Shown: one piece after another, positions 1-64,000 of the stretch
Layout of the letters: each line of letters starts with the position of its first letter
Position numbering within the stretch: the stretch's first letter is position 1
DNA from: Ruminococcus sp. OA3
GTDB lineage: Bacteria; Bacillota; Clostridia; Lachnospirales; Lachnospiraceae
Length of the DNA stretch: 64,000 bases
Assembly (NCBI RefSeq): GCF_022440845.1
Contig: NZ_JAKNTO010000001.1
Span: 2,232,001-2,296,000, forward strand
Reading direction: 5' to 3'
Notes under the pieces: generated by a model
Database searches by the model: none
Told to the model about the DNA's origin: nothing
The model's input: the letters and a program-made list of their open reading frames with translations, nothing else
Position numbers and translations under genes: made by a program

Positions 1-744
1 GTGTCTGATTTTACAGGTGCAGGAAGAATGCCGATGTTGATTATTGACTGCCCCTCTGTTGTTAAAAACAGAATGATGTTTTCCGCAAGAGGAGCCGGAA
101 TTCTTGGATTTTCTATGTTTGGCTCTGATAAAGCATATGCACTAAATGATGATATGCAGTTAGACATCGAGAGTATTCAGGCGTTTCTTAAGAAACATGA
201 AGGCAAAAAGATTTTCATGTTTGGCTTTACATTTATGGTATGGCAGCATTTTTATCAAGAACTTGTACGATTGACCGATGAAGGAATTAAGTTTGATCTA
301 TCAAAGGGAATTTTGATTCATGGTGGTGGTTGGAAGAAACTTGTTAGTGAGGCGGTTACTCCAGAGGAATTCCATCAGAGGCTGAAAGATGTCTGTGGAC
401 TTAATTCAATCCACGATTATTATGGAATGGTTGAACAAACTGGATGTATCTATATGCAGTGCGAATGTGGTCATTTACACGCAAGTATCTTCTCTGATGT
501 AATTATCAGAAATCCAAAAGACTTTTCCATTTGTGAGGAAGGAGAAACAGGAATTATTCAGGTCGTATCGGCGATTCCTGAATCTTACCCAGGACATTCA
601 CTTCTGACAGAGGATGAGGGATTTATTCTTGGTGAGGATGATTGTCCTTGTGGAAGAAAAGGTAAATACTTTAAGATTTTGGGAAGACTTAGGAATGCCG
701 AGGTAAGGGGGTGTAGTGATACTTATGCAGCAAAGTTTAAATGA
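1..744 (+). CDS. LuxE-family acyl-protein synthetase (5' end outside window)
   Basis: The reading frame is open from base 1 and the GTG there is probably internal: LuxE-family proteins run to about 370 residues and only 247 are present. LuxE activates a fatty acid with ATP and hands the acyl group to LuxC. Visible signatures are the glycine-rich FSARGAGILGFSMFG stretch near residue 28, an acidic ETGIIQVVSAIPESYPGHS segment near 182, and C-terminal paired cysteines (CECGH near 154, DDCPCGRKGKYFKILGR near 213) typical of the adenylate-forming C-terminal lobe. It overlaps the next gene by 29 bases, so the two are translationally coupled. The family call rests on these motifs and the LuxC neighbour; the acyl substrate is unknown. 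Confidence 0.75.
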   Translation: MSDFTGAGRMPMLIIDCPSVVKNRMMFSARGAGILGFSMFGSDKAYALNDDMQLDIESIQAFLKKHEGKKIFMFGFTFMVWQHFYQELVRLTDEGIKFDLSKGILIHGGGWKKLVSEAVTPEEFHQRLKDVCGLNSIHDYYGMVEQTGCIYMQCECGHLHASIFSDVIIRNPKDFSICEEGETGIIQVVSAIPESYPGHSLLTEDEGFILGEDDCPCGRKGKYFKILGRLRNAEVRGCSDTYAAKFK

Positions 745-1942
745 TTTTAGCAAACTAAATATTCAGTATTCTGTTGGTAGTGGTCCCATCATGAGTGAAA
801 TGCAAAGTGCTCCGGCAAAGGTTCCATTTGCCGAGTCGGTTGTTGAATTTTTAAATGCAGTAGCAAAAGTACTTTTATCGGATAGAGAAGCAAAAAGATA
901 TCCTGATGTAGTAACACTGGGATTTTGGATGAGAAAGGCTTCTATTGAAGAGTTAAAGAAAAGATTTACCCATTCAGATAAATCTATAATGAAACTTGGA
1001 AGGGGTGTTGCTTTTCACATTGCACCATCTAATGTTCCTGTAAACTATGCGTATTCGCTTATTACTGGGCTTCTTTGCGGGAATAAAAATGTTGTACGTA
1101 TTCCATCTAAAGAGTTTGACCAGGTAAGAATAATTAATAAAGCATTCAATAAAGTCTTGACTGATATGCCAGAAATGAAACCATATATTTGTCTTGTGAA
1201 ATATGGTCATGAATCTACAATTAATGATGCTATGTCTGCAATTGCAGATGTTAGGGTTGTTTGGGGAGGAGATAACACCATTAGTGAACTTCGTAAATCT
1301 AAAATGAAACCAAGAGCAGTAGAAGTTACATTTGCAGATAGATACTCGTTAGCAGTAATCGATTCTGATGCGTATTTAACTATTGATAATAAGTCAAAGG
1401 TTGCACAGGATTTCTATAACGATACATATCTGACAGATCAAAATGCATGTACATCTTCTAGAGCTGTTGTTTGGATGGGAAGTAGGATTGTTGAAGCTAA
1501 GGAAGTGTTCTGGAACGAGCTTCATACTTTTATTGATGGCAAGTATATTATTTCAGGCGTTCAAGCAATAAATAAGCTTACTAGCGGATATATATTAGCT
1601 GCAGTAAAAGATGGTGTAAAGAAGATTATATCTAAAGATAACTTGATTATCAGAATGAGCGTGCCTGCGTTGACCGCTGATCTTATGGAACTTAAAGATA
1701 ATTCTGGTTATTTTTTTGAGTATGACTGCAGTAATATTATGGAAATCAGAGACTTTTGCAATGATACAAGATGTCAGACATTATCGTATATCGGAGATAA
1801 GGAGATTGTTAAGCCTCTTGTAATGAGTGGAATTGTTGGTATTGACAGAGTTGTACCAATGGGTAAAACCATGGACTTTGATTTAATATGGGATGGTTAT
1901 AACTTGTATGAAAGTATGACGAGAAACATCGTCTTGAAATAA
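716..1942 (+). CDS. LuxC-family acyl-CoA reductase
   Basis: A 408-residue member of the aldehyde-dehydrogenase-like LuxC family, which reduces an activated acyl group to an aldehyde with NADPH. The likely catalytic cysteine lies in TYLTDQNACTSSRAVVWMG (about residues 238-256), and the nucleotide-binding half carries GRGVAFHIAPSNVPVNYAYS near residue 92. The GTG at 716 has an AGGGGG Shine-Dalgarno five bases upstream; an ATG at 725 is the alternative. It overlaps the LuxE-like gene, which fits a two-subunit fatty-acid reductase. No luciferase genes are visible, so the aldehyde product may serve a lipid or polysaccharide tailoring step (inference). Confidence 0.8.
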   Translation: MILMQQSLNDFSKLNIQYSVGSGPIMSEMQSAPAKVPFAESVVEFLNAVAKVLLSDREAKRYPDVVTLGFWMRKASIEELKKRFTHSDKSIMKLGRGVAFHIAPSNVPVNYAYSLITGLLCGNKNVVRIPSKEFDQVRIINKAFNKVLTDMPEMKPYICLVKYGHESTINDAMSAIADVRVVWGGDNTISELRKSKMKPRAVEVTFADRYSLAVIDSDAYLTIDNKSKVAQDFYNDTYLTDQNACTSSRAVVWMGSRIVEAKEVFWNELHTFIDGKYIISGVQAINKLTSGYILAAVKDGVKKIISKDNLIIRMSVPALTADLMELKDNSGYFFEYDCSNIMEIRDFCNDTRCQTLSYIGDKEIVKPLVMSGIVGIDRVVPMGKTMDFDLIWDGYNLYESMTRNIVLK

Positions 1943-1949
1943 AGGAAAC

Positions 1950-2637
1950 CGGTTAGAAAAGAAGTAATTGTTGGAAATAGTAAAGTTACAATCATAAGAG
2001 CAGATTTTGATGATTTTCCAATAGCTTATGCCCTGCAATTCATCATATAGTAACAGAAATTGCACTGGATGATATAAATCTTAAAAAAGCTGATGGTGAA
2101 GTGATGAATATCAGACAAGGCCTGGTAATCATAGACGCCACAGATCTTTACGCAGGCGATTGCACAGACTGTACAGAGTGTGATTTAATTATTATTACTG
2201 CCGAAAGAGGTAGAAAACCGGGAGAAGCCGGATTAGATTTGAAGAAAGAAAAAGTGAAGATTACAAAAATAGTTGAAGATTTTATCAAATAATATTGTAC
2301 AAGGGATACAATACTTACAATTTCTAATCAGGTTGATATAATTACTCTTAAAGTTGATGAATGGAAGGGTTTTCTAAATGGTATGGTGTTTGAATCAGGT
2401 TATATGCATGAAATTTCTAGAGTTATTTGTTGCATTGCAGGTAATACTTAATGCTAAAGGTTAAACACATTATGGTATCCTAACCTGTGTCTGTTTGATT
2501 TCAGATGTAGTGCTGAATATGAAACCGACTATCGCATCTGTTTCTTCAAGGTTGATGGAAGAATATGATGTGAGAGGTGGATATATAGGTATCTTTATGC
2601 AGTATGAAGTGTACATAATGTTCTGGTTTCCTTAGAT
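1950..2637 (+). pseudogene. ldh: Decayed L-lactate dehydrogenase
   Basis: Pieces of an L-lactate dehydrogenase are recognisable in order across several frames. They are an N-terminal dinucleotide-binding part (IAYAL, then VTEIALDDINLKKADGEVMN), the segment YAGDCTDCTECDLIIITAERG with KPGEAGLDL (2101-2292, the only sizeable intact frame), then ILTISNQVDIITLKVDEW at about 2315-2370, and a C-terminal piece HYGILTCVC with PTIASVSSRLMEEYDVRG at about 2470-2580. Stops and frameshifts separate them, and roughly the middle third, including the catalytic His region, is missing. It cannot encode a working enzyme. The short intact frame 2101-2292 should not be annotated as a separate gene. Confidence 0.8.
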
Positions 2638-2654
2638 GAAAATGAGGAGTAGGT

Positions 2655-3005
2655 TTGGTTATGGTAAAAGGCGTAGGTGTCGATGCATGCGAAATTTCAA
2701 GAATTGAAAAAGCATTGAAGCGAAAGCATTTTAAATATTCAATCTATACGGATAATGAGATAAAAAATGAACACGGTAATGTCAATGAATACTATGCAGG
2801 GAGATTCGCATGTAAGGAGGCTGTATTCAAAGCTTTATCTGGTTTGATGAGGATTGATTTAAGAACAATAGAAACGTTAAGCCTTGAAAATGGAGCACCA
2901 GTTGTAACAATAACTGATCAGATGAAAAGAGCAGGGGTGAATATAATCAATATAAGTATTACAACTGAAGTAAATATGGCAATTGCCTTTTGTATAATAG
3001 AATAA
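2655..3005 (+). CDS. acpS: AcpS-like holo-ACP synthase (4'-phosphopantetheinyl transferase)
   Basis: A 116-residue protein of normal AcpS length. It carries the N-terminal VGVDACEISRIEKAL motif, with the Mg-binding Asp at about residue 9, and the signature YYAGRFACKEAVFKALSG around residues 45-62, where the Glu ligand and Lys sit. AcpS transfers phosphopantetheine from CoA to an acyl carrier protein. The TTG at 2655 is spaced six bases from GAGGAG; ATG 2661 is the alternative. No carrier-protein gene is visible in the window. Its place after the LuxE/LuxC pair suggests a local acyl-transfer pathway, though this could equally be the genome's housekeeping acpS. Confidence 0.8.
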   Translation: MVMVKGVGVDACEISRIEKALKRKHFKYSIYTDNEIKNEHGNVNEYYAGRFACKEAVFKALSGLMRIDLRTIETLSLENGAPVVTITDQMKRAGVNIINISITTEVNMAIAFCIIE

Positions 3006-3111
3006 TTGAATTAAGTAGTTCAAAGTATAATTTGTAGGTGCCAAGTATTAGGGCGTCTTTCTTAGTTCTCGGTTTTCTTATAAGTAACTGTAAAATAAGA
3101 GGCCTAATCTT

Positions 3112-3590
3112 ATGAACGAATTATCCCTGAAAACTCAATTGAACATTCTGAAATGGCTGGATATCATCCATCTTTGCCGGGACAGCGGACTTTCCAACTG
3201 TCGATGATGCGAAGATAATGGTATTCAACTTAAAAGCTATTACTACTGGCTTTCAGAAATTCGAAAACTGGAAATTGAAAATATTACAAGAAAATCATCT
3301 GTTTTATCAACACTGCAGTCCGCAATAATCAGCTTCAATGCCAATGGCATTTGCTGAAATTTCTATGGAAAGAAATCATTCTTACAAATTAGTTTTGATT
3401 ACAATTTATATAGGTAACGCAGTCATCGAAATTCCGGTTCCAAAGAGTCTGTTCTTCTATGCGGACGTAAATGCAACCGATTGAATGCACTGTACTGGGA
3501 AGGTGATGGATTTGTCCTTCTATTATAAATGCCTGAAAAACGATCGGTTTCAATGACCACGCTCACAAGAGGAATTCCAGCAGATTTCTG
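3112..3590 (+). pseudogene. IS66-family transposition gene remnants
   Basis: The first part, from ATG 3112, reads like the small IS66 protein with a helix-turn-helix: LKTQLNILKWLDIIHLCRDSGLSN, then a stop, then NGIQLKSYYYWLSEIRKLE. About 3440-3580, across two frames, gives a TnpB-like segment LLCGRKCNRLNALYWEGDGF followed after a frameshift by YKCLKNDRFQ, a hallmark of the IS66 accessory protein. Stops and frameshifts make it non-functional, and no tnpC transposase is present. The stretch 3006-3111 holds nothing I recognise. The remnant marks the boundary just before switch 1. Confidence 0.7.
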
Positions 3591-3614
3591 AACAAGTTTA
3601 CCGTATATGATTAC

Positions 3615-3676
3615 AAAAAGACATTTATTTTGCAACTCAGGCTCTGATGCCGGGTACACAAAATAAATGTCTTTTT
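3615..3676. terminator. Bidirectional terminator outside IR-L of switch 1
   Basis: A perfect 18-bp stem (3615-3632 with 3659-3676) starts with five A's and ends in a T-run, so it can act as an intrinsic terminator on both strands. It sits 20 bases left of the inverted repeat. In the drawn orientation it would stop the leftward transcript from the promoter at 3757-3784. The same arrangement occurs at switch 2. Confidence 0.8.
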
Positions 3677-3696
3677 TTCGTTTATCACATAAACAA

Positions 3697-3715
3697 TTCT
3701 TAGAGTAGAGTACTC
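3697..3715 (+). repeat. Switch 1 inverted repeat, left copy (IR-L1)
   Basis: A 19-bp sequence reading ttcttagagtagagtactc that is repeated exactly, in inverse orientation, at 5148-5166. Its centre is an imperfect dyad, AGAGT-N5-ACTCT, of the arm-spacer-arm type used by tyrosine recombinases. The pair flanks the recombinase gene and an outward promoter. Confidence 0.9.
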
Positions 3716-3756
3716 TAAACATGAAAATAATGTCGATTAATATACACTACTCATCT

Positions 3757-3784
3757 ATTATAACCTATTTTCAATAGATTTCAA
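3757..3784 (-). promoter_or_regulatory. Outward promoter on invertible segment 1 (drawn facing away from loaP)
   Basis: On the minus strand, TTGAAA (3784-3779) and a consensus TATAAT (3762-3757) are separated by 16 bp, giving a likely start near 3750. As drawn it fires leftward through IR-L into the terminator at 3615-3676. After inversion it would fire rightward through IR-R into loaP and operon 1. Confidence 0.78.
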
Positions 3785-3942
3785 TACTAATTTCATATAA
3801 TTGCTATCTTGGTTTTTGCAAATCCAAACAAAAACAGATCGATTTATCTAAAAACTTATTTTTATATTATGATATTCTCAATTATGATGAACAAAATAGT
3901 TGTATTCATCGTCAAATCCTAGTCAAAGAGAGGGAGAATCAT

Positions 3943-5067
3943 ATGCCGAGAAGAGGAGAAAACATTTATAAACGCAAAGATGGGAGATGGGAAGGGAGAT
4001 ACATTAGAGATTATGATTTATCCGGGAAAGCACGATACGGATATCTTTATGCTAAAACCTACATGGAAGTAAAAAGTAAGTTACATACGGTGAAATTTGA
4101 AAAAAACAAATACAAAGACCTGATAACAGAGATACGTTTCAGCGAAATGTTAGATCAGTGGTTGTTGAATATAAAGCCTCAGATTAAAGACTCTTCTTAT
4201 ATTAAATACTACAACATTATAAAAAATCACATACGTCCTGATCTGGGGAATCTTACTGTTGCAGAAATAACAAATTCTAAATTAGAGGATTATGTAAGAT
4301 ATCTGTTTGAATATGGGAAAAAGAACGGACATGGTAATATGGCTCCGAAATCTGTAAAAGATATTTTGGCAGTGGTGAAACTAGTGCAGGAGTTTGGAAT
4401 AAGAAGAAACTGTCATCTGCCGTGCCGGGTTCAGAATATCAGGATAAAGTCCGAAGTAAAGGATATTACCATCTTAAATTTGCCTGATCAAAAACGCTTG
4501 GAACGGTATCTGTTGAGCCAGGACAACCGTGTTTGCGATGGTATTTTACTAAGCCTGTATTCTGGTATACGAATCGGGGAGCTGTGTGCTCTTAGATGGG
4601 GAAATATTCTCTGTGAAGATGGTATTATTCAAATACGCTGTACGATGCAGAGGATACAATCTTTGGATGAGCCGGAAACTGCTGGACCCAGAACGAAAAT
4701 TCTGATTTCTACGCCTAAGAGTAAATGTTCAAATAGAGATATTCCGCTGCCCGATTTTTTAAAAAAACACATAAAGGATATTTCAGGTCCTGCACCAAGC
4801 TGCTTTTTTTTGACAGGCAGTGAACAATACGTAGAACCGCGTTGCATGAGTAATCAATTAAAAAATATATTAAAAATTTTAAACATTCCCGATGTAAATT
4901 TTCATGTTCTTCGGCATACTTTTGCGACAAGATGCATTGAAAATAACTTTGATATAAAAGCCTTGAGTGAAATTCTGGGACATTCCAGCGTAAATATTAC
5001 GCTGAACCGTTATGTACACACATCGTTAGAACAGAAACGCAGAAATATGAAAAAACTAAATTTATAA
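3943..5067 (+). CDS. Tyrosine recombinase (phage-integrase family), switch 1
   Basis: A 374-residue site-specific recombinase. The N-terminus (about residues 1-50, RRGENIYKRKDGRWEGRYI) looks like the AP2-like arm-binding domain of Tn916-type integrases, followed by a core-binding SAM-like domain (about 65-165) and the catalytic domain. Catalytic residues are visible: Arg in SGIRIGELCALRW, HxxR in HVLRHTFATRC, His in LGHSSVNITL and the nucleophilic Tyr in NRYVHTS near the C-terminus. A good Shine-Dalgarno (agagagggag) precedes ATG 3943. The gene lies wholly between two inverted repeats, so its job is most likely inversion of its own segment rather than integration; no excisionase or phage genes accompany it. 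Confidence 0.9.
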   Translation: MPRRGENIYKRKDGRWEGRYIRDYDLSGKARYGYLYAKTYMEVKSKLHTVKFEKNKYKDLITEIRFSEMLDQWLLNIKPQIKDSSYIKYYNIIKNHIRPDLGNLTVAEITNSKLEDYVRYLFEYGKKNGHGNMAPKSVKDILAVVKLVQEFGIRRNCHLPCRVQNIRIKSEVKDITILNLPDQKRLERYLLSQDNRVCDGILLSLYSGIRIGELCALRWGNILCEDGIIQIRCTMQRIQSLDEPETAGPRTKILISTPKSKCSNRDIPLPDFLKKHIKDISGPAPSCFFLTGSEQYVEPRCMSNQLKNILKILNIPDVNFHVLRHTFATRCIENNFDIKALSEILGHSSVNITLNRYVHTSLEQKRRNMKKLNL

Positions 5068-5100
5068 ATTTTTGTTTTCCGTCAGGAAACTGGTCAGAAC

Positions 5101-5143
5101 AGGGCCGGAAGTGCTGAGAAACTCAGTATTTCCGGCCCTTTTT
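5101..5143 (+). terminator. Intrinsic terminator after recombinase 1
   Basis: AGGGCCGGAA pairs with TTCCGGCCCT around a partly paired loop (CTGAG/CTCAG), followed by a run of T. It lies inside the invertible segment just before IR-R. As drawn it should stop recombinase transcripts from reaching loaP; after inversion it would lie at the far left end. Confidence 0.85.
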
Positions 5144-5147
5144 CTTT

Positions 5148-5166
5148 GAGTACTCTACTCTAAGAA
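5148..5166 (-). repeat. Switch 1 inverted repeat, right copy (IR-R1)
   Basis: The exact inverse complement of 3697-3715, ending 13 bases before the homologous first codon of loaP. Recombination here keeps the loaP frame: codons running through this repeat are in frame with loaP. Confidence 0.9.
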
Positions 5167-5179
5167 AGAAGGTGGCATT

Positions 5180-5686
5180 ATCTGGCTAGGTATTTCATGC
5201 CCTGAGAAAAACCAGGAGGAATATATCCGTCGTCTCAGGGAAAATATAGATCAATCGATTTTACAGGATGTATTCGTGCTTTCCTATGAATGTCTGAAAA
5301 AGTATGAAGGACAATGGCATCTGGAACGACTGCCTCTATTTCCAGGATATGTATTTCTCGAAAGCAATATGCCTAAAAAATTGATCTCATGCATAGAAAA
5401 TCATCCATATATATGTGCAGGATTGGATAGTGAAGCGGAGCTTATGGTGTTAAAACCGGAGGAAGAAGAGTTGCTGAAGAAGTTGTATGGTCCGGAACAT
5501 CATCTGGCGATGTCGAGAGGAGTCATCAGGGAAGGTATCACCTATGTGACGGAGGGTCCACTGATGGGCAGGGAAAATATGATTCGGAAAATAGACCGTC
5601 ATAAGAGAATTGCCAGGCTGGGTGAGGGAGTGTCCAATCATGAGAAGGAAATTAAGGCTGGCCTGGAGATTATTTTGAAAAGTTAA
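5180..5686 (+). CDS. loaP: LoaP-type NusG paralogue (processive antiterminator), first copy, no ATG as drawn
   Basis: A specialised NusG that lets RNA polymerase read through terminators in long operons. The NGN domain shows YEGQWHLERLPLFPGYVFLES, and the C-terminal KOW part shows VTEGPLMGRENMIRKIDRHK. From codon 5180 (ATC) to the stop it has 168 residues, exactly the length of the second copy, whose ATG-TGG start aligns with ATC-TGG here. The frame is open up to a TGA at 5147-5149 with no ATG; the first ordinary start is GTG 5276, which would remove about 32 residues including the first NGN strand. An AAGGTG Shine-Dalgarno lies five bases before 5180. After inversion an ATG would enter in frame, giving an N-terminus MFRVLYSKKEGG before IIWLG. 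It is followed 54 bases later by operon 1. Confidence 0.85.
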   Translation: MWLGISCPEKNQEEYIRRLRENIDQSILQDVFVLSYECLKKYEGQWHLERLPLFPGYVFLESNMPKKLISCIENHPYICAGLDSEAELMVLKPEEEELLKKLYGPEHHLAMSRGVIREGITYVTEGPLMGRENMIRKIDRHKRIARLGEGVSNHEKEIKAGLEIILKS

Positions 5687-5740
5687 GGAATAAAGGAATA
5701 TGCCATTAACAAATAAGGTGAAACACAAGGAGATAAACAG

Positions 5741-6994
5741 ATGAAATTTGCTGGATTTTCGGAAAAAGTTTGGCTTAGTTCACCCACTATGCACGGACCG
5801 GAGCTCAAATATGTTACGGAGGCATATGAGACGAACTGGATGTCTACGGTGGGCGCAAATATCAATGAACTGGAACGGATTGCCTGCGAAAAAACAGGAT
5901 GTAAATACAGTGTTGCGTTATCTTCAGGAACTGCTGCTCTGCATATGGCTGTGAAGCTGGCGGACGTGAAGCCGGGGGATAGGGTGTTCTGCTCGGATAT
6001 GACGTTTGACGCCACGGTCAATCCGGTGGTGTATGAGGGCGGAGTACCGATCTTTATCGATACTGAGTATGACACCTGGAACATGGATCCAAATGCTTTG
6101 GAGAAAGCATTTGAACTTTATCCGGACGTGCGAGTCGTGGTATTTGCACATCTGTACGGAACTCCCGGCAAGGTTGATGAGATCAGAGATATTTGTGCAA
6201 AACATAATGCAGTGATCATCGAAGACGCGGCGGAATCTCTGGGAGCCACATATAAAGGCGTGCAGACGGGGACATTTGGATCTTATAACGCGATCTCATT
6301 TAATGGAAATAAAATCATCACGGGATCGGCCGGCGGTATGCTGCTTACCGATGATCAGGAGGCGGCGGACAAGGTCAGGAAATGGTCCACTCAGGCGAGG
6401 GAACAGGCGCCGTGGTACCAGCATGAGGAGCTGGGTTATAACTACCGCATGAGCAATGTGATCGCGGGGGTGGTGAGGGGACAGTTTCCTTATCTGGATG
6501 AACACATCGCGCAGAAAAAGGTGATTTATGAGCGATATAAGGAAGGATTCAGAGATTTACCGGTGATGATGAATCCATTTGATGATGAAAATTCGGAGCC
6601 TAATTATTGGCTGTCCTGTCTGTTAATTATCCCGGAAGCGATGTGTAAGCAGGTGCGTGGAGAACAGGAGGTACTCTATGTGAGTGAACCCGGAAAGAGC
6701 TGCCCGACGGAGATTCTGGAAACTCTGGCGAAATATAACGCGGAGGGAAGGCCTGTATGGAAACCGATGCATATGCAGCCGATTTACAGAAGCAACGGAT
6801 TTGTCACCCGTGATGGCGATGGAAGGGCTAAGACGAATGCTTATATTGGTGGCGGGAGCGTTGGGGCTGATGGATTGCCGCTGGATGTGGGGATGGATAT
6901 TTTCCACAGGGGATTGTGTCTGCCGAGTGATAATAAGATGACGGCGGAGCAGCAGGATGTGGTGAGTGAGATTGTTAAGCGTTGTTTTGAGTAA
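5741..6994 (+). CDS. DegT/DnrJ/EryC1 sugar aminotransferase
   Basis: A 417-residue PLP-dependent nucleotide-sugar aminotransferase that converts a keto-sugar nucleotide to an amino sugar, using glutamate as usual donor. The N-terminal LSSPTMHGPELKYV, the SSGTAALHMAV phosphate-binding loop near residue 66, DAAESLGA near 162 and the Schiff-base lysine in SFNGNKIITGSAGG near 190 are all present. A clear Shine-Dalgarno (aaggagat) precedes ATG 5741. It is the first structural gene after loaP, as is an aminotransferase in operon 2. It most resembles the PglE/PseC-like 4-aminotransferases, but the sugar is not determined. Its base composition is less AT-rich than the genes that follow. Confidence 0.9.
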   Translation: MKFAGFSEKVWLSSPTMHGPELKYVTEAYETNWMSTVGANINELERIACEKTGCKYSVALSSGTAALHMAVKLADVKPGDRVFCSDMTFDATVNPVVYEGGVPIFIDTEYDTWNMDPNALEKAFELYPDVRVVVFAHLYGTPGKVDEIRDICAKHNAVIIEDAAESLGATYKGVQTGTFGSYNAISFNGNKIITGSAGGMLLTDDQEAADKVRKWSTQAREQAPWYQHEELGYNYRMSNVIAGVVRGQFPYLDEHIAQKKVIYERYKEGFRDLPVMMNPFDDENSEPNYWLSCLLIIPEAMCKQVRGEQEVLYVSEPGKSCPTEILETLAKYNAEGRPVWKPMHMQPIYRSNGFVTRDGDGRAKTNAYIGGGSVGADGLPLDVGMDIFHRGLCLPSDNKMTAEQQDVVSEIVKRCFE

Positions 6995-7015
6995 AATCCG
7001 TGTTGGAGTAATGAT

Positions 7016-7780
7016 ATGAATAAGAAAAGCGCAGCAATCGCTGCTGTTATTGGATCGGGTGTCGGAAGCGTTGCTTATCTCATTAGAAAGAACGCAAAAA
7101 ACAAACAGAAGAAAGAGCAGGAGATCTCACATAAAAAGAGCTTTTATGAAAAACACATAAAACGGTCGCAGGATTTTTGCTGCGCGTTACTTGCTGTACT
7201 TATTCTGTCACCGGTAATGGCAGTTACCGCAATGCTGGTCCGCATTAAATTAGGGTCACCGGTGATCTTCAGACAAAAGCGTCCGGGGCTGCATGGAGAA
7301 ATTTTTACCTTATATAAGTTCCGTACCATGACGGATGAGAGAGATGAAAGCGGCGAACTGCAATCGGACGAAGTCAGACTCACTTCTTTTGGAAAATGGC
7401 TCCGTTCCACATCTCTTGATGAGCTGCCGGAATTGATCAATATCCTCAAAGGCGACATGGCGGTTGTTGGTCCAAGGCCACTCTTGATAAAATATCTTCC
7501 TTATTATAATTCATTACAGGCAAGAAGGCATGAAGTAAAACCTGGATTTACTGGATATGCACAGGTGCATGGTAGAAATGCGGTTACATGGGAAGAAAAA
7601 TTTGATATGGATGTACATTATGTTGACAATATTTCTTTTTTAGGAGATTGGAAAATTATCTTTCAGACAGTGAAAACTGTGTTGAAGCGCGAAGGAATTT
7701 CATCGGCTACTTCAGCTACCATGGAAGATTTTGCAGATTATGTAAAGATAAAGCACATGAGGAATAATGTGGAGGTGTAA
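7016..7780 (+). CDS. Phosphoglycosyl transferase (WbaP/PglC-type bacterial sugar transferase)
   Basis: Starts a polysaccharide repeat unit by moving a sugar-phosphate from a nucleotide sugar to undecaprenyl phosphate at the membrane. There is a membrane hydrophobic stretch near residues 50-72, the conserved GSPVIFRQKRPGLHG and TLYKFRTMTDE around 80-105, and the catalytic-domain signature TSLDELPELINILKGDMAVVGPRPLL near 132-157. The extra N-terminus (AAIAAVIGSGVGSVAYLIRK) is a second hydrophobic segment of unclear role. At 254 residues it is slightly longer than the minimal catalytic form. It is the presumed initiating enzyme of operon 1; operon 2 has its own. Confidence 0.92.
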   Translation: MNKKSAAIAAVIGSGVGSVAYLIRKNAKNKQKKEQEISHKKSFYEKHIKRSQDFCCALLAVLILSPVMAVTAMLVRIKLGSPVIFRQKRPGLHGEIFTLYKFRTMTDERDESGELQSDEVRLTSFGKWLRSTSLDELPELINILKGDMAVVGPRPLLIKYLPYYNSLQARRHEVKPGFTGYAQVHGRNAVTWEEKFDMDVHYVDNISFLGDWKIIFQTVKTVLKREGISSATSATMEDFADYVKIKHMRNNVEV

Positions 7781-7789
7781 GGAGTAAAA

Positions 7790-9004
7790 ATGCACAAAGA
7801 AGAATCCTTGATTAGTGTAATTGTTCCAATATACAAAATTGATAGATATATTGGCAGATGTATAGAGAGCTTGATTGATCAAACATATGAAAATCTCGAA
7901 ATTATTTTGGTGGATGACGGTTCGTCCGACAGGTGTCCGGAAATATGCGATTTGTATGCTAAAAAAGATTCGCGTATAAAGGTTGTTCACAAAGAGAACG
8001 GTGGTTTAGTATCTGCCAGAAAAGCTGGTTTGGAAGCATCAACTGGAGAATATATAGGTTATGTGGATGGAGATGACTGGGTAGGTCCCGGTTTTTATGA
8101 GATGCTATATACGGAAATGATAGCATCAGAAGCGGATCTGACAGCTGCGGGGCATAGTAGGGATTTATTTGAAAAAAGCGAACATTTTTATAATTGTATT
8201 CCTGCTGGAGTCTATGAAGGCAGCCGATTAGATGATGTAAGAAAGACAATGATTTCATATAGTGATTTTTATAGACCGGGTATTATGACATATGTGTGGA
8301 ACAAGCTATTCAAACGAAACATTTTATGTGATGTACAGATGAAAGTAGACGACAGAATATCAATAGGTGAAGACGCGGCAGTGACATATCCGGCTCTTAT
8401 GAAATGTGAAAGACTCTGTATCACAGATAATGTAGCGTATCATTACCGTCAGAGAGAAGATTCCATGCTGAAACAAAATGCGGGATTTGAGACAGAGGCT
8501 CGGAAACTGAAACATTTATATGCATTTATGAGTTCTTTTGCAGCCCAGTATGATAAGGTTTATAGATTACAGGAACAGATTAATGATTATGTATTAGGAA
8601 TCTGTATTATGAGGTCTGGCGGAGGTCTTCCTGTCGATCGATGCATTGATGCTTTCTCTACATATGACAATACTTACTATGGTAAAAATGTTGTTGTTTA
8701 CAGTGCAGGTACATTTGGACAGCAGCTTGTAAATCGTTTTAAGGAGAGTAAACACTGTAATGTCATCGGTTGGATAGATGATGATTATCGGGAATACCGG
8801 CGTTGCTGTATGGATGTGGATTCGGTAGAGAGTATCACGCAGAGGTCGTTTGATTATGTTTTGATTGCAACGGTAGATAACATTGTTGGAGAAAAAATAG
8901 CAAAACGATTGCTTGATTATGGTATTTCCAGAAAAAGGATTCTCACTGTGGAATGTCCTGAAAATGAGAGAGAAGAGCTGATAAAACAGTATTTAAAGGA
9001 TTGA
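7790..9004 (+). CDS. GT2 glycosyltransferase with a C-terminal Rossmann-like extension
   Basis: A GT-A inverting glycosyltransferase. Residues 5-110 carry SVIVPIYKIDRYIGRCIESL, VDDGSSD near 42 and the DGDDW metal-binding motif near 93. Residues about 295-404 form a second module beginning KNVVVYSAGTFGQQLVNRF, a glycine-rich Rossmann-type opening, then VIGWIDDD and VLIATVDN. This resembles the nucleotide-binding half of sugar-modifying enzymes, but its function is unknown. It likely acts at the inner face of the membrane on the growing lipid-linked repeat. The stop overlaps the next start (TGATG), indicating coupling. Confidence 0.88.
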   Translation: MHKEESLISVIVPIYKIDRYIGRCIESLIDQTYENLEIILVDDGSSDRCPEICDLYAKKDSRIKVVHKENGGLVSARKAGLEASTGEYIGYVDGDDWVGPGFYEMLYTEMIASEADLTAAGHSRDLFEKSEHFYNCIPAGVYEGSRLDDVRKTMISYSDFYRPGIMTYVWNKLFKRNILCDVQMKVDDRISIGEDAAVTYPALMKCERLCITDNVAYHYRQREDSMLKQNAGFETEARKLKHLYAFMSSFAAQYDKVYRLQEQINDYVLGICIMRSGGGLPVDRCIDAFSTYDNTYYGKNVVVYSAGTFGQQLVNRFKESKHCNVIGWIDDDYREYRRCCMDVDSVESITQRSFDYVLIATVDNIVGEKIAKRLLDYGISRKRILTVECPENEREELIKQYLKD

Positions 9005-9786
9005 TGGTGAGAGAGATGAATGAATTTGCAGGAAGGATATCTGCAGCAGCTTTGGGAAAAACATGGCTTTTTTCTGTAGGACAGGCAGGATATATTGTGA
9101 AAAGCAGCAGCGGGCAGCTTTTGGGAATTGATATGTACTTAACAGACTGTGTAGAAAGAGTAGAAGGCCATATGGGATACAAAAGAATGCTTCCTAAGAT
9201 TTTATTCCCATCAGAATTGGAGTTTGATGTTATTATCACAACGCATTCACACAGAGATCATTTTGATTCTGATGCAATTCCACTATTAATGGCAAACAGA
9301 AGGACACAGTTATACGCAGCGGCAGATTGTAAAAAAGATATCCGAAGATTAGAAATGAGTGATGAAAGAATTCAGTACGTGGTATCGGGTGAAAGTTATG
9401 TGAATGGAGATTTTTCTTTGCATTTTATAAATTGCGATCACGGAGTCGATGTACCGGATGCAGTTGGTGTTGTTGTTACGGTTGATGGAAAAAAAATCCT
9501 GGAAGTGGGAGATACTTGTTTGCGGCTTGACAGAAAAGACGAGTATCTTAGTGAGGGGCCGTTTGATGTAATGATAGCTCCAATCAACGGTGCTTTTGGA
9601 AACTTAAATGAACGGGAATGTGCTCAGCTTGCGGATATTTTAAAGCCGAAGTTTTTGGTTCCATGCCATTATGGAATGTTTGCATCACACGGAGGGGATC
9701 CCGGAATGTTTTTTAACATTATGAAGGAAGAATATACACTAAACAAATTTCTGATTATGATGCAAGGAGAATGCGTTGAAATATAA
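9004..9786 (+). CDS. Metallo-beta-lactamase-fold hydrolase, UlaG-like
   Basis: About 260 residues with the metal-binding THSHRDHFDSDAI motif near residue 80, a further CDHGVDVP near 145, an Asp ligand region LEVGDTCLRLD near 168 and a late VPCHYGMF near 220. The order of ligands fits the UlaG-type branch of the MBL fold. ATG 9004 overlaps the preceding TGA by one base; ATG 9016 is an alternative. A hydrolase of this fold is uncommon in polysaccharide operons. Together with the next two genes (ATP-grasp, SDR) it may make an unusual acyl or carboxylate substituent, but the substrate cannot be read from sequence. Confidence 0.75.
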   Translation: MVREMNEFAGRISAAALGKTWLFSVGQAGYIVKSSSGQLLGIDMYLTDCVERVEGHMGYKRMLPKILFPSELEFDVIITTHSHRDHFDSDAIPLLMANRRTQLYAAADCKKDIRRLEMSDERIQYVVSGESYVNGDFSLHFINCDHGVDVPDAVGVVVTVDGKKILEVGDTCLRLDRKDEYLSEGPFDVMIAPINGAFGNLNERECAQLADILKPKFLVPCHYGMFASHGGDPGMFFNIMKEEYTLNKFLIMMQGECVEI

Positions 9787-9828
9787 GCCGTAAAATTAGA
9801 AAATATAGATTTAAAGGAGAAGAGCGGT

Positions 9829-11121
9829 ATGGATAAAGCATTTGAAGGAAAAAAACTATTAATTCTTGGAGGAAATCCGGAGACAACTCCCCTTGTGGAA
9901 ATAGCGAATAGCATGGGAATTAAAACAATCGTATCTAGTGGAAGACATACCGATCCGGCAAAAAAAGCAGCATGGAAATCCTATGATGTGGATGGAATGG
10001 ATGTTCCGGGACTGATTGCACTGGCAAGAGATGAACAGATAGATGGGGTGCTTGTAGGTGTTGCCGACGTGCTTGTCCCTTCTTATTGCAAAGTATGTAA
10101 TGCGTTGGAACTTCCATGTTATGCAACACAGCAAATTGTGGATGTGTTTGCATTTAAAGATGTATTTAAAACAACCTGTGAAAGATATGGAGTGCATGGT
10201 ATTCCGGAATATTATCTGGATCCAGAGATGAAAAGGGAGGATTTGGATAAAATCAGATATCCGGTCATGATAAAGCCGGTTGATAATGGTGGGGGTGTCG
10301 GGATGACAGTCGCATATAATGAAGCTGAACTTAAAGAGGGTGTAAAAAAGGCTCTGGATGCCTCTAACAAAAAGCGTTTTATTGTTGAAAAGTATATGCT
10401 TTGTGATGATATGGGAATGTATTATACGTTTAAGGATGGTTACTGCAGTGCTTCCTGTATTTATGACCGATATACGACAGATGAGCAGCCGGGATTGAGC
10501 CGTGTGTGCTTGGGAGGCACGTATCCTTCTAAACATCTTGATGAATACTTTTTACGTATGCATGAAAATGCAGTTCGGATGTTTAAAGAAATTGGAATTA
10601 AGAATGGCGTATTAATGCTTTCCGGATTTTATGAAAACGGAGAGTTTTACGTATATGATACAGGATTTCGTTTGCAGGGGGAAGCACCGCATCTTCTCAT
10701 GAAAGCAATTCATGGATTTGACCAGAGAGAAATGTTGATTTGTTTTGCATTGACCGGATCAGAAGGCAATATTGATCTGGAAACAGATGATATGGCCAGG
10801 CTTCGTGGTAAATGGGCAAGTACGCTATGGTTTCTGCTAAAGCAGGGAAGGATAGCTAAGATTGAAGGTCTGGACAATATCAAGGGTGACGAGAGAGTTG
10901 TGGCAAATATTCAAAGACTTTACGCAGGAGATGTCGTTGTACCAGAATGGATTGGAAACGAGAAGCAGGTATTGACCAGGATGTATCTGGTATGCGATAC
11001 GAAAGAAGAACTGGCAGAATGCTTAAAAGAGTATCAGGACAAAGTGAAAGTTTATGATGTCAACGGAAACAACATGGTCCTTAATGGTTTTGATGTAGAT
11101 ATTGCGTTGGAATTGAAGTAA
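9829..11121 (+). CDS. ATP-grasp carboxylate ligase
   Basis: A 430-residue ATP-grasp protein. The pre-ATP-grasp Rossmann-like domain starts GKKLLILGGNPETTPLVE; the ATP-binding domain spans about 120-320 with YPVMIKPVDNGGGVGM near residue 144 and the glutamate of FIVEKYML near 184. A typical C-terminal region follows. ATP-grasp enzymes couple a carboxylate, through an acyl-phosphate, to an amine or thiol. With the amino-sugar enzymes of this operon, an amide-linked substituent on an amino sugar is a reasonable inference. Shine-Dalgarno aaaggaga precedes ATG 9829. Substrates are unknown. Confidence 0.85.
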   Translation: MDKAFEGKKLLILGGNPETTPLVEIANSMGIKTIVSSGRHTDPAKKAAWKSYDVDGMDVPGLIALARDEQIDGVLVGVADVLVPSYCKVCNALELPCYATQQIVDVFAFKDVFKTTCERYGVHGIPEYYLDPEMKREDLDKIRYPVMIKPVDNGGGVGMTVAYNEAELKEGVKKALDASNKKRFIVEKYMLCDDMGMYYTFKDGYCSASCIYDRYTTDEQPGLSRVCLGGTYPSKHLDEYFLRMHENAVRMFKEIGIKNGVLMLSGFYENGEFYVYDTGFRLQGEAPHLLMKAIHGFDQREMLICFALTGSEGNIDLETDDMARLRGKWASTLWFLLKQGRIAKIEGLDNIKGDERVVANIQRLYAGDVVVPEWIGNEKQVLTRMYLVCDTKEELAECLKEYQDKVKVYDVNGNNMVLNGFDVDIALELK

Positions 11122-11143
11122 GCATAATTCATAGGGAGAAATC

Positions 11144-11914
11144 ATGGAATTGCATAGATTAAAAGACAAGGTTATTGTGATCTCAGGCGGAACAAAAGGT
11201 GTCGGAAAAACAATGGCGGAGGTTTGTGGAAGGGAAGGCGCAAAGGTTGTTATAGGCGGAAGAGACGAAAAAGCAGCAAAAGAAGCATTAAGAAATGTAA
11301 AAATTTTCGGTTCGGAAGGGATTTTTGTACATACAGATTTATTGAAGGTTGAAGATTGCATGAAGCTATTTGATAAAGCATATGAAACATATGGGAAAAT
11401 TGATGGTTTTTTTAACTATGCAGGGGTAACTCCAGTTAGTCCTTTGGATTCCTGCAGTGAGGAAACATTTGACTGGATTATGGATGTGAATTTTAAATCA
11501 TGTTTCTTCTGTTGTCAGCAGGCAATCAAATATATGAGAAAGACTGGCGGTGGTAGCATCGTTCTTACCGGTTCCGCGCATGCATGGGGAGGACAAAAAG
11601 ACAGAGCGGCATATGCGTGCTCGAAGGGTGTGTTACGTACACTAATGGAGCACATTGCTCATAATTATGCGGTAGAGCAGATAAGGTGTAATTACCTGAC
11701 GTTGGGATGGACGCCTACAGAAGGGGAGGTGGAGCTACGAAAAAGACTGGGTGAAAGTGAAGCAGAACTGCGAAAAAGAGCAGCTGCTATCCTCCCATTG
11801 GGACGTATGTGTGAAAGAAATGATTATGTAGAAGCCATTATTTATATGTTAAGTGATGCGAGTGCAATGATGACCGGAAGTACATTTAGGGTAACAGCGG
11901 GAGAGTATATCTAA
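11144..11914 (+). CDS. Short-chain dehydrogenase/reductase (FabG-like)
   Basis: A classical SDR of 256 residues. The NAD(P)-binding GGTKGVGKTMAE is near residue 15, a variant NYAG (normally NNAG) near 91, the catalytic Ser region VLTGSAHAWGG near 143 and YACSKG with the catalytic Tyr and Lys near 157. It would oxidise or reduce a hydroxyl/keto group on a small acyl or sugar substrate. It follows the MBL and ATP-grasp genes and its stop overlaps the next ATG (TAATG), so the four are co-expressed. The precise substrate is not inferable. Confidence 0.88.
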   Translation: MELHRLKDKVIVISGGTKGVGKTMAEVCGREGAKVVIGGRDEKAAKEALRNVKIFGSEGIFVHTDLLKVEDCMKLFDKAYETYGKIDGFFNYAGVTPVSPLDSCSEETFDWIMDVNFKSCFFCCQQAIKYMRKTGGGSIVLTGSAHAWGGQKDRAAYACSKGVLRTLMEHIAHNYAVEQIRCNYLTLGWTPTEGEVELRKRLGESEAELRKRAAAILPLGRMCERNDYVEAIIYMLSDASAMMTGSTFRVTAGEYI

Positions 11915-12450
11915 TGAACATAAGCAGAATGGTCAGATCAATACGTTTTTTTATGTTTTTTGATCAAATGAAAAGAGCTAATTATGCCAGAAAAAAGAAA
12001 ATATTTCATCATGTGGGAAAAAATGTACGTTTGCCTGCAATGCTTGTACCGTTACATGCAGAATTGATTTCGTTTCATAATAATATTGAAGTTGCATCGG
12101 GTGTTAAATTCGTAGTGCATGATGCCATTCACGGGGTATTGAATTTTAAATATCATGGAATTAAGGAGAGTAAAGAGTACACGGAACAGTTTGGTTGTAT
12201 TGAGATTATGGACAATGTGTTTATTGGCACAGGAACAATTATACTTGGAAATGTCAAAATAGGTTCAAATGTTGTGATAGGGGCTAATAGTCTGGTTACC
12301 AAGGACATTCCGGGAGGAACTGTTTTTGCAGGAAGTCCGGCAAAAATAATAGGAACTTTTGATGATTTAGTTGCAAAACGGAAAAGGGTCAGAAAATACA
12401 CATCTTGTGAAAAGGCATGGGAAGAATTTCAGAAAAAGTATACGGACTAA
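11914..12450 (+). CDS. Left-handed beta-helix (hexapeptide-repeat) acyltransferase
   Basis: A 178-residue protein ending in isoleucine-patch hexapeptides (VFIGTGTIILGNVKIGSNVV, then IGANSLVTKDIPGGTVFAGSPAKIIG), characteristic of CysE/NodL/MaT-type O- or N-acetyltransferases that use acetyl-CoA. The N-terminal third is basic and lacks repeats. It probably acetylates a sugar of the operon 1 repeat unit. It is coupled to the SDR gene by a one-base overlap. Confidence 0.85.
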   Translation: MNISRMVRSIRFFMFFDQMKRANYARKKKIFHHVGKNVRLPAMLVPLHAELISFHNNIEVASGVKFVVHDAIHGVLNFKYHGIKESKEYTEQFGCIEIMDNVFIGTGTIILGNVKIGSNVVIGANSLVTKDIPGGTVFAGSPAKIIGTFDDLVAKRKRVRKYTSCEKAWEEFQKKYTD

Positions 12451-12474
12451 ATTTATTAATGAGGAGAATACGAA

Positions 12475-13335
12475 ATGTCTGCGGTGGCTAATATAAATAT
12501 TCCACACCCTTATAGTGAGATGGGGGATTATGAGGAAAAATTTAGGTTAAAAGAAACGCATGATGAAATGCTAGAATTATTGCTTATCTTTGATACATTT
12601 TGCAGAAAAAATAAAATTTATTATTCTCTTGCTGATGGGACTCTGTTAGGAGCTTTCAGACATGGGGATTTTATTCCTTGGGATGACGATGCAGATGTAA
12701 TGGTAACTCGAGGGGAATATGATAAAATTCGTAAAGCGATACAACAAGATTCCTCAGTGCGCTTATTAAAGATTCATTTTTTAGATCGGATTACCGCACC
12801 AGGATTTGATATTAAAAAGGTGTACATTGATTTGTTCATCAATGAAGATATGCCTAAAAGTTCTATTGTATTTATGTGGAAAAAGTTTAAGACGCAATTT
12901 CTACGTATATACTTTAATAATAGTAATGTTAGAAATGTCAGGCATGATAAGTTCAACAGATTCTATAGAATATTACGACAAATTGCGGAATCGGTGTTAA
13001 GAGTGATTGCAATACTTGTGATTGGAAAGCGAGATGTTTTTGAATTAAATGATAAGACTGTAGCCATTAAGAGTCATCAATCATCAGGACTGTATACTAG
13101 ATATACATCTAGGATGTATGAAACAAGTAGAAGATTTAATATTGAAAGTTATAACTCCGGATATGTAGATGTACTTTTTCGTGGTGAAAGGTTAATGGCA
13201 ATTAAGAATGCCCATACATTTCTAAAAGAAATGTATGGAGACTACAATAAGTTATTGCCAGAGGGAAAAAGAAAGCCGGAGCATCCTGTTAATATGATGG
13301 ATTCTCCAGATAGTTGTATAAAGTGGTACAACTAG
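12475..13335 (+). CDS. LicD-family phosphotransferase
   Basis: A 286-residue LicD protein. The defining motif IYYSLADGTLLGAFRHGDFIP continues into WDDDADVMV around residues 43-74, with the metal-binding aspartates. LicD enzymes of the nucleotidyltransferase fold move phosphocholine or related phospho-groups from CDP-activated donors to sugars. The TagD homologue three genes on can make CDP-glycerol, so a phosphoglycerol-type decoration is an attractive inference. No choline kinase or uptake gene is present in the window. Shine-Dalgarno gaggag precedes ATG 12475. Confidence 0.9.
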   Translation: MSAVANINIPHPYSEMGDYEEKFRLKETHDEMLELLLIFDTFCRKNKIYYSLADGTLLGAFRHGDFIPWDDDADVMVTRGEYDKIRKAIQQDSSVRLLKIHFLDRITAPGFDIKKVYIDLFINEDMPKSSIVFMWKKFKTQFLRIYFNNSNVRNVRHDKFNRFYRILRQIAESVLRVIAILVIGKRDVFELNDKTVAIKSHQSSGLYTRYTSRMYETSRRFNIESYNSGYVDVLFRGERLMAIKNAHTFLKEMYGDYNKLLPEGKRKPEHPVNMMDSPDSCIKWYN

Positions 13336-13347
13336 AGAGACTAGACT

Positions 13348-14202
13348 ATGAATTTATTAAAGATAAAAGATACATATCAGTATGCTATGCACGGAAATGG
13401 TGCATATAAAGGACTTCGACAGACGAATACAGAAGATGCATTGATCTATTGGTACCGAAAAGGTGTCCGGATTTTTGAGATTGATATGGCTAAGACGTCT
13501 GATAGTGAGTATGTAGCTGTGGCCCATCATCTTAACAAAAAAGATTTGCGAAGGTTGGAAATTTTTGATTTGCCAGAGAATTGTACTTCTAAATGGTTTA
13601 TGGGACACAAGTTATTTTCAATATCTACAAAAGGATTAAAGCCATTATCTATGGGACTTATTATTGAGTTGTTAATTAAATATAACGATATGATTGTGAT
13701 GCTGGATTTGTTTGGGCTCTTTACGAGTGAAGAGACAGCTATGTTTGTAGAAAATTTATCGCAATATATTGGCAATAATGTGGAAATCTGGGATAGACTT
13801 TTGATTGAATCGTATAACAAGGAAATGGTCATGGGCATTCAAAATGTGACGGCGAGGGCCAATATTATAGCATGTGTGCGATTTGAGAAGAATGAGGATG
13901 ATAAGACTACAATAACACCTCAGGAGTTGTTGGAAAAAAATATTCGGTTTATTTCTTATCCTTGGTACTGTACATTAAAGCATCCCGGGGAGATAGAAAA
14001 TTTTTCAAAAAATGGAATAACAGTTTTCTCAAGGACAAAAGATAACACGCTTGATATGAGACTGAAAAGAGCAGGTGTGAGTGTCAACATTATTGCTCAG
14101 AGGTATGATGGTGGCAGGATTATATACCAGTATCCACTTTATATGATGTCTTATCTTAAAAGAATATTTATAAAAGTGTATATCAAATTAAGGTATCGTT
14201 GA
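13348..14202 (+). CDS. Glycerophosphodiester phosphodiesterase-like protein
   Basis: A 284-residue protein of the PI-PLC/GDPD TIM-barrel type. The opening reads YAMHGNGAYKGLRQTNTEDAL (where classical enzymes have HRG...PENT), then GVRIFEIDMAKTSD with the Glu-x-Asp metal site near residue 47 and VAVAHH with the second histidine near 60. The departure from HRG makes the exact activity uncertain. It may cleave or transfer glycerophosphate groups. It sits between licD and tagD homologues, which supports a role in a phosphoglycerol side group. Confidence 0.7.
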   Translation: MNLLKIKDTYQYAMHGNGAYKGLRQTNTEDALIYWYRKGVRIFEIDMAKTSDSEYVAVAHHLNKKDLRRLEIFDLPENCTSKWFMGHKLFSISTKGLKPLSMGLIIELLIKYNDMIVMLDLFGLFTSEETAMFVENLSQYIGNNVEIWDRLLIESYNKEMVMGIQNVTARANIIACVRFEKNEDDKTTITPQELLEKNIRFISYPWYCTLKHPGEIENFSKNGITVFSRTKDNTLDMRLKRAGVSVNIIAQRYDGGRIIYQYPLYMMSYLKRIFIKVYIKLRYR

Positions 14203-14239
14203 TATTTAAATGTATAGAAGTGAGTAAGAGGAGTTTAAA

Positions 14240-15307
14240 ATGATGGATTTTTGCTTTGTTGTGCCGGTATATAAGGTACCATATGATTTGCTTCAAAATT
14301 GTATAGACAGTATTATCGGACAGACGCATAAAAATATTGAGCTTATTCTTGTTGATGATGGTTCACCTGATGATTGTGGGAAACTGTGCGATGAAAATGC
14401 TCTAAAGGATGAACGGATAAAAGTGATCCACAAAAAGAACGGTGGTTTATCTGATGCTAGAAATGCGGGAACGAAAGCATGCCAGTCTAAATGGATTACT
14501 TATGTAGATGGCGATGATTGGGTAGATAAAAACTTCGCAGAATCTTTTTTGAGAAGAATTGAAAGCCAAAAAGAACTAGCGGATTTTTATATTTATAATG
14601 GATATAGAAATTATGCGCAGCAGCAGGTTGCCTGTACTCCCTATTATGAGGATGGAAAAAGATTCGTTTCCTATGCAGAACGTGAGGAATTGCAGAAAGA
14701 GTGCTGTCTTGTTCCAACTCGTAACAATGGTGATCAGCTTTTTATTGGCTCCGGATGGGCAAAGGTATTTGATATAGATTTTATACGTTTAAATGATCTT
14801 TATTTTACTATTGTTCCATATGGTGAAGATAGTATTTATTTTTTATACGCAGTAGAACAAGCCGACATAGTTGAATATGTTTCACGGCCAGTATATCATT
14901 ACCGCGATACAGAAGGAGGTATGGTTAACGGGTTTAGAAAAAATGCTGACTATGAACAGGATATATATGTTAAAGAGATATTTCAGTTTGCTAAAAAACA
15001 TCAAAAAAAGGAATCATTTATAGATACTCTGTATTTAAGGGTATTTATAGCAATGCAAAGATGTGTAAGTCAGAAATTCTTTAATGACAAGAATCCGGAT
15101 GGGCTATTTAAACGGTGGAAAGATAATATAGATTTCTTTAAAAAATCACCATATAAAGACATATACAGGCATATTAAGTCTGGCGACTTAAACAGAAATA
15201 GTAAGATTAAATTTTGGCTGTTGAGATTTAAGCTTTATGGTCTTATGAACTTTTCAAGAAATATATATAACAGGAAGCATGGGAAAAAAATGTGTGAGAG
15301 GAAGTAA
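14240..15307 (+). CDS. GT2 family glycosyltransferase
   Basis: A 355-residue GT-A glycosyltransferase. The nucleotide-sugar-binding N-terminus reads FVVPVYKVPYDLLQNCIDSI, VDDGSPDD lies near residue 38 and the DGDDW metal motif near 92. The C-terminal third is variable and basic, consistent with peripheral membrane association. It adds one sugar to the operon 1 repeat unit; donor and linkage are not predictable. Shine-Dalgarno aagaggag precedes ATG 14240. Confidence 0.9.
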   Translation: MMDFCFVVPVYKVPYDLLQNCIDSIIGQTHKNIELILVDDGSPDDCGKLCDENALKDERIKVIHKKNGGLSDARNAGTKACQSKWITYVDGDDWVDKNFAESFLRRIESQKELADFYIYNGYRNYAQQQVACTPYYEDGKRFVSYAEREELQKECCLVPTRNNGDQLFIGSGWAKVFDIDFIRLNDLYFTIVPYGEDSIYFLYAVEQADIVEYVSRPVYHYRDTEGGMVNGFRKNADYEQDIYVKEIFQFAKKHQKKESFIDTLYLRVFIAMQRCVSQKFFNDKNPDGLFKRWKDNIDFFKKSPYKDIYRHIKSGDLNRNSKIKFWLLRFKLYGLMNFSRNIYNRKHGKKMCERK

Positions 15308-15313
15308 AATAAT

Positions 15314-15721
15314 ATGAAAAAGGTTATTACCGTAGGAGTGTTTGATTATTTTCACCTTGGCCATCTAAGAGTATTTGAGAATGCTAAAAAATTAGGTGAT
15401 TATCTGATTGTTGCTGTTCAAGATGGCGATTGTATTTTGAAGACAAAACCTGATGCCAATGTTTTGTATACTACTGAGCAGAGAGTGCATATGGTAAGCG
15501 CTTTAAAAGTTGTAGATGAAGTAATAATTTATGAAGATGTTGATAAAACATTGCCAGATGTTGACTTTGATGTTTTTGCAATTGGCGAGGATCAAAATCA
15601 TATAGGATTCCAGCGAGCAGTAAAGTGGTGTCAAAAAAATAGAAAGGGAGTTATTCGTCTGCCCAGGACACCAGGAATTTGCTCTTCACAAATTAAGAAA
15701 CAGTTACAAAGTTTAAAATAA
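15314..15721 (+). CDS. tagD: Glycerol-3-phosphate cytidylyltransferase-like protein (TagD)
   Basis: A 135-residue cytidylyltransferase with the family's key motifs: HLGH (residues 16-19), YTTEQR near 56 and RTPGICSSQIKK near the end. TagD makes CDP-glycerol from CTP and glycerol 3-phosphate, the donor for teichoic-acid-like phosphoglycerol. Length and motifs fit, though the family includes enzymes for other phosphorylated alcohols. No TagB/TagF-type glycerophosphotransferase is present, leaving the LicD homologue as the candidate acceptor enzyme. Confidence 0.88.
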   Translation: MKKVITVGVFDYFHLGHLRVFENAKKLGDYLIVAVQDGDCILKTKPDANVLYTTEQRVHMVSALKVVDEVIIYEDVDKTLPDVDFDVFAIGEDQNHIGFQRAVKWCQKNRKGVIRLPRTPGICSSQIKKQLQSLK

Positions 15722-15765
15722 TATTATTTATAGAGAATTAAGATGATATTGAGGAGATAATTTAT

Positions 15766-15813
15766 ATGCACAATAGGAATGTATTAGACGGGTATTTAGG
15801 AGTACAGGAATGA
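15766..15813 (+). CDS. Possible 15-codon ORF coupled to the polymerase gene
   Basis: ATG 15766 preceded by a GAGGAG Shine-Dalgarno opens a 15-residue frame (MHNRNVLDGYLGVQE) whose TGA overlaps the polymerase ATG (ATGA at 15810-15813). This is a classic layout for translational coupling. It may be a decayed gene end or a coupling leader; there is no other support. Confidence 0.3.
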   Translation: MHNRNVLDGYLGVQE

Positions 15814-17051
15814 ATCATTCATGGTTAACAATTAAAAGAAGAACGGCCAATGAAACATTGTTTCTGGTAAGTATTTATTTGATGATTATCATGACGGTAT
15901 TCAATGGAAATATATATTTAGCCGGACTTTCCTTTGTTTGGTTTCCAAGTTTCCTTTTGCTTGGTGCAAGTTTTTTTATGAAAAAGCACTTTCAAGGGAA
16001 GTTAAATTTATTAGTGGTTTTTCTTGGGATTTCAGCGGCGTTATCCACATATCTTTCTAAAATTGAATTAAATCAATCAACATTTATAAATTTAGAGTTT
16101 TGTATACTTTCCTACGTGATTATCTCAAATGTTGTTTTGTCGGATGACACGTTTAATATGATTCTGAAGTTTTATGTGAATTTCGGTTTTTTATTATGTG
16201 TGGTGCTTATATTTAATTACATATTTTCTGTTGGAATACAGGTGTTTAATGCCAGTAATATAAGAGTTACTATTCAGTATTTTGGAATTGCAAAAGATGT
16301 AAATTATTTATCTGCATTTATACTCCCGACATTCGCTTATCATTTGTATGTAGGACTATTTGCAAGACGCAGAAGTTTATTAATGAAGGCAGCAATTATC
16401 TTTGTTGCTATGTTCATTGCTGGTTCACGGGCATGCTTCATGGCAATGATGCTTACCATGAGTATTATATTTATTAAAATGGTTTTTGATTCTGAGCATA
16501 AAATGAACAAACCATTAATTATAGCTGCTCTGATTATTGGTGGGATAGTTCTTTATGTAATAGTGTCAAAAAGTGCCATTTTTGCAAGAACTATGGATTT
16601 TGATAATTATACAAGTAACTCCAGGGTTACGATATGGACGTATGCAATGAATGGATTTTTTGCAAAACCGGTCATTGGAAGCGGGATTGAATCGGGGTCT
16701 TATTATTCTCTGTTGGATACTCAATGGAAAACACATAATTGTTTTATTGATATTTTAGTTGGACAGGGATTGATCGGAGCTTTTATTGTTCTGTGGATTT
16801 TTTGGGAACACAGAAAAGTGAATAGGGGGAATGGTGTGTTTATGGCCGGATTTATGATTTGCTTTTTTGTGCCACTATTTTTTGTTAATGGTTATGAGTG
16901 CGCCACATTTTGGATGCCGATGATAATATGTAGATATGTTTATAAAAAATGCAGAGAGACAAATGACATACTAACGTTGTTATATAAGCAAGATAACCGT
17001 GGGAGGAGAATGTATTATGAAGATAGGCATAGCAACAATTCATCATGCTAA
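15810..17051 (+). CDS. O-antigen polymerase/ligase-like membrane protein (Wzy)
   Basis: A 413-residue multi-pass protein with about ten hydrophobic segments and a long extracytoplasmic loop near residues 255-310 containing NSRVTIWTYAMNGFFAKPVIGSGIESG, the typical position of the polymerase loop in Wzy/WaaL proteins. Wzy polymerises lipid-linked repeat units outside the membrane. ATG 15810 has AGGAG upstream and overlaps the small upstream ORF. Its 3' end overlaps the pyruvyl transferase gene. Confidence 0.85.
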   Translation: MNHSWLTIKRRTANETLFLVSIYLMIIMTVFNGNIYLAGLSFVWFPSFLLLGASFFMKKHFQGKLNLLVVFLGISAALSTYLSKIELNQSTFINLEFCILSYVIISNVVLSDDTFNMILKFYVNFGFLLCVVLIFNYIFSVGIQVFNASNIRVTIQYFGIAKDVNYLSAFILPTFAYHLYVGLFARRRSLLMKAAIIFVAMFIAGSRACFMAMMLTMSIIFIKMVFDSEHKMNKPLIIAALIIGGIVLYVIVSKSAIFARTMDFDNYTSNSRVTIWTYAMNGFFAKPVIGSGIESGSYYSLLDTQWKTHNCFIDILVGQGLIGAFIVLWIFWEHRKVNRGNGVFMAGFMICFFVPLFFVNGYECATFWMPMIICRYVYKKCRETNDILTLLYKQDNRGRRMYYEDRHSNNSSC

Positions 17052-18117
17052 ATTCAGTTATGGGGCATGCCTTCAGGCAGTGGCGATGGTTAAGCTGTGT
17101 CAAAACTTCAGTGACAGAGTAGAAATAATAAATTATGAAAACATTTATGAGCAAACAGAACTGAAAACCAAAAATGTTTCCTTTATAAAAAAGATAAAGC
17201 AGTGCGCTAATTTCTATGCCAGAATGTATTTATATGATATGAGAAAAAATCCGTATCGAGATTCATCAAAATTAGATTCTTTATACGGATGCGTTACAAA
17301 AAAGTATCATTCTGTTTTTGAATTGAAGGACTTACAGTATGATGTTTTGGTATGCGGAAGCGATCAAATTTGGAATCCGGAAATTATGGGAGAAATAGAT
17401 CCATTTTTCTTGCTGGATTTCGGTAAGGCGAAAAGAAGGATATCCTACGCAGCAAGTATGGGAAGCTATGAAATAAACGATAGAGAGAAGATTCTTTTAT
17501 CTAGTTATTTAAAAAATTTTACTGCAATTAGTGTTAGAGAGGAACATGCTAAAAGACAATTGCAAAGTCTAACGGACAAAAAGATCCAAGTTGTCAGTGA
17601 CCCGACACTGTTATTAAATCGGGGTGATTGGGAAGCGTGTTTTCCTGATGAGCTCAGTTATAAGAAAAAGGACAGTCAGAAATACATTTTATGTTTTTTT
17701 GTTTGGAGTGGTATTTCATTATATATGGAGGAGGTTAAAAAATATGCTAAAGAACTTAATTTGCCTATTTGGAATATTCAGTCTCATTCTAAGAGGACAA
17801 ATGGTGTCGATCAAGTAATTCAAGCACCTACAGTTGGAGAATTCCTTAGCCTTTTGGATAATGCAGAACTTATTATTACAAACTCATTTCATGGAGTTGC
17901 CTTTTCTTTAAATTTAAATAAAAAATTTATCCCGATTCTTAATATGAAAAATCCAGAGAGAGTAAAGAATCTCCTAGATAATTTGGGGTTGGAACAACTT
18001 ATAAATGTGGAGCCGAAAGAGGTAATGAATATGATAGATTACGATCAAGTTAATTTCAGAATGCAGCAGCTTAGAGATAAATCGTTTCAGTGGCTAAAAA
18101 ATGCAATTATAGGATAA
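17017..18117 (+). CDS. Polysaccharide pyruvyl transferase family protein
   Basis: A protein of about 366 residues with family hallmarks DVLVCGSDQIWNPEI near residue 110 and TNSFHGVAFSLNLNKKFIPI near 288. Members transfer pyruvate from phosphoenolpyruvate to sugar hydroxyls as ketals, adding negative charge. ATG 17017, with GGGAGGAG eight bases upstream, is preferred over GTG 16999. It overlaps the end of the polymerase gene by 35 bases. Next to an FrhB-like Fe-S protein, it forms a pairing common in polysaccharide loci. Confidence 0.85.
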   Translation: MKIGIATIHHAKFSYGACLQAVAMVKLCQNFSDRVEIINYENIYEQTELKTKNVSFIKKIKQCANFYARMYLYDMRKNPYRDSSKLDSLYGCVTKKYHSVFELKDLQYDVLVCGSDQIWNPEIMGEIDPFFLLDFGKAKRRISYAASMGSYEINDREKILLSSYLKNFTAISVREEHAKRQLQSLTDKKIQVVSDPTLLLNRGDWEACFPDELSYKKKDSQKYILCFFVWSGISLYMEEVKKYAKELNLPIWNIQSHSKRTNGVDQVIQAPTVGEFLSLLDNAELIITNSFHGVAFSLNLNKKFIPILNMKNPERVKNLLDNLGLEQLINVEPKEVMNMIDYDQVNFRMQQLRDKSFQWLKNAIIG

Positions 18118-18151
18118 TGGGCAATATACAAACGAATGTAGGAGTACTGCT

Positions 18152-19330
18152 ATGCTTGATTTTGATAAAAATCTGTGTATGGGGTGTACGGCGTGTTATT
18201 CAACATGTTCACATGGAGCCGTAAAAATGAAACAATCTGAAAAAGGATTTTATATTTCTTTTATTGACACTGAGAAATGTACACAATGTGGATTGTGTGA
18301 AAAAATATGTCCAGTTTTAAATAAATCCACAATAGATAGAGATTTATCTGGGGTAAAATGCTATGCAACTTATACTTTAGATGAAGAGAGTAGGATGAAA
18401 AGCACCTCTGGAGGTGTTTTTTATGAACTGGCAAAGAGGATTATACATGATGGAGGTGCAGTTTGCGGGTGTATTTGGGATAAAGATTTTGTTGCAAAGC
18501 ATGTTTGTACAGATGATTTAAATATTGTCGAAAAAATGCGTGGTTCGAAATATGTCCAAAGTGATCTTGGTAATTGCTTAAAAGAAGTCAAAAATATTTC
18601 AAAAACAAGAAAAGTATTGTTTTGTGGCCTGCCTTGTCAAGTTACAGCACTGAAAAATAGTATAAAAGATACAGATAATATTTTAAGCATTTCTCTAATA
18701 TGCGGAGGATGTCCTTCGCCGGAGGTTTGGCGTTTATATAAAGAGGATTTGGAAAAAAGAGAACAAAGTAAAATTACTTATATTAATCACCGCAGCAAAT
18801 CTAAAGGGTGGCTTGTAGCTAATATGCAGTTTGATTTCCAAAGTGGTAATAGTATACATGAAGTTATTATGCAGAATATTTATGGTGCAAATTACGTAAA
18901 GGGCTTGACAATTTGTGGGGCATGTTTTGAATGCTCTTTTAAGATTAATTCTTTAAATACCGATATCATTATAGGAGATCATTGGGGAATTAATAAAAAA
19001 ATGATGAAGGGATGTAAAAATAAGGGAGCCTCAGTCGTTATTCCACTGACTTTGAATGGGAAAAAAATATTTTCAGATATCGAATCATTATTCAATTGGG
19101 AGATGGAAAATTTAGACAATGTTATAACAGTGAATCCACCTTTAGTTGAAAAACATAAGAGAAATAATAAAAGGGATTCTTTTTTTAATTCTTTGCACAC
19201 TTTAAATATTTCAGAAAATTTGTCGGCAAATATGCCTGAAATTTCACATGGCAGAATCAAAAAAATACTTTACAAATTGGGAGTATATATACCTATTTAC
19301 AATTTAATTTGGAAATTACGTCATAGATAA
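18152..19330 (+). CDS. FrhB-like Fe-S protein (coenzyme F420 hydrogenase/dehydrogenase beta-subunit family)
   Basis: A 392-residue protein. Two 4Fe-4S motifs open it (CMGCTACYSTCSHGAV near residue 8 and CTQCGLCEKICPV near 45), followed by an FrhB-type flavin domain with FCGLPCQVTALK near 156, CGGCPSPEVW near 180 and IIGDHWG near 273. The archaeal namesake oxidises F420, but bacterial members in polysaccharide clusters have no settled role; F420 itself is not expected here. A redox step on a sugar or a pyruvyl-group donor is conceivable (inference). It lies 34 bases after the pyruvyl transferase. Confidence 0.85.
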   Translation: MLDFDKNLCMGCTACYSTCSHGAVKMKQSEKGFYISFIDTEKCTQCGLCEKICPVLNKSTIDRDLSGVKCYATYTLDEESRMKSTSGGVFYELAKRIIHDGGAVCGCIWDKDFVAKHVCTDDLNIVEKMRGSKYVQSDLGNCLKEVKNISKTRKVLFCGLPCQVTALKNSIKDTDNILSISLICGGCPSPEVWRLYKEDLEKREQSKITYINHRSKSKGWLVANMQFDFQSGNSIHEVIMQNIYGANYVKGLTICGACFECSFKINSLNTDIIIGDHWGINKKMMKGCKNKGASVVIPLTLNGKKIFSDIESLFNWEMENLDNVITVNPPLVEKHKRNNKRDSFFNSLHTLNISENLSANMPEISHGRIKKILYKLGVYIPIYNLIWKLRHR

Positions 19331-19389
19331 GTAATGGTAATTGCGTAAAATGTATTATTATTTCAAAATAACAGAAAGATTTTTTTATA

Positions 19390-20796
19390 ATGAGTAGAGA
19401 AAAAGAACTTGTAAAAAACACAGGCATACTGGCAATAGGTAAATTAAGTGCTAAATTATTCACGTTTTTATTATTGCCTTTGTATACATCTGTTTTACTT
19501 CCCGAGGACTACGGAACGATAGATGTCTTGCAAACAGTAATTTCGTTATCGCTATATATTGTCACATTACAAGTTGATGCTGCAATATTTCGGTATTTAA
19601 TTGAATATAGAAATGTTGAAAAAAAACAGATTGAATATTTGTCCTCTGGTATGTTAGTTTATTTGGCAGGATCTGTAGTTTTTACCATTGCTATTGTTAT
19701 TTTAAATATATTTTGGCCAATACCACATGTGATATTGCTTATTGCAGCATATTGGGTGAATTCGTTCACCAATATTATGCTTAACGTACTTCGCGGATAT
19801 GGTCATAATGGCATGTATTCGATAGTAAGCACGGCAATTACAGTGGTGGCATTGATTACGAATATTTTACTTATTTTAATATTTCATTTTGGTGGAGAAG
19901 CTATTCTTATTGCGCTGTTTGTTTCGAATCTTTTTGGTGGCATCAGTGTATTTTTATATGAGAAACTCTGGAAAAAAATACAGTTTAATTCCGTTGATAT
20001 CAGCAATTTAAAGGAAATGCTCTCTTATTCAATTCCGCTTGTGCCTACCGCTGTTTCATGGTGGGTTGCTAATATGTCTGACAGGGTTTTGATACTAGTG
20101 TTTCTTGGTAGTACATTTAATGGTATTTATGCTGCTGCAAATAAGTTGCCTGCAATTTATACAACTATTTATACAATTTTCAACTTGGCTTGGACAGAAA
20201 ATGTTACTATTTCAATGAAAGATAAAGATAGAGATGGCTATTTGAATAGAATGATGGGATCATCATACAGATTCTTTTCTTTTCTTGTATTGGGAATAAT
20301 TTGTTGTTCATCATTACTGTTTGAAATTTTAATAGGTATAAATTATAGGGATGCCTATCCTCATATTTTTATCTTATTGCTTGCTGTATTTTTTAACTCA
20401 ATGTGCTCAATGTATGGAGGAATATTTATTGGATTCAAGGATTCAAAAACAACGGGTATTACTACCATTTTGGGTGCAGTTGTAAACTTAATTGTAAATT
20501 TGTGTTTAATCAATGTTATTGGTTTATATGCGGCATCGGTTTCTACACTTGTATCATATTTAGTAATACTCTTCGCACGAATGAAAGTATCGGAACGAAT
20601 GGTCAAAATAAGATTGCCATTAAGGTTCACACTTCAATTACTGGTTATGTTTACTATCGTTGGAGTGGTTTATTTTGTTAACAATCATATATTGATGTTG
20701 TTTGTGCTAATTTTGGTCTGTGTTTGGGGATATTTTAATAATAAAGAAATTGTTTGGAAAATTATCAAAACAATGAGAGCCAAAATAATGCGATAG
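19390..20796 (+). CDS. Polysaccharide flippase (Wzx/MATE-like)
   Basis: A 468-residue protein with about 12-14 hydrophobic segments. It begins with KNTGILAIGKLSAKLFTFLLLPLYT, a typical opening of the polysaccharide biosynthesis/flippase family, and has LSYSIPLVPTAVSWWVANMSDR near residue 215. It would move undecaprenyl-linked repeat units across the membrane for Wzy. It is the last gene of operon 1. No terminator is visible until 21445-21484. Confidence 0.9.
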   Translation: MSREKELVKNTGILAIGKLSAKLFTFLLLPLYTSVLLPEDYGTIDVLQTVISLSLYIVTLQVDAAIFRYLIEYRNVEKKQIEYLSSGMLVYLAGSVVFTIAIVILNIFWPIPHVILLIAAYWVNSFTNIMLNVLRGYGHNGMYSIVSTAITVVALITNILLILIFHFGGEAILIALFVSNLFGGISVFLYEKLWKKIQFNSVDISNLKEMLSYSIPLVPTAVSWWVANMSDRVLILVFLGSTFNGIYAAANKLPAIYTTIYTIFNLAWTENVTISMKDKDRDGYLNRMMGSSYRFFSFLVLGIICCSSLLFEILIGINYRDAYPHIFILLLAVFFNSMCSMYGGIFIGFKDSKTTGITTILGAVVNLIVNLCLINVIGLYAASVSTLVSYLVILFARMKVSERMVKIRLPLRFTLQLLVMFTIVGVVYFVNNHILMLFVLILVCVWGYFNNKEIVWKIIKTMRAKIMR

Positions 20797-20883
20797 TTAA
20801 ACTGGGTCATCGGGAATGGTAATTGATAACTAAGTCATTATGTATATTACGGTGAAAATGGTTCCTTGTATATTTCAGATAAG

Positions 20884-21330
20884 CTGACCATCCTTCATGG
20901 CCAAACTGACCACCTTTGACGGAGATTTAGATCACTGATCTCGAAGAGGGATAGACGATGACCAAAGTCATTCTTATAATGATTATGGCACACTCTCGTG
21001 TGACTATCATTTAAGGAGGATGATGATCAAGGTAGATTATCGTGAAATCCTGAGGCTTCAGAGCATTGGACACAACATCTCACAGATCGCCGGATCGCTG
21101 CACAGCTCTCGCAACACCGTTAGGGAAGTGGAAAGGCTTGCAGATGAAAAAAGAATCCGATGGCCGCTCGGAGAGGAGATGACTAATCCACAGCTTTATA
21201 TCTGCTTTATCCGGAACGGCAGAAAAAAGCAAACGTTTATCTGGAACCGGATTGTGCTTGGATTCACCGTGAACTGGCGAAAAGGGGGGAGTATTCCGTT
21301 TGAATAGTGCACTCTTTTCGGAAATTCGGA
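20884..21330 (+). pseudogene. IS21-family remnant with truncated istA
   Basis: From ATG 21020, with a strong AAGGAGG Shine-Dalgarno, the frame reads IKVDYREILRLQSIGHNIS and SLHSSRNTVREV, the helix-turn-helix N-terminus of the IS21 transposase IstA. Near 21200 a frameshift moves the family continuation (YPERQKKANVYLEPDCAWIH) into another frame and a stop ends it after about 95 codons. Upstream, two CTGACCA repeats (20885-20891, 20907-20913) resemble the repeated ends of IS21 elements. The rest of istA and istB are gone. The stretch 21331-21444 shows nothing recognisable apart from a partial match (CGCAGAATAC) to the switch 2 repeat near 21404. Confidence 0.75.
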
Positions 21331-21444
21331 GCACCTAAATCCTAAGTTTCAGAGCAGGTATTTCTGCTTCAGAGAGCAATCCTTGAATATTACGGCGTCG
21401 CAGAATACTCACCAATATCATGAAAATGTAAATAAAACAAAAAA

Positions 21445-21484
21445 GTCATAGAAACCACGTCATTACGCCATTGGTTTCTATGAC
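21445..21484. terminator. Bidirectional terminator outside IR-L of switch 2
   Basis: A 12-bp perfect stem (GTCATAGAAACC, 21445-21456, with 21473-21484), preceded by A's and followed by CTTTTTG, so it can act on both strands. On the + strand it is the first plausible end for operon 1. On the minus strand it lies 50 bases beyond IR-L and would stop the leftward promoter of switch 2. Confidence 0.85.
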
Positions 21485-21534
21485 CTTTTTGTTTTTCTGT
21501 CAATACTCATCTCTATTTTCCGTCAATATCATTT

Positions 21535-21562
21535 TTTTCGCAGAATACCGAATTCTATGAAA
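21535..21562 (+). repeat. Switch 2 inverted repeat, left copy (IR-L2)
   Basis: A 28-bp sequence containing CGCAGAATACCGAATTCTAT, repeated without mismatch in inverse orientation at 22690-22717. The centre is AGAAT-N5-ATTCT, the same arm-spacer-arm geometry as switch 1 (AGAGT-N5-ACTCT) with different bases. Confidence 0.93.
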
Positions 21563-22689
21563 TCTAAATCATTATACCTCAGATGAAATAAGAATGCAAC
21601 AGAAAGATTGCAAATGCTAAATGATCAAATCAATATAAAATTTCTGAATTTTCCCCAGTATTTTTGAAAAAATGTATAATAATAAGAATACTACAGTAAT
21701 ACAATCTACCATACTAACCAAAAGCGAAAGGGGCATACAACTAGTTATGACGACAGAAGAAATTTATTTTAATGATGTGGTTCATTATTGGCTTCAGAGT
21801 GTAAAGGACAGGAATGCATTGTCCACATATGTGAAGTACAGGCAGCTGAGTCAGAACCATATTTTCCCGTTTTTTTTAGGAATCGAAATTACACAGATAA
21901 CACCCCGGATGTTGGAATGTTTTCGTCTTCATTTATTAAAAGACGGATGTACCCAAGGCCCGGCAGTTTCTCCGGGAAACCTCCGGTGCATCATCATGAT
22001 CATGAATCATACGCTACAGCTGGCGCACAGTAAGAATCTGATTTCCGTGCCGCTCACGCTGTCTCTGAGACTGGGAAAAGCAAAGAATGTGGCCAGGGTA
22101 TTTCTCCACGAGGAGCAGGTCAAACTGGAAAATTATATTAAGAAAAACATGAATTTATCAACGTTTGGCATCTATCTGTGCCTGTATACGGGGCTTCGGC
22201 TGGGAGAAGTATGTTCTTTGCGCTGGTGTGATATAGACCTGGAAGGCAGTTACATTCATATACAGCACACGGTTCAGCGGCTGCCGCTGGAAAACCTGAG
22301 ATCTGAAAAAAAGACAAACCTGATTATCTCAGAACCGAAGAGTGCGTTTTCCATAAGGATGATTCCCATACCGGAGTTTTTGTACGGATCTATACAGACG
22401 CTGGCGAGAAATTATACGGACCCCGATTACGTCCTCACCGGCAGCCAGTCTCCCATGGAACCCCGCACGATGCAGTACCGCTATAAAAAATGTCTGCAGG
22501 AGGCGGATATAAGGTACCTGAATTTCCATACGCTGCGCCATACGTTTGCCACACGGTGCATCATGGCGGGGATGGATCCCAAAACATTGAGTGAGATTCT
22601 GGGGCATTCCGATATTAAAATAACGCTGGAATACTATTTTCATTCCTCGCTGGAATTTAAGAAAAAACAGATGAACCTTCTGACTGCAC
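21563..22689. other. Invertible DNA segment of switch 2 (presumed)
   Basis: About 1.13 kb between exact 28-bp inverted repeats, holding a leftward promoter and a tyrosine recombinase gene. The recombinase stop codon lies within the right repeat, so inversion preserves its last codons. Unlike switch 1, no terminator separates the recombinase from IR-R. Inversion is inferred from the architecture. Confidence 0.82.
21571..21599 (-). promoter_or_regulatory. Outward promoter on invertible segment 2 (drawn facing away from loaP)
   Basis: On the minus strand, TTGCAT (21599-21594) and consensus TATAAT (21576-21571) are spaced by an ideal 17 bp. As drawn it fires leftward through IR-L2 into the terminator at 21445-21484. 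After inversion it would drive loaP and operon 2, with a leader of roughly 45-50 bases consisting mostly of the repeat itself. Confidence 0.83.
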
Positions 22690-22697
22690 TTTCATAG
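21747..22697 (+). CDS. Tyrosine recombinase (phage-integrase family), switch 2
   Basis: A 316-residue recombinase counted from ATG 21747. An in-frame ATG at 21672 is possible, but a TATAAT at 21675-21680 that may serve the gene overlaps it. It has a core-binding domain (about 5-105) and a catalytic domain with Arg in TGLRLGEVCSLRW, HxxR in HTLRHTFATRC, His in LGHSDIKITL and the nucleophilic Tyr in EYYFHSS. It is related to recombinase 1 but lacks its N-terminal arm-binding domain. It lies between two inverted repeats, implying that it inverts its own segment. There is no terminator before loaP, so transcripts from it could run into loaP as drawn. Confidence 0.9.
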   Translation: MTTEEIYFNDVVHYWLQSVKDRNALSTYVKYRQLSQNHIFPFFLGIEITQITPRMLECFRLHLLKDGCTQGPAVSPGNLRCIIMIMNHTLQLAHSKNLISVPLTLSLRLGKAKNVARVFLHEEQVKLENYIKKNMNLSTFGIYLCLYTGLRLGEVCSLRWCDIDLEGSYIHIQHTVQRLPLENLRSEKKTNLIISEPKSAFSIRMIPIPEFLYGSIQTLARNYTDPDYVLTGSQSPMEPRTMQYRYKKCLQEADIRYLNFHTLRHTFATRCIMAGMDPKTLSEILGHSDIKITLEYYFHSSLEFKKKQMNLLTALS

Positions 22698-22717
22698 AAT
22701 TCGGTATTCTGCGAAAA
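22690..22717 (-). repeat. Switch 2 inverted repeat, right copy (IR-R2)
   Basis: The exact inverse complement of 21535-21562. It overlaps the last codons and stop of the recombinase gene and ends at the Shine-Dalgarno of loaP, which therefore stays with loaP in both orientations. Confidence 0.93.
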
Positions 22718-22731
22718 GGGAGGTGTTGTTC

Positions 22732-23238
22732 ATGTGGTATGCGCTCAGGTGTTCTTCTGGTGAAGCGGTTGATATTTTGCAGCTCAGTCGAAGGTTTATA
22801 ACAAAAGGGAAAATACAGGACATATTTACCTTCACATTTGATCGCATGAAACGCTATCAGGGACAGTGGCATATAGAAAATGCTCTCATGTTTCCCAATT
22901 ACATATTTCTGGAATCAAAAGATGAAGACATCAACTCTGATGAATTAAAGCAGTGCTGGGATTTCGTGAAAGCGGAGGATGTTCCAAATACACTGTTTAA
23001 GGTGCTGCCGGAGGAAGAGAGATTTTTGCGTTCGCTGTGTGACTCTTCCCATCACCTTAAGTTATCCAGAGGATATATTTGTGATGGGATAACACATATC
23101 GACGAGGGACCGCTTCGGGGACTAGAGTGTTATATCAGAAAAATTGACCGCCATAAACGGATGGCGCGGCTGGAAGTTCCGTTGCATTATGTAAATAATA
23201 CGATGTGGGCGGGTTTGGAAATTTTCTACAAGAGCTAA
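22732..23238 (+). CDS. loaP: LoaP-type NusG paralogue (processive antiterminator), second copy
   Basis: A 168-residue NusG-family protein. The N-terminal MWYALRCSSGEAVDIL, then YQGQWHIENALMFPNYIFLES (NGN domain) and the KOW region IDEGPLRGLECYIRKIDRHK match LoaP antiterminators, which control long polysaccharide and antibiotic operons. ATG 22732 with GGGAGGTG upstream is chosen over GTG 22723. It is the first gene after switch 2 and starts 4 bases after the repeat plus Shine-Dalgarno block. It has the same length and layout as the copy at 5180, with clear sequence divergence. Confidence 0.92.
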   Translation: MWYALRCSSGEAVDILQLSRRFITKGKIQDIFTFTFDRMKRYQGQWHIENALMFPNYIFLESKDEDINSDELKQCWDFVKAEDVPNTLFKVLPEEERFLRSLCDSSHHLKLSRGYICDGITHIDEGPLRGLECYIRKIDRHKRMARLEVPLHYVNNTMWAGLEIFYKS

Positions 23239-23272
23239 AAATGTGACAGACAGGCAGCAAGAGGACAGGAGA

Positions 23273-24526
23273 ATGGAAAGTACGGCGATGAAAAATAAGT
23301 TTGTAAAGCGTGATATTCCGTTTAGTCCCCCGGATATTACGGAGGATGAGATAAATGAGGTGGTGGACACGCTTCGTTCAGGGTGGATAACCACAGGACC
23401 TAAGACGAAAGAATTAGAAAGACTGACGGCGAAACGGTGTGGGACCTCGAGGGCAGTCTGTCTGAACTCCAATACGGCCTGCTCTGAGATGACTCTTCGT
23501 ATCCTGGGCATTGGCCCGGGAGACGAAGTGATCGTCCCGGCTTATACGTACACGGCTACTGCATCTGTGGTGGACCATGTGGGCGCCAGGATCGTGATGG
23601 TCGACTGCGAACCCGGAAAATTCACGATGGATTATGAAAAGCTGGAGGATTCTATTACAGAAAACACAAAAGTCATCGTTCCCGTGGATCTTTTTGGTAT
23701 TCCCTGTGAGTATGACAGGATTTGCGAGATTGTGGAGCGGAAGAAACATTTATTTCAGCCGTCCGATAACAGGATCCAACAGGCGATGGGCCGCATCATT
23801 GTTATGGCGGATGCGGCCCATTCTTTTGGCGCGGCATACAAAGGAATGCCTGTGGGAAGCCTTGCAGACTTCACCTGCTTTTCGTTCCATGCCGTAAAAA
23901 ATCTGACGACTTCGGAAGGCGGCGCAGTTGTGTGGAGAGACATTCCGGGAATTGATCATGAGGAGCTCTATCACACCTATATGCTGATGAGCCTTCACGG
24001 CCAAAGCAGGGACGCGCTGGCAAAGACGAAACCGGGCGCCTGGGAATACGACATCGCAGGACTCTGGTTTAAGTGTAATATGACGGATGTTCATGCCGGA
24101 ATCGGTCTCGGTCAGATGAAGCGTTATGACAGCATGCTGAACCGAAGGAAGAATATGATTGGGAGACTGGATAGAGCGTTTTGTGGTAGCGGGACAGAAC
24201 CTGTGAAGCACTATACAGAAGAATGGCAGTCATCCGGGCATCTTTATATCCTGCGTCTCTTTAAGGGGCAGGCTGCCATAGAACCGGAAATCCGCAATGA
24301 TTTTATTGTCAGGATGGCGCAGCTGGGTGTGGCGACAAATGTTCATTACAAGCCGCTGCCGATGCATACGGGATATCAGGCGCTTGGATTCGATATCAGG
24401 GATTACCCCAATGCGTATGAGCAGTTCAGGAATGAGATTACGCTGCCGATGCATACGAGCCTGAGTGATGAGGATATAGACTATCTGGTATGGGCAGTGA
24501 AGAGAGTTTCCGCGGAGTTACTGTAG
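23273..24526 (+). CDS. DegT/DnrJ/EryC1 sugar aminotransferase
   Basis: About 417 residues from ATG 23273 (Shine-Dalgarno gaggacaggag; an upstream GTG at 23243 is also in frame). It is a PLP enzyme with GWITTGPKTKELE near the N-terminus, the LNSNTACSEMTLRI loop, ADAAHSFGA and the Schiff-base lysine in SFHAVKNLTTSEGG. It most resembles ArnB/PseC-type nucleotide-sugar 4-aminotransferases. With the acyltransferase and deacetylase that follow, it probably makes an N-acylated amino sugar for operon 2. It is the first structural gene after loaP, as in operon 1. Confidence 0.9.
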   Translation: MESTAMKNKFVKRDIPFSPPDITEDEINEVVDTLRSGWITTGPKTKELERLTAKRCGTSRAVCLNSNTACSEMTLRILGIGPGDEVIVPAYTYTATASVVDHVGARIVMVDCEPGKFTMDYEKLEDSITENTKVIVPVDLFGIPCEYDRICEIVERKKHLFQPSDNRIQQAMGRIIVMADAAHSFGAAYKGMPVGSLADFTCFSFHAVKNLTTSEGGAVVWRDIPGIDHEELYHTYMLMSLHGQSRDALAKTKPGAWEYDIAGLWFKCNMTDVHAGIGLGQMKRYDSMLNRRKNMIGRLDRAFCGSGTEPVKHYTEEWQSSGHLYILRLFKGQAAIEPEIRNDFIVRMAQLGVATNVHYKPLPMHTGYQALGFDIRDYPNAYEQFRNEITLPMHTSLSDEDIDYLVWAVKRVSAELL

Positions 24527-24569
24527 AAGCTGCACATATGTTTTGCACAGAAGAAATGAGAGAAATGGA

Positions 24570-25451
24570 ATGAAGTATTTTGAGATAAATGTAAAAAAAT
24601 ATGTTCCCTGCAGATCATTTGACGTTTTCAGGCCGGCGTCTTTGTATTTTCCGAAAGACAATGCGGTTATGTTCATAACGAGAGAATACATGGGATTAGT
24701 AAACGCGCTGGAAACCTGCACAAACTGCCTGGTTTTCTGGCCGGAAGAAGTTGAAGTCCCACCGGAGATCAATGAGAGACATGCCGTCGCAGCGAGTGCA
24801 GATCCCAGAACCGAATACTGCAGGTTTTACAGAGACAATGAGATTACATATTATCCGGAAGTCGAAGAATACAATCTGGTGAATGGGGCCTGTATTTCTC
24901 CAAAAGCTGTGATTGGATCAGAGTGCAGGATTTTTCCGGGTGCTTATATCGGGGGTGAGGTCAGACTGGGGGATCACGTGTATGTGGGCAGTGGAGCCAG
25001 GCTGGTCGGCAGGATAAAGGTCGGAAATCATGTTGTCATTCGCGAAAATGCCGTTATCGGCGCAGACGGATTATCGACGAACCGGGACGAAGAGGGACGT
25101 GCAGTCACGATGCCTCAGTTTGGCGGTGTGGTTATCGAGGATGACGTGCAGATTGGCGCCCTGACAGTGGTTGCAAGAGGTGCAATCGATGATACGGTAC
25201 TGAAGAGAGGCAGCAAAATAGATAACAGTTGCTTCATTTCCCATAACGTGATTCTGGGTGAAGATACATTTGTTGTGGGGGAAAGTATCGTGTTCGGAAG
25301 CGCCACGACAGGGAAACAGGCATATATTTCCGGCAATTGCTGCGTGCGTGACGGTATAAGGATAGGAGAAAAAGCGCTGGTTGGCATGGGCGCCGTCGTT
25401 GTAAAACCAGTCCCGGATGGTGCCGTTGTAAAAGGCAATCCGGCGAGATGA
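24570..25451 (+). CDS. LpxD-like N-acyltransferase (left-handed beta-helix)
   Basis: About 293 residues from ATG 24570 (an upstream TTG 24543 is in frame; the Shine-Dalgarno is weak for either). The N-terminal domain of about 100 residues is followed by hexapeptide repeats (VIGSECRIFPGAYIGGEVRL, GRIKVGNHVVIREN) and a long insertion, DGLSTNRDEEG, as in LpxD-type acyltransferases. This lineage has no lipid A, so it more likely N-acylates a nucleotide amino sugar made by the preceding aminotransferase. The acyl donor is unknown. Confidence 0.8.
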   Translation: MKYFEINVKKYVPCRSFDVFRPASLYFPKDNAVMFITREYMGLVNALETCTNCLVFWPEEVEVPPEINERHAVAASADPRTEYCRFYRDNEITYYPEVEEYNLVNGACISPKAVIGSECRIFPGAYIGGEVRLGDHVYVGSGARLVGRIKVGNHVVIRENAVIGADGLSTNRDEEGRAVTMPQFGGVVIEDDVQIGALTVVARGAIDDTVLKRGSKIDNSCFISHNVILGEDTFVVGESIVFGSATTGKQAYISGNCCVRDGIRIGEKALVGMGAVVVKPVPDGAVVKGNPAR

Positions 25452-25471
25452 GCTGACTGGAGGATACTGTT

Positions 25472-26122
25472 ATGAAAAAGGTTTTAGTAGTTGCTGCTCA
25501 TCCGGACGATGAGCTGCTTGGAGTGGGTGGAACTGTCGCAAGGCACGTCAGTCAGGGTGATGAAGTCATGTCTGTCATCATGTGCGAGGGCGAGTCCCTG
25601 CGCTACAAAAAAGATATGGGACAGAAGACGGCGATCAGCCAGGCGGGAAAGATCCTCGGCGTCAAAGAGATACGACAGATAGGTTTTCCCGACCAGCGGT
25701 TAGATACCGTTACACTGACCGAGATCATTACTCCGCTGGAAAAGATCTCCGATAAGTTCAAGCCGAATATTGTGTACTGCCAGTATGGCGGAGACATTAA
25801 TATGGATCATCAGCTGCTTTTTCAGGCGGCAAATGTGGCCTTTCGGCCTCTGGACGGCTGGATCGAGGACGTATATGCTTTTTATACGGCGAGCAGCACA
25901 GAGTGGGGATTTCCCAGGACCTTTACGCCGGACACCTGGATTGACATCACGGATACACTGGAAAAAAAGATTGCGGCATTCCTGAGTTATCACAGCGAGG
26001 TGAGAGAATATCCGCATCCCAGGTCTGCAAAAGCGTTGGAGCATGCGGCACACTTCTGGGGGAACCAGTGCTCCATGGAAGCGGCTGAGGCGTTTATGAC
26101 GGTGAGAAGTGTTAAGAGGTGA
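25472..26122 (+). CDS. PIG-L family deacetylase
   Basis: A 216-residue LmbE/PIG-L Zn-dependent deacetylase. The Zn-binding AAHPDDELLGVGGT lies at residues 7-20 and a further histidine in MDHQLLFQAA near 111. These enzymes remove N-acetyl groups from amino sugars. It follows an acyltransferase and precedes an ATP-grasp ligase, so deacetylation followed by attachment of a different acyl group is a coherent idea (inference). Shine-Dalgarno ctggagg precedes ATG 25472. Confidence 0.9.
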   Translation: MKKVLVVAAHPDDELLGVGGTVARHVSQGDEVMSVIMCEGESLRYKKDMGQKTAISQAGKILGVKEIRQIGFPDQRLDTVTLTEIITPLEKISDKFKPNIVYCQYGGDINMDHQLLFQAANVAFRPLDGWIEDVYAFYTASSTEWGFPRTFTPDTWIDITDTLEKKIAAFLSYHSEVREYPHPRSAKALEHAAHFWGNQCSMEAAEAFMTVRSVKR

Positions 26123-26129
26123 AGCTGTT

Positions 26130-27320
26130 ATGAAAAAAGTTATGATACTCGGAGCTTCTGCGGGTCAGATGCCGATGATCAGAAAAGTGAAGGAGCTGGG
26201 ATATGAACTGGCGGTCGTAGATTACAATGACAGGGCCGTCGGTATTCCTTATGCAGATAAATTCTACCACGCAAGTACGATTGATACGGATGCGGTCGTG
26301 AGGGCGGCAAAAGATTATAAACCGGACGGTATTACCACGGTTCAGACGGATATGCCGATGCGAGCTGTGGCAGAAGCCTGCAGAGAACTCCATATCCCCG
26401 GAATATCCCCGGAGGCAGCTTTGAACGCAACGGATAAGGAAAAAATGATGGAGGCGTTCAAAAGGGCCGGCGTGAGCAGTCCGTGGTTCTACGCGTTTGC
26501 CCCCGATGATACGGATGCATTCATATTGGGAAAGATACAGTATCCATGTGTTGTGAAACCGGCAGATAATTCCGGAAGCAGAGGGGTATCGCTTGCAGAG
26601 AACGGCCAAGATGCTCTGGGGGCAATTGCGTATGCACGCAGTCATTCCCGGAACGGAAGGATCATAGTCGAAGAATATATGACAGGGCCTGAAGTGAGCG
26701 TCGAGGTGATGATGCTTTCGGGAGAGGCAAATGTGCTGGCTGTGACGGATAAGCTGACAACAGGTGCGCCGCATTTTATAGAGATGGGGCACAGTGAACA
26801 GTCACGGCTCGGCGCTGAGATCACTGAGAAAATAAAAAGACTGGCAAAACAGGCAATGCTTGCCGTTGGGGCAGCTGAAGGCCCGGGACATGTCGAGATC
26901 ATCGTGACATCGAAGGGAGCAAAGGTGGTGGAGCTGGGAGCACGGCTCGGCGGGGATTTTATTACCACAGACCTGGTTCCGCTGGCTACGGGAGTTGATT
27001 TTCTGAAAGCGGTGATTCAGGTGGCCTGCGGAGAGAGACCCGATATGACGCCTAAATTCCACAGGGGAAGTGCGATTCGGTTCATTCCTGCCGGGGAGGG
27101 AATCATCAGGGGTATCGAGGGCATGGACGAAGCCGCGAAGATTCCCGGCATCATGAAGGTTGAATGTCTGCGGACTATTGGTGACAGAATCCCTCCGCTG
27201 ACCAGCAGTCTGGACAGGGCGGGCTACGTGATCGCTCAGGCGGACAACCCGGAACAGGCAGAGACACTGTGCGATCAGGCGGTTAAAAAAATCAAGTTTA
27301 TTGTGGGGGAGGAACTCTGA
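26130..27320 (+). CDS. ATP-grasp ligase
   Basis: About 396 residues from ATG 26130 (Shine-Dalgarno agaggtga; it overlaps nothing). The PurK/CarB-like Rossmann opening is KKVMILGASAGQMPMIRKV, the ATP-binding loop YPCVVKPADNSGSRGV lies near residue 137, EEYMTGPEVSVEVMM near 181, and the metal-binding end VELGARLGGDFITTDLVPLA near 268. It probably joins a carboxylate to an amine on a sugar or small precursor. It is one of three ATP-grasp genes in the two operons, two of them in operon 2. Confidence 0.88.
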   Translation: MKKVMILGASAGQMPMIRKVKELGYELAVVDYNDRAVGIPYADKFYHASTIDTDAVVRAAKDYKPDGITTVQTDMPMRAVAEACRELHIPGISPEAALNATDKEKMMEAFKRAGVSSPWFYAFAPDDTDAFILGKIQYPCVVKPADNSGSRGVSLAENGQDALGAIAYARSHSRNGRIIVEEYMTGPEVSVEVMMLSGEANVLAVTDKLTTGAPHFIEMGHSEQSRLGAEITEKIKRLAKQAMLAVGAAEGPGHVEIIVTSKGAKVVELGARLGGDFITTDLVPLATGVDFLKAVIQVACGERPDMTPKFHRGSAIRFIPAGEGIIRGIEGMDEAAKIPGIMKVECLRTIGDRIPPLTSSLDRAGYVIAQADNPEQAETLCDQAVKKIKFIVGEEL

Positions 27321-27321
27321 C

Positions 27322-27939
27322 GTGTACCAACGTTATTTGAAGCGGTTGTTTGACATCATTATTGGTATTGCTGCATTTCCGTTTGTATGTGTAATTACGA
27401 TAATTGTGGCGCCATTCATATACCTGGAAGACCGAGGATGTGTTTTTTACAGAGCAAAAAGAAGAGGGCTTAACGGAAGAGTTTTCGTAATGTATAAATA
27501 CAGATCCATGAAAATGAACGCCCCTGACATACGAAACAAAGACAATTCCACTTACAATTCGCCAAAGGACCCGAGAATAACAAAAGTAGGAAGCGTTCTG
27601 CGCAAGACATCCATCGATGAGATACCTCAGTTTTTAAATGTCTTAAAAGGCAATATGAGCGTTGTCGGGCCTCGCCCGGTGACCACGGACAGACCGCTTT
27701 CGGATTATGATGAAAAGAGACGGGTGAGACTTACCGTCAGACCGGGGATAACGGGGTATACACAGGCATATTTTCGAAATTCTGTTTCTCAGGAAGAGAA
27801 ATTACAAAAAGATGCCGATTATGCCAGGCGGGTCACGTTTATTGGTGATGTGAAAATACTAATCAAAACAGTTGAGACAGTTTTACTGAGAAAAAATATT
27901 TATATGAACGTTGACGATCCAAAGCAATGGAGAACTTAA
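27322..27939 (+). CDS. Phosphoglycosyl transferase (bacterial sugar transferase)
   Basis: 205 residues from GTG 27322 (GGGGGAGG upstream). It is a monotopic PGT with N-terminal YQRYLKRLFDIIIGIAAFPF followed by the hydrophobic helix, then GCVFYRAKRRGLNGRVF, YKYRSMK and the signature TSIDEIPQFLNVLKGNMSVVGPRP. It loads the first sugar-phosphate on undecaprenyl phosphate for operon 2. At about 200 residues it is the minimal PglC-like form and clearly different from the operon 1 enzyme, so the two repeat units probably begin with different sugars. Its start lies one base after the preceding stop. Confidence 0.93.
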   Translation: MYQRYLKRLFDIIIGIAAFPFVCVITIIVAPFIYLEDRGCVFYRAKRRGLNGRVFVMYKYRSMKMNAPDIRNKDNSTYNSPKDPRITKVGSVLRKTSIDEIPQFLNVLKGNMSVVGPRPVTTDRPLSDYDEKRRVRLTVRPGITGYTQAYFRNSVSQEEKLQKDADYARRVTFIGDVKILIKTVETVLLRKNIYMNVDDPKQWRT

Positions 27940-27950
27940 GGAGAAAGAGT

Positions 27951-29153
27951 ATGAATGTAGCAGGTAAGAGGCTGCTGATCCTGGGTGCAGGCCGTGGACA
28001 GGTGGGACTTTATAAGGCGGCAAGGGAGATGGGAATTACAGCCATAGCAGGGACAATGCCAGGTGACAATCTTCCGGGTATTTTTCGGGCCGACGAAATC
28101 AAATATATGAATATCGCTGAACCGGATGAGGTTGTGGAAAAAGCCAGGGAGCTTGAGTTAGACGGTGTTGCAACCTGTTGTCTGGATACCGGTATTTCTG
28201 CTCTGGGAAAAACCTGTGACACATTAAATCTGACGGGCATTGGGGAAAATGCTGCGATCATGTGCAATGACAAATCTAAGATGAAGAAGGCTTTTATGGA
28301 AAACGGAGTCAGCACGGCACAGTATTTTGAAATTTCCAGTGATCAGGAACTGGAAGATGCTCTGAAAAAAATTCATCTTCCTGTTATTATCAAGGCGACA
28401 GATCTTCAGGGGAGCAACGGCATCTATATTTCCAAAACAAGGGAAGCGGCTTTAGAGGGATTTCATTCCGCGATGAAATTGACGAAACGTTCATACTGTA
28501 TCGTTGAAGAATTCATTGAAGGCTGGGAGTTTGGTGCACAGGCGTTTGTTTACCAGGGGGAGGTACTGTTTGTAATGCCCCACGGAGATGAGACATTCAT
28601 GAGCCATACAGCTGTTCCGGTTGGACATTATGTTCCACTTGAATGCGACGAGAATGTTTACAGGCAGACAGAGGATGTGGTCAGGAAGGCGATCAGGGCA
28701 ATTGGTCTGAACAACTGTGCGGTCAATGTGGATCTGATATTGAAGGACAACAAAGTATATATGATCGAGCTTACAGGACGGGTGGGTGCGAACTGTCTGC
28801 CGGAGCTTGTTGAGATCAATTACGGTGTTGAATACTATAAGATGATTGCTGCTATGGCCGTTGGGGCTGATCCATTAGAATACTGGGAAATGAGAAACCC
28901 TGTGAGAACCGCAGGGCTTGCAAAAATGCTGTTTTCCACTGAAAAGAAGGGGACTTTAAAGGACATCTGTTATACAGGCCAGATGAGTGATGACATTGTA
29001 GAGATAACTTTCTTCAGGAAGCCGGGGGATGATATCCGGGTGTTTGAAAATTCCAATGATTGTGTAGGACAGATTATTGTGAAAGGCAAAACGATGAATG
29101 ACTGTAAAAGAAAATCAAATGAGATTATTGAAAAAATAAGGATAGATGTCTGA
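27951..29153 (+). CDS. ATP-grasp ligase
   Basis: About 400 residues from ATG 27951 (Shine-Dalgarno aaggaga). The opening GKRLLILGAGRGQVGLYKAA is followed by LPVIIKATDLQGSNGIYISK near residue 142, EEFIEGWEFGAQAFVY near 184 and MIELTGRVGANCLPELVEIN near 269. It belongs to the same broad group as the gene at 26130 but is distinct in sequence. Its separation from that gene by the phosphoglycosyl transferase suggests two different amide-forming steps, not a recent duplication. Confidence 0.88.
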   Translation: MNVAGKRLLILGAGRGQVGLYKAAREMGITAIAGTMPGDNLPGIFRADEIKYMNIAEPDEVVEKARELELDGVATCCLDTGISALGKTCDTLNLTGIGENAAIMCNDKSKMKKAFMENGVSTAQYFEISSDQELEDALKKIHLPVIIKATDLQGSNGIYISKTREAALEGFHSAMKLTKRSYCIVEEFIEGWEFGAQAFVYQGEVLFVMPHGDETFMSHTAVPVGHYVPLECDENVYRQTEDVVRKAIRAIGLNNCAVNVDLILKDNKVYMIELTGRVGANCLPELVEINYGVEYYKMIAAMAVGADPLEYWEMRNPVRTAGLAKMLFSTEKKGTLKDICYTGQMSDDIVEITFFRKPGDDIRVFENSNDCVGQIIVKGKTMNDCKRKSNEIIEKIRIDV

Positions 29154-29184
29154 ATTTAGAGTTCAGTCTCAGAAGGAGAAATAA

Positions 29185-30450
29185 TTGAAAACGTTATGCC
29201 TGTTTACGAATGCCTTTCCATATGGAAACTGGGAACCTTATCTGGAAACAGAAATAAAATTTTATAATGAGTTTGATAAAGTATGGATTTTTGCATTGCA
29301 GATTCGCGAAGAACATAAAAATGTCAGGAGATCTGTGGGAAAAAACGTGAGTGTTATTCCGGTATGGTATGCCTCCAGGCTCACATATCTGATAAATGCG
29401 CTGCGAGCGGTATTTGACGCTGACTTTTATAAAGAATTCCTGCGTCTTGTTAAACGCAGGCGTTTTTGTATCAGGAATTTAATCAATCTGTTTGTTTTCT
29501 TTAGCCGGGCGTATTATGAAGCAGGTATTATTGAAAAGAAAATGAAAAATCAAAAACTGGTTGGAGAGGTTGTTTTTTATTCCTACAGGTTTGAATATCA
29601 GCCGTACGTAGCAATGATTCTGAGAAAAAAGTGGAACTTGAACTGCAGGATTGTCGCCAGGGCACACAGATATGATCTATATGAAGAAGAACACCGCGGT
29701 GCATATATCCCAATGCGACAAGAAATCCTTGATGAGATAGATTTTGTATACCCCTGTTCTGATGATGGAACTGATTATATTCTAAATGGTTATCCCGAAT
29801 ATAAAAACAAGGTGGCTACAAAATTTCTGGGTACATTGGACCGCGGTATAAAGGAATATGAGTGGAAAGATTTTCCATATGAGATTGTAACCTGCTCCAA
29901 TGTGGTAAAGGTAAAACGTCTGGATAAGTTAATCCGCGCCATGTCTTTGATCAGAGATGTGGAAATTAAATGGACTCATTATGGAGATGGACTGCTAATG
30001 GAGGATATCAAAGCGCTTGCAGAAAAAATGCTTGGCGCTAACGTTACATATGAATTTAAGGGAAATGTCGATAATACGGCACTGCTTGAAGATTATATGA
30101 CAGAAAATTATTATTTGTTCTTAAACGTCAGTTCATCAGAGGGTATTCCCGTATCAATCATGGAATCATCTTCAGTGGGCATACCGTGTATTGCCACTGA
30201 TGTCGGCGGGACCAGAGAAATAATTACTGATGGTGTCAATGGTATTCTTTTAAGTGCGGATGTTTCGGACCAGGAACTGGCGGATCGGATTACGAGGTTT
30301 TGCAGGCTGGACAGGTATCAGTATCTGCGATTCCGCAAAGAGGCAAGAAGATTGTGGGATGATAAGTATAATGCAGAGAAGAATTATCTGAGGTTTACCA
30401 ACGAATTATTCTGGCAGGGGAGTAACAAACAGATCGATAGTAAGAGGTGA
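29185..30450 (+). CDS. GT4-type glycosyltransferase
   Basis: A 421-residue GT-B retaining glycosyltransferase. The N-terminal LCLFTNAFPYGNWEPYLETE and the C-terminal nucleotide-sugar-binding part with TCSNVVKVKRLDKLIRAM near residue 235 and SSEGIPVSIMESSSVGIPC near 315, including the E-x7-E region, are typical. The TTG start at 29185 has AAGGAGA spaced seven to eight bases upstream. It overlaps the polymerase gene by four bases. It is the only clear glycosyltransferase besides the initiating enzyme in operon 2, suggesting a short repeat unit or extra transferases elsewhere. Confidence 0.9.
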   Translation: MKTLCLFTNAFPYGNWEPYLETEIKFYNEFDKVWIFALQIREEHKNVRRSVGKNVSVIPVWYASRLTYLINALRAVFDADFYKEFLRLVKRRRFCIRNLINLFVFFSRAYYEAGIIEKKMKNQKLVGEVVFYSYRFEYQPYVAMILRKKWNLNCRIVARAHRYDLYEEEHRGAYIPMRQEILDEIDFVYPCSDDGTDYILNGYPEYKNKVATKFLGTLDRGIKEYEWKDFPYEIVTCSNVVKVKRLDKLIRAMSLIRDVEIKWTHYGDGLLMEDIKALAEKMLGANVTYEFKGNVDNTALLEDYMTENYYLFLNVSSSEGIPVSIMESSSVGIPCIATDVGGTREIITDGVNGILLSADVSDQELADRITRFCRLDRYQYLRFRKEARRLWDDKYNAEKNYLRFTNELFWQGSNKQIDSKR

Positions 30451-31883
30451 AAGGTTTGCGTGTGAATATCAAATCGTTATATGGACTATTGGCAATAGCT
30501 GTGATGTTGATTGCCGGTTTGCTGACAAATGTCGAAGGCTGGTTTTTGCTTGTTTTGTCTGCCTGGCTGTTTTTACTGTTCTATGCATATCATCATATCA
30601 AAGACCGGAGTATGCTGTTTGTTTTCTTAATTGCTTTTTTTGTTTTTCTGTTGGGAAGGGATTTTCTGCAGCAATTCATAGATTATAAAACAGAAAGTTT
30701 TCCAGAGGATGTGCAGGCACATGCTTACATTTCCTATTTTGTAACGTTACTGACTCTTGGTTTAGGTTATCATATATTCACCAAATATGGAAAAAAACGC
30801 AGAAAGCGAAACGTAGATTATGTGAATAATACTGAGAAGGTTGCGTTAATAAAAAAAATAAGTCTGTATGTTTATTATTTTTCGTGGGTGTTTGCAGTCG
30901 TATCTGAGATTGCAGTTGGAAGTTTTGTAGCTGCAAGAGGGGTTACGGATTATTATACGGATTTTTCCGAGTATCTGACCGGAAACACCATATTATATGT
31001 TATCAGTAAAATTGAATTGATTATGCCCGTTGCGTGGAATATCTATCTTGCAACACGGCCAAATAAAAAGCAGATAAAGTGTCCGCTCATCTTCTATGTA
31101 GTTTATCTCGTGATATCCCTGGGCAGCGGACAGCGCTCTACAGCGATGCTGGGAATTCTGTTTTTGTTTGTGTATTTTGTATATCGCCAGGGGCTTAATC
31201 CAGATGAGTCCTGGATCACAAAAAAAATGGTGATAACCGGAGTCATAGCTGTTCCACTATTAGCGGTATTTGCATCGGGCTATAGCATCTGGCGTGAAGG
31301 AGGGGAGATATCCGGAATCAGATTTATGGATGGATTTATCAACTTCTTTTACGATCAGGGTGTTACCGGCAATGTCATGAAGAGAGCTTACATGTACAGT
31401 GATAAAATTCCGTCAGATCAGACATATATTTTGGAGTTCCTGCACAGCGGAATTTTTGCGCGGCTGTTTGGTATCAAAGTGTATCACGGAAATACGGTTG
31501 AACATGCATTATACGGAGGAAGCTTTACGCATGCGCTGGGTTATACCGTGATGGGAGATGCGTATTTATCAGGCAGGGGGACGGGCAGCTGTTATATTGC
31601 TGAGTTATATCAGGATTTTGGTTATACAGGTATTATACTGGGAAATGTTCTCTATTCTCTTTTGATTGCAAGGATTGCAAACAGAAATAAGGATGAGAGG
31701 GTGTTATCGACCGCTATTCGTTTCATAATCATCACTCAATTACTGTGGGCTATACGAGGCAGTTACACTGGATTTATCACACAGCTTTTTGCACCCACAA
31801 CTTTAGTTACTATTATTTTTGTGTTTGTTTCAGCACAGCTTCTGTTAAATAAAAAACTAAAAGGTTTGACACCTGGGGCGTGA
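30447..31883 (+). CDS. Oligosaccharide repeat-unit polymerase (Wzy-like)
   Basis: A 478-residue multi-pass protein with about ten to twelve hydrophobic segments. A charged loop near residues 280-375 contains WREGGEISGIRFMDGFINF and YHGNTVEHALYGGSF, the region expected to act in polymerisation. It begins GTG 30447 in a GTGA overlap with the glycosyltransferase stop. It is unrelated at sight to the operon 1 polymerase, so the two operons make different polymers. Confidence 0.82.
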   Translation: MKGLRVNIKSLYGLLAIAVMLIAGLLTNVEGWFLLVLSAWLFLLFYAYHHIKDRSMLFVFLIAFFVFLLGRDFLQQFIDYKTESFPEDVQAHAYISYFVTLLTLGLGYHIFTKYGKKRRKRNVDYVNNTEKVALIKKISLYVYYFSWVFAVVSEIAVGSFVAARGVTDYYTDFSEYLTGNTILYVISKIELIMPVAWNIYLATRPNKKQIKCPLIFYVVYLVISLGSGQRSTAMLGILFLFVYFVYRQGLNPDESWITKKMVITGVIAVPLLAVFASGYSIWREGGEISGIRFMDGFINFFYDQGVTGNVMKRAYMYSDKIPSDQTYILEFLHSGIFARLFGIKVYHGNTVEHALYGGSFTHALGYTVMGDAYLSGRGTGSCYIAELYQDFGYTGIILGNVLYSLLIARIANRNKDERVLSTAIRFIIITQLLWAIRGSYTGFITQLFAPTTLVTIIFVFVSAQLLLNKKLKGLTPGA

Positions 31884-31893
31884 GGTATCATGA

Positions 31894-33342
31894 ATGACAA
31901 AAGATAATACGATTCAAAAGTCAATGGGTTGGTCTCTTTCTTCAGAGGTGGCTGTTAAATTTGTTGTTCCGGTAACAAACATGATTCTGGCTCGGGTGCT
32001 CACTCCGGATGCATTCGGTGTGGTAGCAGTCTGCAATATGCTGGTTAGCTTTGTCGACTTAATTACAGATGCCGGTTTTGGCAAGTACCTTGTACAGCAT
32101 GATTTTGAAAGTGAAGAAGAAAAAGGTCAGTATGCAGACGTATCATTTTGGACCAATCTTGGCATCTCTGTACTGATGACAGTGCTGATTATTCTGTTCC
32201 GGTTCCCGATCGCTTCATTTTTGGGACATAGAGATTACGGCAACGTTATAGCAATAGCCAGTGTACAATTGATAATTACATCGGTCTCCAGCATTCAAAC
32301 GGCGATTTTCAGGAGAGAATTTGAGTTTAAAAAGTTATTTGTCGCCAGGATTTCAGTTGCGGCAGCCCCTTTAATGATTACAGTGCCACTGGCACTCATA
32401 TTGCGCTCGTTTTGGGCACTGATCATCGGAAATATTTCTGGTGCATTGGTGAATGCGATGGTGCTGACAGCGTTTTCTAAATGGAGGCCAGGTTTTTTTT
32501 ACAAGGTAACGATTCTAAAAAGAATGTTTAATTATAGTTTCTGGTCCTTATGTGAAGCGCTTGCAAACTGGACGATTTTCTGGGTGGATACGTTCATTGT
32601 CGGGAGTGTGTTTTCAGAATACCAGCTAGGGCTCTATAAAAATTCCACCAACATGGTTCAGTCTATTATGGGAATGATATCTGCATCCATGAGCCCTGTT
32701 CTGCTGTCCACATTGTCGCGTCTGAAAAATTCAAAAGAAAAATACAGTGATGCGTTTCTCAATATTTACAATCTGATACTCTATCTTATATTGCCTATGG
32801 GAGCAGGCCTTTTCCTATATAGAGATACTGCAACACTTCTCTTGTTCGGCAGTCAATGGTCGGAAGCAGCCAATATAGTGGGAGCATGGGGATTAATGAT
32901 GCTGTGCAGCGTAACGTTTTACAGTTTTCCGGCTGAACTGTATAAATCCAAAGGAATACCCCAGGTATTATTTTTGTTTCAAATGCTTTACCTGGTCATA
33001 CTGATTCCAGTCTGTATCGTGAGTGCAGGGTATGGCTTTTGGATCATGGTCTATGCAAGGTGCCTGTGTGTTCTGTGGCAGGTGTTTATAAGCGTAATCT
33101 TCATGAAAAAGTATATAGGGATGGCACTCAATAAATTTTTCGTAACATTTATTACGCCATGTCTGGCAACGGGCTGTATGGTCATAGGTTCAGTTTTCAT
33201 GAAGACATTTTTGAGGGGAACACCGGGCGATATAATTGCGATCTTCATTTGCACGATAATTTACACTGCGTTTCTCGCAATTTTTGCAAGGCGGCAGATA
33301 ACCAGGAGTATCAGCGGTATGAGAGATAACAATTTGAAATAA
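31894..33342 (+). CDS. Polysaccharide flippase (Wzx, MATE-like)
   Basis: A 482-residue protein with about 14 hydrophobic segments. It opens SMGWSLSSEVAVKFVVPVTN, with RVLTPDAFGVVAVCNMLVSF near residue 32, as in the polysaccharide-export flippase family. It moves the lipid-linked repeat unit of operon 2 outward. It is the last gene of operon 2. No strong intrinsic terminator follows; only a bulged hairpin at 33464-33508 is seen. Confidence 0.9.
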   Translation: MTKDNTIQKSMGWSLSSEVAVKFVVPVTNMILARVLTPDAFGVVAVCNMLVSFVDLITDAGFGKYLVQHDFESEEEKGQYADVSFWTNLGISVLMTVLIILFRFPIASFLGHRDYGNVIAIASVQLIITSVSSIQTAIFRREFEFKKLFVARISVAAAPLMITVPLALILRSFWALIIGNISGALVNAMVLTAFSKWRPGFFYKVTILKRMFNYSFWSLCEALANWTIFWVDTFIVGSVFSEYQLGLYKNSTNMVQSIMGMISASMSPVLLSTLSRLKNSKEKYSDAFLNIYNLILYLILPMGAGLFLYRDTATLLLFGSQWSEAANIVGAWGLMMLCSVTFYSFPAELYKSKGIPQVLFLFQMLYLVILIPVCIVSAGYGFWIMVYARCLCVLWQVFISVIFMKKYIGMALNKFFVTFITPCLATGCMVIGSVFMKTFLRGTPGDIIAIFICTIIYTAFLAIFARRQITRSISGMRDNNLK

Positions 33343-33463
33343 ATGAATGTCAGTTTAAGTATTCATCACGGTCAACAAATCATTTTCTTCACAAAATTCA
33401 GCTCTGCAATCCCGATGAGATTCCATTTGAGGTTATGAATGCCGGATTGAAATTTTCATGTGA

Positions 33464-33508
33464 GGTTTAATTTGCGTAGCTATGTATGTTATACTGCATA
33501 ATTAAACC
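33464..33508. other. Hairpin after operon 2
   Basis: GGTTTAATT pairs with AATTAAACC, and after a one-base bulge TGC pairs with GCA, around a loop of about 20 bases. There is no T-run on either strand, so it is a weak terminator candidate or an RNA-processing site. The rest of 33343-33537 shows nothing recognisable. Confidence 0.35.
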
Positions 33509-33537
33509 CCAATCTGCAAAATTATCCGTTCCATTTC

Positions 33538-33566
33538 TTGACATGCCACTTATTTTCCACTATAGT
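33538..33566 (+). promoter_or_regulatory. Promoter of glmM-glmS
   Basis: A consensus TTGACA (33538-33543), 17-bp spacer and TATAGT (33561-33566), giving a start near 33573. The leader to glmM is therefore about 150 bases. It contains a nested hairpin around 33650-33687 (GAAAG/CTTTC and GGGAT/ATCCC arms) and a second one around 33692-33708 (GCCGCA/TGCGGC). No glmS-ribozyme core motif is visible in it. Confidence 0.8.
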
Positions 33567-33720
33567 GTAAAATGGATAAAATGAAATTAATATATCCGGG
33601 ATTTTAAGTTGATTGCCTTTGAAACAAGGGTTATTTACACGGAAAGAAGGGGATAAGGTTGAAAGAAAACTTTCACCCATCCCTGATTTGAGCCGCAGCA
33701 AGTGCGGCAGGGGAGGTAAA

Positions 33721-35076
33721 ATGGGAAAATATTTCGGAACAGACGGCTTCCGCGGTGAGGCCAATGTGAATTTGACAGTGGAGCACGCATACAAGATCGG
33801 CCGGTTTCTGGGCTGGTATTACGGCAGAAATAAAAAAGATGAGCGCTGCAAGGCGGTGATCGGCAAGGACACAAGAAGATCCTCCTATATGTTTGAATAT
33901 GCTCTGGCAGCGGGACTGACAGCTTCCGGTGCGGATGCGTATCTGCTGCATGTGACGACGACTCCAAGTGTCTCTTATGTGGCACGGACGGAAGATTTTG
34001 ACTGTGGTATTATGATTTCGGCGAGCCACAATCCGTACTATGACAATGGAATAAAGCTGATCAACAGCAACGGCGAGAAGATGGATGAGGGGACCATTCT
34101 GAAAGTCGAGGCTTACATAGACGGCATTGCGGGAGAGATTCCGCTGGCTACGAAGGAGATTATCGGACGCACCGTGGATTATTCCGCAGGCAGAAACCGT
34201 TATGTGGGATATCTGATCTCTCTGGCTACACGTTCTTATAAGAACATGCGCGTTGGACTTGACTGTGCGAACGGCAGTGCGTGGATGATTGCCAAGAGCG
34301 TATTTGATGCGCTTGGAGCCAAAACTTACGTGATCAATAATGAACCTGACGGCACCAACATTAATATGGGGTGCGGATCGACTCATATGGAAGGACTGCA
34401 GCAGCTCGTGAAAGAGAAGAAGCTGGATGTCGGCTTTGCATTTGACGGGGATGCTGACCGCTGTCTCTGCGTGGATGAAAACGGAGATGTTGTCAATGGA
34501 GATCTGATCATCTATATCTATGGATGCTATATGAAGGACCGCGGAAAACTGGTGGGCAACAAAGTCGTGACAACGGTAATGTCGAACTTTGGTCTTTATA
34601 AGGCGCTTGACGAGGCCGGGATTGAGTATGAAAAGACTGCTGTCGGTGATAAATATGTCTATGAGAATATGGCGGAAAACGGATATCGCATCGGCGGAGA
34701 GCAGTCCGGTCATATTATTTTCCGGAAATATGCGACCACGGGTGACGGTATTCTGACGGCGCTCAAGATGATGGAAGTCATACTGGAAAAGAAAAAACCG
34801 CTCAGTGTTCTGGCTTCCCCGGTTACGATTTATCCTCAGGTACTGAAGAATATCAGGGTGACAGACAAGTCGCAGGCACAGGCGGATACTGCAGTGCAGG
34901 CTGCGGTGAAGAGTGCAGCTGATGAGCTCGGCAATGACGGCCGTATCCTCGTGCGTGAGAGCGGAACGGAGCCGGTTGTCCGAGTGATGGTGGAAGCGCC
35001 GGAATATGAGCAGTGTGAGAGGCTTGTAGACCAGGTGCTGGATGTCATTATCAAGAATGGCTACAGGGAGGATTAA
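33721..35076 (+). CDS. glmM: Phosphoglucosamine mutase
   Basis: 451 residues from ATG 33721 (AGGGGAGG upstream), the usual GlmM length. The opening GKYFGTDGFRGEAN, the phosphoserine loop ISASHNPYYDNGIKL near residue 100, the metal site FAFDGDADRC near 240 and the sugar/phosphate-binding RESGTEPVVRVM near 418 are all intact. It interconverts glucosamine 6- and 1-phosphate for UDP-GlcNAc, feeding peptidoglycan and both polysaccharides. It is only three bases from glmS, so the two are co-transcribed. Confidence 0.97.
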   Translation: MGKYFGTDGFRGEANVNLTVEHAYKIGRFLGWYYGRNKKDERCKAVIGKDTRRSSYMFEYALAAGLTASGADAYLLHVTTTPSVSYVARTEDFDCGIMISASHNPYYDNGIKLINSNGEKMDEGTILKVEAYIDGIAGEIPLATKEIIGRTVDYSAGRNRYVGYLISLATRSYKNMRVGLDCANGSAWMIAKSVFDALGAKTYVINNEPDGTNINMGCGSTHMEGLQQLVKEKKLDVGFAFDGDADRCLCVDENGDVVNGDLIIYIYGCYMKDRGKLVGNKVVTTVMSNFGLYKALDEAGIEYEKTAVGDKYVYENMAENGYRIGGEQSGHIIFRKYATTGDGILTALKMMEVILEKKKPLSVLASPVTIYPQVLKNIRVTDKSQAQADTAVQAAVKSAADELGNDGRILVRESGTEPVVRVMVEAPEYEQCERLVDQVLDVIIKNGYRED

Positions 35077-35079
35077 TCT

Positions 35080-36918
35080 ATGTGCGGCATTGTAGGGTAT
35101 ACAGGACACCAGGCAGCAGCCCCCATCCTGTTGGATGGTCTGTCGAAACTGGAGTACCGCGGCTATGATTCATCAGGAATTGCAGTGGACGGTACGAAAC
35201 AGGATCAGCATGTTATCGACGTGATCAAGGCAAAGGGTCCGCTGATGGCATTGTGTGAAATGACAGACAACGGCAAGGCGGTAAACGGGAATTGTGGGAT
35301 TGGACACACCAGGTGGGCGACACATGGGGAACCTTCTGTCGTGAACGCCCATCCGCATTTTACGAAGGATAAGCGGATTGTTATCGTGCATAACGGTATC
35401 ATTGAAAACTATCAGGAACTGCGGGAAAATCTGGAGAAGAAGGGATATGAGTTTGTCTCTCAGACAGATACAGAGGTTCTTGCACATTTGCTGGACTACT
35501 ATTATGATGGGAACCCGCTGGAGGCGATTGCCAAGGTTATGGTACGTATCCGTGGTTCCTATGCATTGGGGGTATTGTTTCAGGATTTCCCGGGAACGAT
35601 CTATGCCGTCAGAAAAGACAGTCCGATGATCATCGGAAGCAGCGCAGAAGGAAACTTCATCGCATCTGATGTGCCGGCGATTCTGAAATATACGAAAGAT
35701 GTATGTTTTATCCAGAACATGGAGATTGCGAAGCTGACAGCGGATGGCGTTAAATTCTACGATATTGACCAGGAGGAGATCAATAAAGATTTCAGCAGGA
35801 TTGAATGGGATGCCAAAGCAGCAGAAAAAGGTGGATTTGCGCATTTTATGCTCAAAGAGATCTATGAACAGCCGAAAGCTGTTGCAGACACCATCAGTCC
35901 GAGAATTAAGAATAACCGGATCGTCATTGAAGAACTGGAGATGACGGAGGAAGAGATTAAGGATATCCGCAGAATCCAGATGGTAGCCTGCGGTTCGGCT
36001 TACCATGTCTGCATGAGTGCCAAATACGTTCTCGAGCAGATGACGCAGATTGCAGTGGATGTGGATCTGGCAAGTGAATTCCGGTACCGCAAACCGGTGA
36101 TGGAAGAGAACACACTTGTCATCGTAGTCAGCCAGTCCGGGGAGACGGCAGATTCTCTGGCAGCGCTGAGGGAAGCCCACAAACGTGGGTTTAAGGTGCT
36201 GGGGATCGTAAATGTAGTCGGCAGCTCCATTGCAAGGGAGGCAGACAGTGTATTCTACACCTGGGCTGGTCCGGAGATATCGGTGGCAACGACGAAGGCA
36301 TACAGCACACAGCTGGCAGCAATGTATCTGATCGGTATTCACTTTGGGATGGTCCGGGGCGTGGTGCCGGAGGACGATTATGCGGCTTATCTGAAAGAGC
36401 TTCAGAAACTTCCGGATAAAATCAAGAGGATACTGGATGAGAAAGAGCGGATTCAGTGGTTTGCGAATAAGTTTTCCCACAGCCATGATATTTTCTTCAT
36501 TGGCCGGGGACTGGATTATGCAATTTCAATGGAAGGATCACTGAAGCTGAAAGAGATTTCCTATATCCATTCTGAGGCTTATGCTGCAGGCGAACTGAAA
36601 CACGGTACGATCTCTTTGATCGAGAACGGAACGCTTGTCGTTGGCGTTGCGACGCAGTCTGAATTATTTGAAAAAGTAGTCAGCAACATGGTTGAGGTGA
36701 AGAGCCGCGGTGCCTATGTGATGGGTCTGACTTCTTATGGAAACTATTCCATTGAAGATACGGCGGATTTTACCATCTATGTGCCGAAAACAGCGGAATG
36801 TTTTGCAAACAGCCTGGCGGTGATCCCGCTGCAGCTGCTGGCATATTATGTGTCACTCGCGAAAGGGCTGGATGTGGATAAACCACGGAACCTTGCAAAA
36901 TCGGTTACAGTGGAATAG
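35080..36918 (+). CDS. glmS: Glutamine:fructose-6-phosphate aminotransferase (isomerising)
   Basis: 612 residues, normal full length. The N-terminal glutaminase starts with the catalytic Cys2 (MCGIVGYTGHQAA), includes GHTRWATHGEPS near residue 73, and is followed by two SIS isomerase domains (ACGSAYHV near 305, SQSGETADSLAAL near 350) and the C-terminal DKPRNLAKSVTVE signature. It makes glucosamine 6-phosphate, the entry step to amino sugars. Its pairing with glmM in one transcript next to the polysaccharide operons puts precursor supply beside demand. Confidence 0.98.
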   Translation: MCGIVGYTGHQAAAPILLDGLSKLEYRGYDSSGIAVDGTKQDQHVIDVIKAKGPLMALCEMTDNGKAVNGNCGIGHTRWATHGEPSVVNAHPHFTKDKRIVIVHNGIIENYQELRENLEKKGYEFVSQTDTEVLAHLLDYYYDGNPLEAIAKVMVRIRGSYALGVLFQDFPGTIYAVRKDSPMIIGSSAEGNFIASDVPAILKYTKDVCFIQNMEIAKLTADGVKFYDIDQEEINKDFSRIEWDAKAAEKGGFAHFMLKEIYEQPKAVADTISPRIKNNRIVIEELEMTEEEIKDIRRIQMVACGSAYHVCMSAKYVLEQMTQIAVDVDLASEFRYRKPVMEENTLVIVVSQSGETADSLAALREAHKRGFKVLGIVNVVGSSIAREADSVFYTWAGPEISVATTKAYSTQLAAMYLIGIHFGMVRGVVPEDDYAAYLKELQKLPDKIKRILDEKERIQWFANKFSHSHDIFFIGRGLDYAISMEGSLKLKEISYIHSEAYAAGELKHGTISLIENGTLVVGVATQSELFEKVVSNMVEVKSRGAYVMGLTSYGNYSIEDTADFTIYVPKTAECFANSLAVIPLQLLAYYVSLAKGLDVDKPRNLAKSVTVE

Positions 36919-36981
36919 CGTAAAGGAGAGCAGACTTGATGATGTGTGTGTGATCGGGTCTGTTCTTTTCTGTTACACAGG

Positions 36982-37008
36982 AGATTGCTTCGGGGCGAAG
37001 TCTTTTTT
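36982..37008 (+). terminator. Probable terminator after glmS
   Basis: A short hairpin (CTTCG-GGG-CGAAG with an AGA/TCT base) ends in six T's. A weaker alternative, AGCAGAC with GTCTGTT followed by CTTTT, lies at 36929-36968. One of the two probably ends the glmM-glmS transcript. Confidence 0.55.
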
Positions 37009-37074
37009 GCATGGAGTTGTGTGATAAGGGAAAAGCTTGATATCATAGTATTGAGTTTACGATAGGAGCTGTCC

Positions 37075-37617
37075 ATGGACTTATATGAAATATTGATACA
37101 CCAGAACCCACCCTGGTCATCCAGGGAGACCGTTTGTTTTGCAGTTTTATTATGCCTGCTTTTTATAACCGTGGCTGTGCTGATACGAAAGAGAAAATTG
37201 AAGGGTGTGCAGGGGACCGCGATTTTACTGATTTATATCTTTCTGTTTGTTGTGTTCGCATCGACGGTATTTACGAGGGTTCCGACTTCGGAGGCAAACT
37301 ATAATCTGCAGTTATTCTGGTCGTACCGATATGTGCTGGAAAACAACAGTGTGGGAATGCTGGAAGAGATTCTGCTCAACTGCGTATTGCTGATGCCGCT
37401 CGGGGTGCTGCTGCCTTTTGCGCTGGGCAAGCCGGTGAGCGTGTGGTTCGCCTGCCTGACAGGACTGGTGGTATCATCCTGTATCGAAGTCTGCCAGCTT
37501 GTGTTTCACCGGGGACTGTTTGAGTGGGACGATATCATACACAATACGCTTGGATGTGTGGTCGGCTATGTGATAGCCAGAAGAGCATGCCGCTATATAG
37601 CGGGCAGGAAGAATTAG
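37075..37617 (+). CDS. VanZ-like membrane protein
   Basis: A 180-residue protein with about five hydrophobic segments. The VanZ-family core is seen as STVFTRVPTSEANYNLQLFWSY near residue 63, EEILLNCVLLMPLGVLLPFAL near 97 and SSCIEVCQLVFHRGLFEWDDIIHNTLG near 136, with the typical acidic pair near the end. VanZ homologues affect teicoplanin sensitivity in enterococci, but most members have unknown function. No van cluster is present. Shine-Dalgarno ataggag precedes ATG 37075. It is followed closely by the MerR-methyltransferase gene. Confidence 0.88.
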   Translation: MDLYEILIHQNPPWSSRETVCFAVLLCLLFITVAVLIRKRKLKGVQGTAILLIYIFLFVVFASTVFTRVPTSEANYNLQLFWSYRYVLENNSVGMLEEILLNCVLLMPLGVLLPFALGKPVSVWFACLTGLVVSSCIEVCQLVFHRGLFEWDDIIHNTLGCVVGYVIARRACRYIAGRKN

Positions 37618-37631
37618 GAGGAAGGTGAGGC

Positions 37632-38828
37632 ATGGAGCAGTCAAAATACTATACATCCGGTGAATTTGCCCGGATGGCACGGGTATCTGTGCGTACGATC
37701 CGTTTTTATGACAAACAGAATGTGCTTAAACCGTCCTATGTCAATGATTATGGCAAGCGTTTCTATACAGATTCGGATCTTGCAAGACTTCAGCAGATTC
37801 TTCTGCTCAAATATCTTGGATTTTCACTGGACGATATCCGGAATATGACGATCAATGATTCGGATTCTCATATTCTTATCAATTCGCTTAACCTGCAGCT
37901 GAAACTGATCCGCGACCGGATCGAGCAACTGCAGATGGTGGAGAAGGCGATACAGGATACGACTTCTGTGATCGAGACGGATCATTATATCGACTGGAGT
38001 CAGATGCTGGAGCTGATCCATCTGACAAACATGGAAAAAAGCCTCAAAAGCCAGTATCAGAACGCCACAAACATATCTGCGCGGATTAACCTGCATACGC
38101 TGTATACCCGGAACAAACAGGGATGGTTCCCGTGGATCTTTGCGCAGTGTAATCTGCGGCCGGGGATGCGTGTGCTCGAGCTTGGATGCGGCAATGGAGC
38201 CTTATGGACGGAGAATCTGAAGTCCATACCCGCTGGTATCGAGGTGATCCTGTCTGATATTTCGGAGGGGATGATCCGTGATGCGAGGCGGGCGATTGGT
38301 CCCGGGGACAGACGTTTTACATTTGAGGTATTTGACTGTCAGCAGATTCCTTATCCGGATGCCAGTTTTGATCTGGTCATCGCCAATCATCTGCTGTTCT
38401 ATTGTGAGGATGTTCCAAAAGCGTGTTCCGGCATTGCACGTGTACTGAAGTCCGGCGGCAGACTGGTCTGCAGTACTTACAGTGCGAATCATATGAAAGA
38501 AATCAATGAGCTGGTGCGAAGATTTGATGACAGGATTACGTTGTCAGCGGACCGGCTGTATGAACAGTTTGGGCTGGAAAACGGTGGGAAACTGCTTCAA
38601 TCGTATTTTGACGATGTCCAGACATTAATATATGAAGATTCTTTATTGGTGGATACGCCGGAACCGCTGATCGAGTATATCCTGTCCTGCCATGGAAACC
38701 AGAATCAGTACATTCTGGACCGCTATAAGGAATTCCGTCTCTTTGTGGAGAAAAAGACAAGGAAGGGATTTCGTATTACGAAAGAGGCGGGGATTTTTAG
38801 TTGTAAGTTTATATCAAAAAACACTTGA
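37632..38828 (+). CDS. MerR-type regulator fused to a SAM-dependent methyltransferase
   Basis: A 398-residue fusion. Residues 1-75 are a MerR helix-turn-helix (YTSGEFARMARVSVRTIRFY and LLLKYLGFSLDDIRNM), 80-125 a coiled-coil dimerisation helix, and 170-290 a class I methyltransferase with VLELGCGNGALW near 184 and ASFDLVIANHLLFYCEDV near 240. The MerR part would bind DNA. The usual ligand-binding half is replaced by an enzyme, so SAM or a methyl acceptor may be the signal. No target operator is evident. It lies 14 bases after the VanZ gene in an apparent two-gene unit. Confidence 0.88.
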   Translation: MEQSKYYTSGEFARMARVSVRTIRFYDKQNVLKPSYVNDYGKRFYTDSDLARLQQILLLKYLGFSLDDIRNMTINDSDSHILINSLNLQLKLIRDRIEQLQMVEKAIQDTTSVIETDHYIDWSQMLELIHLTNMEKSLKSQYQNATNISARINLHTLYTRNKQGWFPWIFAQCNLRPGMRVLELGCGNGALWTENLKSIPAGIEVILSDISEGMIRDARRAIGPGDRRFTFEVFDCQQIPYPDASFDLVIANHLLFYCEDVPKACSGIARVLKSGGRLVCSTYSANHMKEINELVRRFDDRITLSADRLYEQFGLENGGKLLQSYFDDVQTLIYEDSLLVDTPEPLIEYILSCHGNQNQYILDRYKEFRLFVEKKTRKGFRITKEAGIFSCKFISKNT

Positions 38829-38850
38829 AGGTGACCTAAGGTCACCTTTT
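38828..38850 (+). terminator. Terminator after MerR-methyltransferase gene
   Basis: AAGGTGACC and GGTCACCTT pair around a three-base loop and run into TTTT. It directly overlaps the stop of the preceding gene. A TATAAT sits right after it at about 38850 and could be part of the rfbA promoter, but its -35 partner is poorly spaced. Confidence 0.8.
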
Positions 38851-38907
38851 ATAATGTCGTTAGACACTTATTGTTTCGATTAAAACAAAAGACAGGAGGC
38901 ATTACAT

Positions 38908-39804
38908 TTGAAGGGAATTATTTTAGCAGGCGGTTCTGGAACAAGGCTTTACCCGCTGACGATGGTAACTTCGAAACAGCTGCTGCCCATTTACGACAAA
39001 CCGATGATCTATTATCCCATGTCGGTGTTGATGAATGCCGGAATCCGTGACATACTGATTATTTCGACTCCGCAGGATACTCCGCAGTTTGAGAGGCTTT
39101 TAGGAGACGGGCACCAGTTTGGGGTCAGTCTTTCCTATGCCGTACAGCCGAGTCCGGACGGGCTTGCGCAGGCCTTTATCATTGGAAGTGACTTTATTGG
39201 AAATGATACGGCGGCGATGGTCCTGGGCGATAATATATTCGCGGGACACGGCCTGAAAGAGCGGCTGACAGCTGCGGTGGAAAATGCAAAGCAGGGGAAA
39301 GGTGCGACCGTTTTCGGCTACTACGTGGACGATCCGGAGCGTTTCGGGATCGTGGAATTTAACAGTGCGGGAAGAGCGGTGTCCATCGAAGAAAAACCGG
39401 AACATCCGAAAAGTAATTACTGTGTGACCGGTCTGTATTTTTACGACAACGATGTTGTGAAATATGCAAAAGACCTGAAGCCGAGTGCCCGCGGAGAGCT
39501 GGAAATCACAGATCTGAACCGTATTTATCTGGAAAATGGGAACCTGAATGTGGAACTGCTCGGGCAGGGTTTTACCTGGCTGGATACAGGGACGCATGAG
39601 AGTCTCGTGGAGGCGACGAATTTCGTAAAGACGGTGGAACAGCATCAACACCGCAAGGTCGCCTGCCTTGAAGAGATCGCATACCTGAACGGCTGGATTA
39701 CGAAAGAGGAAGTCTGGAAAGTCTATGAGGTTCTGAAAAAGAATCAGTATGGACAGTATCTGAAAGACGTTCTGGATGGAAAATATCTGGATGTGCTGCA
39801 TTAA
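38908..39804 (+). CDS. rfbA: Glucose-1-phosphate thymidylyltransferase
   Basis: 298 residues, standard RmlA length. The nucleotide-binding [16 protein letters not shown] is at residues 3-18, [20 protein letters not shown] near 25 and [12 protein letters not shown] near 172. It makes dTDP-glucose, the first step to dTDP-rhamnose and other deoxy sugars. The TTG start at 38908 has ACAGGAGG upstream. It opens the rfbA-rfbB-rfbD cluster, which lies between the polysaccharide operons and the Cps regulatory genes. Confidence 0.97.
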
Positions 39805-39846
39805 CTGCTGCTTCAAACCTCATAATATAAGAAAAGGAAGAAAATT

Positions 39847-40869
39847 ATGATGACGATTATCGTGACCGGCGGTGCCGGTTTTATCGGAAGTAACTTTATT
39901 TTTCATATGCTCGAAAAGTATCCTGATTACCGGATCGTATGTCTGGACTGCCTGACTTACGCCGGGAATCTCTCGACTCTCGCCCCGGTGATGGAAAATC
40001 CGAATTTCCGCTTTGTAAAAAAGAGCATTACGGACAGAGAGGCGGTGTATCGGTTATTTGAAGAAGAACATCCGGATATGGTGGTGAATTTTGCGGCAGA
40101 GAGTCATGTCGACCGTTCTATCGAGAATCCGGAAGTATTTTTAGATACCAACATCAAGGGAACGGCGGTGCTCATGGATGCCTGCCGGAAATACGGAATT
40201 CAGAGATACCATCAGGTTTCCACAGATGAAGTGTACGGCGACCTGCCCCTGGACCGGCCGGATCTGTTCTTTACGGAGGAGACGCCGATTCATACGAGCA
40301 GTCCTTACAGTTCTTCCAAAGCGGGCGCGGATTTGCTGGTGCTTGCATATCACCGCACGTATGGACTGCCGGTGACCATCAGCCGCTGCTCCAACAATTA
40401 CGGTCCGTATCATTTCCCGGAAAAGCTGATCCCGCTGATGATCGCCAATGCGCTGAACGACCGTCCGCTGCCAGTCTACGGAAAAGGCGAAAATGTACGC
40501 GACTGGCTGTACGTCCTGGACCACTGCAAAGCCATTGATCTGATTATTCATAAAGGACGTGCCGGCGAGGTCTATAATATCGGCGGACACAATGAGATGA
40601 AAAACATTGATATTGTGAAGATGATCTGTAAAGAACTTGGAAAACCGGAAAGCCTGATCACGTATGTGACGGACCGAAAGGGCCATGATATGCGCTATGC
40701 GATCGATCCGGCAAAGATTCATACGGAACTCGGCTGGCTGCCGGAGACTATGTTTGCTGAGGGCATTAAGAAGACAATCCGGTGGTATCTGGAACACAGG
40801 GAATGGTGGGAGACGATCATATCCGGGGAATACCAGAATTACTATGAGACGATGTACGGGAACCGATAG
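39847..40869 (+). CDS. rfbB: dTDP-glucose 4,6-dehydratase
   Basis: A 340-residue extended SDR. NAD-binding GGAGFIGSNFIFHM is near residue 8, the catalytic Thr-Asp-Glu in STDEVYGDL near 124, the Tyr-x3-Lys in YSSSKAGAD near 158, and SRCSNNYGPYHFPEKLIPL near 182 is diagnostic for RmlB. It converts dTDP-glucose to the 4-keto-6-deoxy intermediate, which also could feed the aminotransferases of operons 1 and 2 (inference). ATG 39847 follows aaaggaag; a second ATG lies immediately after. Confidence 0.97.
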   Translation: MMTIIVTGGAGFIGSNFIFHMLEKYPDYRIVCLDCLTYAGNLSTLAPVMENPNFRFVKKSITDREAVYRLFEEEHPDMVVNFAAESHVDRSIENPEVFLDTNIKGTAVLMDACRKYGIQRYHQVSTDEVYGDLPLDRPDLFFTEETPIHTSSPYSSSKAGADLLVLAYHRTYGLPVTISRCSNNYGPYHFPEKLIPLMIANALNDRPLPVYGKGENVRDWLYVLDHCKAIDLIIHKGRAGEVYNIGGHNEMKNIDIVKMICKELGKPESLITYVTDRKGHDMRYAIDPAKIHTELGWLPETMFAEGIKKTIRWYLEHREWWETIISGEYQNYYETMYGNR

Positions 40870-40906
40870 GTCTGACAGTTTTAGTATCTGACGGAAAGGA
40901 GTTAGA

Positions 40907-41782
40907 ATGAAAGTATTAGTAACCGGTGTTAAGGGACAGCTTGGACATGATGTGGTAGACGAACTCACAAAACGGCAGCACGAGGCTGTCGGTGTGGATA
41001 TCGAGGAGATGGATATCACCGATCTGGCTTCCGTGGAGAAGACAATAAAAGATGTGAATCCGGATGCGGTCGTACACTGTGCTGCATGGACGGCAGTCGA
41101 TGCGGCGGAGGACTGCGTCGATAAAGTACGGATGGTGAATGCAGCCGGCACGGAACATGTGGCAAAACTGTGCAGGGAACTGGACATTAAAATGATGTAT
41201 ATCAGCACGGATTATGTGTTCAGTGGAACCGGAACGAATTTCTGGGAACCGGACGACCTGGATCGTCAGCCGCTCAACGTGTACGGACAGACGAAATATG
41301 AGGGGGAGATCGCGATTGAAAACCTGCTGGACAAGTATTTTATCGTCCGTATCGCCTGGGTATTTGGTGTAAACGGTAAGAATTTTATCAAGACGATGCT
41401 GAATCTGGGAAAAAATCATGATAAGCTGACGGTTGTCTGCGATCAGATCGGAAGTCCCACTTATACGTATGACCTGGCACGTTTACTGGCGGACATGATC
41501 GAGACGGATAAATACGGGCGCTATCATGCGACAAACGAGGGCATCTGCTCCTGGTATGAATTTGCCTGTGAGATCTTCCGCCAGGCAGCTGCGATGGGAC
41601 GCAGTGAGTATGACCCAGAACATCTGACGGTTGAGCCGGTCACTGCCGATCATTACCCTTCTAAGGCGAAACGACCTTCCAACAGCCGGATGAGCAAAGA
41701 GAAACTGACGGAGAACGGTTTTGAGAGGCTGCCGTCATGGCAGGATGCGGTGGCGCGTTATCTGAAAGAGATTGAGTTTTAG
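40907..41782 (+). CDS. rfbD: dTDP-4-dehydrorhamnose reductase
   Basis: A 291-residue RmlD-type SDR. The opening VTGVKGQLGHDVV, YISTDYVFSGTG near residue 101 with the catalytic Thr, YGQTKYEGE near 126 with Tyr and Lys, and RIAWVFGVNGKNF near 146 are typical. It reduces dTDP-4-keto-rhamnose to dTDP-rhamnose. The 3,5-epimerase (rfbC) needed between rfbB and rfbD is not found in this window. Shine-Dalgarno aaaggagt precedes ATG 40907. Confidence 0.95.
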   Translation: MKVLVTGVKGQLGHDVVDELTKRQHEAVGVDIEEMDITDLASVEKTIKDVNPDAVVHCAAWTAVDAAEDCVDKVRMVNAAGTEHVAKLCRELDIKMMYISTDYVFSGTGTNFWEPDDLDRQPLNVYGQTKYEGEIAIENLLDKYFIVRIAWVFGVNGKNFIKTMLNLGKNHDKLTVVCDQIGSPTYTYDLARLLADMIETDKYGRYHATNEGICSWYEFACEIFRQAAAMGRSEYDPEHLTVEPVTADHYPSKAKRPSNSRMSKEKLTENGFERLPSWQDAVARYLKEIEF

Positions 41783-41928
41783 CTTCAAGATTAAATGGAA
41801 GTTTTCATTGATATGCATTCTGATTTTTCGTATAATTCTTTTGTAAAGGAACAGGTTTTTGCATACTTATATTTTACACCAACTGCTGGATTCTTTCGAG
41901 GTCTGGCAGTCGTTTTTTTCACGGAAAA

Positions 41929-41963
41929 GGAGCTGCGCACTAATTGCTTAGTGCGACAGCCCC
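41929..41963. other. Intergenic hairpin (GGGGCTGT-type)
   Basis: A hairpin of about 15 bp with a four-base TTGC loop; the innermost eight pairs (CGCACTAA/TTAGTGCG) are perfect, and the outer arm reads GGAGCTG against CAGCCCC. No T-run follows. It shares its outer-arm sequence with the hairpin at 62011-62052. It lies in the 41783-42141 gap, which otherwise holds only a promoter. Confidence 0.5.
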
Positions 41964-42072
41964 AGGTAGGAATATTAATATAGGAAGAGATAAAACCGGA
42001 GAACAGGTTATGTGTTCAGCCGTTTGTCCATGTGGAATTTTCTATTATTTCTTATTATATACAATTATAGGA

Positions 42073-42102
42073 TTGAACAGCAGGGGGAAATTGTGCTATT
42101 AT
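42073..42102 (+). promoter_or_regulatory. Candidate promoter for the surface-protein/Cps cluster
   Basis: TTGAAC (42073-42078), an 18-bp spacer and TATTAT (42097-42102), about 40 bases before the ATG at 42142. It is the best-scoring pair by eye in this gap. Confidence 0.5.
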
Positions 42103-42141
42103 GAGATGTATATGATTTTTCGAGAAAGAGGAGGAGATTCC

Positions 42142-42915
42142 ATGAGAAAACTTTACCTTGTTGGCGTTGCAGTCGTCGCGATACTGCTGGCTGCGGGAGC
42201 CGTATGGGTAGTTGTTACACAGGATCGCGAGGGACCGGTAATTACGATAGATGAGACGCAGCAGATTTCCTGGCATACCGATATGGAGAAGACAGACCTG
42301 CTTCAGGGAGTGACTGCGGTGGATGATAAAGACGGCGATGTGACAGATACTTTGATCGTAGAATCCATTAAGCCGCAGCCGACGGGAGATGAGGCTGTCG
42401 TGACTTATGTGGCAAAGGACAGCAGCCACAATGTAACGAAAGCGACCAGAAAAGTCGGATATTCTGACACCGGTGGAGATACATCCGGTGAAGCAGAACA
42501 GCAGACCGAAGGACAGCCGGATGCTGAAGCAAATACGCAGGAGGATACGGAAGCGGGAGACATTGCAGAAGAACAGACAGCAGAGACAGATGCCGCGGCC
42601 CAGACTCCGGAGGAACTGGAACAGCAGGCCCAGGCACAGCGGGATGCGGCGATCGCGGCATTGTCCCCAGGTGCACCGCGTTTTTATCTGAAACAGCACT
42701 ATGTGACGATCAATGTCGGTGAAGAGTTCAATAAACTCTCCTGGGTGGAAGACATTACGGATGATAAGGATGACAGATCCCGTCTGTTCCGTGACATCCG
42801 CGTGGAAGGTGATGTGAACAGAAATGAACCCGGAACGTACGAGCTGGCATATTATGCCGCAGACAGCGATGGCAACCGCTCAAACCGCGAGATTCTGACG
42901 GTTACCGTTAATTAA
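42142..42915 (+). CDS. Membrane-anchored protein with two Ig-like (DUF5011-type) domains
   Basis: 257 residues from ATG 42142 (AGAGGAGG upstream). An N-terminal membrane anchor (LVGVAVVAILLAAGAVWVVV) is followed by a first beta-sandwich (GPVITIDETQQISWHTDM... TAVDDKDGDVT), an acidic Gln/Glu/Ala/Thr-rich linker at about 115-178, and a second similar domain ending in GTYELAYYAADSDGN and ILTVTVN. DUF5011-type domains are common in cell-surface proteins of Clostridia. It probably spans the wall as an extracellular accessory of polysaccharide assembly; no enzymatic motif is seen. Confidence 0.75.
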   Translation: MRKLYLVGVAVVAILLAAGAVWVVVTQDREGPVITIDETQQISWHTDMEKTDLLQGVTAVDDKDGDVTDTLIVESIKPQPTGDEAVVTYVAKDSSHNVTKATRKVGYSDTGGDTSGEAEQQTEGQPDAEANTQEDTEAGDIAEEQTAETDAAAQTPEELEQQAQAQRDAAIAALSPGAPRFYLKQHYVTINVGEEFNKLSWVEDITDDKDDRSRLFRDIRVEGDVNRNEPGTYELAYYAADSDGNRSNREILTVTVN

Positions 42916-42986
42916 CACTTTTCAAATGGACGAATATCGTGTAGAATATGGCATGAACAGGTTTTGTCGAAATGGAGAGAAAAAAA

Positions 42987-43706
42987 TTGATTGATATACA
43001 TTGCCATATACTGCCCGGTGTGGATGACGGGGCAAAGGATACACAGGAGACAGAAAAAATGCTGCGGATCGCCTATAATGAGGGGATTCGCTGTATCATT
43101 GCGACGCCTCATTATCACGGTGGAATGAAACCGGAGGTCTGGAAAAAAAGAAGAGCTGCACTGGCATCCACGATTGCGATGGCAAAGGACATTGCACCTG
43201 ATCTGTATATTGTTTCCGGGGCGGAGATTTATTACAGCCAGGAAGCGGTGGATGACCTGATGATGGGGGATGTATGGACCCTGAACGCCAGTAAATACGT
43301 GCTGATCGAGTTTGCCACTTATGTGGAATTTACGTATATCCGGCGGGCGGTGCAGACGCTGCAGTATAATGGATATCTTCCGATTCTGGCTCATATAGAA
43401 CGATATGACGCTCTTCTGATCGAAGAAAATGTGGAAGAGCTGGTCAGAATGGGGGCTTACATTCAGGTAAATGCCGGCAGTGTGATCGGGAGAGAAGGAC
43501 GGGATATCAAGAAATACCTGTTGCAGCTGCTGAAAAAACGGTACATTCATTTTATCGGAACGGATGCGCACGGAAGTGCACACCGCAGGCCATTGATGAA
43601 AAAGTGTGCGGCATATATTGAGAAAAAGACAGATAAAACATATAGAAGGCAGATATGCCGGGAGAACGCAAGGAAAATTATCAGGAGGGAATACATAGAT
43701 GAATAG
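42987..43706 (+). CDS. cpsB: PHP-type protein tyrosine phosphatase (CpsB/YwqE family)
   Basis: About 239 residues from TTG 42987, which has GGAGAG seven bases upstream and begins at the family's usual MIDIHCHILPGVDDGAKD; an ATG at 42972 is in frame but lacks a Shine-Dalgarno. Metal-binding motifs HCHILPG, TPHYHGG near 44, GAEIYY near 83, LAHIERYD near 133 and GTDAHGS near 190 are intact. CpsB removes phosphate from the C-terminal tyrosines of the CpsD kinase, controlling capsule length and amount. It overlaps the kinase gene by eight bases. Confidence 0.93.
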   Translation: MIDIHCHILPGVDDGAKDTQETEKMLRIAYNEGIRCIIATPHYHGGMKPEVWKKRRAALASTIAMAKDIAPDLYIVSGAEIYYSQEAVDDLMMGDVWTLNASKYVLIEFATYVEFTYIRRAVQTLQYNGYLPILAHIERYDALLIEENVEELVRMGAYIQVNAGSVIGREGRDIKKYLLQLLKKRYIHFIGTDAHGSAHRRPLMKKCAAYIEKKTDKTYRRQICRENARKIIRREYIDE

Positions 43707-44391
43707 AATAACCATCGGGGAGGAGTCCAGCCGGACAAACCGTGAGAAGGAGGTCTACCGGACACTGAGAACAAATATCGAGTTCACAGGCGTGGAAAAC
43801 CGGGCCATCGCGATCACGAGCTGTACCCCGAATGACGGAAAAACGACAGTTTCTTATAATCTGGCCTGTGCATTTGCGGATGGCGGAAAGAAAACATTGC
43901 TGGTAGATGCGGATCTGAGAAAGTCCGTATTGTTTCACCGGCTTCAGGTTCAGGATTCTGTGAAAGGGCTGAGCCATTACCTGTCGGGACAGGAGAATAT
44001 CGGGGACGTGATCTGTTCCACAAACAGAAAGAACCTTTTCCTGCTTCCATCCGGACTGTTTCCGACGAATCCGACAGAGCTTCTGGGAAACGAGCGCTTT
44101 GCCCAGATGCTTCCTATTCTGAAGAAGACTTTTGATTACGTACTGATCGATACACCGCCGCTTTCCAACGTGATCGATGCGGCAGTCGTGGCTAAGGAGT
44201 GTGATGCTTCGCTTCTGGTTCTGGCGGCAGACAATTCATCGCGCGTTGTAGCAAAAACTGTAACAGAGCAGCTCCGTTCGGCAAACAATAATCTGCTGGG
44301 AGTTGTTCTGAATAAAGTTGATGTCCGCCGTGGCAGCTATTATGGAAGACGTTATGGCGGATACGACAGCTATTACAGTTATGATGCGTAA
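43699..44391 (+). CDS. cpsD: Capsule tyrosine kinase (CpsD/CapB family)
   Basis: A 230-residue BY-kinase. Walker A TPNDGKTTVSYNLA is near residue 42, Walker A' LLVDADLRKSVLFH near 67 and Walker B FDYVLIDTPPL near 145. The C-terminus GSYYGRRYGGYDSYYSYDA supplies the autophosphorylated tyrosine cluster. It works with the membrane adaptor encoded next (CpsC) and the phosphatase before it to couple phosphorylation cycles to polymerisation. As the only such set in the window it presumably serves both polysaccharide operons. Confidence 0.95.
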   Translation: MNRITIGEESSRTNREKEVYRTLRTNIEFTGVENRAIAITSCTPNDGKTTVSYNLACAFADGGKKTLLVDADLRKSVLFHRLQVQDSVKGLSHYLSGQENIGDVICSTNRKNLFLLPSGLFPTNPTELLGNERFAQMLPILKKTFDYVLIDTPPLSNVIDAAVVAKECDASLLVLAADNSSRVVAKTVTEQLRSANNNLLGVVLNKVDVRRGSYYGRRYGGYDSYYSYDA

Positions 44392-44433
44392 GCAATTTCA
44401 GAATCATATAGGGAAGTGAAAGAGGAGTGAACA

Positions 44434-45180
44434 ATGGAAAGATTTGAGAATGATGAAATTGAAATAGACCTGGGCAGCCTGATCCGGGCTCTGCTTCAGA
44501 AGTGGTGGATGTTCGTGGCAGGTGGGGTTATCGCAGGGCTGATCGCGATTATTGTCACGCTGGTGCTGCTGACACCGCAGTATGAGTCGAAGTCCATGCT
44601 GTACATTTTGTCCAAGACGACCAGCGTTACATCATTTGCCGATCTGCAGCTCAGTTCAGGGCTGACCGCCGATTTTGAGGTAATTGCGACGAGTATGCCG
44701 GTTATCGACGGAGCGATCGAAAAGATTCAGGAGGAAGACGGGATCACGCTGACGAGAAAAGAGATTCAGGAGATGATTTCAGTTTCGAACACGTCCGACA
44801 CGCGTATCCTTGTGATTACAGCTCAGGACGCAGATCCCACGCGTGCCTGTATTGTTGCGAACGCCGTGGCTTCAGAGACGGCAGACCAGATGGCATATAT
44901 CATGAAATCTGACCCTCCGACAACGGTAGAGGAGGCGGAAGTGTCTGTGGAACCAATCAGCCCGAGTGTTACGAAGAACACGGTGATCGGTATCCTGGCA
45001 GGTATCCTGCTGGTAGGTCTTTACCTGGTGATCCAGTTTATCCGTAATGACAACATCAAGACACAGGAAGACGTTGAAAAATATCTGGGCCTGAGCACTC
45101 TTGCTGTCATTCCTTTGGAGAAAGGCAAACCAGACAAGAGGAAAGAACTTAAAGAGATGAAGAAAGAACATGAAAAATAG
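44434..45180 (+). CDS. cpsC: Chain-length/kinase-adaptor protein (CpsC, Wzz family)
   Basis: A 248-residue Wzz-domain protein with two membrane helices (about residues 24-46, MFVAGGVIAGLIAIIVTLVLL, and about 180-202) flanking a roughly 130-residue extracellular domain. The short cytoplasmic tail ends in charged residues, where the CpsD kinase docks. It opens with the typical IDLGSLIRALLQKWW amphipathic segment. Shine-Dalgarno agaggagt precedes ATG 44434. Gene order here is B-D-C, not the C-D-B or B-C-D of streptococci. Confidence 0.92.
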   Translation: MERFENDEIEIDLGSLIRALLQKWWMFVAGGVIAGLIAIIVTLVLLTPQYESKSMLYILSKTTSVTSFADLQLSSGLTADFEVIATSMPVIDGAIEKIQEEDGITLTRKEIQEMISVSNTSDTRILVITAQDADPTRACIVANAVASETADQMAYIMKSDPPTTVEEAEVSVEPISPSVTKNTVIGILAGILLVGLYLVIQFIRNDNIKTQEDVEKYLGLSTLAVIPLEKGKPDKRKELKEMKKEHEK

Positions 45181-45967
45181 ATATAAGATTTTATTTGGTG
45201 TATTCCTGATTGTTTTTCTTGCTGCGGCAGGGTTTTGTGTTTACTATTATACGACACAGAAACAGAAGGAACAGGTATATGAGGAACTGGCAGAGGAAGT
45301 AAAAGCGACACCGGAGCCTGATCCGACTGCTGAACCGACGAAAACGCCGGAAGCGACGGAGGAGGTAACTCCGGAACCGACACCGGAAGTAATAATTCCG
45401 GTTGATTTTGAAAAACTTCAACAGCGCAATGCGGACATTTACGCGTGGATACAGATACCGGATACCATTGTTGACTATCCGGTACTGCAGAGCGCATCAG
45501 ATAATATGTATTATCTGGATCATACGGTGGACGGTGCGGAAGGGCTGCCCGGCTCTATCTACACAGAAAATATCAACAGGATAGATTTTACCGATAAAAA
45601 CACGGTGATCTACGGGCATAACATGAATGACGGTTCGATGTTTGGAGGACTTCACCAGTACGTGGATCCGGCATACATGGAGGCACATCCGGATATTTAC
45701 ATTTATACGCCGGAACACATTTATACATACCGTGTGTTTGCGGCAGTCACGTACGATAACCGGCATATTCTGGGTCAGTATGACTGTAATGATGAATCAC
45801 AGTTTCAGGCATTTCTGGATTCTGTGATGTCGGTGCGAAATATTGCCAGTCATTTCAGCTCAGAAACAACGGCGACGGTGGATGACCGGATCATCACGTT
45901 GTCAACATGTAACGGAAACAGCGAACAGCGTTTTCTGGTAGAGGCGGTATTGATCGATGAAAAATGA
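45170..45967 (+). CDS. srtB: Class B sortase
   Basis: 265 residues. An N-terminal signal anchor (ILFGVFLIVFLAAAGFCVYYY) is followed by a Pro/Glu/Thr stalk (TPEPDPTAEPTKTPEATEE) and a sortase domain from about residue 80. Catalytic His is in VIYGHNMNDGSMF near 145, Cys in IITLSTCNGN near 244 and Arg in SEQRFLVEAV. The helix-rich insertion and the N-terminal start of the fold fit class B. It overlaps the CpsC gene by 11 bases and the LCP gene by 11 bases, so it is part of the polysaccharide-export operon. The sorting-signal protein at 47054 is a possible substrate. Confidence 0.92.
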   Translation: MKNRYKILFGVFLIVFLAAAGFCVYYYTTQKQKEQVYEELAEEVKATPEPDPTAEPTKTPEATEEVTPEPTPEVIIPVDFEKLQQRNADIYAWIQIPDTIVDYPVLQSASDNMYYLDHTVDGAEGLPGSIYTENINRIDFTDKNTVIYGHNMNDGSMFGGLHQYVDPAYMEAHPDIYIYTPEHIYTYRVFAAVTYDNRHILGQYDCNDESQFQAFLDSVMSVRNIASHFSSETTATVDDRIITLSTCNGNSEQRFLVEAVLIDEK

Positions 45968-46985
45968 GAAAAAACATAAGCACCAAAGCCCTGCTATGAG
46001 TATCAGCAGCATGATCCTTGTGGGCTGTGTGGTGGTAATTATCGGGGGGCTCGGTATCCTGGCGGGAAAACTCCTGCTGGAACACCGGCAGGAAGTGGCG
46101 GAAGCCAAAGTTCAGGAAGAACAGGTCACACAGAGCAGTAATGCGCAGACGGTGACATATCATGGACAGACATATGAATACAACAGGGAGCTTACGAATA
46201 TCCTTTTTATGGGTGTGGATAAGAAAGAAGAAGTTACTCTGCAGGACACTCCCGGAACGGCGGGACAGGCTGACTGCATCATGATCCTTTCACTGGATGA
46301 AAAGACACAGACGGGAAAAGTACTGCAGATTTCCAGAGATACCATGACGGATGTGGATATCTACGATGTGAATGGAAATTTCTATACGAGTGTTGAGGCA
46401 CAGATCGCGACACAGTACGCCTATGGAAACGGTGAGAAGAGCAGCTGCTGGGCGATGGAGAAGACCGTATCGGAGCTGTTATATGAATTGCCCATTGATG
46501 CTTACATTTCTCTGAATATTGATTCAATCAGTACTTTGAATGATGCTGTTGGAGGAGTGACACTTACGATTCCCGAGGATTATACAGAGGTTGATCCGGC
46601 GTTTGTACAGGGGACCGTGGTCACGATGACCGGCGAGCAGGCGGAACGGTATGTCCGCTATCGTGATACGAATGTGACCGGGAGCAATAACGGCAGGATG
46701 CAGCGCCAGGTTCAGTATATCACGGCGCTTGTACAGGCACTGAAGAGTACTGCCGGCGCAGAGGGCAGTTATTATGAGCGTTTTTCGTCATTTCTGAAGC
46801 CATATATGGTGACTGACATGAATGCACAGCAGATTGACAGTTTTGCAAACTATGATTTTAAGTCGGAAGAGACACAATATCTGCCGGGAGAGGTCCGGAA
46901 GGGCGCTGAACATGACGAATTTTATGTGGATGAGGAAAATTTATACGATTTATTGCTAAAAACATTTTACAAACGGAAGAATTGA
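45957..46985 (+). CDS. LytR-CpsA-Psr (LCP) family transferase
   Basis: 342 residues. A single N-terminal membrane helix (ISSMILVGCVVVIIGGLGIL) is followed by an extracellular LCP domain from about residue 75, with LFMGVDKKEE, ADCIMILSL, the conserved arginine in LQISRDTMTDVDIY and a distal RYVRYRDTN arginine segment. LCP enzymes transfer completed polysaccharides from undecaprenyl phosphate to peptidoglycan. It is the likely final ligase for the polymers of operons 1 and 2. Confidence 0.93.
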   Translation: MKNEKKHKHQSPAMSISSMILVGCVVVIIGGLGILAGKLLLEHRQEVAEAKVQEEQVTQSSNAQTVTYHGQTYEYNRELTNILFMGVDKKEEVTLQDTPGTAGQADCIMILSLDEKTQTGKVLQISRDTMTDVDIYDVNGNFYTSVEAQIATQYAYGNGEKSSCWAMEKTVSELLYELPIDAYISLNIDSISTLNDAVGGVTLTIPEDYTEVDPAFVQGTVVTMTGEQAERYVRYRDTNVTGSNNGRMQRQVQYITALVQALKSTAGAEGSYYERFSSFLKPYMVTDMNAQQIDSFANYDFKSEETQYLPGEVRKGAEHDEFYVDEENLYDLLLKTFYKRKN

Positions 46986-47053
46986 TGGTAGAATAAGAGA
47001 AAATGAAATAACAACTATTCTTGAAAAAGAATAAGAAACAGGAGGACTTTTTT

Positions 47054-47662
47054 ATGATGAAAAAAGTAATTGCAGTAGTATGTGCAGCGCTGATGACATT
47101 GGGAACAGCTGCTACCGTACTCGCAGCACCAAGCCCGTCGGTGACAGGCGTTGTAACCAAGGTAAACAGTGCAACTGATGCTGACGGAAACGCAGTTAAT
47201 GTAACGATCAAAGACATTCCGGCAGAGTACAAAGCAGCGGCAGATGAGATCAAGAATATTGATAAAGTCAAAGAGCTGCTGGGAGATGCTTTTGTAGAAG
47301 GCATGCAGGTTGTGGATGTAAAAGACGTTGTTGCTCCGGAAGGTGCAAAATTCCCGTTGAAAATTACTTTTAACGTATCTGGCGTAAAAGCAGACAGTAA
47401 AGTAGCAGTTCTTCACTATGATACAGAGAAGAAAGCATGGGAAGTTGTTACAGCTAAAGCTGGTGCAGGCACAATTGAAGCAACTTTCGATTCTCTGTCA
47501 CCGGTAGCATTCGTAGTTGACGGTGATGCAGCAAAAACTGTTACAACAAGTACATCACCAAAAACCGGTGAGACAGCAACAGCAGCATACGCTGGACTGA
47601 TCGCTGTAGTTGCAGCTCTTGGTATGGGTGTTACTTACTATAAAAAAAGAAAAGCAGCTTAA
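47054..47662 (+). CDS. Cell-wall-sorted surface protein with SPKTG signal
   Basis: 202 residues from ATG 47054 (AGGAGG upstream). It has a signal peptide (KKVIAVVCAALMTLGTAATVLAA), a compact lysine/valine-rich ectodomain with one repeat-like beta-sandwich (FNVSGVKADSKVAVLHYDTEK), and a C-terminal sorting signal TSPKTGETA, hydrophobic helix and KKRKAA tail. SPKTG is a variant of the LPXTG motif. The class B sortase two genes upstream is the nearest candidate enzyme, though class B sortases usually prefer NP-type motifs. Function of the ectodomain is unknown. Confidence 0.82.
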   Translation: MMKKVIAVVCAALMTLGTAATVLAAPSPSVTGVVTKVNSATDADGNAVNVTIKDIPAEYKAAADEIKNIDKVKELLGDAFVEGMQVVDVKDVVAPEGAKFPLKITFNVSGVKADSKVAVLHYDTEKKAWEVVTAKAGAGTIEATFDSLSPVAFVVDGDAAKTVTTSTSPKTGETATAAYAGLIAVVAALGMGVTYYKKRKAA

Positions 47663-47684
47663 TTAACAAATGATTACATACGGA

Positions 47685-47718
47685 AAGGTTCGGATTCGAA
47701 AGAGTCCGGACCTTTTCT
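47685..47718 (+). terminator. Terminator after the sorted surface protein
   Basis: AAGGTTCGGA and TCCGGACCTT pair (one G-T wobble) around a ten-base loop and are followed by TTTTCTT. It ends the cluster that begins near 42142. The region 47719-47911 holds no gene I can support. Confidence 0.8.
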
Positions 47719-47911
47719 TATCTTGCGCAGGAGGCTGTTTCATAAAAGCGTACAGTTTAATTACAGGGTATCTGGAAACGTACGAGCTGAAAGTACCTTA
47801 TGTCGACGATAACTAAGAGGGGGTGCCCGGATGTGTATTACTGCTGAACCGAGTATCTTTTTTGTATAAAGTGTGCTACGATAGGAATACTCTTGATAAT
47901 ACAGTAAGTAA

Positions 47912-49048
47912 ATGATAAGGAGTGTGTTACTGAATTTGGAAGATTCCCGGGTAAAACAATGGATAGTAGTCATTACGTATGCAGTGATTCTGGTTCTGGT
48001 CGTCATTAATTTTCGTGATATCTTAAAAGGTATCTGGACGTTTATGGGCTACTTAAAGCCGCTTTATATCGGTATCGCGATCGCGTTTGTGCTGAACAGG
48101 CCATATGAAAAACTGCGTGTACTCTATGGGAAGAAGATGGGAAACCGTCCGGGTGCGGCAAAAGTACTTGCAATTCTGACTGTTTATCTGGCAGTTATCG
48201 GTGGTATTGTACTGCTGGTGCGTTTTATGGTTCCCCAGATCGCGGAGAATATATCAACATTCGTGAGCAGCGCGGATCAGTATGTCGCAATGATTCAGAA
48301 GGAACTCAATCAGTTTATGGACAGGATGGGAATCAATCAGATTGATATGTCTGAAGTGATCGCCTCCATCAACAGCTATCTGGGAAAACTGGATCAGGTA
48401 CTTGAGGGAACGCTTCCACAGATTTGGAAGATTACTTCGAACGCCATATCCGGGCTTGCCCAGATTATCATCTCTCTGGTGCTGTCCATTTATCTGATGA
48501 GCGGAAAAGAAAAGCTGCTCAGTCAGTGTAAGAGAGTGCTGCGTACGTATTGTCCGGATAAAGCCTGCCATAAAGTAAAAAATGTCTGCTGTACGATCAA
48601 TGTTGTATTCGACAATTACGTCGTAGGCCAGCTGACAGAGGCACTGATTCTGGGCAGTCTTTGCTTTATCGGGATGATTATTCTGGGCATCGGTTATGCG
48701 GGACTGATCAGCATCATCATCGCTGTAACTGCACTGGTTCCCATCTGGGGAGCGTATATCGGAGGCGGAGTGGCGGTCCTGCTTTTGCTGTTCGTGGAGC
48801 CGAAGCAGGCATTAGTTTTCCTGGTTTTCCTGGTGATCCTTCAGCAGGTCGAGAACAGTGCGATCTACCCAAGAGTTGTGGGAAATAAGATCGGCCTGTC
48901 GGGTCTTTGGGTATTGCTTGGAATCACGGTCGGCGGCGGAATGTTTGGAATTGTGGGTATGCTGATCGGCGTTCCGGTCACGACCGTTCTGTATATTTTT
49001 TTGAAAAATGATGTGCTGAGGCGGGAGCACAGGCTGGAAAGGGAGTAG
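47912..49048 (+). CDS. AI-2E family transporter (PerM/YdiK-like)
   Basis: 378 residues if counted from ATG 47912; a GTG at 47924 or TTG at 47936 with AAGGAG upstream may be the true start. About eight hydrophobic segments and the family hallmarks (LKPLYIGIAIAFVLNRPYEKL near residue 45, NVVFDNYVVGQLTEALILGSL near 230, YPRVVGNKIGLSGLWVLLGI near 318) are present. Family members export varied small molecules or exchange ions; autoinducer-2 export holds for only a few. It is followed at once by the glycogen debranching gene. Confidence 0.9.
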   Translation: MIRSVLLNLEDSRVKQWIVVITYAVILVLVVINFRDILKGIWTFMGYLKPLYIGIAIAFVLNRPYEKLRVLYGKKMGNRPGAAKVLAILTVYLAVIGGIVLLVRFMVPQIAENISTFVSSADQYVAMIQKELNQFMDRMGINQIDMSEVIASINSYLGKLDQVLEGTLPQIWKITSNAISGLAQIIISLVLSIYLMSGKEKLLSQCKRVLRTYCPDKACHKVKNVCCTINVVFDNYVVGQLTEALILGSLCFIGMIILGIGYAGLISIIIAVTALVPIWGAYIGGGVAVLLLLFVEPKQALVFLVFLVILQQVENSAIYPRVVGNKIGLSGLWVLLGITVGGGMFGIVGMLIGVPVTTVLYIFLKNDVLRREHRLERE

Positions 49049-49051
49049 ATT

Positions 49052-51157
49052 ATGGTTGAGAAGCTGGTTGATAAACGTGTTGAGAGCTTAAGAAGACTTT
49101 TAAAACCGCTTGACCAGGTGGGCGGATATGGTATCCGCCCCGGAATGTACCTGGTTCAGGGAGCGCTGGCTCTACCGGGTGGAGTTAGCTTTACAATACA
49201 CTCGCTGGGTGCATATTCCTGTGAACTTGCTCTGTTCCACAGGGGACAGGAAGAGCCGTATACGGTCATACCGTTTCCCGGGGAGTATCGTATCGGAAAT
49301 ACATATTCCATGATTGTTTTCGGTCTGGATATAGAGGAAACCGAATATGCATTTCGATTTGACGGTCCGTACGACCCGAAGAAGGGCCTGCTGTTCGATA
49401 AGGAAAAGTATCTGCTGGACCCTTATGCGCGGGCTGTTGTCGGACAGAGCAAATGGGGGGAGAAAACAGAGAACTATCCGACATACAGGGCTCGTGTGGT
49501 GGAAGAACGGTTTTCGTGGGGAAAATCCTCCAGTCTGGATATTCCGTTTACGGATCTGATCATCTATGAGCTGCATGTGCGGGGATTTACGAAACATCCG
49601 TCTTCCGGCGTGAAATGTCCCGGAACCTTTGAGGGGCTGCGGGAAAAGATTCCGTATCTGAAGCAGCTGGGTGTCAATGCGGTGGAACTGATGCCGATCT
49701 TTGAATTTGACGAGATGGAAGAGATGCGGGTCGTGGATGGAGAGACGCTTTATAATTACTGGGGCTATAATCCAGTCTGTTTCTTTGCGCCTAACACCAG
49801 CTATACCTCAGCTGTTGAGTATAACCGGGAAGGCCGTGAACTGAAAACACTGATCCGCGAACTGAATGAGAACGGAATTGAGGTTATATTGGATGTTGTG
49901 TTCAATCATACCGCGGAAGGAAACCAGTACGGGCCGTGCTTCTCACTGAAAGGAATTGACAACAATGTGTACTATATGCTGACACCGGACGGGGACTACT
50001 ACAATTTCAGCGGCTGCGGCAATACACTCAACTGCAACCATCCTGTGGTGCGGCAGATGATACTGGATTGTCTGCGGTACTGGGTGATCGAATACCATGT
50101 ATCAGGATTTCGGTTTGATCTGGCATCCATTCTGGGGCGGAGCGAAGACGGGACACCGCTTCGGCAGCCCCCTCTTCTGGAGAGCCTGAGTGCTGATCCT
50201 ATTTTGAGCAAAGTGAAGCTGATCGCTGAAGCCTGGGATGCGGCGGGGCTTTATCAGGTCGGAAGCTTTCCGTCATTTGGGCGGTGGGCGGAATGGAACG
50301 GGAAATACAGAGATGACATCCGCTCCTTTTTAAAAGGAGACAGTGGAATGGCTGCAAATGCGGCGCAGCGGATGATAGGCTCTCCGGATCTCTATCATGC
50401 TCCGGAGCGGGAAGATCAGGCTTCTGTGAATTTTATCACCTGCCATGACGGGTTTACACTGTATGACCTTTATGCATACAATGAAAAGCATAATGAAAAA
50501 AATGGATGGAATAATACGGATGGTGACGCGGATAACCGCAGCTGGAACTGTGGAGCAGAAGGTGAGACCAAAGACCCTGAAATCCTCAGACTGAGAAAAC
50601 GGCTGCGGAAAAATGCGTACGCCGTCCTGATGTGCAGCCGCGGCGCTGTGATGGTGCGGGCGGGAGATGAGTTCGGAAATACACAGTACGGAAACAACAA
50701 TGCGTACTGTCAGGATAATGAGATTTCCTGGCTGGACTGGGACAATTTGAAAACCGAGCAGGATATGTTCTCATTCTGCTGCTGGATGAATGCGTTTCGG
50801 ATGCGTCATCCGGTACTGCGCAGAAAGACAAAATGTGCGTTGTGCGGGCTTCCTGATGTCAGCTTCCACTCAGGCATTCCTTGGAACGATCAGTTTGATG
50901 AAAATACCAGGCTGCTCGGTATCCTGTATGCGGGAAGAGATGAGTCTGACAGCAGGGATGATCTCGTGTTTGTTGCGGTCAATGCCTACTGGGAATCCCT
51001 GGAATTTCAGCTGCCGTATCCTCCGGCAGGAAGATTCCGCTGGAAGCTTAATGTGGATACGGGGAAAGAGAACAGTATCAGAGATACGTATTTCAATCAG
51101 ACAGATGCAGTCTCGATCAGCGGACGAAGCGTGATGATATTTACTGCCGGCGAGTGA
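49052..51157 (+). CDS. glgX: Glycogen debranching enzyme / isoamylase-type GH13
   Basis: 701 residues. An N-terminal CBM48-like sandwich (about 15-130) is followed by the GH13 barrel. Conserved regions are DVVFNHTAEG near 280, GFRFDLASILGR near 352 with the nucleophile Asp, LIAEAWDAAG near 388 with the acid Glu, and NFITCHDGFTLYD near 460. It hydrolyses alpha-1,6 branches in glycogen or related glucans. Other glycogen genes are not in the window. It is close (4 bases) to the AI-2E gene and probably co-transcribed with it. Confidence 0.93.
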   Translation: MVEKLVDKRVESLRRLLKPLDQVGGYGIRPGMYLVQGALALPGGVSFTIHSLGAYSCELALFHRGQEEPYTVIPFPGEYRIGNTYSMIVFGLDIEETEYAFRFDGPYDPKKGLLFDKEKYLLDPYARAVVGQSKWGEKTENYPTYRARVVEERFSWGKSSSLDIPFTDLIIYELHVRGFTKHPSSGVKCPGTFEGLREKIPYLKQLGVNAVELMPIFEFDEMEEMRVVDGETLYNYWGYNPVCFFAPNTSYTSAVEYNREGRELKTLIRELNENGIEVILDVVFNHTAEGNQYGPCFSLKGIDNNVYYMLTPDGDYYNFSGCGNTLNCNHPVVRQMILDCLRYWVIEYHVSGFRFDLASILGRSEDGTPLRQPPLLESLSADPILSKVKLIAEAWDAAGLYQVGSFPSFGRWAEWNGKYRDDIRSFLKGDSGMAANAAQRMIGSPDLYHAPEREDQASVNFITCHDGFTLYDLYAYNEKHNEKNGWNNTDGDADNRSWNCGAEGETKDPEILRLRKRLRKNAYAVLMCSRGAVMVRAGDEFGNTQYGNNNAYCQDNEISWLDWDNLKTEQDMFSFCCWMNAFRMRHPVLRRKTKCALCGLPDVSFHSGIPWNDQFDENTRLLGILYAGRDESDSRDDLVFVAVNAYWESLEFQLPYPPAGRFRWKLNVDTGKENSIRDTYFNQTDAVSISGRSVMIFTAGE

Positions 51158-51182
51158 AGACACAGGCGCCGGCAGCGACAAA

Positions 51183-52892
51183 TTATTTCTGCAGTGTCAG
51201 TCCGCGGAAGCGGTTAAAACATGCATAGATTTCCTGAGGGCGGGGCATTGCCAGACCTGCAGGCAGCCATGAGCTGTCGCAGACAGCGGCGAGGCCCTGT
51301 TTTTGCGTCAGTGAGACGAGCTCATCCACAATAGTGCGCAGGTTCTTCTTTCCGTCACACAGGTGAGTCATCGCGTATTTGAGCAGATAGGAAAGAGCTG
51401 TCGTCTGCTCACTGTCGGCCAGCTGCTCCACGTAGCGCAGGTCAACGGTCTCACGGTTGATGGAAAATGCATCGCGTCCGAGAGTCTTCATCTTAATTCG
51501 GTTATCTGACCGAAAATCCCGGGAAGGTTTCGGCACACGTGAAAAATCCGGAAGCGGGACTGTTCCTGCCATATTCTCCTGGATGGGGAATTTTGCTGCC
51601 TGTTCCCGGGCAAAGTCTGTGATATCAGCCGGCACGTAGCAATCCATCTGGATGATACGGTCTGCCACGTGGAAATATGATCCGGAGCTTCCTGCTACCA
51701 TGACAGAGGAAATTCCGTTCTGTTCGTAGAGACTTTGCACCCGGTCAATGAACGGTGTGATGGGTTCCTTGTCCTTGTGTACGACACGCTGCATCAGTTC
51801 GTCCCGGATCATAAAGTTGGTCGCACACGTGTCCTCATCGATGAGCAGCAGAGAAGTACCCGCCTCGATGGCTTCGATGACATTGGCAGCCTGCGAGGTA
51901 CTGCCGCTGGCATCTTCCGAGCTGAAACGGCGGGTGTCTTTTTTATTGGGCAGGTTACTGATGAACATGGAAATATCTGTGCTGCGGATACTGCGTCCGT
52001 CCTCGGCACGGATTTTAACTGCGGTTTCGTCTGTTATGACAAATTCTCTTCCATCACCGGCGATATGATCGTACACTCCGAGCTCCAGTGCTTTCAGGAG
52101 TGTAGATTTGCCATGGTATCCGCCGCCGATGATCAGCGTAATGCCATGGCGGATTCCCATTCCGGTGATGTTGCCTCTGTTGGGCAGGGTGAGCGTAATT
52201 TCCATGGAAGCCGGGGAGCGAAACGGCGTGGCGCCCCGCATTGGTCTCTGGGATACACCGCTTTCCCTTGGGAGAACAGAACCGTTTGCGATGAAAGCGA
52301 CAAGCCCCAGTTTGGGCAGCAGCTTACGGACTGCATACTGGTCTTCGGCAAGTTCGATAACGGATGCCAGTTTCCCTGCGTCCAGGGATTTGCAGTAAAG
52401 AGTGTGCCTGACACACAGCGGAAGAAAATCAAAGAGGATTTTGATGAGCTCCGGGGAATTGATACTGCGTCCGTTTGCCGGAAATCCGATTTCCATCCGT
52501 ACAACCACGTCTCCGGATTCAGGAAAAACAGTACACGCGGTACGTGACAGGATCTCCTGGCCGCAGCGGCTGGTGGAGATCAGTCCGCTTTTCCCGGAAC
52601 CTTTGGCTTTAAAATTAAACTGCTCTGTTTCGTGAGCAAACAGCCGTGTCAGGTGATCTTCAAGTGCGGTGCGCCTGTGGGGCAGATCATAGTATTTTTC
52701 CGGAAAGGCGGCCTGTCTGCCCGGCACAAGGATACTGACTTTTGAAGGGGCGGCAAAAGGGTCGCCCTGTACATGGTCGATGTTCAGCTGGTAGCCGTCA
52801 AAACGGTAGCTGCCCCTGGTGTCTTTATAGGCGGGATAGCTTCTGTGATTGATCGATAACAGAAGCTGCTTTAACTGGTCAGAAGTTTTCAT
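51183..52892 (-). CDS. Predicted ABC-class ATPase (COG3044 family)
   Basis: 569 residues on the minus strand, starting at 52892 with GTGAGG upstream. The P-loop GGGYHGKSTLLKALELGVYDH near residue 250 and a Walker B-like SLLLIDEDTCATNFMIRDE near 350 are clear, with an ABC-type Ser/Gly-rich stretch (SSEDASGSTSQAANVIEA) before it. There are no membrane segments, so it is a soluble, structural-maintenance-like ATPase. The family is widespread and its role is unsettled. It is convergent with glgX and divergent from the EamA transporter; an extended -10 (TGGTATAAT on the minus strand, 52934-52926) probably drives it. Confidence 0.88.
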   Translation of the reverse strand: MKTSDQLKQLLLSINHRSYPAYKDTRGSYRFDGYQLNIDHVQGDPFAAPSKVSILVPGRQAAFPEKYYDLPHRRTALEDHLTRLFAHETEQFNFKAKGSGKSGLISTSRCGQEILSRTACTVFPESGDVVVRMEIGFPANGRSINSPELIKILFDFLPLCVRHTLYCKSLDAGKLASVIELAEDQYAVRKLLPKLGLVAFIANGSVLPRESGVSQRPMRGATPFRSPASMEITLTLPNRGNITGMGIRHGITLIIGGGYHGKSTLLKALELGVYDHIAGDGREFVITDETAVKIRAEDGRSIRSTDISMFISNLPNKKDTRRFSSEDASGSTSQAANVIEAIEAGTSLLLIDEDTCATNFMIRDELMQRVVHKDKEPITPFIDRVQSLYEQNGISSVMVAGSSGSYFHVADRIIQMDCYVPADITDFAREQAAKFPIQENMAGTVPLPDFSRVPKPSRDFRSDNRIKMKTLGRDAFSINRETVDLRYVEQLADSEQTTALSYLLKYAMTHLCDGKKNLRTIVDELVSLTQKQGLAAVCDSSWLPAGLAMPRPQEIYACFNRFRGLTLQK

Positions 52893-52925
52893 AATGCTTA
52901 CCTCACTGTCATTTATTTGCTTATC

Positions 52926-52934
52926 ATTATACCA
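52926..52934 (-). promoter_or_regulatory. Extended -10 promoter for the COG3044 gene
   Basis: TGG-TATAAT read on the minus strand, about 35 bases before the start codon. No good -35 is needed for an extended -10. It lies back to back with the promoter of the transporter gene at 52968. Confidence 0.6.
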
Positions 52935-52967
52935 TAAAAAATAAGACAGAATTCAGCAAAATTTCAC

Positions 52968-52996
52968 TTGCCCGCAGATGGGTATGGGAGTACAAT
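52968..52996 (+). promoter_or_regulatory. Promoter for the EamA transporter gene
   Basis: TTGCCC (52968-52973), a 17-bp spacer and TACAAT (52991-52996), with GGGGAG Shine-Dalgarno-like sequence before ATG 53038. Confidence 0.55.
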
Positions 52997-53037
52997 AGTG
53001 GATACTGATATGAGGGGAGACCGGGAGAAAAAGTGAT

Positions 53038-53952
53038 ATGAAAACGAAAAATGCATGTATGCTTCTTTTGACAGCCGCTATCTGGGGATTTGCCTTTGTG
53101 GCGCAGAGTGTCGGCATGGATTATCTGGGTCCGTTTACGTTTAATGCCGTCCGCAGTCTGATCGGAGGGATCACACTGTTGCCGTTTATCGCGCTGTCCA
53201 GAACAAAAGAAGACGGAAAAAAGGCGCCGCGAAGCCGGACACTGTGGCTCGGCGGCCTGTGCTGCGGGACACTTCTGTTTGCCGCCAGCAGTCTGCAGCA
53301 GATTGGGATTCAGTATACAGCTGCGGGCAAGGCGGGATTTATCACGGCCTGTTATATCGTGCTGGTCCCGGTGTTCGGGATTCTGCTGAAGAAGAAGACG
53401 GGCCTGAAAGTCTGGGCCGCCGTCGTGATTGCTCTTGCGGGACTTTACTTTCTGTGTATGACAGAAAAATTCACAGTGGGAAAAGGGGACGTGTATCTGT
53501 TCCTGGGCGCGGTACTTTTTGCCCTGCATATTCTGGTGATTGATTATTTTTCACCGCGTGCGGATGGGGTCCGGTTGGCGTGCATTCAGTTCTTTGTATG
53601 CGGCATACTCTCAGCCGCTCCAATGTTTCTGCTGGAGACTCCGAAGGTTTCCGGTATTATGCAGTCATGGCTGCCGATTCTGTATGCCGGTGTGCTGTCG
53701 TGCGGGGTTGCCTACACACTGCAGATCCTGGGACAGAAAAATGTCAACCCGGCGGTCGCATCGCTGATCCTGAGTCTGGAATCCTGCATTTCGGTGCTGG
53801 CGGGCTTCATAATCCTCGGAGAGAAACTCTCGGTGCGTGAACTGTCCGGATGCGTTCTGATGTTTGGTGCGATCATTCTGGCGCAGATTCCGGAAAAAAA
53901 GAAAAAAACACTGCAGGAAGCCGGGAATGAGGAGTCGGCATACAGTTCATAA
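53038..53952 (+). CDS. EamA/DMT-family transporter
   Basis: 304 residues with ten predicted membrane segments arranged as two five-helix EamA repeats (first from ACMLLLTAAIWGFAFVAQSV; second from about residue 150). YTAAGKAGFITACYIVLVPVFG near residue 100 is typical of the drug/metabolite transporter superfamily. Substrate unknown; members export amino acids or other metabolites. It precedes trkH by 10 bases and may share its transcript. Confidence 0.92.
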   Translation: MKTKNACMLLLTAAIWGFAFVAQSVGMDYLGPFTFNAVRSLIGGITLLPFIALSRTKEDGKKAPRSRTLWLGGLCCGTLLFAASSLQQIGIQYTAAGKAGFITACYIVLVPVFGILLKKKTGLKVWAAVVIALAGLYFLCMTEKFTVGKGDVYLFLGAVLFALHILVIDYFSPRADGVRLACIQFFVCGILSAAPMFLLETPKVSGIMQSWLPILYAGVLSCGVAYTLQILGQKNVNPAVASLILSLESCISVLAGFIILGEKLSVRELSGCVLMFGAIILAQIPEKKKKTLQEAGNEESAYSS

Positions 53953-53962
53953 TAGGAGTAAT

Positions 53963-55321
53963 ATGGAGATTGAAGAGATAAAACGAAAGCTGCTGCAGCT
54001 TTCACCGATGAAGATAATATTTTGGGGATACTGTCTGATCATTCTTGCAGGCAGCGCGCTGCTTATGCTCCCTGCGGCTACAGGAGAGGGAAAAGTGACT
54101 CCATTTCTGGATGCACTTTTTACGGCGACCTCCGCGACCTGTGTGACCGGGCTGGTACGGTTCGACACCTACACGTACTGGTCGACGTTCGGCCAGCTTG
54201 TGATCCTGGCGCTGATACAGACAGGCGGAATGGGATTTATGACCGTGGCCATCTATGGAATCAGTCTGACAAAACGGAAAATCGGACTGGCAAGCCGTAT
54301 GATCATGCAGGAGTCCATTGCGGCACCGCAGATGGGCGGAATCGTACGTATGACGCGGGGAATCCTGATAGGAACAGCCCTCACGGAAACAGCCGGTGCG
54401 CTGCTGCTGGCATTTTACTTTTGCCCGAAACTGGGGCTTGGTAAGGGAATTTACTATTCTGTATTTCATTCCGTTTCAGCGTTCTGCAATGCGGGATTTG
54501 ATCTGATGGGAACGGAGGCGGAATTTTCATCACTTACGGGTGCTGCCGGAAACTGGTATGTCAATCTTATCATTATGGCATTGATTGTAATGGGCGGTTT
54601 CGGTTTCTTCGTGTGGAGCGATATTTTCCGCAACCGATTTCATTTTAAAAAACTGAGAGTGCATTCCAGACTGGTGATCGCGATCAGCATAACGTTGATC
54701 CTGGCGGGCACAGCGGCTATTTTCCTGTTTGAACAGGGCGGACAGGCTTACAATGGGAAGACACTCCCCGAGCAGTTGCTGGCGTCCATGTTTCAGTCGG
54801 TGACGGTCAGGACAGCGGGATTCAATACAGTGGATATCGGGGCAATGACGCAGTCGAGCCAGTTTCTGATGATCTGCCTGATGCTGATCGGCGGTTCAAC
54901 CGGTTCAACAGCAGGGGGGATCAAGACGACCACATTTGCCGTGCTGTGCATCAGCATTTTTACGACGTTCAGGAGGAGGAAATCCATTGAGGTGTTCGGC
55001 CGCAGACTGGAAGAAGGCGTAGTGCGCAGGGCAAGCTGTGTGTTCATGCTGTACCTGCTGCTGTCTATGACCGTGACAATGGTGATATCGAGTGTGGAAC
55101 ATATTCCGATCCTGACAGCGATGTTTGAGAGTGTGTCTGCGATCGCGACAGTCGGTCTGTCATTCGGGGTCACACCTTTACTCGGCACCATATCTGAGAT
55201 ACTGCTGACACTTCTGATGCTGTTTGGGCGTGTGGGATCCATTACCATCCTGCTGGCATTTGCATCCGGCAGAACGCCGATCGCGTCGAAACTGGCAAAG
55301 GAAGAGATACAAATAGGATAA
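53963..55321 (+). CDS. trkH: Trk/Ktr potassium uptake membrane subunit
   Basis: 452 residues from ATG 53963 (TAGGAG upstream). Four K+-filter-like loops are recognisable: ATSATCVTGL near 47, HSVSAFCNAGFDLMG near 170, SVTVRTAGFNTVD near 280 and ESVSAIATVGLSFGVTP near 390, with multiple membrane helices between. It conducts K+ (often Na+-coupled in the Ktr branch) under control of the cytosolic TrkA/KtrA ring encoded 25 bases downstream. The length and filters fit the KtrB-like subgroup. Confidence 0.95.
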   Translation: MEIEEIKRKLLQLSPMKIIFWGYCLIILAGSALLMLPAATGEGKVTPFLDALFTATSATCVTGLVRFDTYTYWSTFGQLVILALIQTGGMGFMTVAIYGISLTKRKIGLASRMIMQESIAAPQMGGIVRMTRGILIGTALTETAGALLLAFYFCPKLGLGKGIYYSVFHSVSAFCNAGFDLMGTEAEFSSLTGAAGNWYVNLIIMALIVMGGFGFFVWSDIFRNRFHFKKLRVHSRLVIAISITLILAGTAAIFLFEQGGQAYNGKTLPEQLLASMFQSVTVRTAGFNTVDIGAMTQSSQFLMICLMLIGGSTGSTAGGIKTTTFAVLCISIFTTFRRRKSIEVFGRRLEEGVVRRASCVFMLYLLLSMTVTMVISSVEHIPILTAMFESVSAIATVGLSFGVTPLLGTISEILLTLLMLFGRVGSITILLAFASGRTPIASKLAKEEIQIG

Positions 55322-55346
55322 ATGAAGGAGAAAAAGGAGATTTCAA

Positions 55347-55997
55347 ATGGCTGCAAAATCAATATTGGTGGTTGGACTGGGGAGGTTCGGAAGGCATATC
55401 GCGAGAAAATTCATCGAGTGTGGGAACAGTGTGCTGGCGATAGAAAAAAGCGAGGAGCGTGCAGACAGTGTGGTGAATCTGGTGCAGAACATCCGCATTG
55501 GGGATGCTGCAAATGAAGATTTCATCTCGTCTCTTGGGATCGCTAATTTTGATCTCTGCGTGGTTGCGATCGGTGATAACTTTCAGACGGCGCTGGAAGT
55601 GACGGTGTTGTTGAAAGACATGGGAGCAAAATATGTTCTGGCGCGCGCGACGCGGGATGTTCATAAGAAACTGCTGCTCAGAAACGGGGCAGACCATGTG
55701 GTGTATGCGGAGCGTGAGATGGCAGAACGCCTCGCTATTAAATATGGTTCACCGCATATATTTGACTACATCGAGCTGACACCTGAATATGCGATTTATG
55801 AGATTGAGGTTCCGCACTCGTGGCTGGGCAAGAGTATTGTCGAGAAGTCTGTGCGCACCAGGTATCATGTCAGTATCCTGGCTACAAAACGTAACGGTAA
55901 GATCTATCCGCTGCCGCATCCGGATCACGTGTTTTCAGAAGGTGAGAGCCTGATGGTGATGGGAAGTCCGGCGGATATCAAGCCCCTCACGAAATAG
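55347..55997 (+). CDS. trkA: Trk/Ktr potassium uptake NAD-binding subunit
   Basis: 216 residues, the single-RCK form (KtrA-like). The RCK_N Rossmann domain starts LVVGLGRFGRHIARKFIECG, with VVAIGDNFQTALEV near residue 70 and VLARATRDVHKKLL near 97; an RCK_C domain covers about 135-216 (YEIEVPHSWLGKS and LMVMGSPADIKPL). It gates the membrane subunit by binding nucleotides. Shine-Dalgarno gaaggag is well placed before ATG 55347. Confidence 0.95.
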   Translation: MAAKSILVVGLGRFGRHIARKFIECGNSVLAIEKSEERADSVVNLVQNIRIGDAANEDFISSLGIANFDLCVVAIGDNFQTALEVTVLLKDMGAKYVLARATRDVHKKLLLRNGADHVVYAEREMAERLAIKYGSPHIFDYIELTPEYAIYEIEVPHSWLGKSIVEKSVRTRYHVSILATKRNGKIYPLPHPDHVFSEGESLMVMGSPADIKPLTK

Positions 55998-56040
55998 CGG
56001 AATAATTTTACTTCGGTTTTACAAAGATACGGTTACCAAT

Positions 56041-56068
56041 TTTACATCGCTGTACTATTCTGTATATA
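56041..56068 (+). promoter_or_regulatory. Candidate promoter before the small membrane protein
   Basis: TTTACA (56041-56046), a 16-bp spacer and TATATA (56063-56068), about 32 bases before ATG 56100. Confidence 0.5.
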
Positions 56069-56099
56069 AAGAAGTAAAGATGGAATAGGAGGCGATGAT

Positions 56100-56345
56100 A
56101 TGACGTGTATTTGGAATCTTACGAATCGGCTGATAAGGCAGAACAGGGAAAATAAAGGATATCTTTTTTTGTTTTTTCATACAGTTTTCTGGACTCTGTC
56201 TGCAGGCATGATTGGTTTTCTGGTCTGCCTGGTCTTCGGTCTGCGCGGTGAGGAGAGAAATGTGCTGATGGTTTGCATTGCCGGATATTCCGGAGCATTT
56301 GTTGGTCTCCTGGGAGGCATCGTCTATCTGATGAGAAAACTGTAG
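56100..56345 (+). CDS. Small two-helix membrane protein of unknown function
   Basis: 81 residues. There are two hydrophobic segments (about 24-48, FFHTVFWTLSAGMIGFLVCLVF, and about 55-77, VCIAGYSGAFVGLLGGIVYLM) after a basic, polar N-terminus. No family is recognised. AGGAGGCG upstream gives a strong Shine-Dalgarno for ATG 56100. It has its own candidate promoter and stands alone between trkA and the amidase gene. Confidence 0.65.
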   Translation: MTCIWNLTNRLIRQNRENKGYLFLFFHTVFWTLSAGMIGFLVCLVFGLRGEERNVLMVCIAGYSGAFVGLLGGIVYLMRKL

Positions 56346-56433
56346 ACATGGCATCTTACAATAAAATAAAGAGGCATGGAGGCACTTCTTTGCATATCTT
56401 AATTATGAAAGATATGTAAAAGAGGTGTTTTTT

Positions 56434-57195
56434 TTGCCGTATAAAATTATGCTCGATGCAGGGCACGGCGGGGGAGACCCGGGAGCAACCTACCAGGGAC
56501 GAAACGAAAAAGACGACACGCTCCGTCTCGTACTGGCAATCGGACAGATTCTGGAGAATAATGGGGTCGACGTTGAGTATACGAGGACGACGGACGTCTA
56601 TCAGACGCCTTTTGAAAAGGCGCAGATCGCGAACCAGTCGGGTGCGGATTTTTTTATCTCCATACACCGCAATTCCAGTCCGCGGCCAAATCAGTATTCC
56701 GGAGTGGAAAGCCTTATCTATGATAAGTCCGGCATTAAACTTCAGCTGGCGGAAAATATTAACGGTGCACTCGGTGAAGTAGGGTTCAAGGACCTTGGCG
56801 TAAAAGAGCGGCCGGGGCTTGTGGTACTTAGAAGGACAAATATGCCGGCGGTTCTGGTCGAAGTTGGGTTTATCAACAGTGATGCTGACAATGAGCTGTT
56901 TGATTCAAAATTTGACGAAATCGCGCAGGCTATCGCAGATGCGATACTCGGCACATTAAATGAGGAGACCGTGACGGATCCGACATATTACCGTGTGCAG
57001 GTGGGTGCATACCGTGTACGGCAATATGCGGATAATCAGCTGTATGAGCTTCTGGAAAAAGGATATCCGGCGTTTATCCTGAGCCAGGATGGACTGTTTA
57101 AAGTGCAGGTGGGTGCATTTCAGCAGCTTGGCAACGCGGTTACAATGGAGCGCAGACTGCGCGAGGATGGATACAGTACGATGATCACAACGTAG
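56434..57195 (+). CDS. N-acetylmuramoyl-L-alanine amidase with SPOR domain
   Basis: 253 residues from TTG 56434, which has AGAGGTG six bases upstream (an upstream GTG 56425 is in frame). The Amidase_3 domain shows MLDAGHGGGDPGATY near the start, ISIHRNSS near 80 and VEVGFINSDADNELF near 140, with the Zn His/Glu ligands. A C-terminal SPOR domain (YYRVQVGAYR to FKVQVGAFQQLG, about 183-250) binds denuded glycan at septa. No signal peptide is seen, so it may be a spore mother-cell or non-classically exported enzyme like CwlC/CwlD relatives. Confidence 0.93.
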   Translation: MPYKIMLDAGHGGGDPGATYQGRNEKDDTLRLVLAIGQILENNGVDVEYTRTTDVYQTPFEKAQIANQSGADFFISIHRNSSPRPNQYSGVESLIYDKSGIKLQLAENINGALGEVGFKDLGVKERPGLVVLRRTNMPAVLVEVGFINSDADNELFDSKFDEIAQAIADAILGTLNEETVTDPTYYRVQVGAYRVRQYADNQLYELLEKGYPAFILSQDGLFKVQVGAFQQLGNAVTMERRLREDGYSTMITT

Positions 57196-57284
57196 GAAAC
57201 GCACCGCAGATGGCAGAGCGGGCAGCACAGCTTTGAAAAAAAGAATGTGCGCCCATGATTCTGCCTCCGGGTCAGAGTCAGTGC

Positions 57285-57312
57285 TTACAATGCCGGCAAT
57301 ATATGATACAAT
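57285..57312 (+). promoter_or_regulatory. Candidate promoter before the DUF218 gene
   Basis: TTACAA (57285-57290), a 16-bp spacer and TACAAT (57307-57312), 26 bases before ATG 57338. It argues for the ATG at 57338 and against longer upstream frames. Confidence 0.5.
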
Positions 57313-57337
57313 GGGGAAAAGAATTACGGAGGATAAC

Positions 57338-57961
57338 ATGAACCAGAGATTTCTCGATCAGATTACAGATTTTATTTTTGTAAATGACATACCGGGCGGG
57401 GCAGACATGATCATGGTCCCGGGCAATGGGTATCCGCAGATGGCGGAGCGCGCGGCGAAGCTTTATCACGAGGGACATGCACCATTGATACTGCCTTCCG
57501 GAAAGTATGGCAGACTGCGCGGCGTCTTTGAGGGTGTGCAGGATAAACAGGAGTTATATGACGGAGCGTACGATACAGAATGGGATTTCCTTCATGATGT
57601 ACTGCTAAGATGTGCAGTGCCAAAGCGAGCGGTTCTAAAGGAAAACCAGGCTACGTTCACTTACGAAAATGCAATTTATTCACGCAGGGTTACGGATGCT
57701 GCCGGGATCGATGTGCACAGCGCCATTATCTGCTGCAAATCTTACCATGCGCGGCGATGTCTGATGTATTATCAGCTGCTGTACCCGGAGACTGAATTTC
57801 AGATATGTGCAGTGGAGATTCAGGGGATCCGCAGGGATAACTGGTATTTGTCGGAGGCGGGCATAGAACTGGTGTTGGGGGAAATGGAGCGCTGCGGAAG
57901 TCAGTTTCATGAGATTTTGCGGGAGATGAGGAGGAGTATGACGGGGGAAGATGCCAATTAA
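57338..57961 (+). CDS. DUF218/YdcF-family protein
   Basis: 207 residues from ATG 57338 (ACGGAGGA upstream). The DUF218 core runs MIMVPGNGYPQMAERAAKLYHE near residue 26, PLILPSGKYGRLR near 50, an acidic ENQATFTYENAIYSRRV near 105 and the conserved CCKSYHARRCLMYYQL near 134. YdcF/SanA/ElyC relatives act on envelope precursors or bind nucleotides; the exact reaction is unknown. It is convergent with the CorC gene and shares a strong terminator with it. Confidence 0.85.
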   Translation: MNQRFLDQITDFIFVNDIPGGADMIMVPGNGYPQMAERAAKLYHEGHAPLILPSGKYGRLRGVFEGVQDKQELYDGAYDTEWDFLHDVLLRCAVPKRAVLKENQATFTYENAIYSRRVTDAAGIDVHSAIICCKSYHARRCLMYYQLLYPETEFQICAVEIQGIRRDNWYLSEAGIELVLGEMERCGSQFHEILREMRRSMTGEDAN

Positions 57962-57979
57962 AACATGACAGCGTCAAAA

Positions 57980-58018
57980 GCGGGCGGGACAGAACTGAAA
58001 GCAGCCTGTCCCGCCCGC
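57980..58018. terminator. Bidirectional terminator between convergent genes
   Basis: A 13-bp perfect GC-rich stem (GCGGGCGGGACAG with CTGTCCCGCCCGC) and a 13-base loop, placed between the ends of the DUF218 gene (+) and the CorC gene (-). Confidence 0.8.
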
Positions 58019-58024
58019 ATGTAA

Positions 58025-59308
58025 TTACATTTGATGTTCTGCGGTGCTATCTTTTTCCGGCAAATAGAGGTGCACCAGTTCGATCCGGTTTTTCTGCAGC
58101 TGGTCCACTACAAGGCGAATGCCATTTTCCAGCTGAAGGCTCTCGCCAGGTTCCGGGATGCGGTCCAGCTGCTCGATGATATATCCGCCGATGGAATCAT
58201 ACTCTTCAGACTCAAGGTCTAGACCAAGGGCCTCGTCCAGATCTTCAAGTTTGGCAGAACCCAGTACCAGATATTCCTGATCAGGTATAATGGCAGTCAG
58301 CATTTCTTCCTCACCTTCATCGTATTCATCTCGGATCTCTCCGACAATCTCCTCCAGTAAATCCTCCAGTGTGATAAGACCAGCCGTTGCACCGTACTCG
58401 TCCAGCACGATTGCAAAGTTGATGGACTGCTCACGCATCTCCAGAAGCAGAGAAGAGGTAGATTTGTGCTCATACGTGAAGTATGGTTCACGGAGAATGC
58501 TGCGGATGGAAAAATGTTCTGTATTGTCAAGACCAATCAGATCTTTGACATTGATAGTCCCAAGTATAGAGTCTGTTGTTTCTTCATATACCGGATATCG
58601 GGTATAAGTTTCTTCTTTGAAAAGCTGAATTAAATCTTCATACGAAGTGTCCACATGGACAAAAGTCATATCGATCCGGGGGACCATAATATCCTTTGCC
58701 TCGGAATCTCCGAAATCAAATACGTTATAGATCATCTGACGTTCTTCCGTCTCAATGACGCCGTCCTCATGACTTACATCTACGATGGTGCGCAGTTCGT
58801 TCTCTGTCATCGGCTGCGTCTTTCCATTCGGATCAACGCGAAGCAGCAGCAGAATAGCGTAAGACAGTTTATTTACAATGAAAATGACCGGTGTCAGCAG
58901 TATCATCAGTATATAGATGACCGGTGCATAAGACAGGGACAGCTTTTCTGCATACAGAGCAGCCATGGTCTTTGGGGTGATCTCACCGAAGATCAGGACG
59001 AGCAGGGTGATAACACCGGTTGCAATTCCGACTCCCGCATTGCCGAGCAGATGAATGGCAAGGGAGGTTGCCAGCGAAGAGGCAGATATATTTACAATGT
59101 TATTACCAATTAATATGGTACTCAGCAGCTTGCCGGGGTTTTCAACAACCTTCAGCAGTTTACCGGCTCTTCTGTTTCCCTCATCGTGTAAAGTTTTGAT
59201 GCGCAGCTTGTTTACCGTAGTGAGGGAGGTCTCGGCGGATGAAAAAAATGCAGAGAGCCCGATCAGTATAAACAGGACTGCGAATTGTATGGCGTCACTT
59301 GAATCCAA
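58025..59308 (-). CDS. CorC/HlyC-type transporter-associated protein (CNNM-CBS)
   Basis: 427 residues on the minus strand, TTG start at 59308 with AAGGAG upstream. An N-terminal CNNM membrane domain with four helices (FFSSAETSLTTVNKLRIKTL near residue 21) is followed by tandem CBS domains (MVPRIDMTFVHVDTSYEDL near 208; FAIVLDEYGATAGLITLEDLL near 297) and a C-terminal CorC_HlyC domain (about 345-420). Homologues affect Mg2+/Co2+ handling. The promoter is TTGCAT-17-TATATT on the minus strand at 59381-59353. Confidence 0.93.
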   Translation of the reverse strand: MDSSDAIQFAVLFILIGLSAFFSSAETSLTTVNKLRIKTLHDEGNRRAGKLLKVVENPGKLLSTILIGNNIVNISASSLATSLAIHLLGNAGVGIATGVITLLVLIFGEITPKTMAALYAEKLSLSYAPVIYILMILLTPVIFIVNKLSYAILLLLRVDPNGKTQPMTENELRTIVDVSHEDGVIETEERQMIYNVFDFGDSEAKDIMVPRIDMTFVHVDTSYEDLIQLFKEETYTRYPVYEETTDSILGTINVKDLIGLDNTEHFSIRSILREPYFTYEHKSTSSLLLEMREQSINFAIVLDEYGATAGLITLEDLLEEIVGEIRDEYDEGEEEMLTAIIPDQEYLVLGSAKLEDLDEALGLDLESEEYDSIGGYIIEQLDRIPEPGESLQLENGIRLVVDQLQKNRIELVHLYLPEKDSTAEHQM

Positions 59309-59352
59309 GTACAGTCAACTCCTTCTTACTTTTACGTATAGTTTTACTATGA

Positions 59353-59381
59353 AATATACATGATTTTGAGCAGAAATGCAA
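59353..59381 (-). promoter_or_regulatory. Promoter of the CorC gene
   Basis: TTGCAT (59381-59376) and TATATT (59358-59353) on the minus strand with an ideal 17-bp spacer, about 45 bases before the TTG start. Confidence 0.65.
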
Positions 59382-59437
59382 GTATTACAAAAAATGTAAA
59401 AAAACTGCGTTTAGGGGTGTCGAAAAAAGAAGACTTA

Positions 59438-59446
59438 TGATATAAT
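59438..59446 (+). promoter_or_regulatory. Extended -10 promoter of the repeat surface protein
   Basis: TGA-TATAAT at 59438-59446 is an extended -10 element; the -35 is poor. It lies about 60 bases before ATG 59506, whose Shine-Dalgarno is ACAGGAGA. Confidence 0.6.
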
Positions 59447-59505
59447 AACACCCGTAGTAAACTGGTGGATAAGTATTTCCGCTTTACATAGACAGGAGAT
59501 TTATT

Positions 59506-61344
59506 ATGAGAGCAGTAAAGAGAAAAAAAGAACGTATCAAACATGGTTTTTTTAAGGCGCTGAGCCTTTTGATCGTGGTAACGCTTGCAATATCAGCGGC
59601 GGTGGTACAGCCGCCGCTGGATGCGGAAGCGGGCGGCAGGAGTGTTTATCTGAACGGAAGCGGCGGAAGTGATTCTGCCGGCGGGACCAGCCAGTCTGAT
59701 GCCGTTGGTTCATTTGGAAAAGCCAAGGAGCTTGCGGGAAGTGACGGTGAGATCCTGGTGTGTGGAACAGTTTCCGTTTCCGGTGATACGACATGGTCAC
59801 TGCCAGGCGGCGTGAGCCTGAAGCGTGCTTCAGGGTTTTCCGGAGCCATCGTAAATATTTCCGGTACGCTGACGTTAAATAATATTTCTTTATCTGCTTC
59901 TGATATCAGCGGATCCGGTACCATAGCCGGAAAAGAAAATAATAAAAAAGATCCGGAACCGACGAAAGAACCGGAAGCAACAGCAACACCGGAGCCGACC
60001 AAAGAACCGGAGGCAGCAGAGACGCCGGAGCCGACGAAAGAACCGGAGGCAGCAGAGACGCCGGAGCCGACGAAGGAGCCGGAGGAAACAGAGACGCCGG
60101 AGCCGACGAAAGAGCCGGAAGCAACAGAGACGCCGGAGCCGACGAAGGAGCCGGAGGAAACAGAGACGCCGGAGCCGACGAAGGAGCCGGAGGAAACAGA
60201 GACACCGGAGCCGACGAAAGAACCGGAGGCAACAGAGACACCGGAGCCGACGAAGGAGCCGGAAGCAACAGAGACACCGGAGCCGACGAAGGACCCGGAG
60301 GCAACAGAGACGCCGGAACCGACGAAGGAACCGGAGGAAACAGAGACGCCGGAACCAACAAAGGAACCGGAAGCAGCAGAGACACCGGAACCGACGAAAG
60401 AACCGGAGGCAACAGAGACACCTGATAAAGATGTACAGGAGAATGTTCCGGGTAAAGACAAAGACCGGGATATGCTGACAAAACTGCAGAACCTGAAAGT
60501 GACAGTGGAGAATCAGGCTGATGTGGATGCAGTGATCGATGCATTCCGCTGGTATGAAGGATGCACGGAAGAAGAGAAGATGAATGTTCCGAATGAACTT
60601 GTGATCCGCCTGAAAAAAGCACAGACTGTATGTAAACTGTACAATCACACGAGCAGCGGCATCACAGTGGAAGGTGACATTCCATGGTATGTACAGTTCA
60701 GGGTATCCAGGGGAAGCATTGCGGATGCGGCTAATTTTGATCTCGGGGAACTTCTGGGTTCTTATGAGATGTCGCTGTGGAACCTTCTGGATGATTCACC
60801 GTACAGTCTGAATGGCGGAAGAGTAACGGTGACCGTTCCTGTGAAGAACGCTTCGGATTATGAAAAGGTTTCTGTCCTGCATTATTTCAGCGACGGATCG
60901 TATGAAGAGTTATATCCGGAGATTCTGGGGAATGCCATCCGGTTTACGACCTCATCCTTCAGTCCTTATACGATCTCGGGCCAGGCTTCAGGGTATATAG
61001 CCGGAAGTCAGGTGATCGTGGGACCTGGTGATGCTGTTTACAACAACAATTCGGCAACAGGCGGCAGCAGTACGGGAAATAATTCCACTGGCAGTTCGAT
61101 CTCAGACAACAGTTCTTCGGGAACTTCCGGAAGTTCATCTCAGGGAAATGCATCGCAGAAAGTGACCTCCTCTTCGACGAGCAGTCAGAACAGCAGCAGG
61201 ATCATGGTGAAGAAAGCTGTGAATACAGGTGATACGACGAACCTGATTCCTTATTTTGTTGTAGCCGGTGTGGCTGCGGTTCTGATCATCATACTGATCA
61301 TTGTCGGAAGAATAAAAAACAAAAAAAACAACGATAAAGAGTGA
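59506..61344 (+). CDS. Surface protein with 13 Pro/Glu/Thr 12-residue repeats and a C-terminal anchor
   Basis: 612 residues. A signal peptide (ALSLLIVVTLAISAAVV) is followed by a glycine/serine-rich beta region at about 45-145, then 13 tandem 12-residue repeats of the form PEPTKEPEATET (residues about 150-305), a mixed alpha/beta domain at about 320-500 with ITVEGDIPWYVQFRVSRG, a Ser/Gly/Asn-rich stalk, and a C-terminal NTGDTTN motif, hydrophobic helix and lysine-rich tail. NTGD plus the tail looks like a divergent sortase or membrane anchor signal. The repeat stalk should project the domain through the wall. Function unknown. Confidence 0.82.
   Translation: MRAVKRKKERIKHGFFKALSLLIVVTLAISAAVVQPPLDAEAGGRSVYLNGSGGSDSAGGTSQSDAVGSFGKAKELAGSDGEILVCGTVSVSGDTTWSLPGGVSLKRASGFSGAIVNISGTLTLNNISLSASDISGSGTIAGKENNKKDPEPTKEPEATATPEPTKEPEAAETPEPTKEPEAAETPEPTKEPEETETPEPTKEPEATETPEPTKEPEETETPEPTKEPEETETPEPTKEPEATETPEPTKEPEATETPEPTKDPEATETPEPTKEPEETETPEPTKEPEAAETPEPTKEPEATETPDKDVQENVPGKDKDRDMLTKLQNLKVTVENQADVDAVIDAFRWYEGCTEEEKMNVPNELVIRLKKAQTVCKLYNHTSSGITVEGDIPWYVQFRVSRGSIADAANFDLGELLGSYEMSLWNLLDDSPYSLNGGRVTVTVPVKNASDYEKVSVLHYFSDGSYEELYPEILGNAIRFTTSSFSPYTISGQASGYIAGSQVIVGPGDAVYNNNSATGGSSTGNNSTGSSISDNSSSGTSGSSSQGNASQKVTSSSTSSQNSSRIMVKKAVNTGDTTNLIPYFVVAGVAAVLIIILIIVGRIKNKKNNDKE
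59953..60420 (+). repeat. Tandem repeat, 13 units of 36 bp
   Basis: Exactly 468 bp, thirteen in-frame 36-bp units beginning CCGGA(A/G)CC(G/A)AC(G/C)AA and encoding PEPTK(E/D)PE followed by ATET, AAET, EETET-type variants. The unit length is a multiple of three, so gain or loss of units keeps the frame. Confidence 0.95.
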
Positions 61345-61352
61345 TAGGACGT

Positions 61353-61391
61353 ACAACCCTTCCATATAGTACTATATGGGAGGGTTGTTTT
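61353..61391 (+). terminator. Hairpin that may terminate the surface-protein gene and mask the next Shine-Dalgarno
   Basis: A 16-bp stem (61353-61368 with 61373-61388, one G-T pair) around a GTAC loop, followed by a short TTTT. The descending arm holds GGGAGGG, the only good Shine-Dalgarno for the gene at 61392. It may end the upstream transcript and also limit translation of the next gene. Confidence 0.7.
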
Positions 61392-61766
61392 ATGGCTAAG
61401 ACAGAAGTATCCTCACCAAAGATAATGTCCATGCTGAAGGCACTCATTTTTTCTTTTGTAGTTACTGCATTGCTGCTGCTTCTTCTGGCGCTGCTTCTCT
61501 ATAAGCTGGAACTGAAGGAGGGAATGGTAACGGCAGGCATTGCGGCCATCTACATAATCTCCTGTTTTATAGGGGGGTTTTCAGCGGGAAAGAGCATCAG
61601 GGAAAGAAAATTCCTGTGGGGCTTATGCGTAGGGGGCTGTTATTTTCTGATGCTTCTCGGTGTATCGGCAATTCTATCGCCGGGTGCAATGACGGGAGGA
61701 GACTACATCGTAACGACAGTCCTGCTCTGCGTCGGAGGAGGAATGCTGGGCGGGATGCTGTCCTGA
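61392..61766 (+). CDS. TIGR04086-type four-helix membrane protein
   Basis: 124 residues from ATG 61392. There are four hydrophobic segments (ALIFSFVVTALLLLLLALLLY, GIAAIYIISCFIGGFSAGKS, GLCVGGCYFLMLLGVSAI, VTTVLLCVGGGMLGGML) and the conserved GGFSAGKSIRERKFLWG loop near residue 66. The family is found in Clostridia, usually near the SCIFF locus or secD/yajC as here; its function is unknown. Its Shine-Dalgarno lies inside the hairpin at 61353-61388. Confidence 0.8.
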   Translation: MAKTEVSSPKIMSMLKALIFSFVVTALLLLLLALLLYKLELKEGMVTAGIAAIYIISCFIGGFSAGKSIRERKFLWGLCVGGCYFLMLLGVSAILSPGAMTGGDYIVTTVLLCVGGGMLGGMLS

Positions 61767-61795
61767 AAAAAACTCTTTAAAAACTGAAGATTCTA

Positions 61796-61804
61796 TGCTA
61801 TAAT
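61796..61804 (+). promoter_or_regulatory. Extended -10 promoter of the SCIFF peptide gene
   Basis: TGC-TATAAT (61796-61804), with TTTAAA at 61776-61781 as a 17-bp-spaced -35. It lies about 33 bases before the peptide ATG. Confidence 0.7.
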
Positions 61805-61836
61805 GTGGCATAGTGATAAAAGAGGAGGACAATACC

Positions 61837-61980
61837 ATGAAGCATATCAAAACTTTAAATACAAAAGGACTTCAGAACACAGTGAAAAAAGGCGGATGTG
61901 GTGAATGCCAGACTTCCTGTCAGTCAGCCTGTAAAACTTCCTGTACAGTAGGAAACCAGAGCTGTGAAAATGAAAAATAA
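61837..61980 (+). CDS. scfA: SCIFF ranthipeptide precursor (six cysteines)
   Basis: A 47-residue peptide: N-terminal leader MKHIKTLNTKGLQNTV, then KKGGCGECQTSCQSACK followed by TSCTVGNQSCENEK. Six cysteines (positions 21, 24, 28, 32, 36, 43) match the SCIFF family of radical-SAM-modified peptides universal in Clostridia. The maturase downstream installs thioether links from Cys to non-alpha carbons. AGAGGAGG before ATG 61837 and an extended -10 promoter support expression at high level. The gene is short enough to be missed by length cut-offs. Confidence 0.95.
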   Translation: MKHIKTLNTKGLQNTVKKGGCGECQTSCQSACKTSCTVGNQSCENEK

Positions 61981-62010
61981 TTACCTTTTAAGGTAGCTGC
62001 ACAAGGTAGA

Positions 62011-62052
62011 AGGGGCTGTTGCAAAGTGAGAAATTACTTTGCAGCAGCCCCT
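62011..62052 (+). other. Hairpin between SCIFF precursor and maturase genes
   Basis: A 17-bp stem (AGGGGCTGTTGCAAAGT with ACTTTGCAGCAGCCCCT, one G-T pair) and an eight-base loop, without a T-run. It may stabilise or attenuate the transcript so that the peptide exceeds the maturase. The outer arm matches the hairpin at 41929-41963. Confidence 0.65.
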
Positions 62053-62092
62053 CTATGAGCACAAAAGAGAGAAGGCGGAAGGGAGAATATCA

Positions 62093-63451
62093 GTGATACA
62101 TCAGTACAGGAACAATGGATATAATATTGTTCTGGATATCAACAGCGGTTCTGTCCATGTCGTGGATGACGTAGTCTATGACTGTATCAGTCTGCTGTCA
62201 GAAAAAAAAGATGCCGGGGTCATAAAAGATGAGCTTGGCGGAACGTATGTCCAGGAAGATATTGAGTCAGCACTTTCAGAATGCAGACAGTTGGAAGAGC
62301 AGGGGATGCTTTTCACCGAAGATATCTATCGTGATGCCATTGAGCATTTTAAAGACCGCCAGACAGTAGTAAAAGCACTATGTCTGCACATCGCCCATGA
62401 CTGCAATCTGGCCTGTCGGTACTGCTTTGCGGAGGAAGGAGAATATCATGGACGCAGGGCGCTGATGTCCTTTGAGGTGGGGAAAAAAGCGCTTGATTTT
62501 CTGATCGCAAATTCAGGAAGCAGAAGAAACCTGGAAGTGGATTTTTTCGGAGGAGAACCTCTGATGAACTGGCAGGTGGTAAAAGACCTGGTGGCATACG
62601 GAAGAGAGCAGGAGAAAATCCATGATAAAAATTTCCGATTTACACTGACAACGAATGGCGTACTGCTTGACGATGAGGTGATGGAGTTTGCGAATCGTGA
62701 GATGGGAAATGTAGTGCTGAGTATAGACGGCAGGAAAGAGGTGCATGATCATATGCGGCCGTTTTGTAAAGGGGCGGGAAGTTATGACCTGATTGTGCCG
62801 AAATTCCAGAAATTTGCTGAAAGCCGAAATCAGGACAGGTATTATGTCAGGGGAACATTTACCCGGTATAATATGGATTTTGCCTCAGATGTGCTGCATC
62901 TGGCTGATCTGGGCTTTAAACAGATTTCCGTAGAGCCGGTGGTCGCTGATCCAAAAGAGGATTATGCGCTGCGCGAGGAGGATATCCCGAAGATATGTGA
63001 ACAGTATGATATCCTGGCGAGAGAAATGATAAAAAGGGAAAAAGAGGGACGGGGATTTAATTTCTTTCATTTTATGATCGACCTGACAGGCGGTCCCTGT
63101 GTATATAAAAGACTCTCAGGCTGCGGTTCGGGTACGGAATACCTGGCTGTGACGCCGTGGGGAGATCTCTATCCATGCCATCAGTTTGTCGGTGAAGACA
63201 GATTTTTGATGGGAAATGTGGATGAGGGCATTACCCGGCAGGAGATCTGCAGCGAGTTCAAAGGCTGCAATGTCTATGCGAAAGAGAAGTGCCGGGATTG
63301 TTTTGCAAGGTTCTACTGCAGTGGCGGCTGTGCGGCGAATTCTTTCAATTTCACGGGCAGGATAGATGACGTCTACGAGATTGGTTGCGAACTGCAGAGA
63401 AAACGTGTCGAATGCGCGCTGATGATTAAAGCAGCGCAGGCGGAAGAATAA
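62093..63451 (+). CDS. scfB: SCIFF radical-SAM maturase
   Basis: 452 residues from GTG 62093 (GAAGGGAG upstream), matching the family start IHQYRNNGYNIVLDINSGSV. The N-terminal RRE-like peptide-binding domain spans about 1-90, the radical-SAM motif CNLACRYCFAEEGEYHGRR starts near residue 103, FFGGEPLMNW near 146, and a C-terminal SPASM region with cysteines in GGPCVYKRLSGCGSG, LYPCHQFVGE, CRDCFARFYCSGGCAAN. It binds auxiliary 4Fe-4S clusters and forms thioethers in the SCIFF peptide. It lies between scfA and secD, the standard clostridial order. Confidence 0.95.
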   Translation: MIHQYRNNGYNIVLDINSGSVHVVDDVVYDCISLLSEKKDAGVIKDELGGTYVQEDIESALSECRQLEEQGMLFTEDIYRDAIEHFKDRQTVVKALCLHIAHDCNLACRYCFAEEGEYHGRRALMSFEVGKKALDFLIANSGSRRNLEVDFFGGEPLMNWQVVKDLVAYGREQEKIHDKNFRFTLTTNGVLLDDEVMEFANREMGNVVLSIDGRKEVHDHMRPFCKGAGSYDLIVPKFQKFAESRNQDRYYVRGTFTRYNMDFASDVLHLADLGFKQISVEPVVADPKEDYALREEDIPKICEQYDILAREMIKREKEGRGFNFFHFMIDLTGGPCVYKRLSGCGSGTEYLAVTPWGDLYPCHQFVGEDRFLMGNVDEGITRQEICSEFKGCNVYAKEKCRDCFARFYCSGGCAANSFNFTGRIDDVYEIGCELQRKRVECALMIKAAQAEE

Positions 63452-63471
63452 AACAACAACGGGAGGTAAAC

Positions 63472-64000
63472 ATGAAGAAAAAGCAAGGCGTTGTCGTCAT
63501 TATCCTGGCGGCCGTCCTGATAGGACTGTTGATTTTCACGACGGCGGCAGGATTCGGGCCAACGGGGACAGGATCGGCTAAAAACATTAAGACGGGTCTG
63601 GATCTGGCAGGAGGTGTCAGTATCACGTATCAGGCGAAGGATGATAATCCTTCATCGGAAGATATGTCGGATACGATTTATAAACTCCAGAAACGTGTGG
63701 AGAATTACAGTGAAGAAGCTCAGGTGTATCAGGAAGGCAGCAACCGGATCAACATTGAAATTCCAGGTGTATCCGATGCAAATGCGATTCTGGAAGAGCT
63801 TGGTAAACCGGGTTCGCTGGAATTTACAGATGCAGAGGGGAATACCGTACTTGACGGTACCGACGTGGAAACTGCTGAGGGCGGGATCACACAGGATGAC
63901 ACGGGAAACAACCAGTATGTAGTATCGCTTCAGCTGACGGCAGAGGGAACGAAGAAATTCGCAGAAGCGACAGAAGAGAATCTGGGAAAACAGATAGCCA
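63472..64000 (+). CDS. secD: Protein translocase subunit SecD (3' end outside window)
   Basis: The first 176 residues of SecD, cut by the window end. ATG 63472 has GGGAGG upstream. The first membrane helix (GVVVIILAAVLIGLLIFTTA) and the conserved GLDLAGGVSITYQ motif near residue 42 are followed by the P1 domain start (LQKRVENYSEEAQVYQEG, RINIEIPGVSDANAI). SecD with SecF uses the proton motive force to help preproteins leave the Sec channel. Its position after scfB is typical of Clostridia. Confidence 0.95.
   Translation, partial: MKKKQGVVVIILAAVLIGLLIFTTAAGFGPTGTGSAKNIKTGLDLAGGVSITYQAKDDNPSSEDMSDTIYKLQKRVENYSEEAQVYQEGSNRINIEIPGVSDANAILEELGKPGSLEFTDAEGNTVLDGTDVETAEGGITQDDTGNNQYVVSLQLTAEGTKKFAEATEENLGKQIA

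Follow-up and report, generated by a model that had tools for sequence, protein, structure and literature searches.

A probable self-contained invertible promoter element with its own tyrosine recombinase precedes a LoaP-like gene and a polysaccharide cluster in Ruminococcus sp. OA3

A large polysaccharide biosynthesis cluster in the genome of Ruminococcus sp. OA3 (G000) is preceded by a gene for a LoaP-like NusG paralogue, and immediately upstream of that gene lies a recombinase gene enclosed by inverted repeats. We asked whether this arrangement, here termed switch 1, acts as an on/off switch for the cluster, and in which position it stands in the assembly. All positions refer to the window, the whole stretch of 64,000 nucleotides that was analysed. 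Switch 1 is a 1470-bp segment between two 19-bp inverted repeats (Table 1). As a reading made from the sequence alone had claimed, the repeats at 3697–3715 and 5148–5166 are exact reverse complements over 19 nt, and we found their sequence at these two places only in the 4.06-Mb genome when up to three mismatches were allowed. The match extended to 22 nt at 95% identity (3697–3718 and 5145–5166), and the longest exact inverted repeat obtained by chance in 60 dinucleotide shuffles of 2500–7000 was 14 nt. Each site is itself near-palindromic, the left one being TTAGAGTA GAG TACTCTAA, and beyond the 19 nt the two are not fully identical, the outer half reading TCAAAG on the right and TCTAAA on the left. 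The interior holds the recombinase gene, a minus-strand outward promoter, a possible recombinase promoter and a terminator; an Rfam scan of 2600–7000 gave no match. Taken with the comparisons below, this layout indicates that switch 1 is very probably a phase-variation module in the form of a self-contained invertible promoter element.

Table 1. Features of switch 1, its target and switch 2 in the window (G000, the genome of the window; G002, a second species of the genus; a dot marks a feature without assigned strand)
Feature	Position	Strand	Details
Hairpin outside left repeat	3615–3676	.	Perfect 18-bp stem flanked by A/T runs; T runs on each strand
Left inverted repeat, putative recombination site	3697–3715	+	TTCTTAGAGTAGAGTACTC; identical in G002
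ATG in loaP frame after inversion, rival start	3720–3722	-	In-silico inversion; no Shine-Dalgarno sequence
Outward promoter TTGAAA-16-TATAAT	3757–3784	-	11/12 consensus matches; expected start site near 3750
Possible recombinase promoter TTTATA-16-TATGAT	3861–3888	+	Consensus match only
Tyrosine recombinase, 374 aa, intact, inside segment	3943–5067	+	Pfam Phage_integrase and SAM-like N-terminal domain
Predicted intrinsic terminator between recombinase and right repeat	5101–5139	+	18-pair stem, T tail; kept in G002
Right inverted repeat, putative recombination site	5148–5166	-	
Shine-Dalgarno-like stretch before loaP	5169–5176	+	Contains GAAGGTGG; outside the putatively invertible segment; identical in G002
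loaP-like NusG paralogue	5180–5686 (frame 5177–5683)	+	Pfam NusG; likely start ATC at 5180
Polysaccharide biosynthesis cluster	5741–20796	+	LegC-type aminotransferase, sugar-1-phosphate transferase, glycosyltransferases, Wzy-like, flippase-like
Hairpin outside left repeat of switch 2	about 21434–21495		Similar to switch 1 hairpin
28-bp perfect inverted repeats of switch 2	about 21535–21562 and 22690–22717		
Recombinase of switch 2	21672–22697		Last codons within right repeat

The recombinase that the same reading had placed between the repeats proved to be intact and to carry a Phage_integrase domain, with a score of 75.5 bits against a curated cut-off of 27.1, and it belongs to the tyrosine and not the serine class. 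Its translation contains the RxxH-type motif HVLRH and, towards the C-terminus, LGHSSVNITLNRYVH. When 36 related recombinase loci from many genera of Lachnospiraceae were surveyed, mostly at 36–49% identity, flanking inverted repeats with a repeat score of at least 17 were present in 24. Flanking repeats were looked for and not found at L019, L024, L025 and eight to nine other loci, so not every relative of the recombinase is a switch. A peptide-pattern search of the genome contigs for further recombinases returned one distant relative only. At both ends of each element, the 110 nt next to the repeat on its inner side were scored for an outward promoter, with a threshold of 10.5 points. Promoters of at least this score occurred at the recombinase 5′ end in 20 of the 24 repeat-bounded loci and at the opposite end in 0 of 24; the 24 include the two near-identical switch 1 orthologues, and their targets on the other side vary. 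Of all the evidence, this asymmetry argues most strongly that the promoter is a working component of the element. Elements of this family precede homologous large open reading frames of about 440–450 aa ('...KTVHQYSKGTVSAGDMEKL...') in three genomes (L034, L046 and L051), a repeated target. A third recombinase of G000 lies between 23-bp repeats (96%) at L004 (G000:C1:2422399-2426508) and is followed by a small 75-aa open reading frame.

At switch 1 itself, the minus-strand TTGAAA-16-TATAAT described earlier just inside the left repeat was confirmed at 3784–3757, pointing away from loaP. An equal promoter score was reached in 2 of 100 shuffles of the left end. A general promoter scan of the region showed no significant excess over shuffles (4 found, 7.3 expected), so it is the conserved position across many elements that argues for this promoter. 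The strong terminator reported inside the right end was recovered as the 18-pair stem at 5101–5139, with −34.5 kcal/mol and z −8.7. Two things had been missed in the sequence-only reading, namely the start-codon problem of loaP, discussed below, and the hairpin outside the left repeat, which had z values of −6.4 and −7.5 on its two strands and a stem that is kept in G002. This hairpin is likely to be a terminator or insulator in both directions, and an outward transcript from the 3784–3757 promoter could be stopped by it. In-silico inversion of 3697–5166 placed the promoter upstream of loaP, at a distance of 76 nt from the conserved W codon, and left the recombinase reading away. The earlier proposal that the assembly shows the OFF state was supported by the promoter direction, the terminator and this inversion, and it holds because, as assembled, only read-through past the terminator could transcribe loaP from the segment.

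The target protein scored 120.2 bits against the NCBIfam LoaP model NF033641 and was termed LoaP-like because the curated cut-off is 125 bits; with 137.3 bits, a close relative at G129:C24 exceeds it. The polysaccharide cluster behind it is presumed, from its position, to be under switch 1 control. In an 81-row tree of LoaP-like proteins, which contained no true NusG outgroup, both loaPs of the window and relatives from other genera formed a 13-member clade with support of 100/95 among these rows. We found that a repeat-bounded element ending at most 150 nt from the start preceded 13 of 13 loaPs in the clade versus 3 of 69 rows outside, a few of which had short upstream sequence (Fisher test, 2e-12, calculated with 63 negatives instead of 66 and slightly conservative). 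In the closest relatives, from other genera, these upstream elements were 237–438 bp long, carried no recombinase and were bounded by sites such as TTTCGTAGAGTA...TACTCTACGAAA. When the better promoter on either strand was taken in ten recombinase-free elements, it pointed toward loaP in three (L056, L057 and L061) and away from it in six (L055, L058, L059, L060, L062 and L063), with L054 undecided. An order-wide search with the clade alignment added only two further genomes. Outside the main clade, LoaP-type genes with upstream repeat-bounded elements of 424, 451 and 1431 bp were observed at L110, L112 and L122, respectively, the last element containing a recombinase. G000 also has a third LoaP-type gene about 16 kb before the window, L098 (G000:C1:2215645-2216142), with a GTG start and a score above the curated cut-off; no flanking inverted repeats were found there.

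Evidence on inversion came from the second species. The whole switch 1 arrangement is present in G002 at 96% nucleotide identity over 7.4 kb, and its orientation, repeats and hairpins are all the same as in G000; an inverted switch 1 was looked for in these two genomes, the two that carry it, and none was seen, both being OFF. A sister element with a recombinase of the same family, L005 (G000:C1:228834-232934), has its orthologous site in G002 at L022 (G002:C1:1437500-1444500). L005 1387–2803 aligned in reverse to L022 3747–2341, at 82.5% and repeat to repeat, and the flanks aligned forward (473–1418 with 1428–2372, and 2775–3712 with 3719–4749). The alignments show in-place inversion of a same-family element in this genus since the species split. 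The earlier claim of an invertible switch is in agreement with all comparisons, that is, the sister inversion, the promoter position and the occurrence of both orientations at related loaPs, whereas at the locus itself it meets two genomes that are both OFF. L005/L022 is a fourth element, and its target side encodes a protein of 159–166 aa (MNKENIVLDNSNTYKAADAMI...).

As assembled, the loaP frame of switch 1 contains no ATG, GTG or TTG before 5276 and is closed upstream by a TGA at 5147. The start Met of LoaPs directly precedes a conserved Trp, and ATG occupies that place in 53 of 82 rows. We found ATC (7) or ATT (1) there at eight loci, namely in the switch 1 loaP, in that of the G002 orthologue and in six related genes of two other genera, and all eight have a Shine-Dalgarno sequence 4–9 nt upstream. 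Since L054, L060 and L063 have no in-frame ATG, GTG or TTG upstream in either orientation, loaP of switch 1 probably starts at AUC 5180, outside the segment. Three changes were needed to place the ATC/ATT label on the LoaP tree, so this start would have arisen twice or been partly reversed.

A flip that supplies the start codon together with the promoter was at one time the main hypothesis, and it was demoted by the related loaPs that combine ATC or ATT with a Shine-Dalgarno sequence. Under it, the ON form would make LoaP with a 14-residue N-terminal extension (MFRVLYSKKEGGIIWLGI...) and the OFF form would be untranslatable. The TGA that closes the assembled frame and the in-frame ATG that appears after in-silico inversion in both G000 and G002 speak for such a coding inversion, but the ATG at 3722–3720 lacks a Shine-Dalgarno sequence, and an open frame with an ATG over so short a stretch is not improbable by chance. 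Furthermore, L054, L060 and L063 keep the Ile start codon and a good Shine-Dalgarno sequence, indicating that the clade can dispense with an ATG from the element. We regard this alternative as unlikely, and an element-supplied ATG is conceivable for switch 1 and its G002 orthologue only.

We also considered that the element once inverted and is now locked OFF, with loaP decaying for want of a normal start codon. Such a relic could account for the single orientation shared by G000 and G002, for the missing ATG, GTG or TTG before 5276 in the present orientation and for the finding that 8 of the 15 amino-acid changes in loaP between the species fall in codons 7–22. It is nevertheless very improbable, given that the comparison of G000 with G002 gave dN 0.018, dS 0.26 and dN/dS of about 0.07 for the recombinase, and dN 0.042, dS 0.173 and dN/dS of about 0.24 for loaP. 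Neither gene has a frameshift or stop, the regulatory DNA is nearly identical between the species (about 4 of 240 non-coding positions differ in about 3700–3942), and the AUC/AUU start in six further loaPs from two other genera is not explained by decay of the switch 1 copy. A loaP pseudogene without a start was ruled out by the dN/dS values and by the related ATC/ATT loaPs with Shine-Dalgarno sequences.

A third alternative, in which the segment is no regulatory switch but a small mobile element that has integrated, with an integrase for recombinase and attachment sites for repeats, is hardly credible. In its favour, a transposon-type Int protein and XerA are among the best solved relatives of the recombinase, further relatives at up to 44% identity occur on phage-derived contigs, and repeat-bounded elements of like kind sit at different target genes in many genomes. 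Against it, inverted repeats such as those of switch 1 give inversion rather than excision under standard tyrosine-recombinase logic, the segment carries only recombinase, promoter and terminator, its position upstream of loaP matches that of the recombinase-free, 237–438-bp repeat-bounded promoters in relatives, and the sister element was inverted in place. At some earlier time the segment may have spread as a mobile unit.

Collectively, these data favour the self-contained invertible promoter element, for which we infer inversion at switch 1, action of the recombinase on the switch 1 repeats, ON/OFF transcription and antitermination by the LoaP-like protein. The recombinase, encoded within the segment, would recombine the two near-palindromic repeats and turn the 1470 bp round. 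In the OFF state the outward promoter would fire left, away from loaP, into the hairpin terminator, and the terminator that follows the recombinase gene would end its transcript short of the right repeat; because the promoter faces away and the recombinase transcript stops there, no transcript for loaP would be made. In the ON state the promoter would sit immediately before the right junction and drive transcription of loaP together with the polysaccharide genes that follow, and the LoaP-like protein would then help RNA polymerase to traverse the long operon. LoaP translation would most probably begin at the AUC behind the Shine-Dalgarno sequence.

The genes infC and sigR are the type cases of an IF3-regulated non-standard start. 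IF3 represses the GTC start of Streptomyces sigR, where the effect was measured; like loaP of switch 1, sigR encodes a regulator with a conserved non-standard start, GTC in sigR versus ATC/ATT in loaP (PMC5472188). By analogy, IF3 may discriminate against the AUC/AUU start of LoaP. We tentatively suggest, as a possibility held at somewhat below even chances, that the clade is doubly gated by an invertible promoter, with the recombinase inside in switches 1 and 2 and recombinase-free elsewhere, and by a conserved AUC/AUU start disfavoured by IF3, so that a weakly made regulator would control a whole polysaccharide cluster.

Switch 2 (window 21434–23238) precedes the second loaP, which has an ATG at 22732, and then a second polysaccharide cluster. 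It is also OFF as assembled, its TTGCAT-17-TATAAT promoter facing left. Broken transposase-like fragments flank both switches (window 3100–3560 and 20960–21300; L021 4000–4452). The left flank of switch 1 differs between G000 and G002, and in G002 it holds what we take to be the end of an IS66-like transposase. Upstream of switch 1 on the same strand, window 1–3005 encodes LuxE-like and LuxC-like proteins (acyl-protein synthetase and acyl-CoA reductase) and a phosphopantetheinyl transferase; this set of genes is an unusual neighbour for a polysaccharide locus. A surface-type protein with long PTKEPEATETPE repeats is encoded at 59506–61344.

Several parts of this arrangement are already known, namely invertible promoters before a NusG-like antiterminator in Bacteroides, a recombinase inside the segment in Hin and Providencia, and tyrosine-linked invertons in Clostridia. 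The Hin switch of Salmonella has its recombinase gene within the invertible segment (PMC5903667). Like this flagellar switch, switch 1 combines a recombinase and an outward promoter in one segment between short inverted repeats, beside an operon that would be turned on and off; Hin is a serine recombinase, whereas switch 1 has a tyrosine recombinase, an antiterminator and polysaccharide target and putative insulating terminators on both sides. In the fimbrial inversion signature of Providencia stuartii the recombinase lies inside an 844-bp segment with 14-bp imperfect repeats (PMC5903667). By its description, that element resembles switch 1 in enclosing a recombinase in a phase-variable segment beside surface genes, but it belongs to a different phylum, has imperfect repeats and concerns fimbriae. 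In Bacteroides, an invertible promoter drives the NusG-like antiterminator UpxY, which heads a capsular polysaccharide operon (PMC11892184), and in B. fragilis the serine recombinase Mpi, which is encoded separately, carries out the capsule promoter inversions (PMC5903667). The logic of antiterminator and polysaccharide is common to both systems, although the UpxY invertible promoters are promoter-only elements and switch 1 carries its own recombinase.

Within Clostridia, the invertons of group 139, linked to tyrosine invertases of group 35, were shown by read mapping to change orientation in culture (PMC11892184). They share with switch 1 an associated tyrosine recombinase, which lies near them; their own interior measures about 200 bp, and LoaP is absent from the main text of that survey (PMC11892184). 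The Cdi switches of Clostridioides difficile likewise represent tyrosine-recombinase promoter inversion in Clostridia, but their recombinase RecV, unlike that of switch 1, acts in trans on several promoter-only elements (PMC5903667). LoaP of Bacillus velezensis is a NusG paralogue, as is the switch 1 protein, which scores just under the curated LoaP cut-off; loaP genes are often beside polysaccharide operons, and no inversion is mentioned in that account (PMC12691694). A search of openly accessible papers returned no account of an invertible loaP or of a loaP with an AUC start.

A conserved Ile-codon start such as the AUC/AUU of LoaP would be rare among regulatory proteins, and automatic annotation would truncate or miss such regulators; here the first listed start is the internal GTG at 5276. 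The presence of solo, promoter-only forms and self-contained forms in one LoaP clade offers a test of recombinase gain or loss. If the proposed reading is true, gut-type Gram-positive bacteria would phase-vary whole polysaccharide clusters via a NusG-like antiterminator, in parallel to UpxY in Bacteroides, and switch 1 would be an unrelated, self-contained tyrosine-recombinase route to that end.

What the first reader, a model, noticed from the sequence alone, without database searches (positions are those of the whole stretch)
21535..22717. Switch 2: 28-bp exact inverted repeats bracket a second recombinase and an ideal promoter, also drawn OFF
The repeats at 21535-21562 and 22690-22717 match over 28 bp without mismatch. 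Inside, TTGCAT-17-TATAAT on the minus strand points left, away from loaP-2. The right repeat overlaps the recombinase stop codon and abuts the loaP Shine-Dalgarno, so both genes stay intact in either orientation. Conservation of a perfect 28-bp pair in otherwise diverged DNA implies active maintenance by recombination.
Basis: partly seen in the sequence, partly recalled or inferred. Interest (0 to 1): 0.85.

Follow-up and report, generated by a model that had tools for sequence, protein, structure and literature searches.

The report
Self-flipping promoter cassette before capsule operon
A 1.2-kb piece of DNA that carries its own flipping enzyme and an outward-facing promoter sits, like a toggle switch, in front of a capsule-sugar gene cluster of a gut-type Clostridia bacterium, and a sister species carries exactly this piece flipped the other way round, which shows that it really turns over.

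Summary
The two 28-bp arms (21535-21562, 22690-22717) are exactly complementary and are the only such pair in the genome. They bracket a tyrosine recombinase and a leftward TTGCAT-17-TATAAT. loaP2, a LoaP-like NusG paralog heading a Wzx/Wzy polysaccharide operon, lies just outside. Comparison supports inversion directly: in a same-genus genome (G002) both arms are identical and the ~91% identical segment lies INVERTED between collinear flanks, its promoter ~45 nt from loaP2, both genes intact. A second recombinase switch elsewhere in the genome also differs in orientation between the two species.

The promoter is not ideal (-35 matches 3 of 6), although conserved. "OFF" is unproven: unlike Switch 1, no terminator separates the recombinase from loaP2, so its transcript could run into loaP2.

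The cassette belongs to a wider family: 50 of 80 related recombinases are bracketed by inverted repeats (0 of 80 in a control), and 30 of 40 non-redundant cassettes carry a near-consensus outward promoter at the recombinase-upstream end. The five closest loaP relatives outside the genus sit behind small invertible promoters. New variant of a known kind (inverton-controlled polysaccharide locus), resembling Bacteroides invertible promoter-UpxY.

The parts
21434..21495 (.). Bidirectional intrinsic-terminator-like hairpin just outside the left repeat; would stop the outward transcript in the window orientation and the recombinase transcript in the other
   Evidence: 24-bp arms, T-tracts on both strands; RNA fold -27.3 (+) and -32.6 (-) kcal/mol, z -8.3 and -9.5; conserved in G002
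21535..21562 (.). Left recombination site (28-bp inverted repeat); 11-bp arms TTTCRYAGAAT inverted around 5-bp ACCGA
   Evidence: identical in G002
21571..21599 (-). Outward promoter P_out, TTGCAT-17-TATAAT, pointing left in the window; reads into loaP2 when the segment is inverted
   Evidence: conserved in G002, where it points at loaP2
21675..21680 (+). Probable -10 (TATAAT) of the recombinase promoter
   Evidence: sequence, conserved in G002; no good -35, tentative
21747..22697 (+). rec2, tyrosine recombinase (316 aa) inside the invertible segment
   Evidence: PF00589 2.5e-27 and PF14659; R151, K198, H261, R264, H287, Y297 invariant in alignment A1; best PDB relatives are 'Int protein' entries 6en0/6emz
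22690..22717 (.). Right recombination site (28-bp inverted repeat), overlaps the rec2 stop codon
22719..22724 (+). Shine-Dalgarno of loaP2 (GGGAGG), outside the segment
   Evidence: sequence
22732..23238 (+). loaP2, LoaP-like NusG paralog (168 aa), first gene of the operon
   Evidence: PF02357; NF033641 antiterm_LoaP 100.5 bits, 1.1e-28, below cut-off 125
23243..33342 (+). Polysaccharide operon presumed to be under the switch: DegT aminotransferase, hexapeptide transferase, PIG-L, ATP-grasp, initiating sugar transferase, glycosyltransferase, Wzy, Wzx
   Evidence: Pfam; all on + strand with short gaps
3697..5166 (.). Switch 1: same architecture (IR 3697-3718/5145-5166, rec1 3943-5067, outward TTGAAA-16-TATAAT, terminator 5101-5139) before loaP1 (~5177-5686); same orientation in G002

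Best explanation
The segment is a self-contained phase-variation cassette. Rec2, a tyrosine recombinase, binds the two 28-bp sites and inverts the 1,183-bp segment that holds its own gene and an outward promoter. In one orientation (seen in the sister species) the promoter fires through the right site into loaP2, about 45 nt away; the LoaP-like protein is then presumed to help RNA polymerase read the polysaccharide operon that follows. In the window's orientation the promoter points at a bidirectional terminator outside the left site, and loaP2 gets at most read-through from the recombinase promoter, so it is low or off. Shown: the repeats, the recombinase and its catalytic residues, the promoter-like sequence and its conservation, the terminator-like hairpin, and the two orientations in two species. 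Inferred: that Rec2 itself is the enzyme, ON/OFF expression, LoaP2 antitermination, and capsule output.
For: Inverted orientation between collinear flanks in G002 with both 28-bp arms identical. A second recombinase-bearing segment (L035/L038) is also flipped relative to its flanks between the two genomes. Of 80 related recombinases tested, 50 (8 of them from this genus) lie between inverted repeats, against 0 of 80 in a reverse-not-complement control. In non-redundant cassettes an outward promoter of at least 10/12 lies at the recombinase-upstream end in 30 of 40, against 5 of 40 at the other end and about 5% in shuffles (p about 1e-30 and 2e-8). Many arms share CGYAGA / TTTCGYAGAAT (26 of 40). 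The five closest loaP2 relatives outside the genus (L150-L154) each have a 207-388-bp segment between such repeats directly before loaP. The operon encodes Wzx, Wzy and a sugar transferase.
Against: No reads or expression data, so inversion within a population and ON/OFF output are untested. The -35 is poor. No terminator separates rec2 from loaP2, so the window orientation may not be silent. LoaP2 scores below the curated LoaP cut-off, and no UNCG hairpin of the kind bound by B. velezensis LoaP was found near the operon start. rec2's nearest relatives L070-L072 have no bracketing repeats.
Confidence: 0.85

Rival explanations
1. The segment inverts, but the switch is not ON/OFF: in the window orientation rec2 and loaP2 are co-transcribed (recombinase-coupled expression), and in the other orientation loaP2 has its own promoter, so the two states differ in level or in coupling to recombinase rather than in presence.
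For: No terminator between rec2 stop and loaP2, 34-bp gap with a good SD. The nearest bracketed relatives L073/L074 share the compact layout, with rec stop inside the repeat and the next gene 22-24 nt beyond.
Against: Switch 1 and about 20 of 47 cassettes do have a terminator there, suggesting that insulation is common. The recombinase promoter has no good -35.
Confidence: 0.3
2. The segment is a small mobile element (integrase between terminal repeats) that landed next to loaP2, and the inverted orientation in G002 reflects independent insertion.
For: An identical cassette occurs in six different genera (L096-L098, L100-L102), so such units travel, at least inside larger elements.
Against: Same insertion point to the base in both species, conserved left terminator and right loaP2 flanks, a single copy in the genome, conserved outward promoter.
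Confidence: 0.05
3. The inversion is catalysed in trans by another recombinase of the genome (for example rec1) and rec2 is a passenger.
For: The genome holds about ten related tyrosine recombinases; loaP loci in four other genera have promoter-only invertons, four of five with no related recombinase within the ~19-kb stretch.
Against: rec1 is only 36-37% identical and its own repeats differ in sequence. rec2 is intact and conserved at 93%. Bracketing by own repeats is common in this family.
Confidence: 0.07
4. Chance or ancient repeat with RecA-mediated inversion; no programmed switch.
For: Homologous recombination can invert between repeats.
Against: 28 bp is short for RecA; the pattern recurs in dozens of cassettes with promoters at one end.
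Confidence: 0.01

Closest known systems
Bacteroides fragilis/Bacteroidota capsule invertons with UpxY antiterminators (Mpi or tyrosine invertases; PMC11892184, PMC5903667)
   Same: Invertible promoter in front of a NusG-like antiterminator gene that heads a polysaccharide operon; several such loci in one genome
   Different: There the promoter segment is short and the invertase lies outside or acts in trans as a master (Mpi, serine type). Here a tyrosine recombinase lies inside its own segment, the site differs, the antiterminator is LoaP-like, and the organism is a Clostridia member
Salmonella Hin flagellar switch
   Same: Recombinase gene and outward promoter both inside the invertible segment
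   Different: Hin is a serine recombinase and flips a promoter for flagellin and repressor genes; no sequence relation (rec2 is a tyrosine recombinase)
Inverton group 139 / invertase group 35 of Clostridia (PhaseFinderDC study, PMC11892184)
   Same: Clostridia invertons statistically tied to one tyrosine recombinase group; orientation seen to shift in culture
   Different: Its repeat motif is in a supplement I could not read; the example given is a ~200-bp promoter-only inverton; no LoaP link was found in the main text passages read
Providencia stuartii fimbrial inverton (PMC5903667)
   Same: 844-bp invertible segment that encloses a recombinase ORF
   Different: 14-bp imperfect repeats, Gammaproteobacteria, fimbriae
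C. difficile RecV switches (cwpV, flg; PMC5903667)
   Same: Clostridia, tyrosine recombinase, invertible segments controlling surface structures
   Different: RecV acts in trans on short segments that hold no recombinase gene
LoaP of Bacillus velezensis (PMC12691694)
   Same: NusG paralog acting on a long biosynthetic operon; its family is the best NCBIfam model for loaP2
   Different: loaP2 scores below the cut-off, no UNCG hairpin found near it, and no phase switch is described there (0 mentions of recombinase)

Membership tests
Inverton / invertible promoter | Inverted repeats bracketing a promoter | tested here: met
Inverton / invertible promoter | Both orientations occur between the same flanks | tested here: met
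   window vs G002, two species; not shown within one strain
Inverton / invertible promoter | Orientation changes expression of the flanking gene | not testable with these tools
   no expression data
Tyrosine recombinase | Phage_integrase family with catalytic R-K-H-R-H-Y | tested here: met
   PF00589 2.5e-27; R151, K198, H261, R264, H287, Y297 invariant
Tyrosine recombinase | Core site of two inverted ~11-bp arms around a short spacer | tested here: met
   TTTCGCAGAAT-ACCGA-ATTCTATGAAA, arms 9/11 alike
Hin-type switch | Serine recombinase | tested here: not met
LoaP antiterminator | Curated NCBIfam cut-off (NF033641, 125 bits) | tested here: not met
   100.5 bits, E 1.1e-28, best family by far: LoaP-like, not filed as LoaP
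LoaP antiterminator | UNCG hairpin in the operon leader | tested here: not met
   none with stem of at least 5 in 22550-24600 in the ON arrangement or in the same region of G002
Phase-variable polysaccharide locus of the UpxY type | Invertible promoter directly before a NusG-like gene heading a Wzx/Wzy operon | tested here: met
   works like it, not claimed as a member by descent
Inverton group 139 / invertase group 35 | Shared repeat motif and recombinase group | not testable with these tools
   motif only in supplement

The most novel reading that the evidence does not exclude
Clostridia carry a large, portable family of self-flipping promoter cassettes (tyrosine recombinase plus outward promoter between their own sites) that have been recruited repeatedly before surface operons. 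In this genus two only distantly related cassettes were placed before two neighbouring LoaP-type polysaccharide operons, giving independently switchable capsules: a Bacillota counterpart, built from different parts, of the Bacteroides invertible promoter-UpxY system.
Probability: 0.5. Interest if true: 0.72.

Novelty: new variant of a known kind. Interest (0 to 1): 0.6.

Why it matters
Phase-variable capsules are well known in Bacteroides but little described in Clostridia. Here the same logic (invertible promoter, NusG-like antiterminator, polysaccharide operon) appears with a different recombinase placed inside its own segment, and orientation differences between sister species are caught in the genomes. 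The cassette family offers a ready search rule for phase-variable surface loci in gut Clostridia (Tad pili, type VII-like secretion, adhesins, glycosyltransferases), and a compact one-piece genetic toggle.

Tried and rejected
Same-species data with both orientations: none held (the genus search covered 4 genomes; metagenome scans not available). Phage collection, blastn of 21400-23300: no match, so no evidence of a phage origin at that sensitivity. UNCG-type LoaP hairpin: scanned in the ON arrangement of both switches and in the same region of G002, none found. The dyad inside the 28-bp repeat folds as a hairpin with loop UCGGU, but this is the recombinase half-site symmetry and not a UNCG loop, so I do not call it a LoaP site. 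'loaP is always next to such cassettes' was rejected: of the 80 recombinase relatives only one (L133) has a loaP, over 4 kb away. 'Bracketed recombinases form one clade' was rejected: the label needs 14 changes on the tree (23.5 in shuffles), so it is clustered but not one clade. Jiang et al. 2019 and the supplements could not be read. A first script and two family searches failed on bad input and were repeated.

Full report
1. The observation. The arms at 21535-21562 and 22690-22717 are complementary over 28 of 28 bases. With up to three mismatches allowed they are the only two occurrences in the 4.06-Mb genome. By my arithmetic a chance pair of that length at that distance in 64 kb is expected about 1e-8 times. 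On the minus strand TTGCAT (21599-21594), 17 nt, TATAAT (21576-21571) points left, with a start expected at the inner edge of the left arm. The -10 is perfect but the -35 matches only 3 of 6, so 'ideal' is too strong; the consensus scanner gives 9 of 12. Rec2 most likely begins at ATG 21747. Its stop (22695-22697) lies in the right arm, and the Shine-Dalgarno and ATG (22732) of loaP2 follow directly.

2. What the proteins are. Rec2 is a tyrosine recombinase (PF00589 2.5e-27) with the catalytic set R151, K198, H261, R264, H287, Y297 invariant in alignment A1. Its nearest solved relatives by sequence are entries named Int protein (6en0, 6emz). loaP2 is a NusG paralog; the best curated model is antiterm_LoaP, 100.5 bits against a cut-off of 125, so I call it LoaP-like. 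The operon behind it carries DegT, hexapeptide-transferase, PIG-L and ATP-grasp proteins, an initiating sugar transferase, a glycosyltransferase, Wzy and Wzx: a Wzx/Wzy polysaccharide locus.

3. Direct evidence of inversion. The same-genus genome G002 holds the locus (L034). The two 28-bp arms are identical to the window's. The segment between them is 91.4% identical but in the opposite orientation, while the left flank (92.8%, 152 bp including the terminator hairpin) and the right flank (84-89%, loaP2 and operon) are collinear. Recombinase and loaP2 are intact there. In G002 the promoter points at loaP2 about 45 nt away. The 50 bp formed by the -10 region, the start region and the arm are identical in the two species, although the intergenic region as a whole is visibly diverged. 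The same comparison shows that another recombinase segment of the genome (L035 against L038) is flipped relative to its flanks, while Switch 1 and the segment at L036/L039 have the same orientation in both. The four recombinase segments therefore give two flipped and two unflipped. An assembly artefact is unlikely, since 28-bp repeats are shorter than any read.

4. Recombination site. The arm reads T-TTTCGCAGAAT-ACCGA-ATTCTATGAAA: two inverted 11-bp half-sites (9 of 11 alike) around 5 bp, close to the usual layout of tyrosine-recombinase core sites (general knowledge). It recurs nearly unchanged in L073/L074 (TTTTTCGCAGAATACCTAATTCTGCGAAA).

5. Family. A scan of 84,980 species genomes gave 80 relatives. 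Of 80 recombinases testable (relatives plus this genus), 50 are bracketed by inverted repeats scoring at least 16 (42 of them outside this genus), against none in a reverse-not-complement control. Of 40 non-redundant cassettes, 30 have a promoter of at least 10/12 within 90 bp inside the repeat upstream of the recombinase, pointing out, against 5 of 40 at the other end and 5% in shuffles; eight are 12/12. Neighbouring genes include Tad-pilus TadZ (L089, L112), FtsK/SpoIIIE (L120), FHA (L143), BspA-type LRR (L110), DUF6273 repeats (L104), and GT2 plus PMT_2 (L073). Some cassettes move between genera: L096-L098 and L100-L102 have identical recombinases and repeats. On the tree rec1 and rec2 fall in different, distant groups, so the two loaP loci of this window seem to have recruited their cassettes separately.

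6. LoaP link. In 43 of 299 family genomes (this one included) a loaP2 relative was found. The five with the closest proteins outside the genus (L150-L154, four genera) each have a 207-388-bp segment between 16-26-bp exact repeats directly before loaP, mostly with a promoter near one end, pointing towards loaP in some (L151, L153, L154) and away in L150. Invertible promoter before loaP thus recurs outside this genus; putting the recombinase inside is the variant seen here.

7. How it works, and what is not settled. In the window orientation the outward promoter faces a bidirectional hairpin with T-tracts (21434-21495; -27.3 and -32.6 kcal/mol, z below -8). In the other orientation it drives loaP2. 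LoaP action on the operon is inferred: the UNCG hairpin bound by B. velezensis LoaP (PMC12691694) was not found.

8. Literature. Bacteroidota invertons with UpxY as regulatable neighbours are established (PMC11892184). A Clostridia inverton group tied to a tyrosine recombinase group is reported there. A recombinase ORF inside an inverton is reported for Providencia (PMC5903667). In the held library I found no paper joining LoaP with invertible promoters: every listed hit has zero mentions of LoaP, and the LoaP paper has none of recombinase. Many subscription papers, Jiang et al. 2019 among them, could not be read, so absence of a report is not proven.

Verdict: a real, self-contained inversion switch, with natural inversion shown between sister species; a new variant of a known kind.

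Noticed in passing
window 5145-5200: loaP1 lacks an in-frame ATG/GTG/TTG at its expected start; homology and the Shine-Dalgarno suggest initiation at ATT (5177-5179) or ATC (5180-5182).
   Followed up: partly
L035 (G000:C1:226000-236000) 4226-5632 and L038 3846-5242: Another recombinase segment between inverted repeats, flipped relative to its flanks between the two species; neighbouring genes of unknown function.
   Followed up: partly
L036 (G000:C1:2419000-2432000) 4710-6114: Fourth self-bracketed recombinase, near a pseudopilin-like gene and an RluA-like gene; same orientation in both species.
   Followed up: partly
L037 6900-8300 (about 16 kb left of the window start): A third loaP-like gene upstream of the two switches, with a terminator-like hairpin before it and no bracketing repeats.
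   Followed up: partly
window 19000-21411 versus L034: The 3' end of the polysaccharide operon behind Switch 1 has no match at the same place in G002, while the terminator, both switches and loaP genes are kept: gene content seems to swap between fixed control modules.
   Followed up: partly
L150-L154: loaP genes of four other genera sit directly behind 207-388-bp promoter invertons of a similar site type.
   Followed up: yes
L096, L097, L098, L100, L101, L102: Identical self-flipping cassette in six genera (Butyricicoccus, Blautia, Agathobaculum, Negativibacillus, Eisenbergiella, Brotaphodocola), so probably carried by a mobile element.
   Followed up: no
L142 5462-7103; L116 3042-6999; L137 1-1579: Unusual cassettes: duplicated 54-bp site pair, a 3.9-kb segment between 29-bp repeats, and 99-bp exact repeats.
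   Followed up: no
L108 3717-5069: Gene next to a cassette has a weak Cas12f1/TnpB-like domain match.
   Followed up: no
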